From Geomonas paludis (GTDB taxonomy: Bacteria > Desulfobacterota > Desulfuromonadia > Geobacterales > Geobacteraceae): DNA of 64,000 bases. The position numbers were made by a program, and so were the translations under genes. Positions 1-64,000 of the stretch are shown piece after piece. The DNA lies in the NCBI RefSeq assembly GCF_014193585.1, contig NZ_BLXY01000001.1, positions 540,033 through 604,032 of the forward strand. Reading direction: 5' to 3'. The stretch's first letter is position 1; each line of letters begins with the position of its first letter. Below the pieces are notes generated by a model. That model was not told the DNA's origin and searched no databases. It worked only from the letters and a program-made list of their open reading frames with translations.

Positions 1-45
1 GGGTGCGTTGCCCCTGCCTGCCAGCCGCCGTGAAAGGAGAACGAT

Positions 46-1098
46 TTGGACAAACCCATCATCGCCGTCACCATGGGCGATCCCTCCGGCATCGGGCCGG
101 AGATCATCGCCGCCTCCCTGGCCGACCCCGCCGTTACGGCGCTCTGCCGGCCGCTTATCCTCGGCGACCGCGGCGCCATCGAGCGCGGCATCGCCGTGGC
201 GGGCGCCAACCTCTCCATCGTCTCCGCCCCGGACCTCATCCCCCCGGCCGACCCGGCCCCGGGAATCCTCTATCTGCGCGAACTCTCCGCCCTCCAACCG
301 GACCAGATGGTCTACGGACGCCCCAGCCCTGCGGGAGGCGACGCCTGCTACCGCTACATCTGCGAGGCGGCGAGACTGTGCATGGACGGCACGGTGGCGG
401 CCATGGCCACCGCTCCTATCAACAAGGAGTCGCTGAACAGCGCCGGGCACCATTTTCCCGGGCACACGGAACTGCTGGCGGAACTGACCGGCGGGCACGA
501 GGTGGTGATGATGCTGGCGGGGGACCGGCTTCGGGTCACCCTGGTGACCATCCACGAGGCGCTGGCCCAGGTGCCGGAGCTCGTCACCTTCGACCGCGTC
601 CTGGCCACCATCAGGATCACCAACGAATCGCTGTCGCGCTGGTTCTGCAAAGCCCCGCGCCTGGCCGTGCTGGCCCTCAACCCGCACTGCGGCGAGGGTG
701 GCATGTTCGGCGACGAGGAAAGCCGGATCATCGCACCGGCGGTGGCCGCGGCGCGGGAAGAGGGGATCGACGCGGTGGGGCCCCTCTCCGCCGACACCCT
801 GTTCCACTTCGCCGCCCAGGGAGGCTACGACGCCGTGGTCTGCATGTACCACGACCAGGGGCTCATCCCGCTCAAGCTCTTGCACTTCGACGACGGGGTC
901 AACGTCACCCTCGGCCTCCCCATCATCCGTACCTCCGTCGACCACGGCACCGCCTACGACTTGGCCGGCACCGGCCAGGCCAGTCCCGCCAGCATGAAGG
1001 CCGCCCTGGTCATGGCCGCGCAGATGGCGCAGACGGGAAGCAACGACGCGATACAAGATCCCTCTCCCTCCGGGAGAGGGTGCCCGAAGGGCGGGTGA
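46..1098 (+). CDS. pdxA: 4-hydroxythreonine-4-phosphate dehydrogenase
   Basis: PdxA oxidises 4-phosphohydroxy-L-threonine with NAD in pyridoxal phosphate synthesis (DXP-dependent route, cytosolic). The N-terminus reads ITMGDPSGIGPE, the family signature. Metal-binding histidines are visible in NSAGHHFPGHTE and in YHDQGLIPLK near residue 270. The start is a TTG preceded by AAAGGAGA about 6 nt upstream; no better start is seen. The protein is 350 aa against about 330 for the family. The extra C-terminal residues (DPSPSGRGCPKGG) are translated from a dispersed palindromic repeat, so the natural stop seems to have been replaced by reading into that repeat. The family assignment is firm; the functional effect of the tail is unknown. 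Confidence 0.95.
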   Translation: MDKPIIAVTMGDPSGIGPEIIAASLADPAVTALCRPLILGDRGAIERGIAVAGANLSIVSAPDLIPPADPAPGILYLRELSALQPDQMVYGRPSPAGGDACYRYICEAARLCMDGTVAAMATAPINKESLNSAGHHFPGHTELLAELTGGHEVVMMLAGDRLRVTLVTIHEALAQVPELVTFDRVLATIRITNESLSRWFCKAPRLAVLALNPHCGEGGMFGDEESRIIAPAVAAAREEGIDAVGPLSADTLFHFAAQGGYDAVVCMYHDQGLIPLKLLHFDDGVNVTLGLPIIRTSVDHGTAYDLAGTGQASPASMKAALVMAAQMAQTGSNDAIQDPSPSGRGCPKGG

Positions 1099-1165
1099 GG
1101 GATGTCGGCAGAATCCCCTCACCCTGACCCTCTCCCAGAGGGAGAGGGGATTGTGGACCACGGGA
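1057..1165. repeat. Dispersed palindromic GC-rich repeat, copy 1
   Basis: Two inverted arms, each itself a small palindrome (CCCTCTCCCTCCGGGAGAGG and the CCTCTCCCAGAGGGAGAGGG type), are joined by GGGCGGGTGAGGG...CCCCTCACCCTGACC. The whole could fold as one long hairpin. The first arm overlaps the last codons of pdxA. Similar elements lie near 2.26-2.39 kb and 61.93-62.05 kb. It could act as a terminator or mRNA stabiliser, or be a REP/MITE-like element; only the structure is visible. Confidence 0.85.
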
Positions 1166-1199
1166 TGGGTGAAGCTGCCATCTGCGACGCTGGTTGCGC

Positions 1200-1246
1200 C
1201 TTCCCCCCCACCCTGACCCTCCCCCGCCAGGGGGGGAGGGGAATGT
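1200..1246. repeat. Short related palindromic repeat
   Basis: A CCCCCCCACCCTGACCCTCC arm followed by a GGGGGGGAGGGG arm resembles half of the neighbouring dispersed repeat. It sits just upstream of the glycosyltransferase gene, which keeps its own Shine-Dalgarno (GAAAGGAA). Confidence 0.6.
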
Positions 1247-1264
1247 ACGAAAGGAACCGCTGAT

Positions 1265-2242
1265 ATGAAATGGAAGAAATACCTCCTCTGGGGCGCCGGC
1301 CTTTTTGCCGTGTACGCCATTTACGTCGCCGTCTCGCTCTTTTTCCTGCCGCCGGTCACCGCGCTCAAGGACAAGAAGACCAACATGACCATCCAGGTCA
1401 AGGACTGGCAGGGCAATTACCACCCGCTGGTGGTCGGTCCCAAGAACCGCTACTGGACCCCCCTTTCCCAGATCCCCTCGGAGATGAAGTGGGCCGTGAT
1501 CCTCGCCGAGGACGCCTCTTTCTACAAGCACGAGGGGATCGACGTGAAGGCGATCAAGGAGGCGATCAAGTACGACCTGGAGAAGCAGAGCTTCGCCCGC
1601 GGCGCCTCCACCATCACCCAGCAGGTGGCGAAGAACCTGTTCCTCTCCCGGGAGAAGACCCTGACCCGCAAGGCGAAGGAGCTCTACCTGGCCAAGCGCA
1701 TGGAGCAGGAGATCACCAAGGGGCGCATCATCGAACTCTACCTGAACGTGATCGAACTGGGGCCCATGGTACACGGCATCGGCCACGGGGCGCGCTACTA
1801 CTTCGGCAAGTCCCCGGCCGCGCTCACCCCGCGCGAATGCGCCTTCCTGGCGGCCATGCTCCCGGGGCCGCGCGTCGCCTACAACCCGTACAAGAACCTG
1901 GACAAGGTGCTCAAGCGTTCCAACATGATCCTCAGGCTCTTGGCCAACAAGGGGGTCCTTTCCTCCGGCGAGTACCAGGCGGCGTTGGCCGAGATGCCCA
2001 ACATCGGCCGGATGCAGAGAAAGGTCGACGAGAGTATCAAGCAGGTCGAGGTCATGGCCAACCACACCAGTGCAACCGTGCCGCAGGGGCTGGACAAACA
2101 GCCGGAGCAGGGGCCTGCCGCGCCCGCCGCAGGAGCCCCGACCGAGCAGCACCCGCCGGCCGCCGGGGAACCCGCGCCGGAGAAGCCGCAGGAAGGCGCC
2201 GTACCCGCCAAGGAAGCCGCGCCCGCACAGGATAAGCAGTAG
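1265..2242 (+). CDS. Monofunctional peptidoglycan glycosyltransferase (GT51, MtgA-like)
   Basis: Polymerises lipid II into glycan strands at the outer face of the inner membrane. One N-terminal TM helix (about residues 6-28) precedes a GT51 domain at about 55-250. Motifs are EDASFYKHEG with the catalytic Glu, RGASTITQQVAKNLFLS, KAKELYLAKRMEQ...GRIIELYLN and ARYYFGK. No transpeptidase domain follows, so it is the monofunctional type. The last ~65 residues are a Pro/Ala/Glu-rich low-complexity tail (APAAGAPTEQHPPAAGEPA style), unusual for MtgA and likely an extended periplasmic arm. It is flanked by dispersed repeats on both sides and is probably transcribed alone or with pdxA. Confidence 0.9.
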   Translation: MKWKKYLLWGAGLFAVYAIYVAVSLFFLPPVTALKDKKTNMTIQVKDWQGNYHPLVVGPKNRYWTPLSQIPSEMKWAVILAEDASFYKHEGIDVKAIKEAIKYDLEKQSFARGASTITQQVAKNLFLSREKTLTRKAKELYLAKRMEQEITKGRIIELYLNVIELGPMVHGIGHGARYYFGKSPAALTPRECAFLAAMLPGPRVAYNPYKNLDKVLKRSNMILRLLANKGVLSSGEYQAALAEMPNIGRMQRKVDESIKQVEVMANHTSATVPQGLDKQPEQGPAAPAAGAPTEQHPPAAGEPAPEKPQEGAVPAKEAAPAQDKQ

Positions 2243-2259
2243 CAGCGAGTCGATAACCT

Positions 2260-2393
2260 CACGCCCCCCCTCCCTCTCCCTCCGGGAGAGGGCCGGGGTG
2301 AGGGCGCTGCAATGGCCAACACCCCAGGTTGCTGCACTTCCTCGGGGCAATGCCCTCACCCCTACCCCTCTCCCGGAGGGCGAGGGGAAACGG
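2260..2393. repeat. Dispersed palindromic GC-rich repeat, copy 2
   Basis: Has the same architecture as the copy at the end of pdxA: CCCTCCCTCTCCCTCCGGGA arm, GGGGTGAGGGC, an unrelated ~50 bp centre, then GCCCTCACCCCTACCCCTC and CTCCCGGAGGG. It lies immediately downstream of the glycosyltransferase stop, where it may end transcription. Confidence 0.8.
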
Positions 2394-2419
2394 CCGCCAT
2401 CCCGGCATCCCGGCATCCC

Positions 2420-2482
2420 ATCACTCCCATCACTCCCATCACTCCCATCACTCCCATCACTCCCATCACTCCCATCACTCCC
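2420..2482. repeat. 9-bp tandem array (ATCACTCCC x7)
   Basis: Seven perfect head-to-tail copies of ATCACTCCC, followed by a partial copy. It is preceded by two CATCCCGGC-type units that look like degenerate members. There are no spacers, so this is a simple-sequence (VNTR-like) array and not a CRISPR. It is intergenic, about 115 bp upstream of the HD-GYP regulator. Confidence 0.95.
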
Positions 2483-2601
2483 ATCATCGGCTCTCCCCCT
2501 CGCTTAGCCTTGTCTTAGAATTCTCCCCCTCAAGTTCCCATTAAATCTGCCGAAAACTACCAAGAAGACGAATCTGCGTCACAAGCTACTGGAGAAGTGT
2601 G

Positions 2602-3675
2602 ATGGAAACAGCTATATCAGGCCGCGTCGTCCTTGTAGACGACGACCCTTATGTCTTGGAAAGCGTAGCGCTGCTCCTCTCTGTGAGCGGCTTCGAGGTG
2701 CATCCGTTCTCGAACGGCATGGACGCCCTGGAACTTTTGCGCCAGTCGCCTCCGGACGTGGTGCTCACCGACGTCAACATGCCCCAGATGTCGGGCATCG
2801 AGCTTCTGGAGCAGATCCACGAGTTCGACCGGGACATCCCGGTGATCCTGATGACGGCCTACGCGGAGCTGGAGATGGCGGTCTCGGCCATCAAGAAGGG
2901 TGCCTTCGACTTCATCATCAAGCCCTTCAAGACGCCCTACCTGATCTACGCCGTGGAAAAGGGGATCAACTACCAGAGACTGTTGCTGGTGGAGAAGAAC
3001 TACAAGGCGGAGCTGGAGCGCCAGGTGCTGGACCGGACCCGGGAACTGGGCGAGGCGCTGGTGCAGATGCGCAGCATGAGCCGCGAGACCATCGAGAGGC
3101 TGACGGCGGCGGCCGAATTGAGGGATGAGGACACCGGCAAGCACATCGCCCGCATCGGCCTTTACGCCAAGCGGCTGGCCGAGCAGCTCGGCATGCCGCG
3201 CGAGTTCGTGGACGGCATCGCCATGGCCTCGCCCATGCACGACGTCGGCAAGATCGGCATCCCGGACGCCATTCTCCTCAAGGCGGGCCCGCTCACCAAC
3301 GAGGAATTCGGCATCATGAAGAGCCACACCTCCATCGGCGGCAAGATCCTGGCCGGCTCCAACCACCTGGTGCTGCAGATGGCCGCTTCCATCGCCAACA
3401 CCCACCATGAACGCTGGGACGGCACCGGCTACCCGCGCGGACTGGTGGGCGACGCCACCCCCATGGAGGGGCGCATCGTCATGCTGGTGGACCAGTACGA
3501 CGCCCTGAGAAGCAAGCGGGTCTACAAACCTGCGCTGGACCACGAAAGGACCGTGGAGATCATCACCAAGGGAGACGGCAGGACCATGCCCCACCACTTC
3601 GATCCCCAGGTGCTGGAGGCATTCGACGCGGCGGCCGCGGATTTCGCCACTATCTACGCCACCCATAACGATTAG
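2602..3675 (+). CDS. Response regulator with HD-GYP domain (probable c-di-GMP phosphodiesterase)
   Basis: A receiver domain (about residues 8-125; acidic VDDDP pocket, phospho-acceptor Asp in [10 protein letters not shown], conserved Lys in IIKPF) is joined by a coiled linker to an HD-GYP domain. The catalytic pair is [11 protein letters not shown] at about 212 and [14 protein letters not shown] at about 268, both intact, so hydrolysis of c-di-GMP is expected. A GTG lies directly before the ATG; the ATG is preferred because GGAGAAG lies 4 nt upstream. Only 13 nt separate it from the downstream GGDEF protein, so the two are probably co-transcribed and act on the same messenger in opposite directions. 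The partner kinase is not identified. Confidence 0.92.
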
Positions 3676-3688
3676 TTCCCAAGAAGCA

Positions 3689-6133
3689 ATGGTCAGGTTC
3701 AGCCTGAAAATAAAACTGGCGCTGGTGGTCCTGCTCCTGATCGGCATCGTGAGCACGGGAGTGGCCGGGCTCGGCCTCATGTTCTTCGTCAAGGAGTTCA
3801 AGGCCAGCATGGCCAGCCGTCAGTATTCCGTGGTCACCGCCATGGCCGCCAACATGGATGACCGCATCGCGTCGGCGCAGCGGGAACTGGCCGCCGTGGC
3901 GATGAGCATCCCTCCCTCGCTGGCGGCCGATCCGCAGCGCCTGCAATACTTCCTCGACTCCCGCCTCGACCTGCACCAGGTCTTCACCGACGGCACCGGA
4001 TTCTACTCCCCCAAGGGAATCCTGCTCGCTTCCGCCCCGGGGCAGACCCTTTTCCTCGGCAAGGATTTTTCCAGCCGCGAATACTTCATCCGCACGGTGG
4101 CCTCCGGAAAGCCGTACATCTCGGAACCGCTGATCTCCGCGCGCGGGACCCTGCTGGTGGTCTTCACCGCCCCCGTGCTGGGGCCGGACGGCACCCTGAT
4201 CGGCGTGCTGGGGGGGAGGGTGGAGCTCGCCGAGGAAAACTTCCTGAGCCGGTTGGGGCGGTTGCGGGTCGGTGACGGCGGCAACTTCTTCCTGTTCAAC
4301 GACCAGCGGCGCATGATCGTGCACCCGAACCGGGACCGGATCCCGCTGCCGCTGCCGCCGGCGGGTCAGCAGGAACTCCTGGACCGGGTCATCGGCGGCT
4401 ACGAGGGGAGCGGCGAGATGACCGGCCCCTCCGGCGTTGCCGGCATCTATTCCTTCAAGAGGCTGCAGTCGACCAGGTGGATCCTGGCGGCGGAGCGCCC
4501 GCTGTCGGAGGCGTACGAGCCGATCTACCGCGCCCGCGCCCTGGTGCTGTACAGCCTGGCCGCGCTCCTTCCCGTGGCCCTCATCTTCGTCTGGCTTTTC
4601 GTCGGGCGCCTGACCGCCCCCTTGCTGACCTTTGCCGCCAGGGTGCGCAGCATGGGGGAGGGGACCTCCTTCGAACCGATGCCGCTGCAGAGCCGGGACG
4701 AGATCGGCGAGCTGGTGCAGGCCTTCAACGCCATGATGCAGGAACTGACCAGCCAGAGGAGACGGCTGGAGCACGAGAAGGGGTTCGCCGTACAGCTCCT
4801 GCAGCACAGCGCGCTCCCCTGTTTCGTCATCGACGCCGAGCACCGGGTCATCATCTGGAACAAGGCGATCGAGGAGCTGACCGGCGTCGGCGCCGAGCAG
4901 CAGGTGGGGAAAGCGGAGGCGTGGCGCGCCTTCTACGGCGAGCAGCGCCGCATGCTGGCCGACGTCGTCGTGGACGGCACGCTGCACGAGATGGCCGACC
5001 TCTACGACTGCTACGCCGACTCGGAGCTGATCCCGGAAGGGCTGCGTGCCGAGGGGTGGTACCGGCTCAAGGGGAAGCAGCGCTACCTCTGCTTCGATGC
5101 CGCGCCGATCCGGGACAGCGAGGGGAACGTGGTGGCCGCCATCGAGACCCTGCAGGACGTGACCGTGAAGGCCAAGACCGAGGAGCGTTTGACCAACATG
5201 GTGGAGGCCATCGGCGAGAGCGAGGAGCGCTTCCGGCGCCTGGTGGAACTCTCGCTGGACGGCATCGCCATCCTGGTCGGCCGCCGCTTCGTCTTCATCA
5301 ACCCCGCCGGCAGCGAACTGCTGGGGTGCCAGTCCCCGGACCAGCTCATGGGGCGGGAGATGCTGGAGTTCATCGAGCGGGATTCGATACCGCTGTTCCT
5401 GGAGCAGGTGAGCTACGCGGAGCAGGGGGAGAGCAGCGCGCCCTGGATCGAGGAGCGGCTGTTGCGCAACGACCGGACCAGCATAGAGGTCGAGCTGGGG
5501 GTGGGGCCCTTCGTCTACCGGGGCGAGCGGGCGCTGCAGGTGATCTTCCGGGACATCACGGAACGCAAGCTGGCCAAGGCGCGGCTGGAGAGCCTGGCCC
5601 ACTACGACTCGCTCACCTCGCTGCCGAACCGGGTGCTGTTCTTCGATCGCCTCAAGCACGCGCTCTCCGAGGCGAAGCGCTACCACCACCCGATGGCGCT
5701 CATGTACCTCGACCTGGACTGCTTCAAGGAAGTCAACGACCGCTTCGGCCATGCCGCGGGGGACGCCGTGCTCATGGAGGCGGGACAGCGGCTCAAGGAT
5801 TGCGTGCGCGCCTGCGACATGGTGGCGCGCATGGGAGGGGACGAGTTCACCATCATCCTCACCAAGATGGCCGAGCCCCGGGACGCTGCGGTGGTAGCGG
5901 AGAGGATCATCCAGGCCTTTGCCCGTCCCTTCCGGGTGGAGGGGGACGAGGCGGGCGTCGGGGTGAGCATCGGGGTCTGCATCTACCCGGACTGCGGCGA
6001 CGATCTGGACGGGATGGTGCGTGCGGCGGACGGCGCGATGTACCGCGCCAAGCAGGAAGGAAAGAACGTGTACCGCTTCCACTCCCCGGAACAGGGGGAG
6101 GGAAGCGGCATACAGGAAGGGGCTACAGCCTGA
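3689..6133 (+). CDS. Membrane sensor diguanylate cyclase (Cache-HAMP-PAS-PAS-GGDEF)
   Basis: 814 aa. TM1 at about 8-34, a periplasmic Cache-like sensor to about 283 (VFTDGTGFYSPKG, SREYFIRTVASGKPYIS), TM2 at about 285-307, HAMP to about 355, two PAS domains (about 365-485 and 500-640), and a GGDEF domain to about 800. The active site MGGDEFTII is intact and is preceded at the usual spacing by RACD, the RxxD product-inhibition site, so an active, feedback-regulated cyclase is predicted. The C-terminus overlaps the convergent PP-loop gene by 11 bp. The ligand of the Cache domain cannot be told; small carboxylates or amino acids are typical. Confidence 0.92.
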   Translation: MVRFSLKIKLALVVLLLIGIVSTGVAGLGLMFFVKEFKASMASRQYSVVTAMAANMDDRIASAQRELAAVAMSIPPSLAADPQRLQYFLDSRLDLHQVFTDGTGFYSPKGILLASAPGQTLFLGKDFSSREYFIRTVASGKPYISEPLISARGTLLVVFTAPVLGPDGTLIGVLGGRVELAEENFLSRLGRLRVGDGGNFFLFNDQRRMIVHPNRDRIPLPLPPAGQQELLDRVIGGYEGSGEMTGPSGVAGIYSFKRLQSTRWILAAERPLSEAYEPIYRARALVLYSLAALLPVALIFVWLFVGRLTAPLLTFAARVRSMGEGTSFEPMPLQSRDEIGELVQAFNAMMQELTSQRRRLEHEKGFAVQLLQHSALPCFVIDAEHRVIIWNKAIEELTGVGAEQQVGKAEAWRAFYGEQRRMLADVVVDGTLHEMADLYDCYADSELIPEGLRAEGWYRLKGKQRYLCFDAAPIRDSEGNVVAAIETLQDVTVKAKTEERLTNMVEAIGESEERFRRLVELSLDGIAILVGRRFVFINPAGSELLGCQSPDQLMGREMLEFIERDSIPLFLEQVSYAEQGESSAPWIEERLLRNDRTSIEVELGVGPFVYRGERALQVIFRDITERKLAKARLESLAHYDSLTSLPNRVLFFDRLKHALSEAKRYHHPMALMYLDLDCFKEVNDRFGHAAGDAVLMEAGQRLKDCVRACDMVARMGGDEFTIILTKMAEPRDAAVVAERIIQAFARPFRVEGDEAGVGVSIGVCIYPDCGDDLDGMVRAADGAMYRAKQEGKNVYRFHSPEQGEGSGIQEGATA

Positions 6134-7127
6134 GGGCCTCGACGGCGGCCTCGTCCAGGGCGTTGGTGGTGCTGAACTCGCTCTCGGAGCCGTCGCAGGT
6201 GACGGCGATGGTCGCGGCGGCGCCGGGCTCGGCCTTGGTGTAGCGCAAAAGGATCTGCGCGGCGCGCTCCAGAAGCTCCGGCGAGCTCTCGCCCATGACC
6301 GCCGCCAGCGGGCTCTTCCCTTCCTTCCAGCGCAGGGCGGCCTCACCGGCCTGGATGGCGCGCTCCAAGAGCTCGTTCTCGGCCTCGTTTCTCCCCATGA
6401 CCACCTTGGTGCGGCGCCCGATCCTGAAGTGCCTGCCCAGCTTCAGCATCCGGAAGTCCCTGAGGTTCAGCTGGTCCGAGTGGTCGAAGACGTCGCGGAT
6501 CTTGCCCACGAAGGAGAGCTCGGTCAACAGGCAGCCGCCGGCCGGGCAGGGATAGTTCTTCACGTCCAGTTCCTCGGCCAGTTCGAACTGCTCCTTGCGG
6601 GAGCGCCCCGAGATGGAGAGGAGCTTGTCGCGGTCCACCCACCCTTCCTGCTCCGGGATGGTGGGATTGAAGTGCTTGGCGGAGAGGGGGCGCAGCAGGA
6701 GCCCTTCCAGGCCGCTCTCCCGCTCGATGACGCGCAGGGTGTCGCGGCGCTGGCTCATCGGGCGCTGTCCAAGGACCTCGCCGGTGATCACGAAATCGGC
6801 CCCCGATTGCTCCATGTACTCCTTGGCCTTCTTCAAGAGGTAGATGCGGCAGTCGACGCAGGGGTTCATCCCCTTGCCGTAGCCGTGCTTGGGGTTCCTG
6901 ATGATCTCCAGGTAGTCGGCCCCCTTGTTCATCACCTTGATGGGGATCTTGAATTCCTCCGCAACCCGCACCGCCTCCGACTTGCAGCCGGCGTTCTTGC
7001 CGGTGCAGGTGCAGAAGGGGGAGGTGAAGTTGAGCGCCTCCACGGCGATCCCCTGTTCCAGGAGCACCTTGACGGCGAGGGTGGAATCGAGTCCGCCCGA
7101 GAGCAGGGCGATGGCTTTTCTTTGCAT
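6123..7127 (-). CDS. PP-loop ATPase of the MnmA/ThiI-like tRNA thiolation type
   Basis: The N-terminal PP-loop LLSGGLDSTLA binds and adenylates with ATP. Three cysteine motifs follow: FCTCTGKNAGC near residue 40, GMNPCVDCR near 92 and NYPCPAGGC near 195. The C-terminal third (about 210-290; HFRIGRRTKVVMGRNEAEN) resembles the NFACT-R-like RNA-binding module found with such proteins. This points to sulfur transfer to tRNA uridine; the cysteine set could hold an iron-sulfur cluster, as in TtuA/TtuI-type enzymes, but that is inference. The start has AAGGAG 7 nt upstream. It is convergent with and overlaps the diguanylate cyclase gene. MnmA itself is usually longer and differs in motif, so no symbol is given. 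Confidence 0.75.
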   Translation of the reverse strand: MQRKAIALLSGGLDSTLAVKVLLEQGIAVEALNFTSPFCTCTGKNAGCKSEAVRVAEEFKIPIKVMNKGADYLEIIRNPKHGYGKGMNPCVDCRIYLLKKAKEYMEQSGADFVITGEVLGQRPMSQRRDTLRVIERESGLEGLLLRPLSAKHFNPTIPEQEGWVDRDKLLSISGRSRKEQFELAEELDVKNYPCPAGGCLLTELSFVGKIRDVFDHSDQLNLRDFRMLKLGRHFRIGRRTKVVMGRNEAENELLERAIQAGEAALRWKEGKSPLAAVMGESSPELLERAAQILLRYTKAEPGAAATIAVTCDGSESEFSTTNALDEAAVEALRL

Positions 7128-7474
7128 GCAAACTCCTTATTCAATTGACAATCGATAATTGGCGATTGACAACGCGTGGTCTTTTTCAGTAATGATGGCA
7201 GTGACTTGCAACGCGACTGACAGATAAGCGGGAAGGGATCTGCGTTGAGGTTCTGCTTGATCGAGGTAACCATCCGGGGTATGGCGCTTTCTGGCAGCGC
7301 GGACTTCCAACTATCCTGCCGCCTCGGCATCATCGTCAATTCAGCCTAGGCATTGTCAATTGTCCATTGTCAATTGTCAATCGATTTGTCTGCTCCATTG
7401 TCATTGTCAGTTGATTTGTTTTCGGGTACATTTGCCCCTGGCACGGCCATCTGCAGCATCCTGGAGGTTATGCA
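7128..7474. other. Intergenic region with AT-rich ATTGTCA-type repeats
   Basis: No credible gene. The two ends carry many copies of short ATTGTCA / TTGACAAT words (about 7142-7172 and 7347-7412), partly inverted relative to each other, e.g. AATTGACAATCGAT on the left and AATTGTCAATCGAT on the right. This is far more AT-rich than the flanks and is probably a decayed repeat element. Confidence 0.6.
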
Positions 7475-9133
7475 ATGAACGGGCTTGTCAAGGAAGGGTC
7501 CATCGGTGAGGTACTCTTCAAATCCCACATCATCACCGAGCACGAGTTGAGGGCCGCCCTCGAGGCGCAGAAGGTGTCGGGATGCCGGGTCGGCGAAGCG
7601 CTGGTCCGGATGGGTGTGGTCACCCAGGAGGACATCGACTGGGCGCTCGCCAACCAGCTGAACATCCCCTACGTACGACTCAAGAAGGAAAACATCGACC
7701 CCGCCGCGGTGGAGAAGGTCCCGGCCCAGCTGGCCAGGCGCCACAGCCTCTGCCCCGTGGTGCTCATCGGCAGCGAGCTGTCGGTGGCCATGGCCGACCC
7801 GCTCAACAAGGAGGCCATCGAGGAGCTCGCGCGCGTCTCCGGCTGCAACGTCAACATCTCGGTCGGCCTGATCCGCGAGATCAGGGAGATGCACGAGATC
7901 CTGTACGGGCCGGACGTGAGCCACCCGGAGCTGGGCTTCAGCTCCGGCCAGTTCAGCGCCAACGTCCTCGCCGCGGTCAACGCCGACCTGACCGGCGCCA
8001 TGCTCCTGAACCACCTGCTGTTGCGCGTGGTGCAGAAGAAGTTTTCCGGCGTCGCCCTGCAGCCCCTGGGAGACCAGGTGCGCGTCGCGGCGCGCAGCGG
8101 CCACAAGAGCATCGAACTGGGCAGGCTCGCCATGACCCACTACCCCCGCCTGACCGAGCGCATCCGGCGCCTGTCGGGACTCCCCGCCGAGGGGGAGGGG
8201 GCGGTCAGCGGCGTGCTGAAGTTCCTCTGGCAGGGGAAGAAAATCCCCTTCCAGGCGCTCCTCATGGCCGGCGACGGCGGCGAGTACGTGACGCTGCGGC
8301 TGCACACCGTCGCCCCGCAGCTGACCACCATGGACGACCTGGGGCTCACCCCGCGCCAGCGCGACGACCTGACCGCCCTCGCCGCCGCCAGGGACGGGCT
8401 GGTCCTCTTCGCCGGCCGTTCCTCCGAGGAGCGCAGCCGGCTCATCGACCTCTTCCTCGATTCCTGCGATCATGCCGACCGCAACGTGCTGCTGATCGGC
8501 GAGCGGCTCGGCCGCGGCAAGAGCCGTTTCCCCCGCCTTGCCAGCGTCCGTTGCAGCTGCGAGGACAACGCCGCCATCATCGGCGCGGCCATGGAGCACG
8601 ACCCGGACGTCCTGGTGATCGAGGACGTGACCGACTTCTCCACCTTCGTAGCGGCGAGCAAAGCGGTCATGCGCGGCAAGCTGGTGGTGGCGGGGATGTC
8701 GCACGCCAACAAGGGTGAGGTGCTCAAGCAGCTCATCTACCTGATCCAGAAGAACTACCTGATCCCCACCCACGTCAAGGGGATCGTTTCCAGTCGTTGC
8801 GCGCTGCTGTTGTGCCCCGACTGCAAGGAGCGCTACACCCCGGCGCCCGAGGAACTGGCGGCGCTCAGGCTGGTTCCCGGCGAGCGGGCGTATTTCCGCC
8901 CGGCCGGCTGCCCCACCTGCGACCAGACCGGCTACCGCGGCAAGAAGTACCTCCTGGACGTGATCCGCTTTGACAAGGATCTCCTGGAGGCGTTGGAGAT
9001 GATCCGCGACAGCGACGAGCTGGTTCGTTACCTCAGGGAGAACGGCTTCCGGGGCATCGCGGAGGAGGGGGCCGAGCTGCTGGAGCGGGGCGAGATCGCT
9101 CCCGGCGAGTACGTTGCCTCAATAATACTGTGA
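7475..9133 (+). CDS. PilB/GspE-like protein with degenerate nucleotide-binding site
   Basis: Residues 1-150 match the GspE/PilB N-terminal (MshEN-like) domain: IGEVLFKSHIITEHEL, VGEALVRMGVVTQEDIDWAL. The rest follows the secretion ATPase fold, including the zinc tetracysteine pair CPDCKERYTP and CPTCDQTGYRGKKYLLDVI. The Walker A position reads LFAGRSSEERSRL where active family members have VTGPTGSGKTTTL, so the Lys and Ser/Thr are lost. The Walker B region is DPDVLVIEDVTD instead of DPDVILVGEIRD, and the His box is AGMSHANKG. It is therefore probably a non-hydrolysing regulator or structural partner. It lies 24 nt upstream of pilT. GGAGG at 7 nt supports the start. Confidence 0.85.
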   Translation: MNGLVKEGSIGEVLFKSHIITEHELRAALEAQKVSGCRVGEALVRMGVVTQEDIDWALANQLNIPYVRLKKENIDPAAVEKVPAQLARRHSLCPVVLIGSELSVAMADPLNKEAIEELARVSGCNVNISVGLIREIREMHEILYGPDVSHPELGFSSGQFSANVLAAVNADLTGAMLLNHLLLRVVQKKFSGVALQPLGDQVRVAARSGHKSIELGRLAMTHYPRLTERIRRLSGLPAEGEGAVSGVLKFLWQGKKIPFQALLMAGDGGEYVTLRLHTVAPQLTTMDDLGLTPRQRDDLTALAAARDGLVLFAGRSSEERSRLIDLFLDSCDHADRNVLLIGERLGRGKSRFPRLASVRCSCEDNAAIIGAAMEHDPDVLVIEDVTDFSTFVAASKAVMRGKLVVAGMSHANKGEVLKQLIYLIQKNYLIPTHVKGIVSSRCALLLCPDCKERYTPAPEELAALRLVPGERAYFRPAGCPTCDQTGYRGKKYLLDVIRFDKDLLEALEMIRDSDELVRYLRENGFRGIAEEGAELLERGEIAPGEYVASIIL

Positions 9134-9157
9134 TGGATACAGTGACGGAGAGAACAC

Positions 9158-10231
9158 ATGGCAAGGATTGATGCGCTATTCAAGCTGCTAAACGACGCGG
9201 GAGCTTCCGATTTGCACCTCTCTTCGGGGTCCCCGCCGATCTTCCGTTTGCGCGGTGAGATGGAACGCCAGAACTTCAAGTCTCTGACCCATGAAGAGCT
9301 GAAGGCGATCCTGTACGAGATACTGACCCCCAAGCAGCGCGAGCAGTTCGAGGAGACGCACGACCTCGACTTCGCCTACTCGGTGCCGGGGCTGGCGCGC
9401 TTCCGCGGCAACTACATGATGCAGCATCGCGGCATCGCGGCCGTGTTCCGCATCATCCCGAGCAAGATCCTGTCCGCCGACGACCTGGGGCTCCCCGACG
9501 GCATCCGCAACATGACCAAGCTCAGGAAGGGGATGGTGCTGGTCACCGGCCCCACCGGGAGCGGCAAGTCGACCACCCTGGCCGCCATGATCGACCTGAT
9601 CAACAGCACCCGCCGCGAGCACATCCTGACCCTCGAGGACCCGCTGGAGTTCATCCACGAGAACAAGATGTCGCTGTTCAACCAGCGCCAGATCGGCGAG
9701 CACTCCCAGAGCTTCGCCAGCGCGCTCAGGGCGGCACTCAGGGAGGACCCGGACGTCATCCTGGTCGGCGAGATGCGCGACCTGGAGACCATCAGCCTCG
9801 CCATGAGCGCCGCCGAGACCGGTCACCTCGTCTTCGGCACCCTGCACACCAGTTCCGCCGCGAAGACGGTGGACCGTATCATCGACGTGTTCCCGAAGGA
9901 CGCCCAGGAGCAGGTACGCGCCATCCTCTCCGAGTCGCTCAAGGGGGTCGTCTGCCAGCAGCTTCTGAAGACCGCGGACGGCAAGGGGCGCGCCGCCGCG
10001 CAGGAGATCATGGTCTGGAACCCGGCCATCGGCAACCTGATCCGCGAGGGCAAGACCTTCCAGATCCCCTCCATCATGCAGACCGGCAGGAAGGACGGCA
10101 TGCAGCTCATGGATCAGCACATCCTGGACCTGTTGAAGACCAAGCGCGTGTCACCCGAGGAAGCCTACCGCTGCTGCCAGGACAAGCGCCAGTTCGAGCA
10201 GTACCTGACCGCGCCGCCGCAGGAGCATTAA
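9158..10231 (+). CDS. pilT: Type IV pilus retraction ATPase
   Basis: PilT hexamers power pilus depolymerisation at the inner membrane. The 357-aa protein has an N-terminal PAS-like domain (ASDLHLSSGSPP), an intact Walker A GPTGSGKSTTL, Walker B DPDVILVGEMRD, the His box GTLHTSSAAKTVDR, and the PilT-specific AIRNLIRE-like motif as AIGNLIREGKTFQI. It probably shares a transcript with the degenerate PilB-like gene upstream. Geobacters carry several pilT paralogues; which one this is cannot be told. A long inverted-repeat element follows the stop immediately. Confidence 0.93.
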   Translation: MARIDALFKLLNDAGASDLHLSSGSPPIFRLRGEMERQNFKSLTHEELKAILYEILTPKQREQFEETHDLDFAYSVPGLARFRGNYMMQHRGIAAVFRIIPSKILSADDLGLPDGIRNMTKLRKGMVLVTGPTGSGKSTTLAAMIDLINSTRREHILTLEDPLEFIHENKMSLFNQRQIGEHSQSFASALRAALREDPDVILVGEMRDLETISLAMSAAETGHLVFGTLHTSSAAKTVDRIIDVFPKDAQEQVRAILSESLKGVVCQQLLKTADGKGRAAAQEIMVWNPAIGNLIREGKTFQIPSIMQTGRKDGMQLMDQHILDLLKTKRVSPEEAYRCCQDKRQFEQYLTAPPQEH

Positions 10232-10235
10232 AGGC

Positions 10236-10437
10236 AAAAACCGTTGGCCACGGAGAAAATCTGAGAACTTCGGAGAAAACCAAAGGACTGTAACTACAAA
10301 ACCATTGGCAGGGAGAACTTCTGAGAACATCTGAGAAAGGCACAGGGACAACAGCTTTTGGGGTTAACCTGAAGTCTTGTTTTTTCGCCTCTCTCCGATT
10401 TTCTCAGATTTTCTCCGTGGCCAATGGTTTTTTGTTT
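10236..10437. repeat. Compound inverted-repeat element, left copy
   Basis: Three versions of one ~40-bp unit containing CCATTGGCCACGGAGAAAAT. Two are direct (10237-10280 and 10297-10340) and one inverted (10390-10437). Unit 1 and unit 3 are nearly perfect complements, so a transcript would form a ~40-bp hairpin with a ~110-nt loop. The same three-unit layout recurs after the aminotransferase gene. No ORF lies inside. Confidence 0.9.
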
Positions 10438-10452
10438 TTAGGAGGGACGTAG

Positions 10453-11622
10453 ATGAAGTTTCCCGTGTCGGAACTGATCGAAAGGGTCCACCCGCCGCCG
10501 ATCTCGGAGGTGAAGGGGTGGCTGGCGGCAGCGAACCCGAAGCTGGCACTGATCGACCTCTGCCAGGCGATCCCGGATTACCCGCCCCCGCCGGAACTGA
10601 TCGACCACCTGGAACTGGTGATGCGCGACCCGCTCACCTCGCGCTACAGCATCGACGAGGGGCTCCCCGAGGTGCGCGAGTCGGTCTGCCGCGCTTACCG
10701 GCGCCTTTACGACGCCCGCATCGACCCTTCCCAGATCTGTCTCACCATCGGGGCAAGCCAGGCGCTCTGGCTCGCCATGGTGACCCTGTGCCGGGCGGGC
10801 GACGAGGTCATCGTGCAGCTGCCCGCTTACTTCGACCACCCCATGGCGCTCGCCGTCCTCGGCATTCGCTGCGTCTTCGCCCCCTTCGACGAAACGAGCG
10901 GCGGCCTCCCCGACCCCGCCACCATCGCCGGCCTGATCACGGCCAGGACGCGCGCCATCCTCCTGGTCACCCCCAGTAACCCCACCGGAGCGGTGACCCC
11001 GTCCGAGACCATCGACGAGCTCCATGCATTGGCGCGGCGCCACAACGTGGCGCTGGTGCTCGACGAGACCTACAACAGCTTCATCACCGGCGGCGTCCGG
11101 CCTCACGACCTGTTCCGGGACCCTGACTGGGGCGACCACTTCGTGCACATTGCCTCCTTCGGCAAGACCTTCGCGCTCACCGGGTACCGTGCCGGGATGC
11201 TGGCGGCATCTGCCAGGTTCATCGAGCATGCCCTGAAGGCCCAGGACACCATGGCGGTGTGCCAGCCCCGGGTCACGCAGCACGCGGTGCAGTACGGTTT
11301 TGAGCATCTTTCCGGGTGGGTGGCGCAAAACCGGGTCATGATGGAGCGGCGCCACGAGGTGTTCCGGGCCGAGATGGCTAAGTCCGGCAACCCGTTCCGG
11401 CTGGTGGCGAGCGGTCCCTTCTTCGGTTGGGTGGCGCATCCCTGTGCGGGGAAGAGCGGCCGTGCGGTGGCAAGGCGGCTGGTCGAGGAGTCGGGGATGC
11501 TGCTTCTGCCGGGCGAGGTGTTCGGGCCGGGGCTGGAGGGGTATCTGAGGCTCGCCTTCGGGAACATCAAGGAGGAGGTCATCCCCGAGGCGGTGCAGAG
11601 GTTCCGGGAATTCCAAACCTGA
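10453..11622 (+). CDS. PLP-dependent class I/II aminotransferase
   Basis: 389 aa, fold-type I. The substrate region has LTIGASQALWLAM, the PLP-phosphate and ring contacts are VTPSNPTGAV and LVLDETYNSF, and the Schiff-base lysine is in SFGKTFALTGYRAG. The C-terminal arginine motif is YLRLAFGN. It groups by eye with the aspartate/arginine/methionine aminotransferase superfamily; the substrate cannot be deduced. GGAGGG 6 nt upstream fixes the start. The gene stands alone and is bracketed by two copies of the same inverted-repeat element, which suggests it has its own transcript and possibly moved as a unit. Confidence 0.85.
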   Translation: MKFPVSELIERVHPPPISEVKGWLAAANPKLALIDLCQAIPDYPPPPELIDHLELVMRDPLTSRYSIDEGLPEVRESVCRAYRRLYDARIDPSQICLTIGASQALWLAMVTLCRAGDEVIVQLPAYFDHPMALAVLGIRCVFAPFDETSGGLPDPATIAGLITARTRAILLVTPSNPTGAVTPSETIDELHALARRHNVALVLDETYNSFITGGVRPHDLFRDPDWGDHFVHIASFGKTFALTGYRAGMLAASARFIEHALKAQDTMAVCQPRVTQHAVQYGFEHLSGWVAQNRVMMERRHEVFRAEMAKSGNPFRLVASGPFFGWVAHPCAGKSGRAVARRLVEESGMLLLPGEVFGPGLEGYLRLAFGNIKEEVIPEAVQRFREFQT

Positions 11623-11626
11623 AACC

Positions 11627-11817
11627 CAAACCATTAGCCACGGAGAAAATCTGAGAACTTCGGAGAAAACCTTTAAACGGGAAAAACAAAACCATTGGCA
11701 AGGAGCACATCTCAGGACCTCTGAGAAAACCTTTTAAAGGTTCAACACCCAAAAGCCTTTCGCTTTTAGGTGTTCTCAGATTTCCTCAGATTTTCTCCGT
11801 GGCCAATGGTTTTGTTT
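11627..11817. repeat. Compound inverted-repeat element, right copy
   Basis: Same arrangement as the copy upstream of the aminotransferase: direct units at 11627-11671 and 11686-11731, inverted unit at 11771-11815 ending in GTGGCCAATGGTTTT. It lies between the convergent aminotransferase and hydrolase genes, so it could serve as a bidirectional terminator. Confidence 0.9.
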
Positions 11818-11830
11818 TTTTCTCCTGGTT

Positions 11831-12670
11831 TTACAGCGCTTCTTGCAGGAAATCGATCAACCCGTCGTTCACTTCTTCGGCGTGGGTCCAGTTGAGGCCG
11901 TGCGGGGCGCCGGCAACGACGATGAGACGGCTTCCCTCGACTGCCTCATGGGTACGGCTCCCGGAGGCGGCGAAGGGGACGATGCGGTCGTCGTCGCCAT
12001 GAATGACCAGGGTCGGGATCTTGATGCTCAACAGGTCGTCCCGGAAATCGGTAAGCCACGAGTGCACGCAGGCCAGCGTGGCGATGGGTGAGGCCATGGC
12101 CGCGATGTCCCAGCTCAGCCGCAGCACCTCTGCGCTCACCTTCTTCCCCCCGAAGGCATGCACGTTGTAGAAGTTGGCCAGGAAACTGGTCAGAAAGGAG
12201 AGCCGGTCGCTCCTGATCCCCTGCCTGATCCCCTGGAAGATGTCGCCATCCAGCCCCGCCGGGTTATCCGGCCTCTTCAGTAGAAACGGCGTCACCGCCG
12301 CCATGAACACCGCTTTCCGGATGCGCTCGCTGCCGTAGCGCCCCAGGTAGCGCGCCACCTCACCGCCTCCCATCGAAAAGCCGACCAGCACCGCGTCACG
12401 CAGGTCCAGCGCGTTCAAAAGCATGTTGAGATCGGCCGCCAGCGTGTCGTAGTCGTAGCCGGTCGCGGGCCTGCCGGACTGTCCGAAGCCGCGCCGGTCG
12501 TAGGTCACCACCCGATACCCGGCCTCCAGCAGGGCGGGCACCTGCCGCTCCCATGACCTGCCGCTCAGCGGCCAGCCGTGGATCAGCACCACCGGCTGCC
12601 CTTCCCCTAAGTCCTCATAATACAGATCGATGTTGCACGAATTCTCCTTCCCCACGGTGATGTAACTCAT
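11831..12670 (-). CDS. Alpha/beta hydrolase (non-haem chloroperoxidase-like)
   Basis: 279 aa with a complete serine hydrolase triad. The oxyanion strand is HGWPLSGRSW, the nucleophile elbow GFSMGGGEVARYLGRYG (Ser near 98), the acid is in IPTLVIHGDDDRIVP, and the histidine in AGAPHGLNWTH. The GWPLSG and DRRGFGQSGRP motifs are typical of the cofactor-free chloroperoxidase/esterase/arylesterase group. There is no signal peptide, so it is cytosolic. The natural substrate is unknown. A Shine-Dalgarno (AAGGAGG) lies upstream. It is monocistronic, with long untranslated DNA on its 5' side. Confidence 0.85.
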   Translation of the reverse strand: MSYITVGKENSCNIDLYYEDLGEGQPVVLIHGWPLSGRSWERQVPALLEAGYRVVTYDRRGFGQSGRPATGYDYDTLAADLNMLLNALDLRDAVLVGFSMGGGEVARYLGRYGSERIRKAVFMAAVTPFLLKRPDNPAGLDGDIFQGIRQGIRSDRLSFLTSFLANFYNVHAFGGKKVSAEVLRLSWDIAAMASPIATLACVHSWLTDFRDDLLSIKIPTLVIHGDDDRIVPFAASGSRTHEAVEGSRLIVVAGAPHGLNWTHAEEVNDGLIDFLQEAL

Positions 12671-13140
12671 CGGAACCTCCTTACCTACGCACCCTTTTCC
12701 GGTGGTCAGCTAGCGGTTATCCGGCAATCGAATCCGGCGCAAAGTGTTCAGATACAGCATTTCGCGGACAAGTCAAATCAGGCCCCGGCCGCCGAGGTTT
12801 AGCCGGGCGCAGTGCGTGACACTGGCGCGATCGGCTGCCGGGTGAAGGGGTGCAAAAAAACTTGCACTTGCATTTAAATGCACTCGGCGCCCCTGAAACT
12901 ATGACTGACGCGGGTTTGCACTCATTTCGCTTCCGGCATTACTTCCAACTCGCGACAGCCGTCACTGTCCGAAGTTGCGCCTGTTCAGGCTGCAAGTAAC
13001 CGAATAATTGAGAAAAATTTTTTTTATGACTTGTGGCACGGTCCCTGTAATTACTTGGGCATTGGTTCGGCCAAAACGGACTGGACCTGTGATCGAAAAC
13101 GGTGACGTGAAAACTACAGGGCGCAAAGGAGGAAACGGTT
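12671..13140. other. Intergenic region between divergent hydrolase and multicopper oxidase genes
   Basis: No gene seen. It holds a perfect 14-bp palindrome TGCATTTAAATGCA at 12869-12882, an operator candidate, and a sigma54-like promoter (listed separately) close to the multicopper oxidase operon. Confidence 0.6.
13034..13049 (+). promoter_or_regulatory. Possible sigma54 promoter
   Basis: TGGCACG-GTCC-CTGTA matches the sigma54 -24 element perfectly (TGGCACG), with correct spacing to a weaker -12 element (CTGTA against TTGCA; GT instead of GC). It lies about 90 nt upstream of the small exported protein gene. The imperfect -12 lowers confidence. Confidence 0.4.
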
Positions 13141-13359
13141 ATGAGGCGATTAATGACAATGACAGCGGGGCTGATACTGACCCTGGCGTTGGCGGTAGCC
13201 GCAAATGCTGCTCCGGCCGGGAAGGGAACGGCTCCAAAGACAGGGAAGGGCATCCAGAATGCCAAGAAGGTAGCGCAGGCCAAGATGGATCGAAGCAAGA
13301 AAATGCAGGATTTGGAAAAGAAAGGGCATGCCAAGAGACAACAGGCGATGAAGAGGTAA
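13141..13359 (+). CDS. Small exported Lys-rich protein
   Basis: 72 aa. A clear signal peptide (LILTLALAVAANAAPA, cleavage after about residue 23) precedes a ~48-residue mature part that is highly basic (AKKVAQAKMDRSKKMQDLEK) and predicted helical. It has no cysteines or haem motif. AAAGGAGG 9 nt upstream supports the start. It sits 43 nt upstream of the multicopper oxidase and is probably its operon partner. No family is recognised; a periplasmic chaperone or a polyanion-binding role is only speculation. Confidence 0.75.
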   Translation: MRRLMTMTAGLILTLALAVAANAAPAGKGTAPKTGKGIQNAKKVAQAKMDRSKKMQDLEKKGHAKRQQAMKR

Positions 13360-13402
13360 ACCAGCACAGAAACGACCTTGATATGTGGAAAAGGAGGAAG
13401 TT

Positions 13403-16400
13403 ATGGACAGGCTGAGAACGACATTGGTAGCGTGCCTGGCAACGCTGGTGATCACGCTGTGGGGACTGGCTCCCCCGCCAGCACAGGCCATCGACGAAAC
13501 GAAAGTCCCTCATTACTTCGGACCGGCTCCCAACTGGGCGCTGAGCCCGCTGCCGACGGTCGACCCGGTCACGGGTGCTGCTTCCGGCGGCATCAAGAAG
13601 TTCGTGAACCGCTTGCCGGGTTTAGGCGAGGCTAACGCCAACGACCTGGGCCAGTATCTCCCGGTGGCAGTCGCCGACACCACCACCTATCCTGATGCCG
13701 ACTACTACGAGATCGGCGTCGTGCAGTACCGCCAGAAGATGCATTCCGACCTGCCGCCGACCCTGCTGCGCGGCTACGTTCAGCTTTCCACCACGGTGGT
13801 CCCCGGCCAGCAGGTGCCCCTCTCCAATGCCCTGGTCGATGGCAGCACCGTATCCATCGCCGGCTACACCGGCGTAACACCGCCCAACTACCTCGGACCC
13901 GTGATCGTTGCGCAGAAGGACCGCCCGGTGCGGATACTGTTCCGCAACCTGTTGCCGTCCGGCGCCGGCGGCGACCTGTTCCTGCCGGTCGACTCGACCA
14001 TGATGGGCTCCGGCATGGGCCCCATGTCGATGATGACTCCGATGGATTCCGGTACGGTCACCGACCAGGTGCGTAACCCGATGTGCACCGACGGGCCCAA
14101 GTCCGACATGTGCTTCAAGGACGACCGGGCCACCCTGCACCTGCACGGCGGCGTGACCCCGTGGATCAGCGACGGCACGCCGCACCAGTGGATCACCCCC
14201 AAAGACGAGATGACGCCCTGGCCTGCCGGCGTCAGCGTGAAGAACGTCCCCGACATGCCCGATCCGGGCCCCGGCGCCATGACCTTCTTCTACACCAACC
14301 AGCAGAGCGCGCGTCTCATGTTCTACCACGACCACTCCTGGGGCATCACCCGCCTCAACGTCTACGCCGGCGAGGCTGCCGGTTACCTGATCCAGGACCA
14401 GACCGAGCAGGCGCTGATCAGCAAGGGGCTCATCCCCGGGCCGGACAGCACCATCCCGCTCATCGTCCAGGACCGCACCTTCGTGCCGCAGGGCGACAAG
14501 GTCACCCGCACCGGGCAGCTCTACGACCAGGACCCGACCTGGGATGCCGACCGCTGGGGCGGCTTCGGCAACCTCTGGTACCACCACGTTTACATGCCGG
14601 CGCAAAACCCGGGCGACCCGAGCGGCATGAGCGCCTTCGGCCGCTGGATGTACGGCCCCTGGTTCTGGCCCCCGGCAAAACCGATGTACCCGCCGATCCC
14701 GAACCCGCGCTACAACATGGACCCGGCCACCGCCTTCACCACGCCGCTTCCCGTACCGTGCAACCTGAACGACCCGACCACCTGGCAGTACCAGACCGAC
14801 CCGTTCTGCGAGCCTGAGTTGATTCCGGGCACCCCGAACATCTCGGTGGGCATGGAGCAGTTCAACGACACGCCGGTGGTCAACGGCACCGTCTACCCGT
14901 ACACCACGGTCGATCCCAAGGCGTACCGCCTGCGCATCCTGAACGCCGCCAACGACCGCTTCTTCAACCTGCACATGTACGTTGCCGACGTCAACACCGC
15001 CAGCAGCTCCCTCAACGCCGAAGGCAACCCGATCGGCGGCACCGAAGTGGCCTTCAAGGCGGCCGAACTGGCAGCAGCGCAGCTCGACCCCGTCGTGTTC
15101 CCGACTCCGGACACCACCCTCTCCCCGAAAGGGCCGGACTGGATCCAGATCGGCAGCGAGGGCGGCTTCCTCCCGGCGCCGGCGGTGATCCCGCCGCAGC
15201 CCATCACCTGGATCACCGACCCCACCCGTTTCGACGTGGGTAACGTGGACCAGCACTCCCTGGCACTGGCGCCGGCCGAGAGGGCGGACGTGATCGTCGA
15301 CTTCTCCAAGTACGCCGGCCAGACGCTGATCCTCTACAACGACGCCCCGGCGGCCTACCCGGCCCGCGTGGCGAGCTACGACTACTACACCGGCGCCCCC
15401 GACCTCTCTCCGGTCGGCGCCCCCGGCGTAATCCCGGGCTACGGCCCCAACACCAGGACCGTGATGCAGATCAGGGTCAACCCGCTGCCCGATCCGACCG
15501 TGACCCCGGCACCCTTCGACCTCGCCGCGCTGCAGGCAGCGTTCGCGCACCAGGCCGACGGCTCCGGCGTCTTCGAATCCGGCCAGCATCCGATTATCGT
15601 CGGCCAGGCCGCCTACAACTCCGCCTACGGCACCAACTTCCCGGCCGCCGGCTACTGCAACGCACCGGGCAGCACCAAGCAGTCCTGCGACGGCTTCGCC
15701 CGCATCTCGGACCAGGGCGGCGACCTCTTCGGCTTCAACACGCTGGCCTCCCCGACCACGAAGCTGCAGATCCCGCTTGAGCCGAAGGCCCTGCACGACG
15801 AGATGAACGCGGTAGCCTTCGACGAGTTCGGCAGGATGACCGCCAACATCGGCATCGAAGCGGTCCCGGCTGCCCCGGGTGCCCAGAACGTCACACTCTA
15901 TCCGTACGTCAACCCGGCCACGGAACTGATCGACGGCACCAACCTGCCCAAGGGCGACCTGAACGTCACCCCGATCTCGACCCAGGACGGCACCCAGATC
16001 TGGAAGATCACCCACAACGGCGTCGATACCCACCCGATCCACTTCCACCTCTACGACGTGCAGGTGCTCAACCGCGTGACCTGGGACAACATCATCATCC
16101 CGCCGGATGCCAACGAGCTCGGCTGGAAAGACACCGTGCGCATCAGCCCGCTGGAGGACACCATCGTCGCCCTGAGGCCGATCATCCCGACGCTGCCGTT
16201 CGAAATCCCGAACAGCATCAGGCTGCTCAACCCGATGATGCCGGCCGGCTCCACCGCGATGTTCGAGCCTACCGATGTCTTAGGCAACCCGACCAATCCG
16301 ATCATCAACCAGCTGGTCAACTTCGGTTGGGAATACGTATGGCATTGCCACATCCTGAGCCACGAAGAGATGGACATGATGCGTCCGGTCTCCCTGGCGC

Positions 16401-17335
16401 TGCCGCCGAAGCAGGCTGACGGCCTCGCCTTCACCACCTCCGGTTCCGGCAACAAGGCGCGGCTCACCCTGACCTGGAACGACAACTCCATCACCGAGAC
16501 CTCGTTCCTGGTGCAGAAAACCACCAACGGCACCACCTGGACCAACGTCGGGACCATCGCGTCGCCTCTGGACCAGGCCAACACCATCGGCGTGAAGACC
16601 CTGCAGGACCCGGCGATCTACAACCCCAACGTGGTCGCCAAGTACCAGGTCGTCGCGCAGAACACCGTGGGGTACGGCGGGCAGATGCCGAGCCTGACCG
16701 TGAAGTCGGTTTCCGCACCGCTTCTCACCGGCACCGTACCGGCTGACCCGACCGACATGACGGCGACCCTGGTTGCCGGACCGAAGGTCACCATCACCTT
16801 CACCGACAATGCGATCACCGAGACCGGCTTCGTCCTCGAGCGCTCCGTCAACGGCGGCGCCTTCGTCCAGATCGCCGCGCTCCCGGCCCGCAGCAACACC
16901 GGCAACGTGAGCTACACCGACAACCTGACCCTGTCGGCTACCGACACCACCTACGTCTACCGCGTAGCAGCCGTGAACGTCGCCGGCCTCTCGGGGTACG
17001 CCGTGTCCCCGACCATCCTGCTCCCGGCACAGCCGGCGGCACCGGGGAACTTCACCGCCACCAACGGCGCCAACAGCGGCAACAGCAGGAGCGTGGTCCT
17101 CGATTGGCAAGACCTCTCCAGCAACGAAACCGGCTTCACCATCCAGAGAGCCACCAACTCGACCTTCAGCAAGGGGCTCAACAGCGTCACCGTCAATGCC
17201 GGGGTGACCACCCTGACCCAGACCGGGCTGGCCCGCAACACCAACTACTGGTACCGGATCAGGTCCAACAACGGCACTATCGTTTCCTCCGGATGGGTGA
17301 ACGCTGCGCCGTTCCCCATCACCACCAACCCGTAG
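13403..17335 (+). CDS. Multicopper oxidase with C-terminal fibronectin type III domains (OmpB/OmpC-like)
   Basis: 1310 aa with a Sec signal peptide ending PPPAQA. All four copper motifs are present: LHLHGG near 244, FYHDHSWG near 306, THPIHFH near 875 and WHCHILSHEEMDMM near 980, so type 1, 2 and 3 coppers are expected. A Met-rich segment (TMMGSGMGPMSMMTPM, about 200) may bind copper. Three fibronectin III-like repeats occupy about 1005-1310 (TWNDNSITETSFLVQ, TFTDNAITETGFVLE, DWQDLSSNETGFTIQ). The layout matches Geobacter OmpB/OmpC, secreted multicopper proteins linked to insoluble Fe(III)/Mn(IV) oxide reduction. A GTG 18 nt upstream is in frame, but AAGGAGG favours the ATG used here. Confidence 0.88.
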   Translation: MDRLRTTLVACLATLVITLWGLAPPPAQAIDETKVPHYFGPAPNWALSPLPTVDPVTGAASGGIKKFVNRLPGLGEANANDLGQYLPVAVADTTTYPDADYYEIGVVQYRQKMHSDLPPTLLRGYVQLSTTVVPGQQVPLSNALVDGSTVSIAGYTGVTPPNYLGPVIVAQKDRPVRILFRNLLPSGAGGDLFLPVDSTMMGSGMGPMSMMTPMDSGTVTDQVRNPMCTDGPKSDMCFKDDRATLHLHGGVTPWISDGTPHQWITPKDEMTPWPAGVSVKNVPDMPDPGPGAMTFFYTNQQSARLMFYHDHSWGITRLNVYAGEAAGYLIQDQTEQALISKGLIPGPDSTIPLIVQDRTFVPQGDKVTRTGQLYDQDPTWDADRWGGFGNLWYHHVYMPAQNPGDPSGMSAFGRWMYGPWFWPPAKPMYPPIPNPRYNMDPATAFTTPLPVPCNLNDPTTWQYQTDPFCEPELIPGTPNISVGMEQFNDTPVVNGTVYPYTTVDPKAYRLRILNAANDRFFNLHMYVADVNTASSSLNAEGNPIGGTEVAFKAAELAAAQLDPVVFPTPDTTLSPKGPDWIQIGSEGGFLPAPAVIPPQPITWITDPTRFDVGNVDQHSLALAPAERADVIVDFSKYAGQTLILYNDAPAAYPARVASYDYYTGAPDLSPVGAPGVIPGYGPNTRTVMQIRVNPLPDPTVTPAPFDLAALQAAFAHQADGSGVFESGQHPIIVGQAAYNSAYGTNFPAAGYCNAPGSTKQSCDGFARISDQGGDLFGFNTLASPTTKLQIPLEPKALHDEMNAVAFDEFGRMTANIGIEAVPAAPGAQNVTLYPYVNPATELIDGTNLPKGDLNVTPISTQDGTQIWKITHNGVDTHPIHFHLYDVQVLNRVTWDNIIIPPDANELGWKDTVRISPLEDTIVALRPIIPTLPFEIPNSIRLLNPMMPAGSTAMFEPTDVLGNPTNPIINQLVNFGWEYVWHCHILSHEEMDMMRPVSLALPPKQADGLAFTTSGSGNKARLTLTWNDNSITETSFLVQKTTNGTTWTNVGTIASPLDQANTIGVKTLQDPAIYNPNVVAKYQVVAQNTVGYGGQMPSLTVKSVSAPLLTGTVPADPTDMTATLVAGPKVTITFTDNAITETGFVLERSVNGGAFVQIAALPARSNTGNVSYTDNLTLSATDTTYVYRVAAVNVAGLSGYAVSPTILLPAQPAAPGNFTATNGANSGNSRSVVLDWQDLSSNETGFTIQRATNSTFSKGLNSVTVNAGVTTLTQTGLARNTNYWYRIRSNNGTIVSSGWVNAAPFPITTNP

Positions 17336-17350
17336 TATCAGCCGTCCTTG

Positions 17351-17391
17351 CCTGGGGAGGAGGTGCTGGTCCTCCTCCCCGGGGATTTTTT
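17351..17391 (+). terminator. Rho-independent terminator of the multicopper oxidase
   Basis: Perfect 10-bp stem GGGGAGGAGG/CCTCCTCCCC with a 7-nt loop, followed by GGGGATTTTTT. Confidence 0.85.
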
Positions 17392-17409
17392 CCCAACCAG
17401 CAGCAACGC

Positions 17410-17447
17410 AAAAGGCCCCCTGGCAGATGCAAGGGGGCCTTCGCTTT
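17410..17447 (-). terminator. Rho-independent terminator of the chemoreceptor gene
   Basis: Stem AAGGCCCCCT.../AAGGGGGCCTT; read on the minus strand the hairpin ends in CCTTTTGC, matching the convergent chemoreceptor transcript. Confidence 0.7.
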
Positions 17448-17466
17448 GTCCGCAGTTTGAGACGGG

Positions 17467-19890
17467 TCAGACCCGGAACCACTCCACCATCCCTTTGAGT
17501 TCTCCGGCCAGACAGGAAAGCCCGGCGGAGGATTGCCGAATGCCGCTGCAGGCCACACGGAGTTCCCGGGTGAGCTCGGCGATCTCATCCACGTTCTGGC
17601 CGACCTCCACGCTGGTCGCCGACTGCTCCTCGGTCGCGACCGCGATGCGCCGGACCATCTCGTGCACCTGTTCCACGTAGGTGGCCATCCGGTCGATGGC
17701 CTCCTCGGTCCCCTGCACCCGGTTCATGATGGTGCCGACCGAGGTGGGTTCCTCGCTCATCTTGCGTACCGAGCGGTTGACGCTGTCCTGCATCGCCCGC
17801 ACGGTGTGGTCGATCTCGGCGGTGGCCGCCGCGGTGCGCTCGGCAAGTTCCCTGACGTTGTCAGCTACCACCGCAAAGCCCCTGCCCTGCTCTCCGGCAC
17901 GTGCCGCCTCGATGGCGGCGTTGAGCGCCAGGAGGTTGGTCTGGTCGGCTATGTCCCGGATCAGGACCCCGATCTCGCAGATCTGCGCCGACTGCCCGCT
18001 CAACTGTTCCACCATCCCTGCGGTCTCGGAAAACGTCTGCGCAAAGCGCTGCAGCTGCTCGGTGGTCTGCTGCATCGCCTGTTTCCCGGCGACCGCGATC
18101 TCCATCATCGTATCGGCGGCGCCGGCGGTGGTCGAGGCGTTCTGGGCCATGTCGACGGTGGTAGCCGTCATCTGTGACATCGAGAGCGCCGATTCCTCGA
18201 CCCGGTGCGCCTGGCGTGCGGCCCCGTCTTCGAGGACGCCGGCCGTGGCGGCCATCTGTTCGGAGCTGCTGGCGAGGGTGGAGGTGGCGTCACCGATCTT
18301 TCCCACCACGTTTCTGAGACTGGCCAGCATGCACGCCATGGCGAGCTGAACCCGCCCTATCTCGTCCTTGCCGCCTGCGGCGATGCTGACCGCCAGGTTG
18401 CCTTCCGCCGCCTGTTCCGCCAGGGCGGTCAGCTGCTGGATGGGACGGGAGATGCTCCGGAAGATCCACATGCCCACGAGGTTCCCCAACAAACCGGTGC
18501 AGGCGGCGATGACCAGGATCAGGGTCATGCTGAAGCGTATGGTCCGGTTCACGGTTCCAATCGCCTGTTCCTGCCCCTCCTGTGCGGAGGAGACCGTTTT
18601 TTTCCCCTTCTCGGCCTGCTTGGCCACCACCTCCCGCAACCGGGCCGAGTCCCGTTGCGCCTTCTCCTGGAACTGCATCTTCTGACGCAGCTTGACCAAG
18701 ATGCCGTTCTGCGCGAAGACGGTGTCACGGATGCCGGCCAGGGAAGCGCTCACGCCGCCCAGGATGCGCAGTTCGCCTTGGGCCCCGGCCGCCTTCAGCT
18801 GTGCTGCGACCGATTTCTCCACCTGCCCCAGGCGCGCGTAGCGGCGATCAAATTCGGCGGCGACCGCGTCCAACTCAGCGGGGGTGTTGGCAAAGAACAG
18901 GCGTCCCGACAGCCCCTCGAGCGACTTGCCCAGGGAGACCAGCTCGGTGTTGATGGAGAGGACGTCGACCGCGGCGTTGGCACGCGACAGGTAGCCCGGG
19001 AGCTTGCCCGATATCCTGCCCACCTGCAGTTGTGCCTTGTCCACCTCGTCCTCTATCTCGTCGTCCACCTCGCCCAGCGCCTCGAGCGCCTCTTTGAGTT
19101 GTGCTTCTCCCCGGCGCGGGTCACCTCCTTCGGCAAGGGTCTTGGTGAGCAGCTCCGCCTTGGCGGTGAACACGGCGAACTGGCCGCCGATCCGCTTGTT
19201 GTGCCGGATGTTGCTGTTTTGCTGCACCTTTTTCAGCGCGCCCGCGTACTGGTTGACGATCTGCTTCTTCTCCGGGGCCCGCTGCATGTCGTAGAGGAGG
19301 AACCTCAGCTCCTTGAGGGACACCTTGAGCGTTTCGATGCTGGCGATATTCTTGGACGTTTTGTCGGCCTCGTCGTTGGCGGCGGCGTAGGCGGAGGAAC
19401 TGGAGCGCTGCAGCACCCTCACCTTCCCCTCCAGATCCTGGAGCCGTGCGCTCGCCTCCTGACCTTTTTGCAGGATCAGCGTGTGTGCCTGGGCCGATTC
19501 CCGCTCCGAAGCCAACCGTGCGGACATGGTGGCATACAGTTCCTGGGCGATGCTGCCGAATTCCGCAGACGCTTCCAGCTTCTCGCCGGAAACCGACTCC
19601 AGTTTCTCCTGGGCGCCGCGCACCTCGGCCAGCGATTTTTCCGCCTCTTTCCTGGCCGCGGCCAAGTCCGCCTCGTTGTGGGCGGCGGCCACCTTGACCA
19701 GGTCCGCCGTGGCCCCCTGCAGGGCGCGCTGGAATTCCATGGTGCGCAGCTGGAAAGGGGTGCTTTTCTCGGTGAGGTACGAGAGTTTGCCCCTGATGGA
19801 GCTCATGCTGAGAAAGCTCGCGACTGAGACAGCGGCGACAGCCAGCAGCACGATCGCGGCGTTCAGGATCAACTTCGACTTGATGGTCAT
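17467..19890 (-). CDS. Methyl-accepting chemotaxis protein
   Basis: 807 aa. TM1 at about 8-28, a large (~410 aa) periplasmic, mostly helical sensor, TM2 at about 445-470 ([18 protein letters not shown]), HAMP ([19 protein letters not shown]), and a cytoplasmic coiled-coil signalling domain with the hairpin tip [20 protein letters not shown]. The tip is canonical, so it should dock CheA/CheW. The C-terminus ends VEWFRV, and no NWETF-like CheR tether is present. The size of the periplasmic domain is unusual; its ligand is unknown. A sigma28-like promoter lies upstream, linking it to the motility regulon. Confidence 0.92.
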
Positions 19891-19960
19891 GGCAAGGCTC
19901 CCTTCGCGGGTGACAATCCCTCGCCTGTGGCGGCAAGTATTGTCCCGTAGCTAATACGGC

Positions 19961-19987
19961 TTTTCGGCGGGAGCACAGGATTTCTTA
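19961..19987 (-). promoter_or_regulatory. Possible sigma28 (FliA) promoter for the chemoreceptor
   Basis: Read on the minus strand: TAAGAAAT, 11 nt, GCCGAAAA, against the consensus TAAAGTTT-N11-GCCGATAA. The -10 matches 7 of 8 and the spacing is exact; the -35 is partial. The leader that follows contains two hairpins, CCGTA/TACGG and CTTGCC/GGCGAG. Confidence 0.45.
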
Positions 19988-20072
19988 AGAAAGGATCATC
20001 GGGAAGTTCATGAGGAATATATGGCGGGGGCGGTGCGAAATGTCCCGAGAAGAGGGGGGCGGAGCAGGCGGG

Positions 20073-22811
20073 TCAGCCGGTGGTGCCAAGGCCCGCGGCG
20101 ATGGCGTTGACCGTTTCCAGGAGCCGGAACAAGAGCCCCCCGGACATGGCGCTGTCTTTGCGCACCGCGTCCTGGCGCCACTGGCGTAAGAGGGCGATCT
20201 GGCGCTCGTGCAGCACCTTGAGGGCGTCCTCGCGCCGGGCCAGCGAGCTGTGCACGGCGGCGCGCCGTTCGGCCAGCGATCCGCCGTAGATCTCCTCGAG
20301 CATGCGCACCGTGCGCCGGTACTCCTCGCCGATGGCGCCGAGGATCGGCTGCCGGATGGCCGGGTCGCGCACCAGTTCGGCGTAGTTGTTCATGATGGTG
20401 AGGTTGGCGCTGGCAACGCTGGTGGCGGCGTTGCTGATGATGTAGTGCAATACGGTCCAGCTCTGGCAGTTGCGCACCAGCTCGCCGAACAGGGCCGGCT
20501 CCTCGTTCATGAGCTCTTCCAGGGCAAAGCCGATGCCGTACCAGCCGGAGAGGAAGTAGCGGGCCTGGCTCCAACTGAAGACCCAGGGGATGGCGCGCAG
20601 GTCGGAGAGGGTGGCCTGGGCGGTGCGCCGTGCCGGACGGGAACCGATGCTGCTCGATTCGATGACGTCGATGGGGGTGGCCTCGCGGAAGAAGGTGACG
20701 AAGCCGTCACTGTTGAGCAGCTGCTGGTAGGCCAACCGGCTGCGCTCGGCAAGGCGGTCCATCACCGGTTCCAGCGGGTGTCCCGGCCCCGGGCCGCCCC
20801 GCTGCGGGATGCTGACGCCCGCGGTCCCGGCGAGGAGCAGCTCCAGGTGGTAGGCGGCGTTGAGCGGGTTGGAGTACTTCTGGGAGATGACCTCGCCCTG
20901 CTCGGTGAGGCGCAGGTCGCCGGACGCCGATCCCTCGGGGAGACCGCGCAGGAAGCGGCTGGTGGGGCCGGCCCCGCGGCTGATGGTGCCCCCCCTGCCG
21001 TGGAAGAAGCGCAGCCGCACCCCCTGGCGTCGCGCGGCCGAGAGCATCGCCTCCTGGGCCCGGTACAGTCCCCACAGGCTCGCCATGATGCCGCCGTCCT
21101 TGTTGCTGTCGCTGTAGCCGACCATGACCTGCTGCACCGGGTTGCCGCCGCCGAGCTGCGCCAGCGTGCGCCGGGTCATGGGGTGTTCCAGGAACTGTTC
21201 CAGGATGGCGGCGCTCCCCTCCAGGTCCTTGATGGTCTCGAAGAGGGGGACCACGGGGAGCAGGCAGGCCAGCCCGTCAGCGGTGGGCGCCGCGAGCCCC
21301 GCTTCCCGCGCCAGCAGGTAGACCACCAGCAGGTCGGAAAGTGAGCGGGTCATGCTGACGATCAGGGCGCCCAGCGACTCCGGGCCGTAATCCCGGATCT
21401 GGGCCGCGAGCACCCGGTAGCAGCTGATCACGCTTTCAGCTTCCTTGCCCGGCTTGGCCCCCGGGAGCAGGAAGGGGCGGGGCGAGGCGAGCTCGCCATC
21501 GAGGAAGGCGAGGCGTTCCGGCTCCTGCCACTGCGAGAAGCCCCGTTCCGCCACCCCGGCCGCCGCCAGCAACTGCTCCACGGCCTTGTCGTGGAAGGCG
21601 CTGTTCTGCCTGATGTCGAGCGAGGCCAGGTGGAAGCCGAACACCTCCACGCTGCGCAGCACCGGGACCACGTCCGCTAGGGCAAGCCGCGTGGCGCCGC
21701 TGGCTACCAGGGTGTCCCTGAGCAGGCGCAGGTCGTCCTCGAGCTCCTTGGGGCGGCAGTAGCGGGAGCCGGAATCGCCGCAAAGGGTCTCCTCCCCCCC
21801 CGAGACGTCCACCGGGAGTTTCGCCTTCATCAGGTTCACCAGTTGGCGCCAGGGCTCCTCCGGGTTGCGTTTGAGCGCCTCGATGCCGAGGGCCCCGGTC
21901 GGCGCGGCCAGCGTCTCCAGGCGACGGGTGAGCTGTTGGGGAGGGGGGAGCAGCAGCCGGGAGATGCTGAGCCTGCTCCCCAGGGTGGTGAGCTGTCCGT
22001 GGATCAGCATCAACGCGTTCAGCCGCAGCTCCTTCAGCGTCGCCTGGGTGACCTCGGCCGTCACCAGGGGATGGCCGTCGCGGTCCCCACCCACCCAGGT
22101 GCTGAAGGAGACCCGGGGCAGACGGTCGGCGAGCGGCGACAGGGGCCTCGTCAGTCCCGCCTCGCGCCAGGCGCGGCAGATCCTCTTGTCCAGGATCGGG
22201 ATCACCTGGGGGAAGATCTCGCGCAGGTGGTAGATGATCGCCGCCAGCTCGTTCAGGACCTGCGGCTTCTCCAGGTGGATCTCGCCGGTGCGCCAGAGCC
22301 GCTCCAGCATGGTGACGATCTCCTCGCGGATGTCGTCCCGCTCCAGGGGAGTCCAGACCGTGTTCTCGCGCTTGACCAGCAGGAGGTAGAGCTCGCGCAG
22401 GTGTCGCAGTACCGAGGCACGCTTGGCCTCGGTCGGGTGGGCCGTCAGCACCGGCTCCACCCTGATCTGTCCCAGGAGTTCCGCTATCTGCTCCTGCGGC
22501 ACACCGCTGCGGTTCAGCTTCTCCAGGACGCGTCCCCAAAGGCCCGGCGCTGCCACCAGCCCCTGGCTGCTCTCCACCGCCCGGCGCGTCTGCACGGCGA
22601 AGTTCTCCTCCGCCATGCTGAGCAGCTGGAAGGCGATGGACCAGGCCCGCACGAACTTGCAGTCCTCCGACGGGGCCATCGACCCGCTCTTGGGGAGACA
22701 GGCTGCGAGCTGCGACTCGCCCAGCCCGTTGAACATCTCGGCCAGGCAGTCCATCAGGTAGTCGAGGTCGCGCTGCAGTTTTTCCGGTATCGCCGCGTCG
22801 GTAACGGGCAT
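20073..22811 (-). CDS. ppc: Phosphoenolpyruvate carboxylase
   Basis: Carboxylates PEP with bicarbonate to give oxaloacetate, replenishing the TCA cycle. 912 aa, the normal bacterial length. Catalytic motifs are VLTAHPTEAKRASVL (essential His), GGDRDGHPLVT, GYSDSNKDGG and FHGRGGTISRGAGPT, and the C-terminus ends NAIAAGLGTTG, close to the family AGLRNTG end. GAGGTG 5 nt upstream of ATG supports the start. It appears monocistronic, with the divergent 49-codon membrane ORF on the other side. In Geobacter-type metabolism acetyl-CoA oxidation depends on anaplerotic steps, so it is a core gene. Confidence 0.96.
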   Translation of the reverse strand: MPVTDAAIPEKLQRDLDYLMDCLAEMFNGLGESQLAACLPKSGSMAPSEDCKFVRAWSIAFQLLSMAEENFAVQTRRAVESSQGLVAAPGLWGRVLEKLNRSGVPQEQIAELLGQIRVEPVLTAHPTEAKRASVLRHLRELYLLLVKRENTVWTPLERDDIREEIVTMLERLWRTGEIHLEKPQVLNELAAIIYHLREIFPQVIPILDKRICRAWREAGLTRPLSPLADRLPRVSFSTWVGGDRDGHPLVTAEVTQATLKELRLNALMLIHGQLTTLGSRLSISRLLLPPPQQLTRRLETLAAPTGALGIEALKRNPEEPWRQLVNLMKAKLPVDVSGGEETLCGDSGSRYCRPKELEDDLRLLRDTLVASGATRLALADVVPVLRSVEVFGFHLASLDIRQNSAFHDKAVEQLLAAAGVAERGFSQWQEPERLAFLDGELASPRPFLLPGAKPGKEAESVISCYRVLAAQIRDYGPESLGALIVSMTRSLSDLLVVYLLAREAGLAAPTADGLACLLPVVPLFETIKDLEGSAAILEQFLEHPMTRRTLAQLGGGNPVQQVMVGYSDSNKDGGIMASLWGLYRAQEAMLSAARRQGVRLRFFHGRGGTISRGAGPTSRFLRGLPEGSASGDLRLTEQGEVISQKYSNPLNAAYHLELLLAGTAGVSIPQRGGPGPGHPLEPVMDRLAERSRLAYQQLLNSDGFVTFFREATPIDVIESSSIGSRPARRTAQATLSDLRAIPWVFSWSQARYFLSGWYGIGFALEELMNEEPALFGELVRNCQSWTVLHYIISNAATSVASANLTIMNNYAELVRDPAIRQPILGAIGEEYRRTVRMLEEIYGGSLAERRAAVHSSLARREDALKVLHERQIALLRQWRQDAVRKDSAMSGGLLFRLLETVNAIAAGLGTTG

Positions 22812-22983
22812 GAGGGCACCTCATTAAGGTCTCCCCTGACGAGGAGGGGGTGGCGGTCGGAGCGCCAGAGATGAATGATACCGTAGATTGCCGCGCTGTG
22901 AATGGCGTGCGGGGAAGGGGCGGCTTGTTCATGTGAATACCCTTATGGTAAGGTCTTATTAAGGGAGGCAAAGGAGGCTCATT

Positions 22984-23133
22984 ATGAAAACGTTACTGCT
23001 CGTGCTCCTGATCATCATAGCGGTCATCCTGACCATCTGGCTCCTGGTCATCCCCGCCGAAGTAGTGGTCGGTTTTTTCAAGGCGCTGGGTCACGGCGAG
23101 TGGCGTGGCTGGAGGCGTGACAAACCTCGGTAG
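22984..23133 (+). CDS. Small single-TM membrane protein
   Basis: 49 codons, below usual ORF cut-offs. The translation begins MKTLLLVLLIIIAVILTIWL, a long hydrophobic helix, and continues with an amphipathic stretch and a basic, Trp-containing tail (GEWRGWRRDKPR) expected in the cytoplasm. AAAGGAGG lies 6 nt upstream and a strong terminator lies just after the stop, so the gene is framed by its own signals. No family is recognised. It is divergent from ppc. Confidence 0.7.
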   Translation: MKTLLLVLLIIIAVILTIWLLVIPAEVVVGFFKALGHGEWRGWRRDKPR

Positions 23134-23160
23134 GGCCCGAAGCTGAAGTAGGATATGAAA

Positions 23161-23192
23161 AAGGCCCTTGGCTGCTGCCAGGGGCCTTCGTT
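23161..23192. terminator. Rho-independent terminator
   Basis: AAGGCCCTTGGC/GCCAGGGGCCTT hairpin with a TGCT loop, followed by CGTTTTGG; the A-run on the other side lets it serve both the small ORF (+) and the lipoprotein gene (-). Confidence 0.8.
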
Positions 23193-23224
23193 TTGGTTAC
23201 GGATTTGGTTGTTGCTGTTGGAGG

Positions 23225-23644
23225 CTAGGGTACGCTGCTGAAGTCGTTGCGGTGGAAATCCTCGGTCGTGCCGTAGGAGTAGAAGAAATCCACCCTTTTC
23301 ACGCTGTCCGGCCGGGCCACCGGTATCTCGATGCTGAAAGGTTCGCTTCCCGTGAAGCGCCCGTCGAAGTTCTTGGTCCCTTTGCCGATCTCCTTGCCGC
23401 TTTCATCCTTGAGCTTTGCCGTCAACTGCAGGGAGGTGTAGGGAAGATCCGGCCGCACGTTCTTGAGGGTGCCGTCGATGCGTACCCCCTTGTCCGTGTT
23501 TTCAGCTTTCCAGGAGACATCGACTTCGTGATTGCTGAAGTTATGGGCGCTGTAAGCGGGGTTGGAGTCCTGCTTTACGCGGGAAACCGCACAGGCGCCG
23601 ATGAGAGAAAGAATCGTGATTGCCAGCAAAAACTTCTTCGCCAT
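23225..23644 (-). CDS. Predicted lipoprotein
   Basis: 139 aa with a lipoprotein signal peptide: a basic start, a hydrophobic helix, and lipobox LIGAC with the Cys at residue 18. The mature part is beta-rich and resembles FxLYD-type domains (VRIDGTLKNVRPDLPYTSLQLTAKLKD... GKGTKNFDGRFTG), which are small Ig-like periplasmic modules. GGAGGTGAC upstream fixes the start. It is a separate transcript between two terminators. Specific role unknown. Confidence 0.75.
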   Translation of the reverse strand: MAKKFLLAITILSLIGACAVSRVKQDSNPAYSAHNFSNHEVDVSWKAENTDKGVRIDGTLKNVRPDLPYTSLQLTAKLKDESGKEIGKGTKNFDGRFTGSEPFSIEIPVARPDSVKRVDFFYSYGTTEDFHRNDFSSVP

Positions 23645-23787
23645 AAGTCACCTCCGCACTTTGATAGAAACCTACTGAGTGTAACCCTGATATCAACGTG
23701 TGCAATGTGACTTTTCCTTCGAGTGGTTGCGAAATTTCCGACTGTTTGACGTGACAATCTGGGGCTGATGTGAAGGTCGGGTAGCGC

Positions 23788-23822
23788 AAAAAACAGCGGG
23801 GCGTCAGGTGACGCCCCGCTGC
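23788..23822 (-). terminator. Rho-independent terminator of the octaheme cytochrome gene
   Basis: 12-bp perfect stem CAGCGGGGCGTC/GACGCCCCGCTG with an AGGT loop; on the minus strand it is followed by TTTTTT. Confidence 0.88.
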
Positions 23823-23848
23823 AGGGACTGCTTGCTTGTCTGCTGGCG

Positions 23849-25072
23849 CTACTTCTTGTGGCCGGACTCGCGGATCATCGAGGCAGCCTCCGCCTTGATC
23901 TCCACCAGGTCCTTCTGCAGTTCGGCCAGGCCGTACCAGGTGACGTAGTCGGGGTTCATGTGGAACGCCCCCTGGAAGGCACGCATGCGGTGCTCCAGGA
24001 ACATCACGTACAGGGTCTGCTCGATCGGGGTCCTGGTGTCGTAGAAGGTGAGCAGGTCCGGGTAGGCCGGCTGCCCCTGCTGCGGCTTGACGATCCCTTT
24101 CTCGTACAGGCCGGCGACGATGGTGATCGCCTCGGCCATCAGCTTGTCGGCCTCTTTGATCATCTGGTCGGCGTTGCCGAGCTGGGTCTTGGCGTAGGTC
24201 GCGCTGTGGCACTTGCTGCAGATGCCGACCATCTTGTCGCGGGAGGCCTGCCATTCTTCCTTGGTGAGACGAGCCACCTTGCCCGCCTTGACCAGTTCCA
24301 GGCGCCCGGTCGGCTTGCCTGCCGGGTCGAGGACCCCGAGACCTTTCAGGATGGTGACGCGGTAGCCCATCCACTCGGCGTCTTCTTCCGGCAGACGCAG
24401 GGCCAGGAAGCCCCAGGAGGTCATCACGTTGTGGTCGCCGTCGCCCATGTGGCAGGTCTGGCAGGTGGGGGCGCGGCCGGTGTCACCTTCCATCTGGTAG
24501 ATGGAGCCGTGCTTGGAGTTGGACCACATCTCCCACTGCGGGTGATCGAAGCCCATGTGGCAGGTGCGGCAGGCTTCCGGCTTCTTGGCCTCGGCCTTGC
24601 TGAACTTGTGGCGGGTGTGGCAGGAGTTGCACGGGGAGCCGTACTGGCCGTCGGCGCGGGACTTGTCGTCGCGGATGCCGACCTTGTGGCAGCCGCCGCA
24701 CCCCTTCATCCCCTGGATGTAGGCGTGGGGCTGGATCTTGTTGGTCGGCATGGCGTCCATGGCCACCCAGGCCAGGGCGTGCTTGCCGGAGGCGTACTGG
24801 TCATGCTGCTTGGTGTGGCACTCCTTGCAGGTCTTCTCGGTGGGCATGGTCACCTTGGCGACGTCTTTGGCGCTCTGGTGGGCGGTGCCGTGGCAGCTGG
24901 AGCAGTCCACGCTGCCGCTTTTGCCCATCTCGCCGGACAGGAAGTCCTTGACGATGTTGGGCGTCACCTTCTCGTGACAGGTGATACAGTTGCTCTTCCC
25001 GGCGAAGGCCGCCCCGGCCAGCATCAGCACCAGCGCCAGCGCCCCTCCCAGTTTCTTCAAACCATGAATCAT
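23849..25072 (-). CDS. Octaheme c-type cytochrome, hydroxylamine oxidoreductase-like
   Basis: 407 aa with signal peptide (LALVLMLAGAAFAGK) and eight CXXCH motifs: CITCH, CSSCH, CKECH, CGGCH, CNSCH, CRTCH, CQTCH and CSKCH. The order and the signatures CRTCHMGFDHPQWEMWSNSK, TCQTCHMGDGDHNVMTSWGF and GAFHMNPDYVTWYG match the HAO/epsilon-HAO octaheme family. Relatives reduce nitrite or hydroxylamine to ammonium, or oxidise hydroxylamine. I do not see the Tyr that cross-links to the catalytic haem in oxidative HAO, so a reductive role is more likely (inference). The GAGGAGG before the internal ATG sets the start. It is monocistronic with an FNR/HcpR-like box upstream. Confidence 0.85.
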   Translation of the reverse strand: MIHGLKKLGGALALVLMLAGAAFAGKSNCITCHEKVTPNIVKDFLSGEMGKSGSVDCSSCHGTAHQSAKDVAKVTMPTEKTCKECHTKQHDQYASGKHALAWVAMDAMPTNKIQPHAYIQGMKGCGGCHKVGIRDDKSRADGQYGSPCNSCHTRHKFSKAEAKKPEACRTCHMGFDHPQWEMWSNSKHGSIYQMEGDTGRAPTCQTCHMGDGDHNVMTSWGFLALRLPEEDAEWMGYRVTILKGLGVLDPAGKPTGRLELVKAGKVARLTKEEWQASRDKMVGICSKCHSATYAKTQLGNADQMIKEADKLMAEAITIVAGLYEKGIVKPQQGQPAYPDLLTFYDTRTPIEQTLYVMFLEHRMRAFQGAFHMNPDYVTWYGLAELQKDLVEIKAEAASMIRESGHKK

Positions 25073-25139
25073 GCAATTACCTCCTCTTGATGGATAAAAA
25101 AACAGGGCCCATGTAAACCACAGGCCCGGGAGGAATTCC

Positions 25140-25153
25140 TTGATGTAGGTCAA
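25140..25153. promoter_or_regulatory. FNR/HcpR-family operator
   Basis: TTGATGTAGGTCAA is TTGAT-N4-GTCAA, 9 of 10 match to the CRP/FNR-family palindrome. It is centred about 74 bp upstream of the octaheme cytochrome start. On the minus strand a -10-like TTTACAT follows at the distance expected for a class II activator. The stretch 25105-25127 can also fold as GGGCCTGTG/CATGGGCCC before a T7 run, so an attenuator is an alternative reading. Confidence 0.5.
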
Positions 25154-25231
25154 AAAACCGTAAACGGCACACGCGGCTGCGGATATACTATCAGGCGTCG
25201 TTTACCCGGCTGTTGAGAAAGGGGGGCCGCT

Positions 25232-25573
25232 ATGAAGAAGAAGGCACGTCCCGGTTCCGTTCCCAGCGTCACCTTCCAGAAAGAGACCCATTGCGGCAGG
25301 ATCTACGTCACCGTCACCATGGACCCGAAGGGGAGGCCGTTCGAGATCTTCGTCCGGTTCGGCAAGGCCGGCCACTGCGGGGCCGCGGTCTTCGACGGCC
25401 TGACCAGGATACTCTCCTACGGCCTGCGGTCGGGGCTCGACCCGCACGAGGCGGTCAAGGCCCTGGGGGGGATCGGGTGTAGCTTCGGGAAGGATACCTG
25501 CATGAACGCGGTTTCCGAGGCCTTGCGCGAGGTGCTCGAAGGGGACTGGCTCCGCAGGTGCCTGTCCCCTTGA
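25232..25573 (+). CDS. Stand-alone TSCPD-domain protein
   Basis: 113 aa, matching the four-cysteine TSCPD family (TIGR03905-like). Features are THCGRIYVTVTMD, FVRFGKAGHCGAAVFDGLTRI, PHEAVKALGGIGCSFGKDTC. In class II (B12-dependent) ribonucleotide reductases TSCPD forms the C-terminal Zn-binding tail; here it is separate, as in several anaerobes. It may complement a split NrdJ or have an independent metal-binding role; no reductase gene is in the window. GGGGGG lies before the ATG. It is a single gene divergent from the octaheme cytochrome. Confidence 0.75.
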   Translation: MKKKARPGSVPSVTFQKETHCGRIYVTVTMDPKGRPFEIFVRFGKAGHCGAAVFDGLTRILSYGLRSGLDPHEAVKALGGIGCSFGKDTCMNAVSEALREVLEGDWLRRCLSP

Positions 25574-25637
25574 TTCCCGCCCACTTAAGGCCGCCTCCAC
25601 TCACCCTCCGCAGGCGCCTGCCCCACGCCGTCGCCGC

Positions 25638-26156
25638 TCACCTCGGCTTGCGCGGCCCCGGCGCGAAGTAGCGACCCACCTTGGCATCCATCTCGTCGAT
25701 CCAGCCCGCCTTCGATTCCGGGAAGGCGTCTGCGTAGGGGACGTAGGGCTTGATATCGAGGATGGGGGTCCCGTCCAGCAGGTCCACACCGCGCAGGTGC
25801 AGCGTCTTTCCTTCCACCCTTACCAGTTCCACGGCAGACAGCCCGATCGAGTTGGGGCGATGCGGAGACCTGGTCGCCAGGACGCCGCGTTTGGGCCCCC
25901 CGCGCGGCGGCTTCACGTTGCTTTTCCACCCTTCGCTGAGGTGGAAGGCGAAGATAAGCCACAGTCGCTGGAAGCCCCCAAGGTCCTGGACCGCCTTTTC
26001 ATCCAGCCAGTCCTGGAGTTCCAGTGTCGCTGTGGCGAAGTCCCCGGTCTCGGTTCCTGTCACCACGGTGCTCTGATGAGGGGCGTCGATGCGGCGGGAA
26101 TAGGGGGAGCGCAACAGGCCGATGGGGCGATAGCTAAAGCACTGTTCTTCAATCAT
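25638..26156 (-). CDS. trmO: tRNA (N6-threonylcarbamoyladenosine(37)-N6)-methyltransferase, TrmO/TsaA family
   Basis: TrmO methylates t6A37 of tRNA-Thr using SAM. The start YRPIGLLRSPYSRR-DAPHQ, the core GVLATRSPHRPNSIGLSAVEL and LLDGTPILDIKPYVPYAD are the family signatures, and the beta-barrel length (about 172 aa) fits single-domain members. An in-frame upstream ATG would add 16 residues without family similarity; the internal ATG preceded by AAGGAAG is preferred. Confidence 0.88.
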   Translation of the reverse strand: MIEEQCFSYRPIGLLRSPYSRRIDAPHQSTVVTGTETGDFATATLELQDWLDEKAVQDLGGFQRLWLIFAFHLSEGWKSNVKPPRGGPKRGVLATRSPHRPNSIGLSAVELVRVEGKTLHLRGVDLLDGTPILDIKPYVPYADAFPESKAGWIDEMDAKVGRYFAPGPRKPR

Positions 26157-26202
26157 GCTGCCTGACACTTCCTTTGGTTCTAGTGGGGTCGGAGCGAAAA
26201 GC

Positions 26203-26232
26203 AAAAGCCCTCAGGTGGCCTGAGGGCTTTCT
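26203..26232 (-). terminator. Rho-independent terminator of the triheme cytochrome operon
   Basis: AAGCCCTCAGG/CCTGAGGGCTT hairpin with TGG loop; minus-strand sequence downstream is T-rich (TTTTGCTTTTC). Confidence 0.75.
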
Positions 26233-26391
26233 GCTGTGCGACGGAATGGAGGGTGAAGGCGGTCCGACCGATCGGTAGCTCGGGCCAGGCTACCTGCGTC
26301 GGTACACTAATGAAAATCGATCCTCTTGTCAAGGCAGGGGCTCACCCTGACTTCCCTCCGATGGGAGGCCGCGTGGTGTGCCTGGAAGGAT

Positions 26392-26811
26392 CTACTTGTC
26401 GTGGCAGGTGAGGCAGAGCGCGCTGTTTTTGTCGCTCTTGATCAGGTGCCCCTTGGCCGGGTTGAGCGGGTCGTGGCAGGTGAGGCACCCGACGGCGCCG
26501 TTGACCATGATCATGTTGCGCTCCTCGGCGGAGATCGGCTTGTACCCCGGTTTCATGTCCACGTAGCTCTGGTAGATCATGCCGATGGGGTGTTCGCCGT
26601 CGAAGGAGTGGACGTGCGAGCCGCGCCCCGCGGGGTCGTTGCGCAGGTTCACCTCGACGTTGGGGCCGGCGGCGCCGTCATGGCAGCCGATGCATTCCTT
26701 GGAAAGGGGATCGATCTGGGGCATGGTGGCGGCTGGTGCCGTGACCACACCTAATATGAGCAGAGCAATGGCGAGAGCGGTCAGCGCACTTTCCCTGGTT
26801 TTCGGTGACAT
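26392..26811 (-). CDS. Triheme c-type cytochrome, exported
   Basis: 139 aa. A signal peptide ends near TAPAAT. There are three CXXCH motifs: CIGCHDG, CLTCHDP and CLTCHDK, of the doubled-CXXCH type with about 60 residues between the first and second. Periplasmic electron transfer is expected; redox partners cannot be told. AAAAGGAGGAG before the ATG sets the start; a longer reading adds 13 residues that destroy the signal peptide. It follows the 105-aa exported protein by 84 nt on the same strand, so they are likely co-transcribed. Confidence 0.85.
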   Translation of the reverse strand: MSPKTRESALTALAIALLILGVVTAPAATMPQIDPLSKECIGCHDGAAGPNVEVNLRNDPAGRGSHVHSFDGEHPIGMIYQSYVDMKPGYKPISAEERNMIMVNGAVGCLTCHDPLNPAKGHLIKSDKNSALCLTCHDK

Positions 26812-26895
26812 GAACTCCTCCTTTTGTGGTGCTGGGAGTCTCTTCGGCACCGGTCCCCAATTCTTTAGGCTTCCCGGGCTCCCAGCGCCTGGGCT

Positions 26896-27213
26896 CTAGT
26901 TGGTGCGTGAGCCCCACGTGAAGGAGATCCAGGCAACAGACAGGTGGTCGGTCATCTGGGCGGGAGCTTGTTCCGGCGAAGCTGCCGCGACTTCTTCGGG
27001 CGGCTGAATGGGATTGCTCGCCTTGGCCCGCTCGACCTTCACGAGGTAGGCCTTCTGCGCCTCCACAGATTTCTGCAGTTGCAGCGCATAGGGGCACTTC
27101 CCGCGGGGACCGGTCGGGTCCGTGTCCTGGGCGTGGGCCGCAGTGCTGATATGGGTCAGGGAAATGGCGATTATGGCGAACAGAATTGCCTTGAGGTTCT
27201 TGAAGGTTTTCAT
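26896..27213 (-). CDS. Small exported protein of unknown function
   Basis: 105 aa with a signal peptide (ILFAIIAISLTHISTAAHAQ). The mature protein has one Cys (GKCPYALQLQKSVEAQK), a Pro/Ala-rich middle and a C-terminus rich in aromatic residues. It is the first gene of a probable two-gene transcript with the triheme cytochrome. The lone Cys and the context suggest an accessory periplasmic protein, but no domain is recognised. Confidence 0.65.
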   Translation of the reverse strand: MKTFKNLKAILFAIIAISLTHISTAAHAQDTDPTGPRGKCPYALQLQKSVEAQKAYLVKVERAKASNPIQPPEEVAAASPEQAPAQMTDHLSVAWISFTWGSRTN

Positions 27214-27481
27214 GGCTGTCTCCTGGGACTGTGGTCCATCGTTACCTGGATCAGTACAAGGAGGGTGCCAAGCGCATCCGCGACCTGTGGTTGATTTACT
27301 GCTGTGATACCAAGATCTTACACCGAGGCGGAAAGTCGGATTCGTCTCCGCTGTTCAGCCGCTGCACAGTAACCGGCGTGTGGCTGTTCAGGCTTTGCAA
27401 TTGGACCTTTCGCCAGGCACAGCTCCTTCAGCTCTTCCAGCCCTGGCTGGGCAACGATCCCCGTCGGCAGCTACGGCGCTG

Positions 27482-28069
27482 CTACAGTTCGCTTTGGATG
27501 AACTCCCGGAACCGACTGATGACTTCCCGGACCCTCTCCGTCAGTGCCTTGAGATCGCGGCGGCCGGAACCTCCGGGGGCGGCGTCGTCGGGTGACCAGA
27601 TCTGGGTGACGGTGTCCAGGTCAACGTTACTGCGCAGGGTTGTCTGGTCGTAGGTGTCGGTGATCCCGCAACAGGTGGCCCGCTGCCACTGCAGGAGGTT
27701 GTCGGATCTCCATTTCGCCTTGAACTCGGCGAAGGAAAGGTCTCCGCCGAAATTCATCTCACTCACGTCGATAGCGGTCGCCTGCCCACGCTCGTCACGA
27801 TGTACCTTTTCCACGTAGGCCACGTGCCAATAGTTCCTTAAGGCGAATACCGCGACGTCTCCTTCGGTGACGTCGGCAACGTCCGCATTCTTCAGATGGG
27901 GCATGTCGCTTTTGTAAGGGATGGGAAACGAAGGGATCCTCTCTTTGATGTAATCGACGCAATACCCGCCTCGTTGGATCCAGTCGTCACAGTTGCAGGT
28001 GTCGGCGTGGGCACGCCGGTCCATGCCCAAGACGGCGATGATAAGTAAGATAAAGGGGAAACGTTTCAC
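27482..28069 (-). CDS. Exported CHAP-domain amidase/peptidase
   Basis: 195 aa starting at a GTG that has GGAGG 7 nt upstream. A signal peptide (FPFILLIIAVLGM...AHA) leads to a CHAP domain: catalytic Cys in GGYCVDYIK, His in NYWHVAYVEKV, and a polar residue in DVSEMNFGG, the usual Cys-His-(Asn/Glu) arrangement of NlpC/P60-like peptidoglycan hydrolases. A CNCDDW pair just before the catalytic Cys adds further cysteines. The C-terminal ~60 residues are helical and unassigned. The start overlaps the stop of a possible upstream ORF as GTGA. Confidence 0.8.
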   Translation of the reverse strand: MKRFPFILLIIAVLGMDRRAHADTCNCDDWIQRGGYCVDYIKERIPSFPIPYKSDMPHLKNADVADVTEGDVAVFALRNYWHVAYVEKVHRDERGQATAIDVSEMNFGGDLSFAEFKAKWRSDNLLQWQRATCCGITDTYDQTTLRSNVDLDTVTQIWSPDDAAPGGSGRRDLKALTERVREVISRFREFIQSEL

Positions 28070-28311
28070 GCGGGTCCTCCAGGATATTCGGCCGCGGCGC
28101 CTAAGGCGCAGGCGGAGAGCAGATAATTCAAGGCGAGCCAACACGGGCGGGCGCGGTTGGAGAGGGCGCCCCACTCGTGCCCGTACGAGCCGTCGAGAAG
28201 ACGGGCGGCGAGGGGCAATCGGGCGCAAGGGCGTACCTGACCCGCACCGGGACAGTGGGCGTCCGACGTCCCGCGCACCGGCGCGTGGACGCGGCAGCCG
28301 TTATGGCTCAT
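28066..28311 (-). CDS. Possible small ORF upstream of the CHAP gene (doubtful)
   Basis: 81 codons ending in TGA that overlaps the GTG of the CHAP gene (GTGA), an arrangement typical of translational coupling. The product is Arg/Ala-rich with a hydrophobic stretch (WLALNYLLSACALGAAAE) and no recognised domain. Only a weak CAGGA lies upstream. High-GC DNA makes chance ORFs common, so this is listed mainly because of the overlap. Confidence 0.25.
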   Translation of the reverse strand: MSHNGCRVHAPVRGTSDAHCPGAGQVRPCARLPLAARLLDGSYGHEWGALSNRARPCWLALNYLLSACALGAAAEYPGGPA

Positions 28312-28366
28312 GATCCTGCACCACGTGGTGTAGCGTTGGAGCGCAGGAGGTGAATCTATGCCGGGG

Positions 28367-28711
28367 TTAGGCTGCGGGAGGGGAGCGTCCGGAATAGGGC
28401 GCGGACGAAAGGAAGATGTACCGCGGGGGGGCGACCCGTGTGATGGCGCGCTGTAAGACAGGAACGGCCGGTTCGAGGACTTGGGGCAGGGTGACGAAGA
28501 CGTCGTGGTGCTGCTGCTTGATGTGGCTTGGCGCCGTTGTCACTTGGGCCTTGAGCACCAGGCGGTGCATCGGCTTGGGGCGGTGGGGACGCGACAGGTC
28601 CGGCACGCGCATCCCCGCGCAGAGAAGCCCTGCCACCATCAGCACGGTCGCCAGGATCTGCAGGTACCGCGTGCCAACGGGACGATTGCTTGGAGAGAAC
28701 GGTGGGGTCAT
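28367..28711 (-). CDS. Hypothetical single-TM protein
   Basis: 114 aa from an ATG preceded by GAGGAAG. One TM helix at about 17-36 (YLQILATVLMVAGLLCAGM) is followed by a basic, His-rich linker (SHIKQQHHDVFVTLPQVLEP). The same ORF is open further upstream, but those residues look random. No family is recognised. It is on the same strand as the CHAP gene and may belong to the same transcript. Confidence 0.45.
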   Translation of the reverse strand: MTPPFSPSNRPVGTRYLQILATVLMVAGLLCAGMRVPDLSRPHRPKPMHRLVLKAQVTTAPSHIKQQHHDVFVTLPQVLEPAVPVLQRAITRVAPPRYIFLSSAPYSGRSPPAA

Positions 28712-29102
28712 GCGGGGTGGTGCTTCCTCTGGAGCGCAAGATGAAACGAAAAGATGACACTGCCATGCCCGCAAGAGCTGGACCTCGCAGGGGTGCGGTA
28801 AGGGGCACACTATATCAGGAGAGCCCCGTGACTGCAACGGCTACGTGTCCTTCTGGAACTCAAACTTCGGGATGCAGGCTGAATAAACACCAAAGACCTG
28901 GCGCCAATGTGCCGAGTATATTTACCCATAAATGGTGTATGAAAGTGCGACAGTTGCAGTCCCCCCATCCACGAGACCAGAACCGCTCTCAGCCTGCCTT
29001 TACACTCTGCACCGGTCCCTTGCCTCCAACGAATTTTTGCACCCTCTGTAAAGACGGCCACGCCAAAGTCTCGTTTTCTTATCAATATTTTCACCCTGTC
29101 GC
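28712..29102. other. Intergenic region upstream of the diheme peroxidase
   Basis: About 390 bp with no convincing gene. It is less GC-rich than its surroundings, with many stop codons. It ends at a sigma54-like promoter, so it probably contains activator sites that I cannot delimit. Confidence 0.5.
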
Positions 29103-29118
29103 TGGCACAGCAACTGCA
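29103..29118 (+). promoter_or_regulatory. Possible sigma54 promoter of the diheme peroxidase
   Basis: TGGCACAGCAACTGCA keeps the diagnostic GG-N10-GC spacing, with a perfect TGGCAC -24 and CTGCA at -12. It lies 56 nt upstream of the peroxidase ATG. Confidence 0.5.
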
Positions 29119-29174
29119 ATGGCACCGTCGATCTCGATTCTTTATCAAATGCTGCAGGAATTAGGAGGTACGCC

Positions 29175-30578
29175 ATGAAAGCCAGAAACGTCGTCGCTGT
29201 CCTTGCCATGTTGTTGACTGCGGTGCCGGCAGTCGCGGTTGAGCTCTCCCCACTGGAAACAGTGGGCAAGAAGCTCTTTTTCGATCCGTCGTTATCGAAC
29301 CCTCCCGGTCAGTCGTGCGCTTCCTGCCACGATCCGGCGACCGGCTGGACGGCCCCCGATGCGGAGGTGAACGCCAACGGGGCAGTGATGCACGGGGTCA
29401 TTCACACCAGGTACGGCAACCGCAAGCCGCCTACCGTTGCCTATGCCGGGTTCACTCCGATCATGCACCAAGCCGGCGACATGACGGGCGGCATGGGGAA
29501 TGGTGGCATGGGCGGTGGCATGGGGAATGGCATGGGGAATGGCGGTATGGGCGGCGGTATGGGCGGCGGTATGGGCAACATGACGCCGGGCGCCCTGGTC
29601 GGCGGACTCTTCTGGGACGGGCGGGCTGCCGGGTGGAGCCTCGGCGATCCGCTCGCCGAGCAGGCGATGGGGCCCTTCCTCAACCCTCTCGAGCAAGCCA
29701 ATCCCAACGCCAAGCACGTCTGCCTCAGCGTGATGCGCAGCGATGCCGCGGTGGAGTTCGAACAGGTATGGGGGGCGGGATCGCTCGACTGTGTCAAGGA
29801 TGTCGAGGGGACCTACGAACGCATCGCACGCTCCATTGCGGCCTACGAGCGCTCCGGCGAGGTGACCTCCTTCACCTCGAAGTTCGACACCTTCTGGAAG
29901 AACAGCCAGGGCAAGATGCCGCCGGTCCCGATGATCAACATGATGAACTGGAGCAGGTTCAAGAATCGCGGCCTGGACGACATGGAGCTCAAAGGGCTCA
30001 TGATCTTCAATACCAAGGGGAAATGTTCCACCTGCCACATGCTGCAGCCGATGAACGGCAGCCCATTCCCGCTCTTCACCGACTTCAGGTACCACAACCT
30101 CGGTATCCCCAAGAACCCGCTCAACCCCTTCTACGACATGCCGCGCCAGTGGAACGCCAAGGGAGCAAGCTGGCTCGACCAGGGGCTGGGGGCTTTCCTG
30201 GCCAAGACTGCCGGGGCAACTTCGGGTGACGGCAGCGACCGGGATTATCGTTCGGTAGCCTCTGACAACGTCGGCAAGCACAGGACTCCCACCTTGCGCA
30301 ACGTGGACAGGCGCCCGGCTCCGGACTTCGTTAAGGCTTTTGGGCACAATGGGTTTTTCAAGAGCCTGCAGGAGATCGTCCACTTCTACAACCTGCGTGA
30401 TGTGCTCCCACTTTGCGACTCTCCCAACCCGCCCAAGGATGCCATGGGGGGCGCCACCTGCTTCCCGGCCGCCGAGGTGGCGGATAACGTCAACACCGCC
30501 GACCTCGGCAACCTCGGGCTCACCCCCGAGGAAGGGATGGCGCTGATCAAGTTCATGAAGACACTCACGGACCTTTGA
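29175..30578 (+). CDS. Diheme cytochrome c peroxidase family protein (CcpA/MauG superfamily)
   Basis: 467 aa, signal peptide ending AVAVE. Two haem motifs: CASCHDPATGW (residue ~49) and CSTCHM (~287), with family motifs HTRYGNRKPPTVAY, FWDGRA and HRTPTLRNV...HNGFF. It probably reduces H2O2 in the periplasm or, MauG-like, oxidises a protein. Residues about 104-137 form an insertion of GGMGNGGMGGGMGNGMG type with about nine methionines, between the first haem and the FWDGRA motif; this is not usual for the family. AGGAGGT 6 nt upstream fixes the start. Confidence 0.88.
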   Translation: MKARNVVAVLAMLLTAVPAVAVELSPLETVGKKLFFDPSLSNPPGQSCASCHDPATGWTAPDAEVNANGAVMHGVIHTRYGNRKPPTVAYAGFTPIMHQAGDMTGGMGNGGMGGGMGNGMGNGGMGGGMGGGMGNMTPGALVGGLFWDGRAAGWSLGDPLAEQAMGPFLNPLEQANPNAKHVCLSVMRSDAAVEFEQVWGAGSLDCVKDVEGTYERIARSIAAYERSGEVTSFTSKFDTFWKNSQGKMPPVPMINMMNWSRFKNRGLDDMELKGLMIFNTKGKCSTCHMLQPMNGSPFPLFTDFRYHNLGIPKNPLNPFYDMPRQWNAKGASWLDQGLGAFLAKTAGATSGDGSDRDYRSVASDNVGKHRTPTLRNVDRRPAPDFVKAFGHNGFFKSLQEIVHFYNLRDVLPLCDSPNPPKDAMGGATCFPAAEVADNVNTADLGNLGLTPEEGMALIKFMKTLTDL

Positions 30579-30623
30579 GCACCGGAGGATACTGACGGAG
30601 CAGGGAAGGACAAAGCAGCAACG

Positions 30624-30659
30624 AAAGGGGGGCCTTGGTTTTAGCCAAGGCCCCCCTTG
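30624..30659. terminator. Bidirectional terminator between peroxidase and terC
   Basis: AAGGGGGGCCTTGG/CCAAGGCCCCCCTT, 14-bp perfect stem with a TTTTAG loop, between convergent genes. Confidence 0.85.
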
Positions 30660-30722
30660 TAGTTACCGCAGCCGGCGCCCCCTCCTGGTTAGAGCCCGGT
30701 CCCCTCGTGACGTCTTTAGCCT

Positions 30723-31928
30723 TCATCTGCCGTCGGGCCGGGTCGCGTCTCCTGTGGAGCTGCCGCGCGTTTTCCAGGCGGAGTAGATGAACCCGCTGGC
30801 CAGCAGGAACAGGGTGATGGAAAGAGACCAGGACGCCGGGAACTTCTCCCACCCCATCAGGTTGGAGATGAAGATCTTGGACCCGATGAAGATGAGGACC
30901 AGGGAGAGGGCGTACTTCAGGTAGGCGAAGCGAGCCATCATGGCGGCCAGTGCGAAGTACAGCGCGCGGAGCCCGAGGATGGCGAAGATGTTGGACGTGT
31001 AGACGATGTACGGATCGGTGGTGATGGCGAAAATGGCGGGAACGCTGTCCACCGCGAAAACGACGTCGGCGATCTCGATCATGACCAGGGCCAGGAACAG
31101 CGGCGTGAAGTAGGTCGCCATCCTCCCGGATTTCGCGTCCGGCAGCTGGACCGTGAAGTCACGTCCCTCGATGGCGTCGGTGACGCGCAGGTGACGGCGC
31201 AACCACACCAGCAGCGGGTTTCCTGCCAGGTCCTTTTCCTCCTCGTGGCTCAGGTAGGCGATTTTGATGCCGAGGTAGGCGGTCGCTGCGGTCAGCAGGT
31301 AGACGGTGGCCTGGACAGCGATCACCTCACCGGTCTGTGCCATGCCGACCCGGGCGGCGTATGCCAAGGCGAGGCAAAGCGCGACCCAGGCGCCGGCGGT
31401 TGCCGGGCGCGCGAAGCGGTTGGATTCGAGCAGAGACTGGGCGCCGTCGGTCAGCACCAGCAGCTTGTACCCGGTCAGCACCAGGAACAGGGCGAAGATG
31501 TAGAGCACCCAGCCGAACTGCGACACCAGGGTGGCGCCGAGCGCGATCATGACGGCGCGCAGCACGATCACCCCCAGGATGCCCCAGAAGAGTACCCGGT
31601 GCTGGTATTTGAGCGGGATGGCGAAGAAGCTGAAGATCATGGCGATGACGAAGATGTTGTCCATCGCCAGCGACTTCTCGACCACGAAGCCGGTCAGGTA
31701 TTCCAGTGCCGGCTCCCGCCCCATTTCGAACCAGATCCAGCCGCCGAAGCAAAGGGCGATGGTGATGTAAAAGGAGGAGAGCAACAGGCTCTCCCTCACC
31801 CCGATCTCGTGCTGGTCCTTGTGCAGCACCCCCAGGTCCAGCACCAGCAGCGCGATGACCACCGTTACGAAAACCAGCCACATCCAAACAGCCTTACCGA
31901 GAAAATCGGCGAACAGAAGCATTTCCAT
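30723..31928 (-). CDS. TerC/Alx-family membrane protein, probable Mn(II) exporter
   Basis: 401 aa, polytopic. TerC signatures: LVLDLGVLHKDQHEIGVRES, SLAMDNIFVIAMIFSFFAIP, VMIEIADVVFAVDSVPAIFA, and FAILGLRALYFALA. Usual Alx proteins are about 320 aa. Here the central loop carries an additional ~70 residues with two extra predicted TM segments (AWVALCLALAYAARVG and VYLLTAATAYLGIKIAYL) before the standard WLRRHLRVTDAIEGRDF loop. It is encoded behind a yybP-ykoY manganese riboswitch and a 47-codon ORF, which supports Mn export over tellurite resistance. GAGGAG precedes the ATG. Confidence 0.92.
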   Translation of the reverse strand: MEMLLFADFLGKAVWMWLVFVTVVIALLVLDLGVLHKDQHEIGVRESLLLSSFYITIALCFGGWIWFEMGREPALEYLTGFVVEKSLAMDNIFVIAMIFSFFAIPLKYQHRVLFWGILGVIVLRAVMIALGATLVSQFGWVLYIFALFLVLTGYKLLVLTDGAQSLLESNRFARPATAGAWVALCLALAYAARVGMAQTGEVIAVQATVYLLTAATAYLGIKIAYLSHEEEKDLAGNPLLVWLRRHLRVTDAIEGRDFTVQLPDAKSGRMATYFTPLFLALVMIEIADVVFAVDSVPAIFAITTDPYIVYTSNIFAILGLRALYFALAAMMARFAYLKYALSLVLIFIGSKIFISNLMGWEKFPASWSLSITLFLLASGFIYSAWKTRGSSTGDATRPDGR

Positions 31929-31959
31929 GATGGTCTCCTCTCTTTTGCTGACTGCCGCT

Positions 31960-32103
31960 TCAGCGTCTGCTGCGGTCGCCCCGTACCGGGACCGGACACG
32001 GAACCGGCGGGAATATCACCGGGAACAGCTCGTCGAGCCACTGACGGACGCGGTCCCGCACTTTGGAGCCGATGCTTTTGAGGGTTCTGGATTTCTCACT
32101 CAT
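31960..32103 (-). CDS. 47-aa small protein between Mn riboswitch and terC
   Basis: Too short for usual gene calling. Read on the minus strand it starts MSEKSRTLKSIGSKVRDR, is basic and amphipathic, then turns Pro-rich (LDELFPVIFPPVPCPVPV) and ends GDRSRR. CGGAGGTAAC lies directly upstream and the terC start is 31 nt downstream, so the two share the riboswitch-controlled transcript. It could be a regulatory peptide of TerC or a leader peptide; no homologue is known to me. Confidence 0.65.
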   Translation of the reverse strand: MSEKSRTLKSIGSKVRDRVRQWLDELFPVIFPPVPCPVPVRGDRSRR

Positions 32104-32142
32104 GATGTTACCTCCGACTGTACCGCTGTCGCCGGGCGTAAT

Positions 32143-32186
32143 AAAAAAAGACCTTTACCCCGGCATCTGCCTGGATAAAGGTCTTG
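32143..32186 (-). terminator. Expression-platform terminator of the Mn riboswitch
   Basis: Stem AAGACCTTTATCC/GGGTAAAGGTCTT followed by a run of seven T on the minus strand; it overlaps the 3' side of the aptamer (AACAAGACC), so ligand binding can decide whether it forms. Confidence 0.88.
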
Positions 32187-32275
32187 TTGGCATCACTGCT
32201 CCGGTCCCGGGCCGAAGCCGTATTGACGGGAACCGGGTCGGTCTTTTCAGGTGACCGATAACTACTCCCCTTTAT
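32180..32275 (-). ncRNA. yybP-ykoY (Mn2+) riboswitch
   Basis: Minus strand begins AAAGGGGAGTAG, the conserved L1 element, continues through a hairpin, and contains CGTCAATACGG, the conserved L3 element, then CCGGAGC and AACAAGACC closing P1. Both Mn-contacting loops are present. Known family members switch on mntP or alx/terC-type exporters when Mn(II) is high, matching the downstream gene. Confidence 0.9.
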
Positions 32276-32373
32276 TTATATTCAAAATAATAAATAGCCT
32301 CGGCTTCTGTCAAGCGAAAGTGGAAGCGTCAGACAGACAGGCGAAATCCACAACGGCAGTACCGAAAGTAAAG

Positions 32374-32402
32374 AAGAGCCCCCGGCCTGTGCCGGGGGCT
32401 CT
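32374..32402. terminator. Hairpin terminator downstream of the hybrid kinase
   Basis: AGAGCCCCCGGC/GCCGGGGGCTCT, 12-bp perfect stem with CTGT loop; T-run weak on both sides. Confidence 0.7.
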
Positions 32403-32446
32403 CCCCGTGTGGCTGAGGTGGTGCGGGGAGATGCTTTGCCGCCTCA

Positions 32447-35400
32447 TCACGCACCGGCCGACTCCGATTCCGACTCGGTGCTGTACTGCTCAAGCACGTC
32501 CCGCAGCGCCTTGAAGTCCACCGGCTTGGTGATCACCTGGGTCACCCCGCCCGCCAGGAAACGCTCCTGGGCCTCGCCCATGACGTGAGCGGTGAGGGCG
32601 AAGACCGGGACCTCGCGGTTGGGGTTGTCCTGCGGCAGTTGCCGGATGGCCTGCGTGGCGCTGAGCCCGTCTATGTCGGGCATGGAGATATCCATCAGGA
32701 TGACGTCGAATTCTTCCTCGGCCACCCGGGAAAGGGCCTGGCGCCCGTTGGCAACCACCGTGGGACGGTGCCCCGACCGTTTCAGCATCTGCGTCAAAAG
32801 CTCCCGGCTTACCGCGTCATCCTCGGCCAGCAGGATCTTGAGGGCGTTGTCGCGGACCGGCGCCTCCTCCCCTCTGGGCTCCGGCGCAGCGAGGCTTGCA
32901 CTGCCGGCTATCTGGCAGACCACGGTGAAGTGAAATACCGCTCCCCTTTCCGGCTTGCTGGCCAGCCAGATGGTCCCTCCCATCAGCTCCACCAACTGCT
33001 TGCAGATGGCAAGCCCCAGGCCCGTGCCGCCGAACTTGCGGGTGATGGAATCGTCCGCCTGGGTGAAGGGTTCGAACAGGTGCTGCGCCATCGACGGCTC
33101 CAGCCCGATGCCGGTGTCGGCGATGATGAAGTGGAGCCTCAGGTGCCCCGGGCCTGCCGGTGAGGTTTCCACCTGCAGGGAGATGACCCCCTGTTCGGTG
33201 AACTTGATGGCGTTGGAGAGCAGGTTGGAGAGCACCTGCTTCAGGCGCAGCGGGTCCCCGATCAGGCCCAGCTGCAGTGCGTCCAGCGGGGTGCAGTCCA
33301 GTTTCAGTCCCTTGGCCAAAAGTCGCGGCGTGTGCACGCGCAGCGTCTCGTCCATGACCTCGCTCAGCACGAAGCGCTCGTTGTTGATGCCGATTTTCCC
33401 CGCCTCGATCTTGGAGAAATCGAGGATGTCGTCGATGATGGCCAGCAGGTTGCCGGTCGCCTGCTGCATTGTTTTCAGGAAGTCGTGCTGCTCCGCGGTA
33501 AGGGAGGTCATCTCGAGAAGCTGCACCACGCCCAGGATGCCGTTGATCGGTGTCCGGATCTCGTGACTCATGTTGGCCAGGAACAGGCTCTTGGCCACGT
33601 TGGCCTTGTCCGCCGCCTCCTTGGCCAGGCGCAGCTCCTGGGTGCGCTCGTCCACCTTGCGCTCCAGTTCCCGGTTGGAGACGTGGGCCGCCTGCTCCGC
33701 GCGCTTCAGTGCCGTGATGTCGGTGAAGGTGAGCACCACCCCGTCCACCGCCCCCGACTCGGTCCGGAACGGGAAGATCCGGTTCAAGAACCACAGCCCT
33801 TCGCTGGTGCAGTCTTCCTTTTCTACGTGCTGCCCGGTCCTGAGCACAGTCTTGGCATCTTCGAGCATCGAGTGCAGGTCGGTGAGATGGTAGGCGATGT
33901 GGTCGATCGGGCGCCCGATGTCCTGCGGCAGCAGCTTGAAGATCCGCTCCAGGGACGAGTTGTACTTGCGGATGCGCAGGTTCTGGTCGAGGAAGACCAG
34001 CCCGACTTCCAGGCTGGACAGCAGGTTGTCGTGGTCGCGGTTGAGCTGCAGCAGTTCCTTGTTCTTCAGTTCGAACTCGGAGTTGACGGTGTAGAGCTCT
34101 TCGTTGACCGAGTGCAGTTCCTCGTTGGTGCTCTGCAACTCCTCGTTGCTGGCCAAAAGCTCCTCGTTGGTCGCCTGGAGCTCTTCGTTCGAGGTCTGCA
34201 ACTCCTCGATGGTGGTGCTGAGACTCTCCTTCACGGCCTGCAGTTCCCCTTCCAGTTCCAGCATGCGTTGTCGCACGTGCTCGGAGGCCAGTTCCGCGGT
34301 GCCGCTTGCCGCATCCTCTTCCTGCACCGGTTCCGGCGTTACGCAGGACGGGGTAAAAGCGATGAAAAAGTGGGTGACCTGCGCCTTCCGGTCCGGCAGG
34401 GGGCGCACCAGCAAATCGAAGCGCTTCCTCGCATCACCGACCTGCATCACGATCTTTTTCATGATGATGTCGGTCTTTGCCTTCTCCGCCCTATGGAAAG
34501 CGGTGCTCAAAGGGATTCTCAGCGCATCGTCGATCAGGCCCAGGATGTCGTTCTCGTAGCGCCCGGTCGGGAGCTTGAGGAAGGACGAGGCGTCGCCGAA
34601 GTGATGCAGGATCTGGCGCTTCTCATTGACCAGGACCCCGCACGGCATGTACTGGCCCAGCAGGAGATCGTAGTCGTTGAGCAGTTGGCGGTCCATGCTC
34701 ACCGAGGGGCGCTCGATGCGCTGCAGGGCGGGCAGGGATGACTGGGCCGGGACGTTGCTGATGCCGAGGTCTGCGGCGAACCTGAGGTCGCTGGTCTTGC
34801 GGAAAAGCTTGGAGGGGCTGTCCACGGTCTCCAGGGCCGGGGAGCGTTTGCCGATTCCCTCGCTGCTGCCGAGGAACAGGAACCCCTTGTTGCGCAGCGA
34901 GAAGCTGAACAGCGCCAGCACCTTTTCCTGGGTGGCCGGGTCGAGGTAAATGAGCAGGTTGCGGCAGCAGATCAGGTCCATCCTGGTGAAGGGAGGATCG
35001 CTGATCAGGTTGTGGGTGGCAAAGACGATCATCTTGCGCAGGGCGGGACTCATGTAGTAGTGGTTTCCCTCCTGGTGGCAGAAGTGGAGCAGGCGCTCCT
35101 TGGACATGTTCCTCAGGCGCTGCGCTTCGTACGTGCCGTGCGAGGCGGTCTCGATCGATTTCCTGTGCGCGTCGGTGGCGAAGATGGTGATCTTGCCGGT
35201 GAAGCCGAGCTCGCGGGCCTTTTCCGTGAAAAGGATGGCGAGCGTGTAGGCCTCTTCGCCGGTGGCGCATCCCGCCGACCAGATCCGCACCTCGTCGTGA
35301 TCCTTACGCCCCCGCAGTATCTCCGGTATCACGATATCCTCCAGCACCTTGAAGGCCTTGGGATCCCGGAAGAACTCGGTGACGCCGATGAGCAGGTCGC

Positions 35401-36241
35401 GGTAGAGGGCATCCAGCTCCTCCGGGTCCCGGGCCAGGAGCGCAGCGTAGGCGGTCGATTCCCCCACGTGGCAGAACTCTATCCTCCTCTGGATGCGGCG
35501 CGTTATGGTCGGCGGCTTGTACTTGGAGAAGTCGATGTTGTACTGGCTTCTCAACAACGCGAAGATCTGCTGGTACTCGCCGTGGTACTGGTCGTCGGCC
35601 AGGTAGCCGTACAAGGCCTGGCGCCGCTCCTCGGGCGGGGTGCGGGCGTAGCGCACGATGGCCGCCGGCATCTCCTCGGGATCGAGCATGAGGTCGCAAA
35701 ATCCGGTGGCGATGGCGCTGCGCGGCATGCCGTCGAACTGTGCCGAGTCCACCGTCTGCACCAGCACGAGCCCCCCGGCATCGTGGATGTCGCGGACGCC
35801 GCGCGAACCGTCGGTGCCGGTGCCGGAGAGGATCACCGCGATGGCCTGTTGTCCCGCGTCTTCGGCCAGCGAGCGCAGGAAGACGTCGATGGGGAGCTCG
35901 GAGTGCTGCGAGGGCAGAAGCTCGGTGAGGTAGAGCTTCCCTTTTTCGACGGTCATGTGGGTCTTGGAGGGGATCAGATAGATGGAGTTGCTGCGCAGGG
36001 TGATGCCGTTGGTGACGCGGTGGATGGACATCTTGGTGTGGCGGGCCAAAAGATCGTCCATCAGGCTCTTGAAATCGGGTGACAGGTGCTGAATGACGAC
36101 GAAGGCCATGCCGCTGTTGGGCGGCATGGTGTCGAAGAATTTTTCCAGGGCCGCGAGTCCGCCGGCCGATGCCCCGAGGCCGACCACGAAGGAGGGCTTC
36201 GCCCTGCCGGCGGCGGACCTGCTGGTGGTTGATTTTTTCAT
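32447..36241 (-). CDS. CheB-CheR-PAS-histidine kinase-receiver hybrid
   Basis: About 1264 aa. Domains in order: CheB methylesterase (15-200; [23 protein letters not shown], triad Ser-His-Asp), CheR methyltransferase (215-480; [25 protein letters not shown]), a long coiled coil of TNEEL/SNEEL repeats (about 660-735), PAS (740-860), HisKA with [14 protein letters not shown], HATPase ([29 protein letters not shown]) and a C-terminal receiver ([21 protein letters not shown]). All catalytic residues look intact. The start is taken at the ATG 8 nt after GGAGG; two in-frame starts lie upstream. Its promoter region is related to that of the caspase/RHS operon. Confidence 0.92.
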
Positions 36242-36396
36242 GGCCATACCCTCCACTACTTAAAAATCAGGCAAAGCCCCTAAAGGACTATGAGATTCTG
36301 AGATGGATCCAGTAGCCGAAAGCCCATGATTCAAGGTTGTGTGCCTTGAGATTGTTCTCCTTTTGCACGGGTTACAAAGAGGACCATTTTTATCTC

Positions 36397-36426
36397 ATTA
36401 GAGCTCGAAATGGTGCCGGTTGTCAA
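36397..36426 (-). promoter_or_regulatory. Sigma70-type promoter of the hybrid kinase, in duplicated region
   Basis: Minus strand TTGACA-N18-TCTAAT: a perfect -35 and a 5/6 -10. It is part of a ~100-bp sequence that has a second copy near 43.9 kb with TTGACA-N17-TCTAAT. Confidence 0.65.
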
Positions 36427-36497
36427 CAGCATCGTTGTCAGCGAAAACGCACGGAGATTTTCTATTGTCCGGTGGTCCGGGGGGGCATCACTGCCGG
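36397..36497. repeat. Duplicated upstream region, copy A
   Basis: Shares ATTAGAGCTC, TTGTCAAC, TGTCAG, AAAACGCA, ATTTTC and GGCATC-CTGCCGG blocks, in order and spacing, with 43878-43976. Same orientation. Confidence 0.8.
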
Positions 36498-36527
36498 AGC
36501 CGGTCTGCGCCCCCCCCTTCCTGCGCT

Positions 36528-38441
36528 TTAAAAGTTGAGGTTCACGCCCGCCGGGCGTATCAGGTCGAGGAGCTCCTGGAAGGCAGCGGTGACCTCCAGC
36601 GCGGCGCGCCGGTTGGAGCGGCCCTTCTGCTGGTCAGGCTCTTCTTGATCGGGCTCTTCGCCCCCCGGAGGCCTGACGTAGTCGGTATCCTCGTCTTGCA
36701 AGCCGTCGGCGCCCGGCAGACGCTCCTGGGGCGGCTCCACGTCGGCTGGGGCATCCTGGTTCGGGGGCTCCCCCTGGGGAGCAGCCTGCCGGCTAGCGGC
36801 CGCGGCGCCCGCCTGGCCGGCGTCCGGACCCGGGACAGGTTCGGGCTCGAAGGACTCTGCGGTCACCTGCTCGATCTCGTTGTTGGCCTGGTAGGTCACG
36901 TGGATGGCGCCTATTCCGTCCACCCTGATCTCCACCGGCTTGGAGGCGTTGTTGTAGGTAAAGGAGATCCGCCTGGTCTTCGAGTTCATCACCGCGATCC
37001 TGCCGTGAGCATCGTACTCCAGGGTCACCTTCCTGTCCTGGATCGGGTCCACCGCCTGCAGCAGGTTGCCGCGCTCGTCGTACTGGAACCGGGTTTCCTG
37101 CGCCTCGCCCGACGGGATGGCCGTCCGGCGTACCCACACTATCTTGCGTACCGTGGGGTGATAGCGTATCTCGGTCTTCTCGGTCGGAGTCTCCTTGAGG
37201 GTCACCTGGCCGTAGTCATCGTACTCGAACCTGGTGGTCTCACCGTTGCGGCTTATCCTGAGCGGCAGCCCCCCGGACTCGTTGTACTCCGTGTCGGTGC
37301 GGTCGCCATCGACATCGGTGATCATGCGCCTGGTGTAGGTTTGGCCAACACCGTTGACCCCGATAAAGTACTCGTAGATGCTCTTGGTGATCGGTTTCTC
37401 GGTGGCGTCAAGGACCTCGACCGATATCTTGTAGTGGGAACGGTCCTCGGGTGTGAAGTCGTAGTCGTAGCGGGTGAGGGTGCCGTCCCGGTCCTTCACG
37501 CTGCGGATGTTCTCCCCCTTCTCCATGCGGTGATACCGCATCTCCATGCTGGTCCCGTCCGAGTAGTGGATAGCCGTCATGTTGTGGCGGTTGTCGTACT
37601 CGAACAGGTACTTGTTGTCGTCCGTGTCCCGGCTCTCGATCAACTGGAACAGGTCGTTGTACCGGTAGGTGGCCTCGGTCCCCGCGCTGGTCTTGATCCT
37701 CTCCACCAGGCCGGCGCCGTTATAGGAGAAGGAAAAGCTGCGCCCGAAGTTGTCCTCCATGACGCCGATCCTCCCCTTGTCGTCCCGGGTAATGGCGATG
37801 AAGTTCCCGTTGCTGTCCGAGATCCGGACCAGGTTGCCCCGGCTGTCGTACTCTTCCTTTTTCCCGGAGCTGAAGGAGCGGGTGTAGCCGGTCCTGGTGC
37901 GCACGATGGACTGGTACCCGAAGCGCTGGCTGGTGAGGAGCGTGCCGACCGGGAGGCGGCGCGGCTCGAGCAGCCGCGCCTTGACGCACGCCTCCCACTC
38001 CGAGGTCCGGAACTCCGGGTCGTCCAGCAGCTTCTGCCGGTACTGCCGGGCATCGAACTCCTCCTTGGGCTGCTGGCTCCGGACGGCGACCAACCGGTTC
38101 ACCCCCTCGCTGACCGCCTGGGGGCTGAGGGTGGGGGGGGTGAAGACCGTCTCCGCGCCCCCCCCGAATTCATGCACCACCAGGGAGCCGTCGTACCCCA
38201 CCTTCAGGTACACCTCGAATTCAGAGCCCCAGCCATTCCCGAAGATGGACCTGAAGGAGGTCTTGGAGTTGAATACCCGCTCGATCTTGGGCTCGAGCCC
38301 TCCCGGAAAGGTGGCGTCGGTGTAGGCCATGAAGAAGTTGCCGTTCTTGAGGCTCACGTTGGCCCGGCAGGGAAGGGGAATGAGCAGCAGGAGCAGGGCC
38401 AGCAGCCCGGCGGCCTGCCTGATGCGCAGCGATCCGATCAT
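36528..38441 (-). CDS. Exported RHS/YD-repeat protein
   Basis: 637 aa. A signal peptide (GLLALLLLLIPLPCRA) precedes an N-terminal DUF6531-like segment (YTDATFPGGLEPKIERVFNS) and a run of YD repeats (YDSRGNLVRISDSNGNF, YDNRHNMTAIHYSDG, YDDYGQVTLKET, YDERGNLLQAVDP, YDAHGRIAVM). It is far shorter than polymorphic-toxin RHS proteins. It lacks the DPxGL-type core end motif and any toxin tip; instead it ends in an acidic, Pro/Gln-rich linker and a short C-terminal helix. Its ATG overlaps the stop of the WD40/caspase gene (ATGA), so the two are translationally coupled and probably work together in the periplasm or at the surface. Confidence 0.85.
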   Translation of the reverse strand: MIGSLRIRQAAGLLALLLLLIPLPCRANVSLKNGNFFMAYTDATFPGGLEPKIERVFNSKTSFRSIFGNGWGSEFEVYLKVGYDGSLVVHEFGGGAETVFTPPTLSPQAVSEGVNRLVAVRSQQPKEEFDARQYRQKLLDDPEFRTSEWEACVKARLLEPRRLPVGTLLTSQRFGYQSIVRTRTGYTRSFSSGKKEEYDSRGNLVRISDSNGNFIAITRDDKGRIGVMEDNFGRSFSFSYNGAGLVERIKTSAGTEATYRYNDLFQLIESRDTDDNKYLFEYDNRHNMTAIHYSDGTSMEMRYHRMEKGENIRSVKDRDGTLTRYDYDFTPEDRSHYKISVEVLDATEKPITKSIYEYFIGVNGVGQTYTRRMITDVDGDRTDTEYNESGGLPLRISRNGETTRFEYDDYGQVTLKETPTEKTEIRYHPTVRKIVWVRRTAIPSGEAQETRFQYDERGNLLQAVDPIQDRKVTLEYDAHGRIAVMNSKTRRISFTYNNASKPVEIRVDGIGAIHVTYQANNEIEQVTAESFEPEPVPGPDAGQAGAAAASRQAAPQGEPPNQDAPADVEPPQERLPGADGLQDEDTDYVRPPGGEEPDQEEPDQQKGRSNRRAALEVTAAFQELLDLIRPAGVNLNF

Positions 38442-41400
38442 TTCAGCACCTCCTCAGTCCTGCGGACGATCTCCCGCGCCAGCGTGGGCAGGGATTCCGC
38501 ACTGCCGCTCACGGTGAAGGAGGCCTTCTGGTTCTCCCCCTCCGTGAGGTATACCTGCACCGTGACGGCGCCGCCGTTTTTCTGGTAACTCCCGGAAAGG
38601 AAATAGGCGCCGGGAAGCTCCTCCGCGTCCACGTAGACGATGCCCGAGCCACGCGCGGCCGCGCCCTGCTCGCGCAGCTCGGCGTTGACCGACTGGCTGA
38701 GCCTGAGGGTGTCGGCGACCGGGGGGCGCGCCGAGAGGAAGGTGGCGCGCAGCACCATGGGACGGTCGCTTGCCAGGGGGATCCTCCCCTTGTCCTCGCT
38801 CAGCACCCGGCCGAAGTCGAAGCTGTTGCCGGCGGGGGACGCCTTGATCGGCTTCTGGATCCCCCCGATGGACCGGGCCAGTTCCGGGACCTTGTCCTCG
38901 GCGTGCTGGAAGAGCTTCTGCACGTCCACGTACTCCCCCTCACGAAGAGCGGCGCCCCGCATCCCCTCCAAAAGCGACCAGGTGAGCAGCCCCTGGCCGT
39001 AGCGGCTCGCCTCCAGGCTCACCCGGTCGGCGGCGGCTCCCATGAGGACGTGGAACCCGGTGCGGTCCTTGAGCCGGTCCAGGGCGCGCACCTGGCTGCT
39101 GGGGAGGTCGCGCTTCTCCACCAGCTTGGTGACGATCCCCCCCGCCGCGCAGGTGTCCAGCACCATGACCTGCTTGAGGGCGGGGATCTGCTTGATCCAT
39201 TCGGTGAGCTCGGTCGAGGAGATGCCGTACTGGGAGCGGACCGACGGGTCGGAGAGGTCGGTGCTCCGCGCCTCCCGGGCCAGGTAGTAGTAGTCGGCGC
39301 CGTCACCGCTTCCCGCCATGACGCCGTGGCCGGAGAGGTAGACCACCAGGATGTCCCCCGCCTTGAGCGACTTGGCTGCTGCCTTGAAAGCCTGCGCGAT
39401 CGCCTCGCGGGTAGGGAGCGCCGCGTCCCGGGCCTGGGGGTAGTCGGTCAGGAGCGTGACCTGGACCCGGTCCACGCCGAAGAGCCGGCGGCTCGAGACC
39501 CGGATCGCGTCCGCCATGTCGGAGGCGTCCTTGCCCGAGAAGGCCAGGTTCATCCCCGGGCCGGCGTACTGCGAGATCCCCACCACGATGGCGTGCAGGG
39601 AGACCTCCGCTGAGGCGGGTCGTTTGGCGGGGCGGAACGAGACCGGGGTCCCGCGGCTGGAGAGGTATCCCTCCTCGTTCCAGGCCACGACCTGGATGCT
39701 GTTCTCCTCCCCGGGCAGCAAGAGGGCCTCCGGTATCTCGAGGGGGATCTCGATGGACGGGCTCGCCGGATCGGCCTTGGCGCCGCGCGCGTCGGCGGCG
39801 ACCTCCTTGCCGTTGACCAGGATGCGCACCTTGCCGATGCCTCCGCCGCGGTTTTTGAGCGAGATGCTCGCCAGGCCGCTCCCGTCCTTCGGGATGGTCA
39901 CCCTCACCTGCGGGCTGAGACGTACCTGCTGGAGCGCGTCCACAGGGCGCAGCGCGTCGCTGTTCAGGCCGAGCACCTTGCTCAGGAGCCCCGGCTCGTA
40001 GTAGCGCTCCTTGAGCTGGGAGAGGTCGATGGTCTCGTTGCCTACCACCCAGTGCAGGCCGTTTATTTCCCCGCCGTTGGAGGCGTCGTACCTCCCTTTC
40101 GAGTCCAGCACCGCCCAACTGCCGTCGGCGAAGGAGAGAAGCCGCGCCAGCACCGTGCCGGTGGAGGTCCGCACCAACTGCGCCACTCCCTGGTCCCCCG
40201 GGATGACGGCAAACTCGCCGGACGGGTGGAAGCAGTCCTGGCGCAGCAGGGGGACCTCGCGCATCGGATAGTGGGCGATCTGGCGGCCGGTGGCGCAGTC
40301 CCAGAGTCTGATCCCGCTCAGGGTGCTCCCGGTCAGAAGGAAGCGGCCGTCCGGGGAGAATGCGAGGGTGTCGCTGTCCAGGGAGTCGGTGCCAAAGCTC
40401 AGCTTCTGGGCGCCCGTTGCGGGGTCCCAGAGGCGGATCGGGCTGCCGGGGGAGGCGCTGGCGACCAGGCCGCTCCCGGGGGCGAAGGCGAGCGCCACCA
40501 CGGCGCCCTCGTGCGGGCCGATCTGGCTTAACTTCTTGCCGGTCGCGGTATCCCAGACCAGCACGCTCCTGTCCAGGCTGCCGCTGGCGATGAGGCGGCC
40601 GTCGGCCGAAACGGCGACGGCGCTGATGCCGGCGCTGTGTCCGGTGAGGCGGGAGAGCTCGAGGCCGGAGGCTGCGTCCAGGAGGTAGAGGTTGCTGTCC
40701 TCCGAGCCGACCGCCACCCGACGGGCATCGAGGAAGGCTACCGGCTGGCCCCAGTCGAGGACCCGCTTCACCGTGGCGTTGAGGGTTCCCGCCAGGTTCC
40801 AAAGCCGCGCGGTGCCCTCGCGGTAGAGCGTCGCCAGGGTCTTGCCGTCGGGAGAGACCATGGCGTCGGAGAGGCTGCCGGCGGTGGCGGGGAGACTAGC
40901 GGCGAGCTTTTGAGTCTCAAGGTCCCAAAGGGCGATCTCGCCGGAGGCCCCGGTCACCACCACCTGCCTGCCGTCAGGTGTGCCGCGTCCGAAGGCCGGC
41001 CCCTTCTGCGTCAGCCGCACCACCTGCTCCCCGTACTTGGCGCCCAGCCCCCAAAGGTGCACCGCCCCGAACTCCCCCCCGGAAAGGAGGTACCTGCCGT
41101 CGGGGGTGAAGGAGAAGGGGGGGCGGGTGGCCGCGGTCCCCTGGAAGGAGCGGCGCTCCTTGCCGCTGGCCGGATCGACCACCCGGATCGTGCCGTCGTC
41201 AGGGGCGACCAGCAGCTCCCCCCCGTCGCCCAGTTGCGCCAGGGAGCGGATCTCGTGCCCGAGCCGCAGCGGCGTGGCCGTCAGCTTCATCGCCTCCAGG
41301 TCCACGATCTGCATGCCGCCGTCGGCGGTACCCACGGCGAGGGTCATCCCCTTGACGCCGTGCAGCACGGTGAGGCACTTCACCTTGTCCGGCATGGCGA

Positions 41401-43609
41401 CGTTGCCAAGGTCGGCCCCCGAGGCGAGGTGCCAGAGCCGGACCGTGCCGTCCTGGCCCCCGGTGGCCAGGAAGCGGCCGTCGGGGAGGAAGGCGAGGGC
41501 GGTGGAGGCGTCGAGGTGGCCGTAGAGGGTGGCCAGCCGCTTGCGGTTGCGCAGGTCCCAGAGGCGCACCGGACCGTTGCTCGAGCTGGTCGCTGCGAGG
41601 CTGCCGTCGGGGGAGAGCGCGAGGGCGGTCACCCCTGCCGCGGACGGCTCCGACAGGGAAGCGAGCCGCTTGCCGGCGGAGTCCCACAGGGTGACCTGGC
41701 CGTCCGAGCTCCCCGCCACGATGGTCCCGTCCGGCGTGAAGGCGAGGGCGGTGATCGGCGCGGCGTGGTCGAAAGAGCGGAACAGGTTGCCTGAGAGGCT
41801 CCAGAGCCGGATGGCGCCGTCATTGCCGCCGGTGGCCAGGGTGGTCCCGTCCGGCGCGAAGGCGACGCTCCAGACCTCGCCGTTTTGCTGCAGGCGGCGC
41901 AGCTCCTGGGCGTTGTCCACGCGCCAGATGAGGACGCTCCCCTCGGAGGCGCTGGCCAGGAAGGAGCCGTCGGCGGAGAGGGAGAGGGCGGTCACCCCCG
42001 CCCCGTGCCCCACCTGCGCCACCAGGTGCGCGGGGGCGTTCCCGGGTGCGGCGGGCGCCGCGGGGGGCTGGTGCGGCGCCGCGGAGGAGGAGGCCAGAAG
42101 CTGGGGGCGGTAGGACCAGGAGTATAGCCGGACGATCCGCTCCATTTCAGCGAGTTGCGCCGGCAGCCCGCCGCTACGGCGCAATATCGCCGCGTACTTC
42201 CTCAACTGCTGGTCCGAGGGCTTTGCGATCTTGAGAAGGAGCCGGTACTGCTCCTCGGCCTCCGTCAGTTTGCCTGCCGCAGCCAGCGCGTCCGCCCGGC
42301 GCTCCGCCAGCAGGACCGAATCGGGGTACTCCTGCGCGAACCGCTTCCACAGTGCCTCCAGGTCGGCCTGGTTCCCCTCCCGCTCGAGGACCTCGCGAGC
42401 GGAGTCGTAGAACTCCGAGCTCCTCTCCTCGAGCGTCGCCGCCAGGGCGCGGTAGGTCTTGCGGGCCTCCTCGTCGCGGTGGGCGTAGTGCAGCGCCTTG
42501 AGCAGGCGGACCTGGTGCTGTGGCTTGGGGGCGCGGCGCACCAGGTCCCGGGCCAGCTCCAGGGCGTCCAGGTATCTCTTGGACGAGTCCTCCAGGTCTA
42601 CCCTGGCCGCCAGCAGCCCCTCGTGGTCGGGATACATCGCCCCGTACTGATCGAGGAGCTGGACCGCCTTCTCGGTGTTGATTTCCTTGAGCACGGTATA
42701 GTAGCGCAGCTTCGCCTCGGCCTCCGGCTGCTCGGTGTTGTAGGCGACGCTCAGCGCCAGGAGCTGCTGCGCCTCCTGGTCCTTTTTCAGCCTGACGAGC
42801 GATTCGGCGTGGTTCAACCAGCGGAAATAGAACGGGAAGGAGCGGTAGGACGCTTCGAAGGCCTTCAGGGCCTCCTGGTGATCGCCGCGCCCGGCCAGGT
42901 GTATGCCCAGGAAACGCAGGGCAAACGTGTCCTGGGGGTAGCGCTCCAGCCACTCCCTGGCGCATTGCACCATGAAATCCTCGTCGAGGGGGCGCTTGGA
43001 CAGCATGTGCAGCAGGAAGCGGGCAGCGGCAGTCCCCTCCAGGAACTTCTCGTGCTCCAGTTTCTGCTGCAGGCGCGTCCTCATCCTCTCGTCGTACTCG
43101 CACAGGTTGAAAGCGACCCAGGAGAACCAGAACACGTCGGGGGCCTTCTTGAGCATGGCGATGGTGTAGCTGAAACATGCCTCGTGCTGGGCGGAGTCGC
43201 GCGCGGCCCAGAACAGGTACTCGAGCGCCACCGGGTCGGGCCCATCCTCCGCGCCCCGGGCCGGAAATTCGGTGAGCATCCTGTGGTTCAGGTTCTGGTC
43301 GCTCAGGTAAAAAATGCGCGGCAGGTGGCCGAGCCCCTTGGCCAGTGCCGCGTCACTGCGCGTCTTCGCGATTTCGGCCATCTTTTCGGGAGGGCCCGCG
43401 ACGTTGACCCATACCAAAGGGGCCATGACGTGGGGCGCCGGGCTGCGCAGGTCCGCCTCGACCAGGCGCAAAAGCTCATCCCGCTTCCCCTCACGCATCA
43501 GGGCGGACCACTGTACCAGGCGGGGGTCGTCGAAGACCTTGCGGTCCTCGCCCCACACGGGAAACACCACGGTGAGGATCATCAGCACTGCGAGAAAGGC
43601 ATGTCTCAT
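38438..43609 (-). CDS. Exported TPR-WD40-caspase-like protein
   Basis: 1723 aa. Signal peptide (AFLAVLMILTVVFPVWG), an alpha-helical TPR-like region to about 500, about 14 divergent WD40 repeats from about 530 to 1130 (enough for two seven-blade propellers), an Ig-like linker (ISLKNRGGGIGKVRILVNGK), then a C14 caspase-like domain with the dyad in YLSGHGVM (His ~1428) and VLDTCAAGG (Cys ~1487). A ~100-residue C-terminal module follows (LSQSVNAELREQ...EELPGAYFLSGSY), reminiscent of FlgO/TolB-N. ATG with AGGAGG 5 nt upstream is preferred over the GTG embedded in that site. Shares its architecture with the protein at 48.7 kb. Confidence 0.88.
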   Translation of the reverse strand: MRHAFLAVLMILTVVFPVWGEDRKVFDDPRLVQWSALMREGKRDELLRLVEADLRSPAPHVMAPLVWVNVAGPPEKMAEIAKTRSDAALAKGLGHLPRIFYLSDQNLNHRMLTEFPARGAEDGPDPVALEYLFWAARDSAQHEACFSYTIAMLKKAPDVFWFSWVAFNLCEYDERMRTRLQQKLEHEKFLEGTAAARFLLHMLSKRPLDEDFMVQCAREWLERYPQDTFALRFLGIHLAGRGDHQEALKAFEASYRSFPFYFRWLNHAESLVRLKKDQEAQQLLALSVAYNTEQPEAEAKLRYYTVLKEINTEKAVQLLDQYGAMYPDHEGLLAARVDLEDSSKRYLDALELARDLVRRAPKPQHQVRLLKALHYAHRDEEARKTYRALAATLEERSSEFYDSAREVLEREGNQADLEALWKRFAQEYPDSVLLAERRADALAAAGKLTEAEEQYRLLLKIAKPSDQQLRKYAAILRRSGGLPAQLAEMERIVRLYSWSYRPQLLASSSAAPHQPPAAPAAPGNAPAHLVAQVGHGAGVTALSLSADGSFLASASEGSVLIWRVDNAQELRRLQQNGEVWSVAFAPDGTTLATGGNDGAIRLWSLSGNLFRSFDHAAPITALAFTPDGTIVAGSSDGQVTLWDSAGKRLASLSEPSAAGVTALALSPDGSLAATSSSNGPVRLWDLRNRKRLATLYGHLDASTALAFLPDGRFLATGGQDGTVRLWHLASGADLGNVAMPDKVKCLTVLHGVKGMTLAVGTADGGMQIVDLEAMKLTATPLRLGHEIRSLAQLGDGGELLVAPDDGTIRVVDPASGKERRSFQGTAATRPPFSFTPDGRYLLSGGEFGAVHLWGLGAKYGEQVVRLTQKGPAFGRGTPDGRQVVVTGASGEIALWDLETQKLAASLPATAGSLSDAMVSPDGKTLATLYREGTARLWNLAGTLNATVKRVLDWGQPVAFLDARRVAVGSEDSNLYLLDAASGLELSRLTGHSAGISAVAVSADGRLIASGSLDRSVLVWDTATGKKLSQIGPHEGAVVALAFAPGSGLVASASPGSPIRLWDPATGAQKLSFGTDSLDSDTLAFSPDGRFLLTGSTLSGIRLWDCATGRQIAHYPMREVPLLRQDCFHPSGEFAVIPGDQGVAQLVRTSTGTVLARLLSFADGSWAVLDSKGRYDASNGGEINGLHWVVGNETIDLSQLKERYYEPGLLSKVLGLNSDALRPVDALQQVRLSPQVRVTIPKDGSGLASISLKNRGGGIGKVRILVNGKEVAADARGAKADPASPSIEIPLEIPEALLLPGEENSIQVVAWNEEGYLSSRGTPVSFRPAKRPASAEVSLHAIVVGISQYAGPGMNLAFSGKDASDMADAIRVSSRRLFGVDRVQVTLLTDYPQARDAALPTREAIAQAFKAAAKSLKAGDILVVYLSGHGVMAGSGDGADYYYLAREARSTDLSDPSVRSQYGISSTELTEWIKQIPALKQVMVLDTCAAGGIVTKLVEKRDLPSSQVRALDRLKDRTGFHVLMGAAADRVSLEASRYGQGLLTWSLLEGMRGAALREGEYVDVQKLFQHAEDKVPELARSIGGIQKPIKASPAGNSFDFGRVLSEDKGRIPLASDRPMVLRATFLSARPPVADTLRLSQSVNAELREQGAAARGSGIVYVDAEELPGAYFLSGSYQKNGGAVTVQVYLTEGENQKASFTVSGSAESLPTLAREIVRRTEEVLK

Positions 43610-43877
43610 CGCCACCTCCTCAAATGTTGCTCAAGCGGCTCATCTCCATGAAAAATGGGCTGAGTTTATATCAGAATCATCATTTTTTGTCGATACGCGA
43701 TGGCGACGCTGATGACGTCGGGAAGACTTTGCGCCGCTTCGGCTTCGGTCACGGTCGCCAGGTGAAGAGGGAGGAGTGCTTCGTGCCCGTGGACGTGAGC
43801 TCGCTGATCTTGGAGTCGAGGCCGTCCAGGGTTCAGGATGGTTTGATTCGGAGGCAGGGGGGCGACCTTGGCACCGG

Positions 43878-43906
43878 ATTAGAGCTCTGATCAGGCGTAT
43901 TGTCAA
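43878..43906 (-). promoter_or_regulatory. Sigma70-type promoter of the caspase/RHS operon, in duplicated region
   Basis: Minus strand TTGACA-N17-TCTAAT, ideal spacing. It lies about 270 nt upstream of the start codon, leaving a long leader in which I see no gene. Confidence 0.65.
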
Positions 43907-43976
43907 CGGCAACCGTGTCAGAAAAAACGCAGGAAAATTTTCCATTTCCCAGCACTGCGGGAGGCATCGCTGCCGG
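43878..43976. repeat. Duplicated upstream region, copy B
   Basis: Direct, imperfect copy of 36397-36497, about two-thirds identical by eye, with conserved blocks at the promoter and at the distal GGCATC-CTGCCGG end. Confidence 0.8.
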
Positions 43977-44200
43977 GGGCGCCGCATCATCCTGTCCATC
44001 TGGAAGACGGCCAGCAGCTTCAGCATGAGCCCCCCCTGGGAGAGCTGGCGCAATCCGGCCTCGTCGATCTCGCGGTCGAGGAGGACCCGGTCGTAGACCC
44101 GCCGGTGGCCGTGGTTGAGATCGTTGGGGGTGAGCTGGTAGAGGGAGTCGAGCAGGCCCATGTGCCTGGCCAGCTGGCGCGAGAGGGCGTGGCAAGCAGA
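43977..44200 (-). pseudogene. Possible gene remnant
   Basis: One minus-strand frame encodes a natural-looking segment: ALSRQLARHMGLLDSLYQL, then TPNDLNHGHRRVYDRVLLD and REIDEAGLRQLSQGG, ending FQMDRMMR. There is no clean start on its left flank, and on the right it runs straight into the duplicated promoter region, where the frame becomes random. This looks like an internal piece of a lost protein. I do not recognise the family. Confidence 0.35.
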
Positions 44201-44713
44201 TAGAGGTAGACATGGATCACTTCTGGTGATGTGTGTCTGATCGTGGATATAGCCGCTCCGCGGCAGGTGCGCATTTGTAGGGTCGATGGGTGCTTTTGAA
44301 TTGAAAGCCGTTAACTAAGCGTGGTATCTTGCCGGTCGCGTGTGGCAAATCCATGAAAACCTGTGGAGCCGATGAGCCGACTAAACCTGGGCAGAAGGGC
44401 ACCCGTCGGCTGTTGGCAAAATATGGCGCCGCGCTCCTGTGCGTCCGGTACAGATATGATGAAGAGGCCGGAGAAAACCTGACGACAGATGGGACCCAGA
44501 GCAAAAGGTATGGCGGGTAAACTACGGATCGATCAAGACCGATTCAGCAATCGTGGACCGGGATTGTTCCAGAGTAAAAGGAAAAGTCAGACTCCGCCAT
44601 TATGTCACCTATATAGGGGATGAGTGGTCACTTATATAGCCAGCTATATAAGGCACAAATCATCTATATACGGATACCAATCAACAACGAGTTGGAAGAT
44701 TAAAGGAAAAACC
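44201..44713. other. AT-rich intergenic stretch with TATATA inverted repeats
   Basis: About 510 bp without a convincing gene; composition falls from GC-rich to AT-rich. Four TATATA cores occur between 44608 and 44672. A perfect 10-bp inverted repeat CTTATATAGC/GCTATATAAG with a 2-nt loop lies at 44631-44652, directly before the HEPN-like gene, and may be its operator. Confidence 0.6.
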
Positions 44714-45406
44714 ATGGTTGTTCTAAACTGGGACGTTCACAGATGGCAAACGGAATTTGAGTTGGATAATTTGAAGGACTATTTCCACCTCATGGAAGCC
44801 CAGTTTCAGGCAGCAATGGACGCAGAAAAGGAAAAATTGCAGCAGTGGCCACCGCCTAACCTGAATGAAGAAGAATTTGCAATTTGGGAGTCAGAAGTTG
44901 AATTCTTCAGAGAGCGATATGAATTCGATTTCCCATCAAAGATCAGGTATTCATATGTGGTGCTACTTTACATCACACTTGAAGATAGACTAAGAGCTGT
45001 ATGTGACGAAATCGCAAAACGCAGAAAGCTTACTATCACAGAGAACAATCTCAAAGGTTCGGTAATTGAGAGGACAAAACTTTTTTTGACACGGGTAGCA
45101 TCGGTGCCTGTTCAGGACACAGATGCTTGGCAATGGCTTAATGACTTTCAAAAAGTTAGGGACTGTATTATTCATGCCAATGGTTGCACCGCACAATCAA
45201 GGGATAAGAAGAGACTTATAGAACTGGCAAGAAAGGACATTGGCTTATCACTTTTAGTCGAAAACATTGTAATCGATCAGAAATATTACCAGACAACAAT
45301 GCTAATGATACAAAGATGTTTTCAGACCATCTTCGAGTCAGCTGGTTTCGGCCCATCAACTATAGTGCCGATAATTCCTGATGATGCTGGAGATAGCAGC
45401 GCATAA
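44714..45406 (+). CDS. HEPN-like protein, probable cassette gene
   Basis: 230 aa, all-alpha and AT-rich in codon use, unlike its neighbours. The segment YVVLLYITLEDRLRAVCDEI and, near residues 149-154, RDCIIH (R-x4-H) inside FQKVRDCIIHANG match the HEPN superfamily, whose RX4-6H motif is the RNase active site in many defence and toxin proteins. An upstream in-frame ATG would add 30 residues over the inverted repeat; the ATG after AAAGGAAAA is preferred. The stop codon lies inside a structure resembling an integron attC site. Nuclease activity is inference; non-catalytic HEPN proteins exist. Confidence 0.6.
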   Translation: MVVLNWDVHRWQTEFELDNLKDYFHLMEAQFQAAMDAEKEKLQQWPPPNLNEEEFAIWESEVEFFRERYEFDFPSKIRYSYVVLLYITLEDRLRAVCDEIAKRRKLTITENNLKGSVIERTKLFLTRVASVPVQDTDAWQWLNDFQKVRDCIIHANGCTAQSRDKKRLIELARKDIGLSLLVENIVIDQKYYQTTMLMIQRCFQTIFESAGFGPSTIVPIIPDDAGDSSA

Positions 45407-45476
45407 AGGCGGTTCCAACACGGACAGTGGACCGGTCGCGACAAAGCCCGCGCCGGTCATCGCCGACCCGTTATGC
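45401..45476. other. attC-like site (integron cassette recombination site)
   Basis: Three nested complementary blocks: GCATAA at 45401-45406 with TTATGC at 45471-45476; GGCG at 45408-45411 with CGCC at 45461-45464; GACCGGTCGCG at 45430-45440 with CGCGCCGGTC at 45449-45458, leaving an unpaired T. The right end reads GTTATGC, an accepted R' box variant, and the left box overlaps the stop codon of the preceding gene, as in gene cassettes. No integrase gene is in the window, so this is a candidate. Confidence 0.5.
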
Positions 45477-45499
45477 AAAGAAAATAGAAGGAGTCGCAA

Positions 45500-46099
45500 A
45501 TGAGTATTATGAAGCTTCTTGACCCCATCCTTGAAGTTTGGCTACCGACAAAATGGTCAAGATGGGCAGTTGGGGTAACAATACTATTAGCAACATTCGC
45601 CACGCGTCTCCCGGAGTTTCTGCCATTAGCAGGCTATACATTACTTGACCAACAAAAATTATTAGTACAGATACTTGCGCCAACATTGATATGTCTCATA
45701 GGAACATTTATTGTTCTGAATTTAGTAGTGCGGCATTCGAAGTCGCTTAAAGAAACGCACTCAAATGAAATTGAAGAACTAAAAAAAACGTACAACAAAC
45801 AACAAGATAAACCTGAAAAGTTAACGCCTGTTGTTGACGAAAGCTTCGTGACCCAAAGTGTAGTCCTTGACGGCAAAAAATTTATTAGATGCGAATTTGA
45901 TAGGTGCTCCCTTGTATTCAATGGTAGTGCCAATTTTGGGCTGGAACACTGCAACTTCACGGCTCCTAAACTAATTTTTGGGGACAGTGCTGGCATCACC
46001 ATGTTTCAAATAAGTAAAATGAGTGGCGACCCTGCTTTTGCCAAAATGATTGAAATGACAATCAATGAATATAAAACCGACAAAAAACAGGACAAATAA
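45500..46099 (+). CDS. Two-TM protein with pentapeptide-like C-terminal domain
   Basis: 199 aa, AT-rich like the HEPN-like gene. Two TM helices at about 20-40 and 52-74 (LLVQILAPTLICLIGTFIVL), a Lys/Glu coiled linker, then a small beta-strand repeat region (FIRCEFDRCSLVFNGSANFG, then LEHCNFTAPKLIF) that resembles a short pentapeptide/beta-helix ladder. GAAGGAG 7 nt upstream. It begins 24 nt after the attC-like site, so it may be the next cassette. No closing attC is evident after its stop. Function unknown; membrane effectors of two-gene defence modules can look like this, but there is no direct evidence. Confidence 0.6.
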   Translation: MSIMKLLDPILEVWLPTKWSRWAVGVTILLATFATRLPEFLPLAGYTLLDQQKLLVQILAPTLICLIGTFIVLNLVVRHSKSLKETHSNEIEELKKTYNKQQDKPEKLTPVVDESFVTQSVVLDGKKFIRCEFDRCSLVFNGSANFGLEHCNFTAPKLIFGDSAGITMFQISKMSGDPAFAKMIEMTINEYKTDKKQDK

Positions 46100-46214
46100 C
46101 AGCGCTCATATCCACATAAGCTCGCCTCCTTTTGTCTTGTGAGTCGGAGGACATGGCATTACCACGTCCTTAGTCTCGGGGCAGTGAAGAGCAGGTGAAA
46201 GAAGGTCCTTGGGA

Positions 46215-47177
46215 ATGACGAAGGGAGGCTCGGTGCAAGAGGCCCTGAACGATCTTGAGAGTGGTGAAATCCTGAGCCGGGAGCAGGCGGCGCTGCTGCG
46301 CCGGATCTACGGTCGGGAACTATTTTCGGTGCACTGGGAGCTGCGGCTGCTCCTCTATGGCGGCATCCTGATCCTGACTACCGGACTCGGTCTGCTTGTC
46401 GCCAAACATTTTGCCTCCATCGGCCACCTGACCCTGCTCGCGACCATCGCCCTGGGATGCGCGGCGTGTTTTGCCTACTGCCTGCGCCACGGTGGCGGCT
46501 TCTCTCGGGATGGACTCCCGACGCCCGACGCGGCCTACGACTATGTCCTCCTGCTCGGCTGCCTCCTCCTCGGAACGCTACAGGGCTATCTGGAACTCCG
46601 CTACCAACTCCTCGCCCAATACTGGAACTGGTGGCTGCTGGTCTCCGCCCTGACGTATCTCCTCTGCGCCCACTATTTTGACAATCGCCTGGTCCTCTCC
46701 CTGGCCCTCTCCACCCTCGGCGCTTGGCTCGGAGTCAAGACGAGCCTGCTCGGCGCGGGGCTCTGGGATGGCACCCTGCGCGACAACGCCCTCTTCTTCG
46801 GGGCCTTGGTTGTGGCGGCGGGTGCGGTACAGACCCGACTCGGCTGGAAACGCCACTTCCTCCCAGTCCACCTGCACCTCGGGGTCAACGTACTCCTGGC
46901 CGCCTTGGTCGCCGGGGTCGCCCCCCGCGCCACAGGTCCGGCCTATCTTGCCGGCCTGCTGCTGGCCGGCAGCGGCAGCGCCCTCTACGCCCTGCGTGAA
47001 CGCAGTTTCGCCTTCCTCCTGTACGCCGTCCTTTATGGCTATCTCGGCATCACCATCTTCGTGTTCAATCGCGGTCACTGGAGCAGTGAAGGGGGCATAC
47101 TCTACTTCCTGGTCAGCGCAGCGTCGTTGCTGACGGCCCTGGTGGCATTGCATCGCCGCTTTAGGAGTGCCGAATGA
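46215..47177 (+). CDS. DUF2157-like integral membrane protein
   Basis: 320 aa. A short cytosolic N-terminus (EALNDLESGEILSREQAALL), typical of DUF2157, is followed by about 9-10 TM helices. ATG chosen over a TTG two codons upstream. GC-rich codon use matches the host chromosome. Its stop overlaps the next gene (ATGA), so the two form a coupled pair. Members of this family are uncharacterised membrane proteins. Confidence 0.7.
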   Translation: MTKGGSVQEALNDLESGEILSREQAALLRRIYGRELFSVHWELRLLLYGGILILTTGLGLLVAKHFASIGHLTLLATIALGCAACFAYCLRHGGGFSRDGLPTPDAAYDYVLLLGCLLLGTLQGYLELRYQLLAQYWNWWLLVSALTYLLCAHYFDNRLVLSLALSTLGAWLGVKTSLLGAGLWDGTLRDNALFFGALVVAAGAVQTRLGWKRHFLPVHLHLGVNVLLAALVAGVAPRATGPAYLAGLLLAGSGSALYALRERSFAFLLYAVLYGYLGITIFVFNRGHWSSEGGILYFLVSAASLLTALVALHRRFRSAE

Positions 47178-48379
47178 TAGCCCTCTATGAGAAAGGCGAG
47201 CGCCGGGTGGCGGTGGTGGAGGAGGCGCGGCGCTGGCAGGAGGCCGGCATCGTTACCGCCGAGCAGGCAGCGATGGTGGCGGAGCGCTATCGGCCGGAAC
47301 TGGTGCGCGTGAACGTTTTTATCCGCATCCTCCTCGGCTTGTTCACCACGGTCGGAGTGGCGGCTCTGGTGGCGCTGCCGGCTGTCATTTTCGAGGTCAA
47401 GGAAGTGGGGGGCACTCTGTTGTGTCTGATCTTTGCCCCCCTCTGCGCCTGGGTCGCCGATCACGAGCTCATAGCCGGCCGCCGCCTATATCGCTGCGGC
47501 GCCGAGGAGGCACTGCTGCTACAGGCGGTCGGCATGCTCGCCCTGGCGGTTGCCATCCCCGCTCACGACTGGGGGCACAGCGCGGAACGCCTGGCGTGGC
47601 TGGTGGCGCACGTAATCGTCCTCGGTGGAGCGGTCCTGCTGACGGTCCGCTACGGCTATGCCTTGGCGGCGTTCGGGGCGATGCTCGCCCTCGCCGGTCT
47701 TCCCTTCCATGTCGCGGATGTTCTCCATTGGCAGCAGCCGCACCTTCCTCGGCTCGTCCTTCTGCTGCTGCTCACGGTAGCGGCAAGCTGGGCGCAACTG
47801 CGACTCGTTGGCCGCAACAGCCTGCCTCGCGGATACGTCTGGTCTCTGGAGACTGTGCGCCTCGCGGCCTGGGCGGGGATCTATCTTGACGTGAACCTCT
47901 TTGCTCACCGACTCATCTGGCGGGAATGGCTTGGGTGGACGCCGGTAGACTCGCTTTTCCCTTGGAGCGACCACTTCTGTGTCCTGCTTACCGCCATCCT
48001 GCCGGTGGTGGCTTTTGCGATGGGAATCGGCCGCCGCGACCGGGCGCTGCTCTGGTTTGGCGTTGTCTCTGCCATCCTGTCGATCCTCACCCTCAAGTAC
48101 TACGTACATTTCGGGCATCTTGCCGAAGAGTTGACGGCTGCGGGGCTGTTGGTGGCCGGTCTCGCCTTCGGTCTGCTGCGCTGGCTGCGCGCCGGCTTGA
48201 AGCGCTGCCGGGGCGCCTTTACCGCAGAACCGCTCCTTGAACCACGCCTCTATGGTCTCAATGCCGAGGCGTTGGCGGCAATCCAGCCCCTCGCCCCGGC
48301 GGCCAGGGTGTCACAGGCAGAGGGATTTCAACCGGGCGGTGGTACCTTCGGGGGAGGCGGAGCATCCGGCCGCTATTAG
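47174..48379 (+). CDS. DUF2157/DUF4401-like integral membrane protein with glycine-rich tail
   Basis: 401 aa. The N-terminus (EEARRWQEAGIVTAEQAAMV) repeats the helical hairpin of its upstream partner, and about 10 TM helices follow. The C-terminus ends QPGGGTFGGGGASGRY, the GGGxFGGGGASGxW-type tail better known from TPM/YgcG membrane proteins. The translational overlap with the preceding gene suggests a heteromeric membrane complex. Function unknown. Confidence 0.7.
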   Translation: MIALYEKGERRVAVVEEARRWQEAGIVTAEQAAMVAERYRPELVRVNVFIRILLGLFTTVGVAALVALPAVIFEVKEVGGTLLCLIFAPLCAWVADHELIAGRRLYRCGAEEALLLQAVGMLALAVAIPAHDWGHSAERLAWLVAHVIVLGGAVLLTVRYGYALAAFGAMLALAGLPFHVADVLHWQQPHLPRLVLLLLLTVAASWAQLRLVGRNSLPRGYVWSLETVRLAAWAGIYLDVNLFAHRLIWREWLGWTPVDSLFPWSDHFCVLLTAILPVVAFAMGIGRRDRALLWFGVVSAILSILTLKYYVHFGHLAEELTAAGLLVAGLAFGLLRWLRAGLKRCRGAFTAEPLLEPRLYGLNAEALAAIQPLAPAARVSQAEGFQPGGGTFGGGGASGRY

Positions 48380-48744
48380 TGGATCCGTGTGAGGATGAAG
48401 AACTTCGGGGGGACGTTGTTGAGATTTTGACATTTGCAGGTATGTAAACAGCTCCTACTCCATCAGTCGCTCGGTCCTCTACCACCTCCGTTGAACAGAT
48501 TCTCCGCTCCCAGCTATCGGCTGTTCTGATGGCTGAGCCGTCTAGTTGCCCAGTTGACAGTGAATACGTTGTCCTGTAGTGTCCCCCATCACCCTTATGA
48601 TGAGCCGGCCGGTTGTCTGTGGTTTTCTATGGCTTTAGGAGAGAATATCGAGCGTGGGTTCGACTATGATGCGCTGTACCTACGCCCGAGTTGGTTTGTC
48701 CTTCCGATTCTCTTTTTCAAACAGTTCTCTCGGAGGCCGATCCG
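48380..48744. other. Intergenic region before the second WD40/caspase gene
   Basis: 365 bp with no gene that has both a start signal and natural composition. No repeat, terminator or clear promoter recognised. Confidence 0.5.
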
Positions 48745-51700
48745 ATGAAAATCCAGCACATTATCCCTCTTTTGTTTTGCAGCCTGATTTTTTATGGCAG
48801 CGTATCCGCCGCGGCTCCGCTTAAGCCTCACGTCGGCAACGGGTTGCGCCTGCAGATCCAGTTGGGGCATTCGGGCGGAGTCGACAGCGTCGCCTTCTCC
48901 CCCGACGGCCGGCGGATACTGACGGGGAGCAATGATCATACCGCGAAGCTCTGGGACGCCAGGACGGGCCAGGAAATCCGCGCCTTCCTGGGACATTCGC
49001 ACAACGTCAATAGCGTTGCCTTCTCTCCTGACGGTCGCCGGGTGCTGACGGGGAGCAGTGACCATACCGCGAGGCTCTGGGACACCGGGACGGGTCAGGA
49101 AATACGTGCCTTCCAAGGGCATCCTTCTGGTGTCACCAGCGTCGCCTTCTCCCCTGACGGCCGCCTGATACTGACGGGGGGCGGCGACAACACCGTGAAG
49201 CTCTGGGACACGGAGACCGGTCAGGAGGTTCGTGCCTTCCAGGGGCATTCGGGCTGGGTCCACTGCGTCGCCTTTTCCCCGGATGGCCGGTCGGTACTGA
49301 CGGTGAGCCTAGACGAGACCGCGAGACTCTGGGACACCGGGACGGGTCGTGAAATCCGTACCTTCCTGGGGCATTCGGACGGGGTCATCAGTGCCGCCTT
49401 CTCCCCCGACGGCGGGCGGATACTGACGGGTAGCTTGGACCAAACCGCGAAGCTCTGGGACGTCGAGACGGGTCGTGAGATCCGGTCCTTCAGTGGGCAT
49501 TCGTCCGGTGTCAAAGGCGTCGCCTTCTCCCCTGACGGCCGGCGGGTACTGACGGGGAGCTGGGACCACACCGCGAAGCTCTGGGACGCTGAAACGGGTC
49601 GTGAGATACGTGTCTTCCAAGGGCATTCAAACAATGTCAACAGCGTCGCCTTCTCTCCCGATGGCAGGCAGCTACTCACCGGTAGCGATGACCACACAGC
49701 GAAACTCCTGGATGCTGAAACGGGTCGTGAGATACTTGCCCTCCAAGGGCATTCAGGCAGTGCCAGCAGCGTCGCCTTCTCTCCCGATGGCGGGCGGCTG
49801 CTGCATGGGGGCAATCTCTGGGACGCTGAGACGGGTCGGGAGATCAGCGCCTTCCGGCATGCGTGGCTCGACGGTGCCACCTTCTCCCCCGACGGCCAGC
49901 AGATACTTTCTGGGAACTGGGAGAACACCGCGAAGCTCTGGGACACGGAAACGGGCCGGGAGATCCGCGCCTTCCAGGGGCATTCGGCATATGTCCTTTG
50001 CGCTGTCTTCTCACCTGACGGCCGGCGGGTACTCACAGGAAGCTCGGACCAAAGCGCTAAGCTCTGGGAGACGGGGACGGGCCGGGAAATCCGTGCCTTC
50101 CGCGGGCATGCGTCTGCTGTCGACAGCGTCGCTTTCTCCCCTGACGGCCGGCGGGTGCTGACGGGGAGCTTAGACAATGACGCGAAGCTCTGGGATGCTG
50201 AGACGGGGCAGGAGATCCGTACCTTCCGGGGACATTCGAAATATGTCAACAGCGTCGCCTTCTCTCCTGACGGTCGCCGGGTGCTGACGGGAAGCTCGGA
50301 CAATACGGCGAAACTCTGGGATGCTGAGACGGGTCAGGAGATCCGTACCTTCCAGGGGCATTCGGGCTGGGTCCACAGCGTCGCCTTCTCTCCTGACGGT
50401 CGCCGGGTGCTGACGGGAAGTGGGGACACTACGGCGAAACTCTGGGATGCTGAGACGGGTCGGGAGATCCGCGCCTTCCGGGGGCATTCGTATTTGGTCG
50501 AGAAGGTAGCCTTCTCCCCGGATGGCCGGCTGGTAATGACGGGGAGTTGGGACACTACCGCGAAGCTCTGGGACGCTGAGACGGGCCGGGAGCTTGCGAC
50601 ACTGGTTTCCTTCACCGACGGCACCTGGGCGGTGGTCGACCAGGAAGGGCGCTTCGATGCCAGCAGCGGCGGTGAGGTGAAAGGACTGCACTGGGTCTAC
50701 AAGGACGAGCCTATCGCACTGTCCCAGTTCAAGGAGCGCTACTACGAGCCCGCGCTTTTGGCCAAGATCATGGGCTTCAACAGGGAGCCGCTGCGCAAGG
50801 TCGATTCCTTTGCCTCGGTAGCCCTTTTCCCGGAAATGAAGGTCGATCCGCCATCGGAGCACAGCTCTATCGCCACAATCCACCTGAAAAACCGTGGCGG
50901 CGGCATCGGCCGGGTGCGGGTGCTGGTGAACGGCAAGGAGATCGCCGCCGATGCCCGCGGCCCCAAGCCCGATCCCGCTGCCGGGTCCTTAGAGCTACCG
51001 GTGGAGATACCGGAATCGCTCCTCAAGCCCGGCGAAGAAAACAGCATCGAGGTGCTGGCCTGGAACGGCGAGGGGTACCTCTCCAGCCGGGGCAACCCGA
51101 TCCGGTTCCGCGCTCCGCCTGCCGTCAAGATCGAGCCACCTACCCTGTACGCCATCGTCGCCGGCGTCTCCAGATACGCGAACCCAGTCATGAACCTGAC
51201 CTTCTCCGGCAAGGACGCCTCCGACATGGCCCAGGCGCTTTCCGTCTCAGCCAGGCGGCTCTTCGGGGCTGAGAAGGTGCATATCTCTCTCCTTTCCGAC
51301 TACCCCTCACACTCACAAAGCGAAGATGCCCTCAAAAGCCTGCCCCTTACCCGCGAAAACCTGGAAAACGCTTTCCGCCAGGCGCACAAAGCCAAGGCTG
51401 GCGACGTATTGGTCATCTACCTGGCTGGCCACGGCGTCATGAGCCCCGGCGAAGGCTCCGACTATTACTATCTTACTTCCGAGGCCAGAACCACGGACCT
51501 CTCCGATCCGGTCGTCCGCAGGCAATCAGGCGTCTCCAGCAGCGAGCTGACCGAGTGGATCAAGTTGATCCCAGCCCTTAAGCAGGTCATGGTGATGGAT
51601 ACCTGCGCGGCAGGAGGGGCTGTTGCGAAACTGGTGGAAAAACGTTCCCTTTCCAGCGACCAGGTCCGCTCCCTTGACCGTCTCAAGGACCGTACCGGCT

Positions 51701-52314
51701 TCCATGTGCTGATGGGAGCCGCCGCCGACAAGCAGAGTTTGGAAGCGACCCAGTACGGCCAGGGGCTACTCACCTGGGCCATCCTGCAAGGAATGAAGGG
51801 GGCTGCCCTGCGGGACGACCAGTTTGTCGATGTGCAAAAACTTTTCCAGCACGTGGCCGACGAGGTGCCCCGTCTGGCCAGGTCTGTTGGCGGCATCCAG
51901 AAACCGCTGATCGCCTCCCCCAGTGGCAGCAGCTTCGACATCGGCCAGTTGACCGCTACGGACAAATCACTAATTCCACTAGCCACCGTTAAGCCCATGA
52001 TTCTGAAAGCAAGCTTTCAGGATGAAGTGGACTATGATGACACCATCTCACTTGGAAAAGAGGTCAACAGCCAACTGCGGGAACAGTCGGCTCGGTTGCG
52101 CGGGGATCATCTGGTCTATGTAGATGCCGACGAACTGCCGGGGGCCTGGCGCATGTCTGGTCGGTACGCGCTTGATGGAGCCACGGTAACGGTGAAGGTG
52201 GTTATGCGTGAAGGCAAGGTACGAAAGGATTTCAATATAATAGGCAAGGCTGATGATCTGCCTGGTCTGGCAGTCGCCATACTGGATCGGGCGCAAGGAT
52301 TGTTGCGAGAATAG
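48745..52314 (+). CDS. Exported 14-repeat WD40-caspase-like protein
   Basis: 1189 aa from an ATG with GGAGG 8 nt upstream. Signal peptide (IIPLLFCSLIFYGSVSAAA), then 14 WD40 repeats of 42 residues (about 42-615) with consensus GHS-VNSVAFSPDGRRVLTG and AKLWDAETGREIRAF, i.e. two seven-blade propellers. Repeat 8 lacks five residues and repeat 9 two. Then an Ig-like linker (HLKNRGGGIGRVRVLVNGKE), a C14 caspase-like domain with YLAGHGVM (His 896) and VMDTCAAGG (Cys 954), and the same ~100-aa C-terminal module as the 38.4-43.6 kb protein. It lacks that protein's TPR region and RHS partner. Probably cleaves an unknown envelope substrate when the propellers bind a trigger. Confidence 0.88.
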   Translation: MKIQHIIPLLFCSLIFYGSVSAAAPLKPHVGNGLRLQIQLGHSGGVDSVAFSPDGRRILTGSNDHTAKLWDARTGQEIRAFLGHSHNVNSVAFSPDGRRVLTGSSDHTARLWDTGTGQEIRAFQGHPSGVTSVAFSPDGRLILTGGGDNTVKLWDTETGQEVRAFQGHSGWVHCVAFSPDGRSVLTVSLDETARLWDTGTGREIRTFLGHSDGVISAAFSPDGGRILTGSLDQTAKLWDVETGREIRSFSGHSSGVKGVAFSPDGRRVLTGSWDHTAKLWDAETGREIRVFQGHSNNVNSVAFSPDGRQLLTGSDDHTAKLLDAETGREILALQGHSGSASSVAFSPDGGRLLHGGNLWDAETGREISAFRHAWLDGATFSPDGQQILSGNWENTAKLWDTETGREIRAFQGHSAYVLCAVFSPDGRRVLTGSSDQSAKLWETGTGREIRAFRGHASAVDSVAFSPDGRRVLTGSLDNDAKLWDAETGQEIRTFRGHSKYVNSVAFSPDGRRVLTGSSDNTAKLWDAETGQEIRTFQGHSGWVHSVAFSPDGRRVLTGSGDTTAKLWDAETGREIRAFRGHSYLVEKVAFSPDGRLVMTGSWDTTAKLWDAETGRELATLVSFTDGTWAVVDQEGRFDASSGGEVKGLHWVYKDEPIALSQFKERYYEPALLAKIMGFNREPLRKVDSFASVALFPEMKVDPPSEHSSIATIHLKNRGGGIGRVRVLVNGKEIAADARGPKPDPAAGSLELPVEIPESLLKPGEENSIEVLAWNGEGYLSSRGNPIRFRAPPAVKIEPPTLYAIVAGVSRYANPVMNLTFSGKDASDMAQALSVSARRLFGAEKVHISLLSDYPSHSQSEDALKSLPLTRENLENAFRQAHKAKAGDVLVIYLAGHGVMSPGEGSDYYYLTSEARTTDLSDPVVRRQSGVSSSELTEWIKLIPALKQVMVMDTCAAGGAVAKLVEKRSLSSDQVRSLDRLKDRTGFHVLMGAAADKQSLEATQYGQGLLTWAILQGMKGAALRDDQFVDVQKLFQHVADEVPRLARSVGGIQKPLIASPSGSSFDIGQLTATDKSLIPLATVKPMILKASFQDEVDYDDTISLGKEVNSQLREQSARLRGDHLVYVDADELPGAWRMSGRYALDGATVTVKVVMREGKVRKDFNIIGKADDLPGLAVAILDRAQGLLRE
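48870..50590. repeat. 126-bp coding tandem repeats (WD40)
   Basis: The WD40 units are highly similar at DNA level: GTCGCCTTCTC-CCTGACGG and GCGAAGCTCTGGGA recur every 126 bp, including synonymous sites. This implies recent duplication or gene conversion. Confidence 0.9.
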
Positions 52315-52495
52315 AGCGATTCAGCAGATTATTACCTTCGTAACTGCAGGCCAGCAAGGGGCTCCGTGAGGTATTCTACTTCGACCGGTGTTTTGCTCAG
52401 TTCGGCTCGCACGGGGACTTGAGTCGGATGAACGTAAAGTGACGAGGTATAGGGAAGTTTTCTCCAGACCGGAGAGGGGCGGAGCCAAACGGAAA

Positions 52496-52524
52496 AAGGC
52501 CCCTGATTTTTATCAGGGGCCTTC
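52496..52524. terminator. Bidirectional terminator
   Basis: AAGGCCCCTGA/TCAGGGGCCTT stem, 11 bp, between the WD40/caspase gene and the convergent tRNA-Pro. Confidence 0.8.
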
Positions 52525-52531
52525 TCTAGTA

Positions 52532-52608
52532 TGGTCGGAATGAGAGGATTCGAACCTCCGACCCCCTGCTCCCGAAGCAGGTGCGCTACCAGGCTGCGCT
52601 ACATTCCG
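52532..52608 (-). tRNA. tRNA-Pro (anticodon CGG)
   Basis: Minus strand: acceptor CGGAATG/CATTCCG, D arm AGCGCAGCCTGGTAGCGC, anticodon stem CCTGC/GCAGG around loop TTCGGGA, T arm with GGTTCGAATCC, and an encoded ACCA end. 77 nt with CCA. C1 with the CGG anticodon fits tRNA-Pro. Confidence 0.96.
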
Positions 52609-52872
52609 GTTTTGAAACTCTGACGGGTCAATCAGGAGGAGAGATATAACAGCATTGACCTCGGCTTGTCAAGCATTAACAACGACGGCAATGCAAAATA
52701 TCCATTTTCGCTCTTTCAGCTCCCGCCATTCGTCAAAGGAAGTGCGGTCCGGAGCCGTTCATTTCCGCCGGGGGGCGGCCCGGAGCCCGAGGGGGCACAA
52801 GGGAAGAAAAACGTTGTCATCGCCTGGTGGAAGTGTTAAAAACCTTCTCTTCAGGTTGTTTGCGGAGTGTGC

Positions 52873-54219
52873 ATGGCCATCAGGGACTTACGGGACTTTC
52901 TCGCCGTGCTGGACACCGCAGGTGAGCTGCATCGGGTGGATGCGGAGGTGGATTCCGAACTGGAAATCGCCTGCATCACCGACCGGCAGAGCAAGCTTCC
53001 CGGTGGCGGCAAGGCCCTTCTCTTCCATAACGTCAAGGGAAGTCCCTACCCTGTGGCAACCAACCTCTTCGGCTCCCCCTCCCGCATGGCGCTTGCGCTC
53101 CAGGTCGAACACCTTTCCCTGCTGACGGGCAAGATGGAACAGCTCCTAGCTGCACCCGGGAGCGCGCCGGCTCCGACCCTGGTGCGCCAGGCACCGTGCC
53201 AGGAGGTGGTCGAGCGGCATCCGGACCTGGGAAGCTACCCTTTCCTTAAGAGCTGGCCGGGTGACGGCGGGCGCTTCATCACGCTCCCCCTGGTGTTCAC
53301 CCGCGATGCCGGGACCGGGGCCGGCAACTGCGGCATGTACCGGGTCCGGCTCTTCGACGACGGCTGTGTGGGGATCCGCTGGAAGGCCGGCAGCGGCGGC
53401 TTCGGCCACCACCAGAACTACCAGGCGGCGGGACGGCCGATGCCGGTGGCGATCGCCGTCGGCGCCGCTCCCGCGCTGACGCTGGCCGCGATGCTCCCTT
53501 TGCCCGAACCGCTGGAGGAGGTCTCCTTCGCCGGGTATCTGCACGGGGCGCCCCTGGCCATGGTCCCCTGCCTCGACTCCGGGCTGATGGTTCCGGCCGA
53601 TGCGGAACTGGTCATCGAAGGGGTGATCGACCCCGGCGCCACCCGCCGCGAGGGCGCTTTCGGCAACCACACCGGGAGCTACGATGCCGGCGAAGAGGTG
53701 CCCCTGGTGCGGGTCACTTGCGTCACCCGCAGGAAAGATCCCATCTGCCCGGCGACGGTGGTCGGCCCCCCGCCCATGGAGGACTGCTACCTGGCCAAGG
53801 CCGCCGAGCGGCTGCTGCTGCCGCTGCTGCGCCGGCAATGCCCGGAGATCGTCGACTTGGTCATGCCGGTGGAGGGAATCTTCCATGGCTGCGCCGTCAT
53901 CTCCATCGAGAAGAAGACGGCCGGGCAGGGACGCCGGGTGCTGGAGCGCCTGCGCAGCGAGGGATGGCTGAAACGGGGCAAGCTCCTGGTGGTCGTGGAC
54001 GAGACCGGGCAAGGACTTACCCTGGCGCACGGTTTTTGGCAGGCACTGAATGCGGTCCGTTTCCCCGCCGACCTGGTGGTGACGCCGGACGGCTGCCTCG
54101 GTGTCGACGCCACGGGCAAGCTCCCGGAAGAAGGCGGTGAGCCGAAGCAATTGTTGCAACCGGATGCATCGGTAAGGGCCCGGGTTGAGCGGAGATGGCG
54201 GGAATACGGTTTTCTCTGA
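52873..54219 (+). CDS. mqnL: UbiD-family decarboxylase of menaquinone synthesis (MqnL-like)
   Basis: 448 aa UbiD-type, prFMN-dependent decarboxylase. Signatures: LRDFLAVLDTAGELHRVDAEVD, KALLFHNVKGSPYPVATNLFGS, GNCGMYRVRLFDDGCVGIRWK, VIEGVIDP-ATRREGAFGNHTG and VTCVTRRKDPICPATVVGPPP. The neighbours (UbiA-type prenyltransferase, UbiX, two futalosine radical SAM enzymes) place it in the futalosine menaquinone pathway, where the UbiD-like MqnL removes the carboxyl group of the prenylated 1,4-dihydroxy-6-naphthoate. ATG with GGAG at 5 nt is chosen over a GTG two codons upstream. Assignment to MqnL rather than UbiD rests on context. Confidence 0.85.
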   Translation: MAIRDLRDFLAVLDTAGELHRVDAEVDSELEIACITDRQSKLPGGGKALLFHNVKGSPYPVATNLFGSPSRMALALQVEHLSLLTGKMEQLLAAPGSAPAPTLVRQAPCQEVVERHPDLGSYPFLKSWPGDGGRFITLPLVFTRDAGTGAGNCGMYRVRLFDDGCVGIRWKAGSGGFGHHQNYQAAGRPMPVAIAVGAAPALTLAAMLPLPEPLEEVSFAGYLHGAPLAMVPCLDSGLMVPADAELVIEGVIDPGATRREGAFGNHTGSYDAGEEVPLVRVTCVTRRKDPICPATVVGPPPMEDCYLAKAAERLLLPLLRRQCPEIVDLVMPVEGIFHGCAVISIEKKTAGQGRRVLERLRSEGWLKRGKLLVVVDETGQGLTLAHGFWQALNAVRFPADLVVTPDGCLGVDATGKLPEEGGEPKQLLQPDASVRARVERRWREYGFL

Positions 54220-54241
54220 GCACGGGGCGAGAAAGGAACTC

Positions 54242-55135
54242 ATGAGCAGTCAGGCAGGAGTAGAAATGACGATGTACGCCAGGATCAAGGTATTCCTGGA
54301 GATGATAAAGTTCAGCCACACCATATTTGCGCTCCCCTTCGCCTTCACCGGCGCGCTGCTGGCAGCCAAGGGGCTCCCCACCCTGGCGCAGGCGGGTTGG
54401 ATCGTGCTGGCCATGGTGGGGGCCCGCACCGCGGCCATGGGGCTGAACCGGGTCATCGACGCCGACATCGACGGCCGCAATCCCCGCACCGCCGGGCGTG
54501 CCATCCCGGCAGGGCTGCTGGGGCGCGGCTCGGTCATCGTCTTCATCGTGCTTTCCGTGCTGCTCATGCTCTTTGCGGCGCGCATGCTGAACCCGCTGTG
54601 CCTCTACCTGTCGCCGGTGGCCCTCGGCTTCATCCTCCTCTATTCCTACTGCAAGCGGTTTACCGCCCTGGCGCATGTGGTGCTCGGCATCTGCCTCGCC
54701 GGGGCCCCGCTGGGAGCCTGGATCGCCATCCGCGGCAGCGCCGACCTGCCCGCGTTCCTGCTGGCGTTTGCCGTCCTGTTCTGGGTGGCCGGATTCGACA
54801 TCCTCTACGCCCTGCAGGACATGGAGTTCGACCGGCAAAGCGGGCTGCACTCCATTCCCGCCAAGCTCGGCCTGAACGGTTCACTTTGGACCTCGCGCAT
54901 CTTTCACCTTGTTTCCTGCCTGTTCCTGCTCGCCCTCCATCTTTACCTGGGGCTCGGCGCCTTCTTCCTGGCCGGCCTGGTCGCCACCTGCGGCATGCTG
55001 CTGTACGAGCACCACCTGCTGCGCGGCGGCAACCTCGACGCCCTCGATGCCGCCTTCTTCAACATGAACGGGTACATCAGCGTGACCCTCTTCTTGGCCA
55101 CCCTGCTGGATACCCTGAGCGCGGGGGCGGTGTGA
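54242..55135 (+). CDS. mqnP: UbiA-family prenyltransferase (MqnP-like)
   Basis: 297 aa, about 8-9 TM helices. The two Mg-diphosphate motifs of the UbiA superfamily are seen: NRVIDADIDGRNPRTAGR near 80 and ALQDMEFDRQSGLHSIPAK near 200. It attaches the polyprenyl chain to 1,4-dihydroxy-6-naphthoate (the futalosine-route counterpart of UbiA), inferred from the operon. The ATG has AAAGGAAC upstream; an earlier in-frame start would overlap the preceding gene without similarity. The end overlaps the ubiX-like GTG (GTGA). Confidence 0.88.
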   Translation: MSSQAGVEMTMYARIKVFLEMIKFSHTIFALPFAFTGALLAAKGLPTLAQAGWIVLAMVGARTAAMGLNRVIDADIDGRNPRTAGRAIPAGLLGRGSVIVFIVLSVLLMLFAARMLNPLCLYLSPVALGFILLYSYCKRFTALAHVVLGICLAGAPLGAWIAIRGSADLPAFLLAFAVLFWVAGFDILYALQDMEFDRQSGLHSIPAKLGLNGSLWTSRIFHLVSCLFLLALHLYLGLGAFFLAGLVATCGMLLYEHHLLRGGNLDALDAAFFNMNGYISVTLFLATLLDTLSAGAV

Positions 55136-55737
55136 AGCAGCGCCATTTCGTCATCGCCATAACCGGGGCCTCCGGCAGCATCTACGCGCTCAGGTTGATC
55201 GAGGAACTCTTGCGCTCGGCAGCGCGGGTCAGCGTGCTCATCACCGAGGCGGGCTTTGCGGTGTTGCGCGAGGAGTGCGGCCTGGAGTGGGGCGGTGCGG
55301 CGCAGGTGGTGCAGGAGCAACTGCGGCAGAGGTTGGGTGACGGCGGCGAGCTGCGCTACTACGCCTGCGATGATCTTTTCGCCCCCATCGCCAGCGGCTC
55401 GTCGGCGCCCGACGCCATGCTGGTGGTTCCCTGTTCCATGGGGACCCTGTCCCGCATCAGCTGCGGCAACGCCGGCAATCTCCTGGAGCGGGCCGCGGAC
55501 GTGATGCTCAAGGAGGCGCGCCCCCTGGTGCTGGTACCGCGGGAGACCCCGTTCAACGCCATCCACCTGGAGCACATGTTGAAGCTGTCCCGGCTGGGGG
55601 TGAGGATCGTACCGGCCATGCCGGGCTTTTACCACCAGCCGCAGACCATGGAAGACCTGGTGGACTTCGTGGTCGGCAAGGTGCTGGACAGCGTGCAGGT
55701 GGAGCACACCCTGTTCCGGCGCTGGGGCGGCGAGTAA
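55132..55737 (+). CDS. ubiX: Flavin prenyltransferase (UbiX/MqnM-like)
   Basis: 201 aa beginning at a GTG that overlaps the preceding stop codon (GTGA). IAITGASGSIYALRLIEEL is the FMN-binding loop; DDLFAPIASGSSAPDAMLVVPCSMGTLSRISCGNAGNLLERAADV and LVPRETPFNAIHLEHM are the UbiX core (here quoted in parts of the same stretch). It makes prenyl-FMN for the UbiD-like enzyme encoded two genes upstream. Translational coupling to mqnP and the operon context are consistent with the MqnM role. A tandem repeat array follows the stop. Confidence 0.92.
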   Translation: MKQRHFVIAITGASGSIYALRLIEELLRSAARVSVLITEAGFAVLREECGLEWGGAAQVVQEQLRQRLGDGGELRYYACDDLFAPIASGSSAPDAMLVVPCSMGTLSRISCGNAGNLLERAADVMLKEARPLVLVPRETPFNAIHLEHMLKLSRLGVRIVPAMPGFYHQPQTMEDLVDFVVGKVLDSVQVEHTLFRRWGGE

Positions 55738-55756
55738 GCGAGGACAGCTGTCCGAC

Positions 55757-55817
55757 GTCCGACCAGTCCGACCAGTCCGACCAGTCCGACCGGTCCGACC
55801 GGTCTGACCGGTCTGAC
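55757..55817. repeat. 9-bp tandem array (GTCCGACCN x7)
   Basis: Units GTCCGACCA x3, GTCCGACCG x2, then GTCTGACCG and a partial GTCTGAC. It fills most of the gap between ubiX and mqnE inside the operon. Confidence 0.95.
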
Positions 55818-55837
55818 AAGAAAGGAAAGAACCACCA

Positions 55838-56914
55838 ATGACATTTGCAGCCATAAAAGACAAAGTCCTGGCCGGCGCCCGCATCGACGAAGCCGAAGCG
55901 CTGCTGCTGTTCCGGCACCCCAACCTCCTCGAGTTGGGCGAGCTGGCCCAGGCGGTGAACGAGCGGCGCAACGGCCGCAAGGTCTTCTTCAACGTCAACC
56001 GCCACATCAACCACACCAACATCTGCGTCAACCGCTGCCGCTTCTGTGCCTTCTTCCGCAGGGCGGGCGAGGACGGCGCCTACCTGATGACGCTGGACGA
56101 GGTGCGCGCCCGCGCCGAAGAGGCGCTGCAGCAGGGTGCCACCGAAATTCACGTGGTGGGCGGGCTGCACCCCGATCTCCCCTTCGAGTTCTACCTGGAA
56201 CTGCTGGGGACCATCAAGTCGGTCTCCCCGGCGCTGCACGTCAAGGCCTTCACCGCCGTCGAGATCGCCTACCTGGCCGACCTCGCCAAGCTTTCCATCC
56301 CGCAGACCCTGGAGAAGCTGAAAGAGGCGGGGCTCGGCTCGCTCCCCGGCGGCGGGGCCGAGATCTTCGCCCCGGAGATCCGTGACCAGCTCTGCCCCGA
56401 GAAGATCAGCGGCGCGCAGTGGCTCGCCATCATGGAGCAGGTGCACCAGGCAGGGCTCAAGTCCAACGCCACCATGCTCTACGGCCACCTGGAGAGCATC
56501 GAGGACCGGGTCGACCACATGCGCCAGTTGCGGGAGCTGCAGGACAGGACCGGCGGTTTTCAGGTCTTCATCCCGCTCGCCTTCCAGCCCGAGCACTCCC
56601 AGTTGAAGATCGCCGGCAGCGGCACCAGCGGTGTCGACGACCTGCGCACCCTTGCCGTCGGCCGCATCTACCTGGACAACTTCGCCAACGTCAAGGCCTA
56701 CTGGGTCATGCTGGGCGAGAAGATCGCCCAGGTTGCGCTCTGCTTCGGCGTCAACGACCTGGACGGCACCGTAGTCGAGGAGCGCATCGGTCACGAAGCC
56801 GGCGCCGACACCCCGCAGGCGATGAGCCGCGACGGCATCGTCACCATGATCCGCAAGGCCGGCCGCATTCCCGTCGAGCGCGACACCCTCTACCGCGAGC
56901 TCCGGGTTTATTAA
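55838..56914 (+). CDS. mqnE: Aminofutalosine synthase (radical SAM)
   Basis: 358 aa. Radical SAM cluster motif in NRCRFCAFFR within INHTNICVNRCRFCAF (CxxxCxxC). Later motifs GGLHPDLPFEFY, GGGAEIFAPEIR and especially GTVVEERIGHEAGADTP with PVERDTLYREL distinguish MqnE from MqnC. It joins SAM-derived adenosyl radical to 3-(1-carboxyvinyloxy)benzoate to give aminofutalosine. AAAGGAAAG upstream of ATG. Second-to-last gene of the menaquinone cluster. Confidence 0.92.
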   Translation: MTFAAIKDKVLAGARIDEAEALLLFRHPNLLELGELAQAVNERRNGRKVFFNVNRHINHTNICVNRCRFCAFFRRAGEDGAYLMTLDEVRARAEEALQQGATEIHVVGGLHPDLPFEFYLELLGTIKSVSPALHVKAFTAVEIAYLADLAKLSIPQTLEKLKEAGLGSLPGGGAEIFAPEIRDQLCPEKISGAQWLAIMEQVHQAGLKSNATMLYGHLESIEDRVDHMRQLRELQDRTGGFQVFIPLAFQPEHSQLKIAGSGTSGVDDLRTLAVGRIYLDNFANVKAYWVMLGEKIAQVALCFGVNDLDGTVVEERIGHEAGADTPQAMSRDGIVTMIRKAGRIPVERDTLYRELRVY

Positions 56915-56924
56915 ATTCTGCCCC

Positions 56925-56969
56925 GTCCACCGGGTCCACCAGGTCCATTGGGTCCACCGGGTCCACCAC
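56925..56969. repeat. 9-bp tandem array (GTCCACCGG x5)
   Basis: Units GTCCACCGG, GTCCACCAG, GTCCATTGG, GTCCACCGG, GTCCACCAC between mqnE and mqnC. The unit is related to the array between ubiX and mqnE (GTCC-ACC frame). Confidence 0.93.
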
Positions 56970-57009
56970 CCCGTTGCCCTTTAGCCAAGAAAGCCGCAGG
57001 TCCACCGCC

Positions 57010-58074
57010 ATGCTCAACACCATCACCGAAAAAGTCGCCGCCGGCGCCGACCTGACCTTCGAAGAGGCGCTCTGGTGCCTCACCCAGGCCGATCTCCTTG
57101 CCGTCGGCCGCATCGCCGACTCCATCCGCCGCAGCATGCACCCCGAGGGATGCGTCAGCTTCGTCGTGGACCGCAACGTCAACTACACCAACGTCTGCGA
57201 ATCCCAGTGCAAGTTCTGCGCGTTCTACCGCAACCCCGAGGCCGATGACGCCTACCTCCTGGACAACGAGACCATCATGGCCAAGATCCGGGAACTGGTC
57301 GACCAGGGGGGGACGCAACTCCTGATGCAGGGCGGGCTGCACCCCTCCCTCGACATCACCTACTTCGAGACCCTGTTCCGCGAGATCAAGCGCCGCTTCC
57401 CGGGTGTCCAGAACCATTCCCTGTCGCCGGCGGAGATCACCCATACCGCCAAGCTCTCCGGACTTTCCATTCCCGAGACGCTGAAGCGCCTGAAGGAAGC
57501 CGGGCTCGACTCGGTGCCGGGGGGCGGGGCGGAGATCCTGGTGGACAGCGTCCGTGCCGAGATCTCCCCGAAGAAGATCGGCTGGCAGGGGTGGGCGGCG
57601 GTCATGCGCGAGGCGGCGCAACTGGGCATGCCCACCACGGCGACCATGATGTTCGGCAGCAAGGAGCGCATCGAGGATGTGGTCGAGCACCTGTTCCGGG
57701 TGCGCGAGCTGCAGGCTGAAGGTGGCAGCTTCACCGCCTTCATCCCCTGGACCTACCAGCCCGGCAACACGGAACTGGGCGGCGAGACCGCTAGCGGCGT
57801 GGAGTACCTCAAGGTGCTGGCCCTGTCCCGCATCGTGCTCAGGAACATCCCCAATATCCAGGCAAGCTGGGTGACACAAGGGGCGAAGATGGCGCAGGTC
57901 GCGCTCTTCTTCGGGGCCAACGACGTGGGCGGCACCATGCTGGAAGAAAACGTGGTGGCGGCGGCGGGGTGCCGCTTCCGCATCTCTCAGCAGCAGATGA
58001 TCGACCTCATTAAGGGCGCGGGCTTCACGCCGGTGCGCCGCACCACCCTGTACCGGGAACTGGAGCGGTATTAG
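57010..58074 (+). CDS. mqnC: Cyclic dehypoxanthinyl futalosine synthase (radical SAM)
   Basis: 354 aa. Radical SAM motif CESQCKFCAFYR inside VNYTNVCESQCKFCAF, then LLMQGGLHPSLDITYFE, KRLKEAGLDSVPGGGAEIL, FIPWTYQPGNTEL and GGTMLEENVVAAAG, all MqnC features. It cyclises dehypoxanthine futalosine on the way to menaquinone. The start has a GCAGG-type site rather than a strong one. Last gene of the visible mqn cluster; mqnA, mqnB and mqnD are not in the window. Confidence 0.92.
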   Translation: MLNTITEKVAAGADLTFEEALWCLTQADLLAVGRIADSIRRSMHPEGCVSFVVDRNVNYTNVCESQCKFCAFYRNPEADDAYLLDNETIMAKIRELVDQGGTQLLMQGGLHPSLDITYFETLFREIKRRFPGVQNHSLSPAEITHTAKLSGLSIPETLKRLKEAGLDSVPGGGAEILVDSVRAEISPKKIGWQGWAAVMREAAQLGMPTTATMMFGSKERIEDVVEHLFRVRELQAEGGSFTAFIPWTYQPGNTELGGETASGVEYLKVLALSRIVLRNIPNIQASWVTQGAKMAQVALFFGANDVGGTMLEENVVAAAGCRFRISQQQMIDLIKGAGFTPVRRTTLYRELERY

Positions 58075-58146
58075 CGGCTGGCCTTTGACTTTCTCATTGA
58101 ATTCCGGTTATAGTCACAGTTCGAATCCGCCAGCAAAGGAGTTGCC

Positions 58147-59199
58147 ATGATCACCCTGCGGCAAAACATCGCAGAGATGGCCGGCTATGTCCCCGGCTTC
58201 CAGCCCGAAGACATCGCCTCCTACATCAAGCTGAACACCAACGAGAACCCGTATCCGCCGTCCCCGCAGGTGATCGAGGCCATCGCCAAAGAGGTCGGCG
58301 AGGGGCTGCGCCGTTACCCGGACGCGGCCAGCCGCCTGGCGCGCGAGGAGGCCGGCCGGTTGTACGGTTTCGATCCCTCCTGGATCATCATGGCCAACGG
58401 CTCGGACGAGGTGCTCAACAACCTGATCCGCGCCTTCGCCGGCGAGGGCGAGGAGATCGCCTACATCCATCCCTCGTACTCGTACTACGGCACGCTGGCG
58501 GAAGTGCAGGGAGCCAAGGTGCGCACCTTCGGCCTGACCGAGGCTTTCGAGCCGGAAGGGATCCCGGAGCGTTACGACGCCAAGCTCTTCTTCCTGACCA
58601 ACCCGAACGCGCCGCTTGGTTTCACCTATAGCCAGAACTACATCGCGGACCTCGCCGGGCGCCTCTCCGGGATGCTGGTGGTGGACGAGGCATACGTGGA
58701 CTTCGCGGAGGAGACTTCGCTGGAACTGGTGCGCTCCTTCGACAACGTCGTAGTCACTCGCACCTTCTCCAAGAGCTATTCGCTCGCCGGTATGAGGCTC
58801 GGCCTCGCCGTCGCGCGTCCCGAGGTGATCGCGGCTCTCAATAAGATCCGCGACCACTACAACCTGGACCGTCTGGCGCAGGCGGCCGCCACCGCGGCGC
58901 TGCACGACCAGGCCTACTTCCTGGAGTGCGTGGCCAAGATCAAGGAAACCCGCGCCTGGTTCAGCGCCGAACTGGAAAAGATTGGCTACCACGTCATCCC
59001 ATCCAGCGGCAACTACGTCTTCGCGAGCCCTCCCGACCGGGACGGGACCCGCGTCTACCAGGGGCTGTACGACCGCAAGATCCTGGTGCGCCACTTCACC
59101 GACCCGAAGCTGCGCCACGGCCTGCGCATCACCATCGGCACCAGGGAGGAGATGGAGCGCACCATCCAGGCGCTGATCGAGATCGGCCCGGGACGGTAA
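58147..59199 (+). CDS. hisC: Histidinol-phosphate aminotransferase
   Basis: 350 aa PLP enzyme converting imidazole-acetol phosphate to histidinol phosphate. Signatures: [73 protein letters not shown] and the PLP lysine in [15 protein letters not shown], with C-terminal [19 protein letters not shown] lies upstream of ATG. It is apart from other his genes, as is common in this group, so a role as an aromatic aminotransferase paralogue cannot be ruled out. Confidence 0.88.
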
Positions 59200-59353
59200 T
59201 ACGGCAATTTTTTCGGCAGAAGCGGATCTGGGTTTGTACACAAAGTGAAAAAGTTGTAATCTTTCCGGCTGGCGCAGTCGCCGTGACCAGAGCAGGTCGC
59301 AAAACGCCAAATATCTCGCAAGCATATATAGATGCAGAAACGGACGGAACCAT

Positions 59354-60487
59354 TTGCAGAACAAGAATAAAGCAACAAATCCCGCAGCGGCACATCTCGT
59401 TACCGACCAAAAGACCCTGGATGAACTCGTAGCGCGGCTCTCGAAGGAGTCGGTGCTTGCCTTCGACCTGGAAGCCGACTCGCTGCACCACTATACCGAG
59501 AAGGTCTGCCTGATCCAGGTCTCCTCGCCGTCGGAGACGCGCCTGATCGATCCGCTGGCCCCCATCGACGTGCGTGCGCTGGCGCCGATCTTCGCCAACC
59601 CGGCCATCAAGAAGATCTTCCACGGCGCGGACTACGACATGCGTTCGCTGTACCGCGACTTCGGCATCGAGGTGGTCAACCTCTTCGACACCATGATCGC
59701 CAGCCAGTTCCTGGGCGAGAGCGAGTTCGGCCTGGCGGCGCTCTTGAAGAAGCGCTTCGGCGTCGAACTGGACAAGCGCTACCAGAAGGCGGATTGGAGC
59801 AAGCGCCCCTTCTCCCAGGAGATGCTGGAGTACGCCATGAAGGACACCTCTCTCTTGATCGAGCTGTACCGTCAGCTCGAGGCCGAGTTGGTGGCTAAGG
59901 GGCGTCTGGCCTGGGTGGAGGAGGAATCCGAGCTGGTGGCGGGGGTGAGATCGCCGTCACGCGAGGGCGAGCTCATGTGCCTGCGCTTCAAGGGCGCCAA
60001 CAAGATGAAGCCGCGCGAGCTGGCCGTCCTCGAGGAACTGCTCAAGTTCCGTGACGAGAAGGCGCGCATCGCCGACGTCCCCCCCTTCCGGATCCTCAGT
60101 AACGACCTGTTGCGCGAGCTCGCCGAGAAGCAGCCCAGGAGCAACTTCGAGCTGGTCGGCATCCACACCATGTCGTCCAAGCTGATCGAGCGGCTGGGGC
60201 GCGGGCTGCTGCAGGCGATCGCCAACGGGCTGGCCCTGCCGCAGGACAAGCTGCCGCAGGTGCAGGCAAGCCGCCGTCCGGTGCTGGACCGGCTCCAGGA
60301 CGAGAAGGTGAAGCGGCTCAAGATCTGGCGCGAGGCGAAGTCGGCCCAGCTCGGCCTGGGTGTCGGGCTGGTGGCCAACAACACGCTCCTGGAGGCGCTT
60401 GCCGAGCCGGGTTCCTCGCAGAACGCGCTCTTGAAGCGCTGGCAGCGCGAGGCGTTCGGCGACGAGTTGGCCGCACTGATCTCCTGA
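59354..60487 (+). CDS. rnd: Ribonuclease D
   Basis: 377 aa. DEDD exonuclease motifs: VLAFDLEADSLHH (Exo I), FHGADYDMRSLYR (Exo II) and YAMKDTSLLIELY (Exo III, DEDDy type with the Tyr). An HRDC domain occupies about 215-290 (ELAVLEELLKFRDEKARIAD). It trims 3' ends of tRNA precursors and other small RNAs. The start is a TTG with no strong ribosome binding site; it is the first start in the frame that includes the conserved LVTDQKTLDELV, so the exact start is uncertain. Confidence 0.9.
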   Translation: MQNKNKATNPAAAHLVTDQKTLDELVARLSKESVLAFDLEADSLHHYTEKVCLIQVSSPSETRLIDPLAPIDVRALAPIFANPAIKKIFHGADYDMRSLYRDFGIEVVNLFDTMIASQFLGESEFGLAALLKKRFGVELDKRYQKADWSKRPFSQEMLEYAMKDTSLLIELYRQLEAELVAKGRLAWVEEESELVAGVRSPSREGELMCLRFKGANKMKPRELAVLEELLKFRDEKARIADVPPFRILSNDLLRELAEKQPRSNFELVGIHTMSSKLIERLGRGLLQAIANGLALPQDKLPQVQASRRPVLDRLQDEKVKRLKIWREAKSAQLGLGVGLVANNTLLEALAEPGSSQNALLKRWQREAFGDELAALIS

Positions 60488-60511
60488 CAATCCCGACATT
60501 ACCGACCGACG

Positions 60512-60545
60512 GGCGGGTTCCTTATGAGGAGCCCGCCTTTTTTCG
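60512..60545 (+). terminator. Rho-independent terminator of rnd
   Basis: GGCGGGTTCCT/AGGAGCCCGCC stem (one G-U pair) with a short loop, followed by TTTTTT. Confidence 0.9.
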
Positions 60546-60658
60546 TCCTATGAGTCCGCAGCAGGATGGATTTACATTAGAATGTCTTGTGCAGGTGGCA
60601 CCCTGTTGTATAACATGATGCTGTGGCCGAAGCGAGGCCAGGGTCGGAGGGGCGAGCC

Positions 60659-61363
60659 ATGCTCCTATACATAGGAACGAGCGGTTTTTCATACGGGGAA
60701 TGGAAAGGGATCTTCTATCCGGGCGACCTGCCGGCCCGGGAGATGCTGCGTTATTACGGCGGGCAGTTCAACAGCGTGGAAATCAACAACACCTTCCACC
60801 GCATGCCGAAGGACACGATGCTGGCGGGGTGGCGCCACGAGGTGCCCGAAAACTTCAGGTTCGTGCTCAAGGCGCCGCAGCGCATCACCCACGTGAACCG
60901 GTTGCGGGACGTGTCGGACCCGGTTTCCTACTTCTTCGATGTCGCCGGGGTGATGGGGAGGCAGTTGGGCGCGGTCCTGTTCCAGCTTCCCCCGAGCCTG
61001 AAGAAGGACCTCCCCCTGCTGCACGATTTCCTGGCGCTGATCCCGCCGGGGCGCCGCGTCGCCCTGCAGTTTCGCCACCGCTCCTGGCTGGACGACGAGG
61101 TCTTTGCGCTCTTGCACCGAAACAACGCCGCGCTCTGCATCGCTGACATCGAGGGGGAGTTGGAGATTCCGGTCGTGGCGACGGCCACCTGGGGTTACCT
61201 GCGGCTGAGACGCCCGGAGTACCAGGTGGAGGATCTCAGGAAGTGGGCGGGACTGGTGCGGGGCAGGGGATGGAGCGAAGCCTTCGTCTTCTTCAAGCAC
61301 GAGGACGAGGCGAAGGGGCCGCTCTTCGCGCGCCGGTTCGTCGAACTCGTTTCTGCGGGGTAG
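60659..61363 (+). CDS. DUF72 (YecE-like) protein
   Basis: 234 aa TIM-barrel-like protein. LYIGTSGFSYGEWKGIFYP at the start, FNSVEINNTFHRMP, FVLKAPQRITH, VLFQLPPSLKKD, FRHRSWLDDEV and the C-terminal AFVFFKHEDEAKGP are the DUF72 signatures. Biochemical function is unknown for the family. GGAGG 9 nt before the ATG supports this start over one 12 codons upstream. Confidence 0.9.
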   Translation: MLLYIGTSGFSYGEWKGIFYPGDLPAREMLRYYGGQFNSVEINNTFHRMPKDTMLAGWRHEVPENFRFVLKAPQRITHVNRLRDVSDPVSYFFDVAGVMGRQLGAVLFQLPPSLKKDLPLLHDFLALIPPGRRVALQFRHRSWLDDEVFALLHRNNAALCIADIEGELEIPVVATATWGYLRLRRPEYQVEDLRKWAGLVRGRGWSEAFVFFKHEDEAKGPLFARRFVELVSAG

Positions 61364-61396
61364 GCAGGCGGTTGAGCTCGGCGCGGTCGAGGCGGC

Positions 61397-61440
61397 TTTT
61401 CCCCCTCCCTAACCATCCCCCTCCGCGGGAGGGGATTGGA
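61397..61440. repeat. Short palindromic repeat
   Basis: CCCCCTCCCTAACCATCCCC followed by the complementary-type CGCGGGAGGGGATTGG; half of the dispersed repeat family. Confidence 0.6.
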
Positions 61441-61523
61441 AGCGGTGAACTGTGCGGGCGGTTTCCGGACCGGGCGGGGCAGGGACTACAACATATTACT
61501 GATTGAAGGATAAAGGAGGCACA

Positions 61524-61850
61524 ATGAGCGTCTGGAGCGTAGCCAAGATCGCGGCAACCAGGATCCCCTGGGGCAGGTTGATGGAGAACCTGCCGGTGGT
61601 GATGGATATGGCCAACCGCGCCAAGGGAAGGCTGATGGGGGCGGGGTCGCCCAGCGGCATCGAGGCCAGGCTGCACCATCTGGAAGAGGAGAACCGGAAG
61701 CTGGAGCGGGCGCTCCTGGAGACCTCGGGGCATCTGCAACTCACCATCAAGACGCTGAAGGTGGTGCTGGCCCGCGAGAAGCTGCTCATGGCGGTGGCGG
61801 GGGTGTCGCTGCTGGTCTCGATAGCCGCGCTTGTCGTCGCGCTCCGTTAG
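61524..61850 (+). CDS. Small coiled-coil membrane protein
   Basis: 108 aa. Gly/Arg-rich N-terminus, a coiled coil at about 48-75 (EARLHHLEEENRKLERALLE), and one C-terminal TM helix (LLMAVAGVSLLVSIAALVVAL), so it is a tail-anchored type. AAAGGAGG 5 nt upstream fixes the ATG; an earlier in-frame ATG overlaps that site. No family recognised. Confidence 0.75.
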   Translation: MSVWSVAKIAATRIPWGRLMENLPVVMDMANRAKGRLMGAGSPSGIEARLHHLEEENRKLERALLETSGHLQLTIKTLKVVLAREKLLMAVAGVSLLVSIAALVVALR

Positions 61851-61929
61851 GGGACTGGCTCCGCCAGGTGCCTGTCCCCCTAGCCCTCCGTCCCCCTAAA
61901 GGAAAACCTAACTAGAGATGACCTCCCGC

Positions 61930-62050
61930 TAGCCCCTCTCCCCCGGGAGAGGGTGCCCAACGGGCGGGTGAGGGCTTTGCCGGCGGCGATAGTTTGCACT
62001 TTGCAACGCCCTCACCCTAGCCCTCTCCCAGAGGGAGAGGGCTAGGGTGA
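61930..62050. repeat. Dispersed palindromic GC-rich repeat, copy 3
   Basis: CCCCTCTCCCCCGGGAGAGG, then GGGCGGGTGAGGGC, a ~35-bp centre, CGCCCTCACCCTAGCCCTC and TCTCCCAGAGGGAGAGGG. Same order as the copy at the end of pdxA. It lies between convergent genes. Confidence 0.85.
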
Positions 62051-62102
62051 GGGCGGAAGATCATGTTCAATCAGTAAGAAAACGGGGGTGCGGCCGCGGC
62101 CG

Positions 62103-62843
62103 TCACCCCAGGTCTCCCCAGTGGAACTGCAGTATCGAGACCAGGGCCAGTCCCGCCGTCTCGGTGCGCAGGATCCGCTTTCCCAGCGTCACCGGGGTGA
62201 AGCCGCAGGCAAGGGCGGCGGCGACCTCTTCACTGGTCAGCCCGCCCTCCGGGCCGACCACGATGGCCACGCTTTCCGGCGCCTGGTAACGTTCCAGGCA
62301 CTCCCGCAGCGTGGTCTTCTCTTCCCCTTCCCACAAAAGCAGCTTCACCGTGTGCGGCGCATCGCGCAGCACCTCTTTCAGGCTCCCGCCGATGGCGACC
62401 TGCGGGGCGGAGCTGCGCCCGCACTGGCGCGCCGCTTCCTGCACGATCTTCTCGAAACGCGTCAACTTGCCCGCCGTCTTCTCGCCGCGCAGTTTGACCA
62501 CGGAGCGGGCGGCGTCGAAGGTGACCACCTCGGCGATGCCGAGCTCGGTGCATTTTTGCAGGATCAGGTCGAGCTTGTCCCCTTTGGGGAGCCCCTGGTA
62601 CAGGGTGATGCGCAGCCCAGCTTCCGCCACCGGCGCGGCGGCGGTGGCCTCGATGCGGACGGTGAGGCTCTTGGGCCCCACCTCCTCGATGACACCGCTG
62701 TGGCGCCTGCCCTCGCCATCCACCAACTCCACCTCCGCCCCCTGCTTCAGCCGCAGCACGCGCGCCATGTGCCGGTACAGTTCGCCGGTGATGGTGGCTT
62801 CCCCGGCGTCGACCGGGTTGTCGCCCAGGAAGAAGCTGCGCAT
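62103..62843 (-). CDS. rsmE: 16S rRNA (uracil(1498)-N3)-methyltransferase
   Basis: 246 aa SPOUT-class methyltransferase modifying U1498 of 16S rRNA. N-terminal PUA-like part starts MRSFFLGDN; the knot region has VVGPEGGLTSEEVAAAL and LGKRILRTETAGLALVSILQ, the SAM-binding signature. The chosen ATG is 2 nt after the prmA stop codon, so the pair is co-translated; a longer reading would overlap prmA by 34 nt. Confidence 0.93.
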   Translation of the reverse strand: MRSFFLGDNPVDAGEATITGELYRHMARVLRLKQGAEVELVDGEGRRHSGVIEEVGPKSLTVRIEATAAAPVAEAGLRITLYQGLPKGDKLDLILQKCTELGIAEVVTFDAARSVVKLRGEKTAGKLTRFEKIVQEAARQCGRSSAPQVAIGGSLKEVLRDAPHTVKLLLWEGEEKTTLRECLERYQAPESVAIVVGPEGGLTSEEVAAALACGFTPVTLGKRILRTETAGLALVSILQFHWGDLG

Positions 62844-62845
62844 GC

Positions 62846-63766
62846 CTAGAGCGGCTTCCTCAGGGTGAGGCAGGACCACTCGGCCTCCCTCGGGTTTTCC
62901 ACCAGCTCAAGGGCGGGGAAGCCGGCGCGGACGAACTCCTCCTTCTCGGTGAGGATACCGGAGAGGATCAGCCAGCCGCCGGGTGCGACGCGGGAGGTGA
63001 GCTGGTCGGAGAGGCGCACCAGTTCCTCGGCGAGGATGTTGGCGACCACCACGGCATAGCCGCCGGGAAGCTGGGACAGGTCGGTGGTGGAGGCCTTGAC
63101 GACGCCGTCCACGCCGTTCAGTTCCAGGTTTTCCTGGGTCACCCGGACCGCTTCCGGGTCGATATCCACGGCCGTGATCTCGGTGGCGCCAAGGAGGGCG
63201 GCGGCGATACTGAGCACGCCTGAGCCGGTGCCGACGTCGAGGACCGGGTTGGGGAGTTGCTCGCCTTGGGCGGCAAAGGCGATCCGCTCCAGCGATTCCA
63301 GGCACATCTTGGTGGTGGGGTGGGCGCCGGTGCCGAAAGCCATGCCCGGGTCGATCTGGATCACCAGGTCCCCCTCGACCTGCTGGTACTCTTCCCAGGT
63401 CGGCTTGATCACCAGCCGCTTCCCGATGCGCACCGGTTTGAAGTGCACCTTCCAGTTGTTGGCCCAGTCCTCGTTCTTGATGACCGTGATCACCGGCGGG
63501 GTGTAGACGAAGCCGGGGAAGTCCGGCCCATGCTGGGCCAGGAACTGCTCGATCTTGATGCGCATGTCCTCGAGGGAGTCGTCCAGGGGGAGGTATCCCT
63601 TCACCGTCTTGATGCTGGTGTCTTCGAGGGTGTCCAGGGAAAAGGTGTCCAGGTGCAGGTTGTCCACGCCGACGCCGTTACCGGTCAGCTCTACCAGGAA
63701 GTCAGCTAATGTGTCGACCATCTCGGCCGGAACGTCACAGGCGATTTCCGCCCAGTCTGTAATCAT
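62846..63766 (-). CDS. prmA: Ribosomal protein L11 methyltransferase
   Basis: 306 aa. N-terminal L11-recognition domain, then the class I methyltransferase core: IDPGMAFGTGAHPTTKMCLE, LDVGTGSGVLSIAAALLGA (SAM-binding motif I), VDIDPEAV and VVANILAEELV. It trimethylates L11 at several positions. AAGGAGACGG precedes the ATG. It forms a two-gene operon with rsmE, a common pairing in bacteria. Confidence 0.95.
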   Translation of the reverse strand: MITDWAEIACDVPAEMVDTLADFLVELTGNGVGVDNLHLDTFSLDTLEDTSIKTVKGYLPLDDSLEDMRIKIEQFLAQHGPDFPGFVYTPPVITVIKNEDWANNWKVHFKPVRIGKRLVIKPTWEEYQQVEGDLVIQIDPGMAFGTGAHPTTKMCLESLERIAFAAQGEQLPNPVLDVGTGSGVLSIAAALLGATEITAVDIDPEAVRVTQENLELNGVDGVVKASTTDLSQLPGGYAVVVANILAEELVRLSDQLTSRVAPGGWLILSGILTEKEEFVRAGFPALELVENPREAEWSCLTLRKPL

Positions 63767-64000
63767 AATGAGTTTCCGTCTCCTTTGGGGTTGCGAGTAG
63801 CCGCATTAAACTAGCAGAGAAATAAAGGAAATGGCAATGAAAACCTTGACATCCAAAAAAACTAGGGCGTAATTATAATTAAAATTTTTCCCGCATCTGC
63901 CGATAAGAATTTACAGAAGCTTTTCCCATTAAATTTTAGTTTTGCGTAAAATGAAAAAACATGGTATATATCTAATGAGTTTGACGGGAAAACCGGTAAG
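63767..64000. other. AT-rich region at the window edge
   Basis: Much more AT-rich than the rest. A TTGACA at 63846 is followed by TAATTATAAT on the + strand, a possible promoter with over-long spacing. A frame beginning ATG at 63951 (MKKHGIYLMSLTG) stays open to the end but has no ribosome binding site. Nothing can be called safely. Confidence 0.4.

Follow-up and report, generated by a model that had tools for sequence, protein, structure and literature searches.

A TPR-WD40-caspase gene coupled to a gene of the Bd0109 family of YD-repeat proteins in Geomonas paludis

What could join a caspase-like protease to a short YD-repeat protein, when the two genes overlap and both products look exported? 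The question is raised by a locus of Geomonas paludis, located in the 64,000-nucleotide stretch of DNA analyzed here (the window). To our knowledge, the targets of exported caspases are largely unknown; the pair ties one such protease to a defined partner. Pairs made by a caspase and a YD/RHS-repeat protein are not described among the matches listed in the open-access literature, as judged by titles and starts of abstracts. The reading preferred here, held with slightly less than even confidence, is that the two genes encode a two-protein extracytoplasmic protease module, in which a YD shell may gate the caspase or be cut by it.

Layout of the gene pair and domains of its products

The TPR-WD40-caspase gene (38438..43609, minus strand) encodes 1723 aa, and is followed on the same strand by the YD-repeat gene, called YD1 (36528..38441, 637 aa). 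As stated in a preliminary description of this DNA, the two genes are coupled: the caspase stop (38438) overlaps the YD start (38441) in the tetranucleotide ATGA (38438..38441, minus strand, by eye). An alternative caspase start, GTG at 43615, is less likely, because a Shine-Dalgarno-like AGGAGG (43620-43615, by eye) sits just 5' of the ATG at 43609. A second Shine-Dalgarno-like AGGAGG (38454-38449, by eye) precedes the YD start. Both products are apparently exported: the signal peptides assigned to them in the same description correspond to Sec-signal-like N-termini, recognized by eye in the caspase (residues 1–20; 43550..43609, minus strand; MRHAFLAVLMILTVVFPVWG-ED) and in the YD protein (..LLALLLLLIPLPCRA-NV).

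The pair is bracketed by a 78-nt imperfect direct repeat (36420-36497 and 43900-43976, 74%), each copy leading into TTGACA-N17/18-TCTAAT. The upstream copy (43900-43976) forms, with TTGACA-N17-TCTAAT (43906-43878), a candidate promoter of the pair (43878..43976, minus strand). The downstream copy (36420-36497), with TTGACA-N18-TCTAAT (36426-36397), spans 36397..36497 on the minus strand, and precedes a gene at 36256 (CheB-CheR-kinase-like, by eye). The hexamers were all found by eye; those of the upstream copy are absent from the output of the promoter scanner, which demands A at the second position. The repeat may be a duplicated promoter common to the pair and the gene at 36256, or mark the ends of a cassette. 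A low-GC island (44624-46099) adjoins the caspase gene, the GC content of which is 0.69; it includes two ORFs at 0.39–0.41, with third-position GC of ~0.4 and no Pfam match.

Three regions are distinguished in the 1723-aa protein. The TPR region (residues ~23–500; 42110..43543, minus strand) has weak Pfam TPR matches, all below cut-off (best E 8e-6), the WD40 propeller region (residues ~530–1150; 40160..42022, minus strand) strong ones. The caspase domain (Peptidase_C14, residues ~1335–1600; 38810..39607, minus strand) is detected by PF00656 in the C-terminal 404 aa (E 4e-14, 53.2 bits, cut-off 21.4), and the caspase dyad is present (His1428, codon 39326-39328; Cys1487, codon 39149-39151). Profile and dyad together assign the protein, at sequence level, to Peptidase C14. 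The model for EACC1-associated caspases (NF047832) scores 71 bits, below its curated cut-off of 140. The structure predicted for the caspase module is poor (mean pLDDT 52.9), and gives no active-site geometry. Among known anti-phage defence models, the caspase of the pair matches the generic caspase model only (E 1e-10) and the YD protein none; comparison of the pair with PADLOC and PHROGs returned nothing specific.

Export of a caspase, regarded as unusual in the preliminary description, turns out to be ordinary. Signal-like N-termini are seen by eye in each of the C14 proteins detected in the G. paludis genome (6/6), and a 2012 survey of 671 caspase-family sequences lists 98 membrane and 30 extracellular proteins, as well as WD40 domains in 73 sequences (PMC3501461). 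One of the six, a second signal-bearing WD40-caspase whose WD40 repeats look near-regular by eye, resides in the window 5 kb from the pair (48745..52314, plus strand; probable ATG at 48745, in a frame open from 48691). Upstream of it lie two genes, one with a DUF2157 domain and one of 401 aa with no Pfam match.

The YD protein matches the Pfam models RHS_repeat (1e-25) and DUF6531 (1e-10). In its AlphaFold model (mean pLDDT 82.2, pTM 0.73), YD-type strands extend over residues 26–530, interrupted by a helical insertion (107–154), and are followed by a disordered stretch (539–601, pLDDT <50) and a C-terminal helix (603–631). The DUF6531 and YD barrel part (residues 28–530; 36852..38360, minus strand) resembles the initial portion of a T6SS Rhs shell: with Z 28.2 and 2.5 A for 412 aligned residues, the model matches residues 360–785 of a 1037-residue Rhs chain, or about the first 40% of the core chain. 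Because the match is limited to these residues, the protein may be viewed as roughly a half-shell. As foreseen, the RHS protein may be a substrate, a shell or a surface ligand; a shell-type fold is backed by the model.

The assignment to RHS polymorphic toxins was considered and discarded, as the protein lacks the Rhs core end, the autoprotease motif and a C-terminal toxin tip. No NCBIfam model of the Rhs-associated core matched it up to E 1, the only hit being a partial RHS_core far under cut-off, and the DPxG autoprotease motif is absent. Profiles and motif search agree on this point with the earlier claim that there is neither a toxin tip nor a typical core end, and that the protein may be something other than a conventional polymorphic toxin. 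A split toxin, in which the caspase would be an effector delivered outside the cell and the YD shell its carrier or guard, is most improbable. Caspase domains do occur in exported polymorphic toxins, as release peptidases or C-terminal toxins, in some cases with RHS repeats (PMC3482391), and the caspase ends of the two known pairs differ in subtype, both of which speak for this reading. Yet the YD protein has neither core nor DPxG motif, no delivery marker or immunity gene was recognized among the neighbours examined, the other caspases of the genome stand apart from its two YD genes, and a half-shell would be too short to enclose a protein of 1700 aa.

Between barrel and C-terminus the YD protein carries a disordered insert rich in Pro, Ala, Glu, Gly, Asp and Gln (~residues 531–610; 36612..36851, minus strand), followed by a conserved end made by the C-terminal helix and the motif PAGVxLxF (residues 603–637; 36531..36635, minus strand; alignment and AlphaFold model). 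The spacing from the barrel to the C-terminal motif is 112 residues, versus 33 in all 23 measured homologues, including that of G055, the second genome in which the pair is found; the count leaves out L081, where the C-terminal motif is not in frame, and L088 and L093, where the pattern was missed. Among the proteins compared, this is the sole one with a 79-residue disordered insert before the conserved helix. By alignment, the departure from 33 residues appears to be an insertion into an otherwise matching end, and the spacing is not taken as family-defining.

The insert invites a different reading, fairly unlikely on balance, in which the YD protein would be a gasdermin-like substrate: the caspase would cut the linker and free the C-terminal helix, activating or opening the shell. 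The segment is disordered, lies directly before the conserved helix, and Arg or Lys residues occur in its region at 551, 574, 590, 606 and 608; orthocaspases cut after basic residues (PMC6426788). Adjacent protease-substrate gene pairs are known for bacterial gasdermins, which are controlled by cleavage of a C-terminal inhibitory part (PMC9079055). However, G055 and 22 other measured homologues keep the invariant spacing and have no linker, and no gasdermin is found among the Pfam matches of the YD protein.

The Bd0109 family and its usual neighbours

In Bdellovibrio, the predatory switch is under the control of Bd0109. Named genomes were scanned, and 28 relatives of the window YD protein were identified (38–47% identity, best segment), and the protein could be aligned end to end with 18 homologues at 39–49% identity. 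According to the record labels, 23 of the 28 are of the Bdellovibrionota type (Bdellovibrionales, Bacteriovoracaceae, Oligoflexia); the remaining ones are labelled Deltaproteobacteria (3), Lysobacteraceae and Proteobacteria. As the other members, the window protein is signal-bearing (by eye), falls in the range of roughly 550–640 aa, combines DUF6531 with YD repeats, and aligns over its whole length.

The termini of Bd0109, decoded from published cloning primers (mature start LVDMKNANYS, end PATAELYL), served as a stand-in for the HD100 protein. They rank first among 541 and 543 alignment positions, respectively, at the mature N-terminus and the C-terminus of the family, where the window protein reads NVSLKNGNFF and PAGVNLNF. 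The same scores were reached by 17 (N-terminus) and 736 (C-terminus) of 200,000 random peptides. An N-terminal VxxKNxN and a C-terminal PAxxxL are common to the window protein and primer-decoded Bd0109. As both termini score best at both family ends, the window protein is a member of the Bd0109 family. The RHS family, treated as an unknown in the preliminary description, is therefore that of the Bdellovibrio hit locus, as denoted by the 28 relatives, the primer-decoded termini, and the Tad context.

TadC lies directly upstream of the YD relative in all 28 loci, and is preceded by a CpaE-CpaF fusion in 27, the contig ending there in the remaining one. The neighbours in locus L075 are recognized by Pfam as ParA-type plus T2SSE, and T2SSF. 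In Bdellovibrio the Tad operon corresponds to bd0109-bd0119, with bd0108 alongside (PMC3818213, PMC4267844, PMC5430801). The gene order around the 28 relatives, read from sequence, is that of the hit locus. Primers for Bd0110 and Bd0111 found no match in L080 with up to 3 mismatches, and HD100's own hit locus was accordingly not located.

A caspase profile gave 0 matches in the 431,646 nt flanking the 28 relatives, and the same profile detects 6/6 other caspase loci; for this reason the caspase does not accompany the Bd0109 family in general. A different neighbour is regularly met. A heuristic scan for proteins of 50–120 aa, exported-looking, with at least 1 Cys after residue 20, and starting at most 500 nt downstream, found such a small protein beside the YD relative in 25/25 full-length loci, against a background of 107/2000 random windows and 7/199 control ORFs. 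Cut or broken genes (L097, L100, L101) were excluded from this count, as from the tree described below.

Bd0108 fits this description: it is exported and disordered, features a CXXC, and binds Bd0109 at ~45 uM (PMC4267844). Bd0109 has been proposed to encapsulate the disordered Bd0108 (PMC3818213, PMC4267844). Deletion of bd0109 yielded no mutants, the signalling mode of Bd0109 is given as unknown, and an RHS protein with neither protease nor tip is called a puzzle in the same papers (PMC3818213, PMC4267844). Next to the window pair, the heuristic scan detected no gene for a small partner. In G055, a small exported-looking Cys protein is encoded just upstream of the YD gene, and two similar ones (by eye) within 12 kb. 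The three, at 4487-4807, 14287-14631 and 16405-16725 of the G055 locus (L074), are signal-bearing and Cys-rich, and feature a SRSREMNISDFVS core (by eye).

Membership in the Bd0109 family could mean that the YD protein regulates a pilus as in Bdellovibrio, with the caspase replacing Bd0108 as regulator, and G. paludis does encode CpaE and CpaF homologues elsewhere (contigs C5 and C3). This is quite unlikely. No TadC or CpaF homologue is found at E 1e-5 in the window, in the G. paludis contig 2 locus described below (L009) or in the G055 loci, and the search of the whole G055 genome gave no more than two weak matches to the ATPase, both partial (38% and 31%, spanning ~160–170 query residues). 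As G055 keeps the pair with no recognized Tad ATPase, a Tad-pilus role is not to be assumed. One region of G. paludis (G000:C3:259402-261489, L115) resembles a CpaE-CpaF fusion (39%), contains a single TGA and a single TAA, and is either two adjacent genes or a decayed gene.

The pair in a second genome

The genome of G. paludis (G000) measures 5.1 Mb; its order is represented by 141 genomes, its genus by 19. A YD profile made from two sequences matches 24/141 genomes of the order at E <=1e-10, and proteins of the Bd0109 type are restricted to G000 and G055. Elsewhere in the order this profile, which includes the second YD protein described below, finds only partial matches, in open frames of 290 to 1668 aa, none stronger than 3e-22. 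The TPR profile, at E 1e-10, also matches G000 and G055 only (2/141). G055 comes from another family, and the YD and TPR families are adjacent in both genomes. The neighbourhood search suggested earlier as a check for a conserved association thus came out in its favour, either family being held by 2/141 genomes, side by side in both.

In G055 the order is swapped: the YD gene comes first, and the caspase gene follows after 19 nt. The YD1 proteins share 47% identity, and the caspase relative can be aligned almost from end to end (32%, 1680 columns). As the families stay adjacent despite the swapped order, the linkage has survived rearrangement and, by these comparisons, is old. Each pair is located upstream of a UbiD/UbiX cluster that is the same in both genomes (five genes match, in conserved order, at 40–60% identity), at a distance of ~9 kb in the window and ~19 kb in G055. 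In the tree, the window and G055 YD1 proteins are sisters (98/88), and the other 25 lie beyond a weaker branch (80/64). Long-branch flags fall on G055 YD1 and both YD2 rows, and the labels Lysobacteraceae (L085), Pseudomonadota (L102) and Myxococcota (L082, L087) are those of the records. The sister position of the YD1 proteins and the shared place, in two genomes, suggest one evolutionary origin of the linkage.

That two exported proteins merely share an operon by chance, with no functional link, is very unlikely. Only two paired genomes are known, and elsewhere the YD family is mainly found next to Tad genes; yet both families occur in the same 2/141 genomes, adjacency is kept despite the swapped order, and in the window stop and start overlap. 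Chance neighbourhood is made improbable by the co-occurrence of the YD and TPR families in two genomes. A mobile or viral origin was likewise considered: among plasmid and phage records, none matches as much as 80% of the YD protein at a single place, and viral contigs hold 0 relatives of the YD protein and 0 of the TPR region.

When 395 genomes were sampled across the phylum, the YD protein was found, at a limit of E 1e-30, in G. paludis only, and the TPR domain in G. paludis and, as a weak, partial match at a contig end, in G203; sensitivity is lower here, because mostly 3 candidates per genome were scored. None of the 28 YD-bearing genomes has a full TPR match; 2 weak matches were seen.

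Conservation differs along the paired caspase proteins: window and G055 are 37% identical in the TPR region, 34% in the WD40 region, and only 25% (over 174 residues) in the caspase domain. Among six proteins compared, the window caspase domain is closest to the second WD40-caspase of the window (69%), the G055 caspase end to a third caspase of G. paludis (37%). Judging from these identities, YD and TPR-WD40 would be the constant part of the pair, and the caspase end differs in subtype, as if exchanged.

G. paludis and G055 both hold a second, shorter YD protein (YD2, 35% between genomes) and a DsbC-like protein (36%), located near the pair in G055, on another contig in G. paludis. In the latter, YD2 faces a 711-aa signal-bearing caspase; the two are convergent, and therefore not one operon. 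The surrounding locus (L009 1095-15077, contig 2) is a cluster of signal-bearing products, which includes the DsbC-like protein, YD2, the 711-aa caspase with a sub-threshold DUF4384, an M48-type metallopeptidase and an HtrA-type protease (the last two by eye).

Proposed mechanism and comparison with known systems

The pairing of a Bd0109-type YD protein with a TPR-WD40-caspase is well supported by the sequence comparisons. Several features speak for the extracytoplasmic protease module favoured at the outset: coupled genes, signal-like N-termini, conserved adjacency, Bd0109 membership, differing caspase ends, and a shell-like YD model. On the other side, the pair is known from two genomes only, cutting in the disordered insert is not a general mechanism because G055 has no such insert, the scan revealed no small partner gene next to the window pair, the G055 small protein is no more than a candidate counterpart of Bd0108, and YD2 and the adjoining caspase of G. 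paludis are convergent.

For the pair we infer the following mechanism. After export, the caspase and YD proteins would form a complex, in which the TPR-WD40 part docks on its YD partner. An extended disordered peptide would be held by the YD barrel, as proposed for Bd0109 with Bd0108: in G055 perhaps the small Cys-rich protein encoded just upstream of the YD gene, in the window perhaps the YD protein's own 79-residue insert. As long as the complex is intact, the caspase or its substrate site would stay closed; a signal from the envelope would open it. The freed caspase would then cut, most simply within the disordered segment or close to it, and either the product of this cut or the released C-terminal helix would be the output. 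The notion of the insert as a small partner fused in cis is a guess based on a single case.

A bolder proposal, unlikely as a whole, is that of an extracytoplasmic protease switch: the exported caspase would cleave a disordered peptide caged by a Bd0109-type half-shell, and the hit locus and the pair would be two outlets of one ancient module made by a shell and a disordered client, the client being fused in cis in the window. In any case, the pair places a Bd0109 relative beside a protease encoded in trans, outside the Bdellovibrio setting, and offers a second system for testing partner, client and output of the family.

Among known systems, the hit locus (bd0108-bd0109-bd0110-bd0111) likewise encodes a signal-bearing YD protein, Bd0109, of ~550 aa, co-transcribed with its neighbours in Bdellovibrio (PMC3818213, PMC4267844); here overlapping genes are read from the sequence. 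The two proteins have matching N-terminal motif and C-terminal end, and neither toxin tip nor autoprotease. In contrast to the hit locus, the partner in the window is a caspase, no Tad genes or small partner are found alongside, and the YD protein has the extra 79-residue disordered insert.

T6SS Rhs and other RHS polymorphic toxins share the YD shell fold predicted for the window protein, which differs in having no core end or tip, and in covering roughly the first 40% of the Rhs chain. In polymorphic toxins the caspase domain may reside inside the toxin (PMC3482391), whereas caspase and YD protein are separate genes in the window. Bacterial WD40/TPR metacaspases commonly feature the domain combination of the window caspase; unlike them, the latter is linked to a Bd0109-type protein, and the caspase end differs between paired relatives.

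In bacterial gasdermin-caspase operons, a caspase-like protease is similarly found beside a partner with a C-terminal part perhaps controlled by cleavage (PMC9079055). The partner in the window is a YD barrel instead, and both window proteins look exported. Gasdermins act from inside the cell. The nearest logic to the pair would thus seem to be that of the bacterial gasdermin-caspase pair, although the partner differs and the compartment here would lie outside the cytoplasm.
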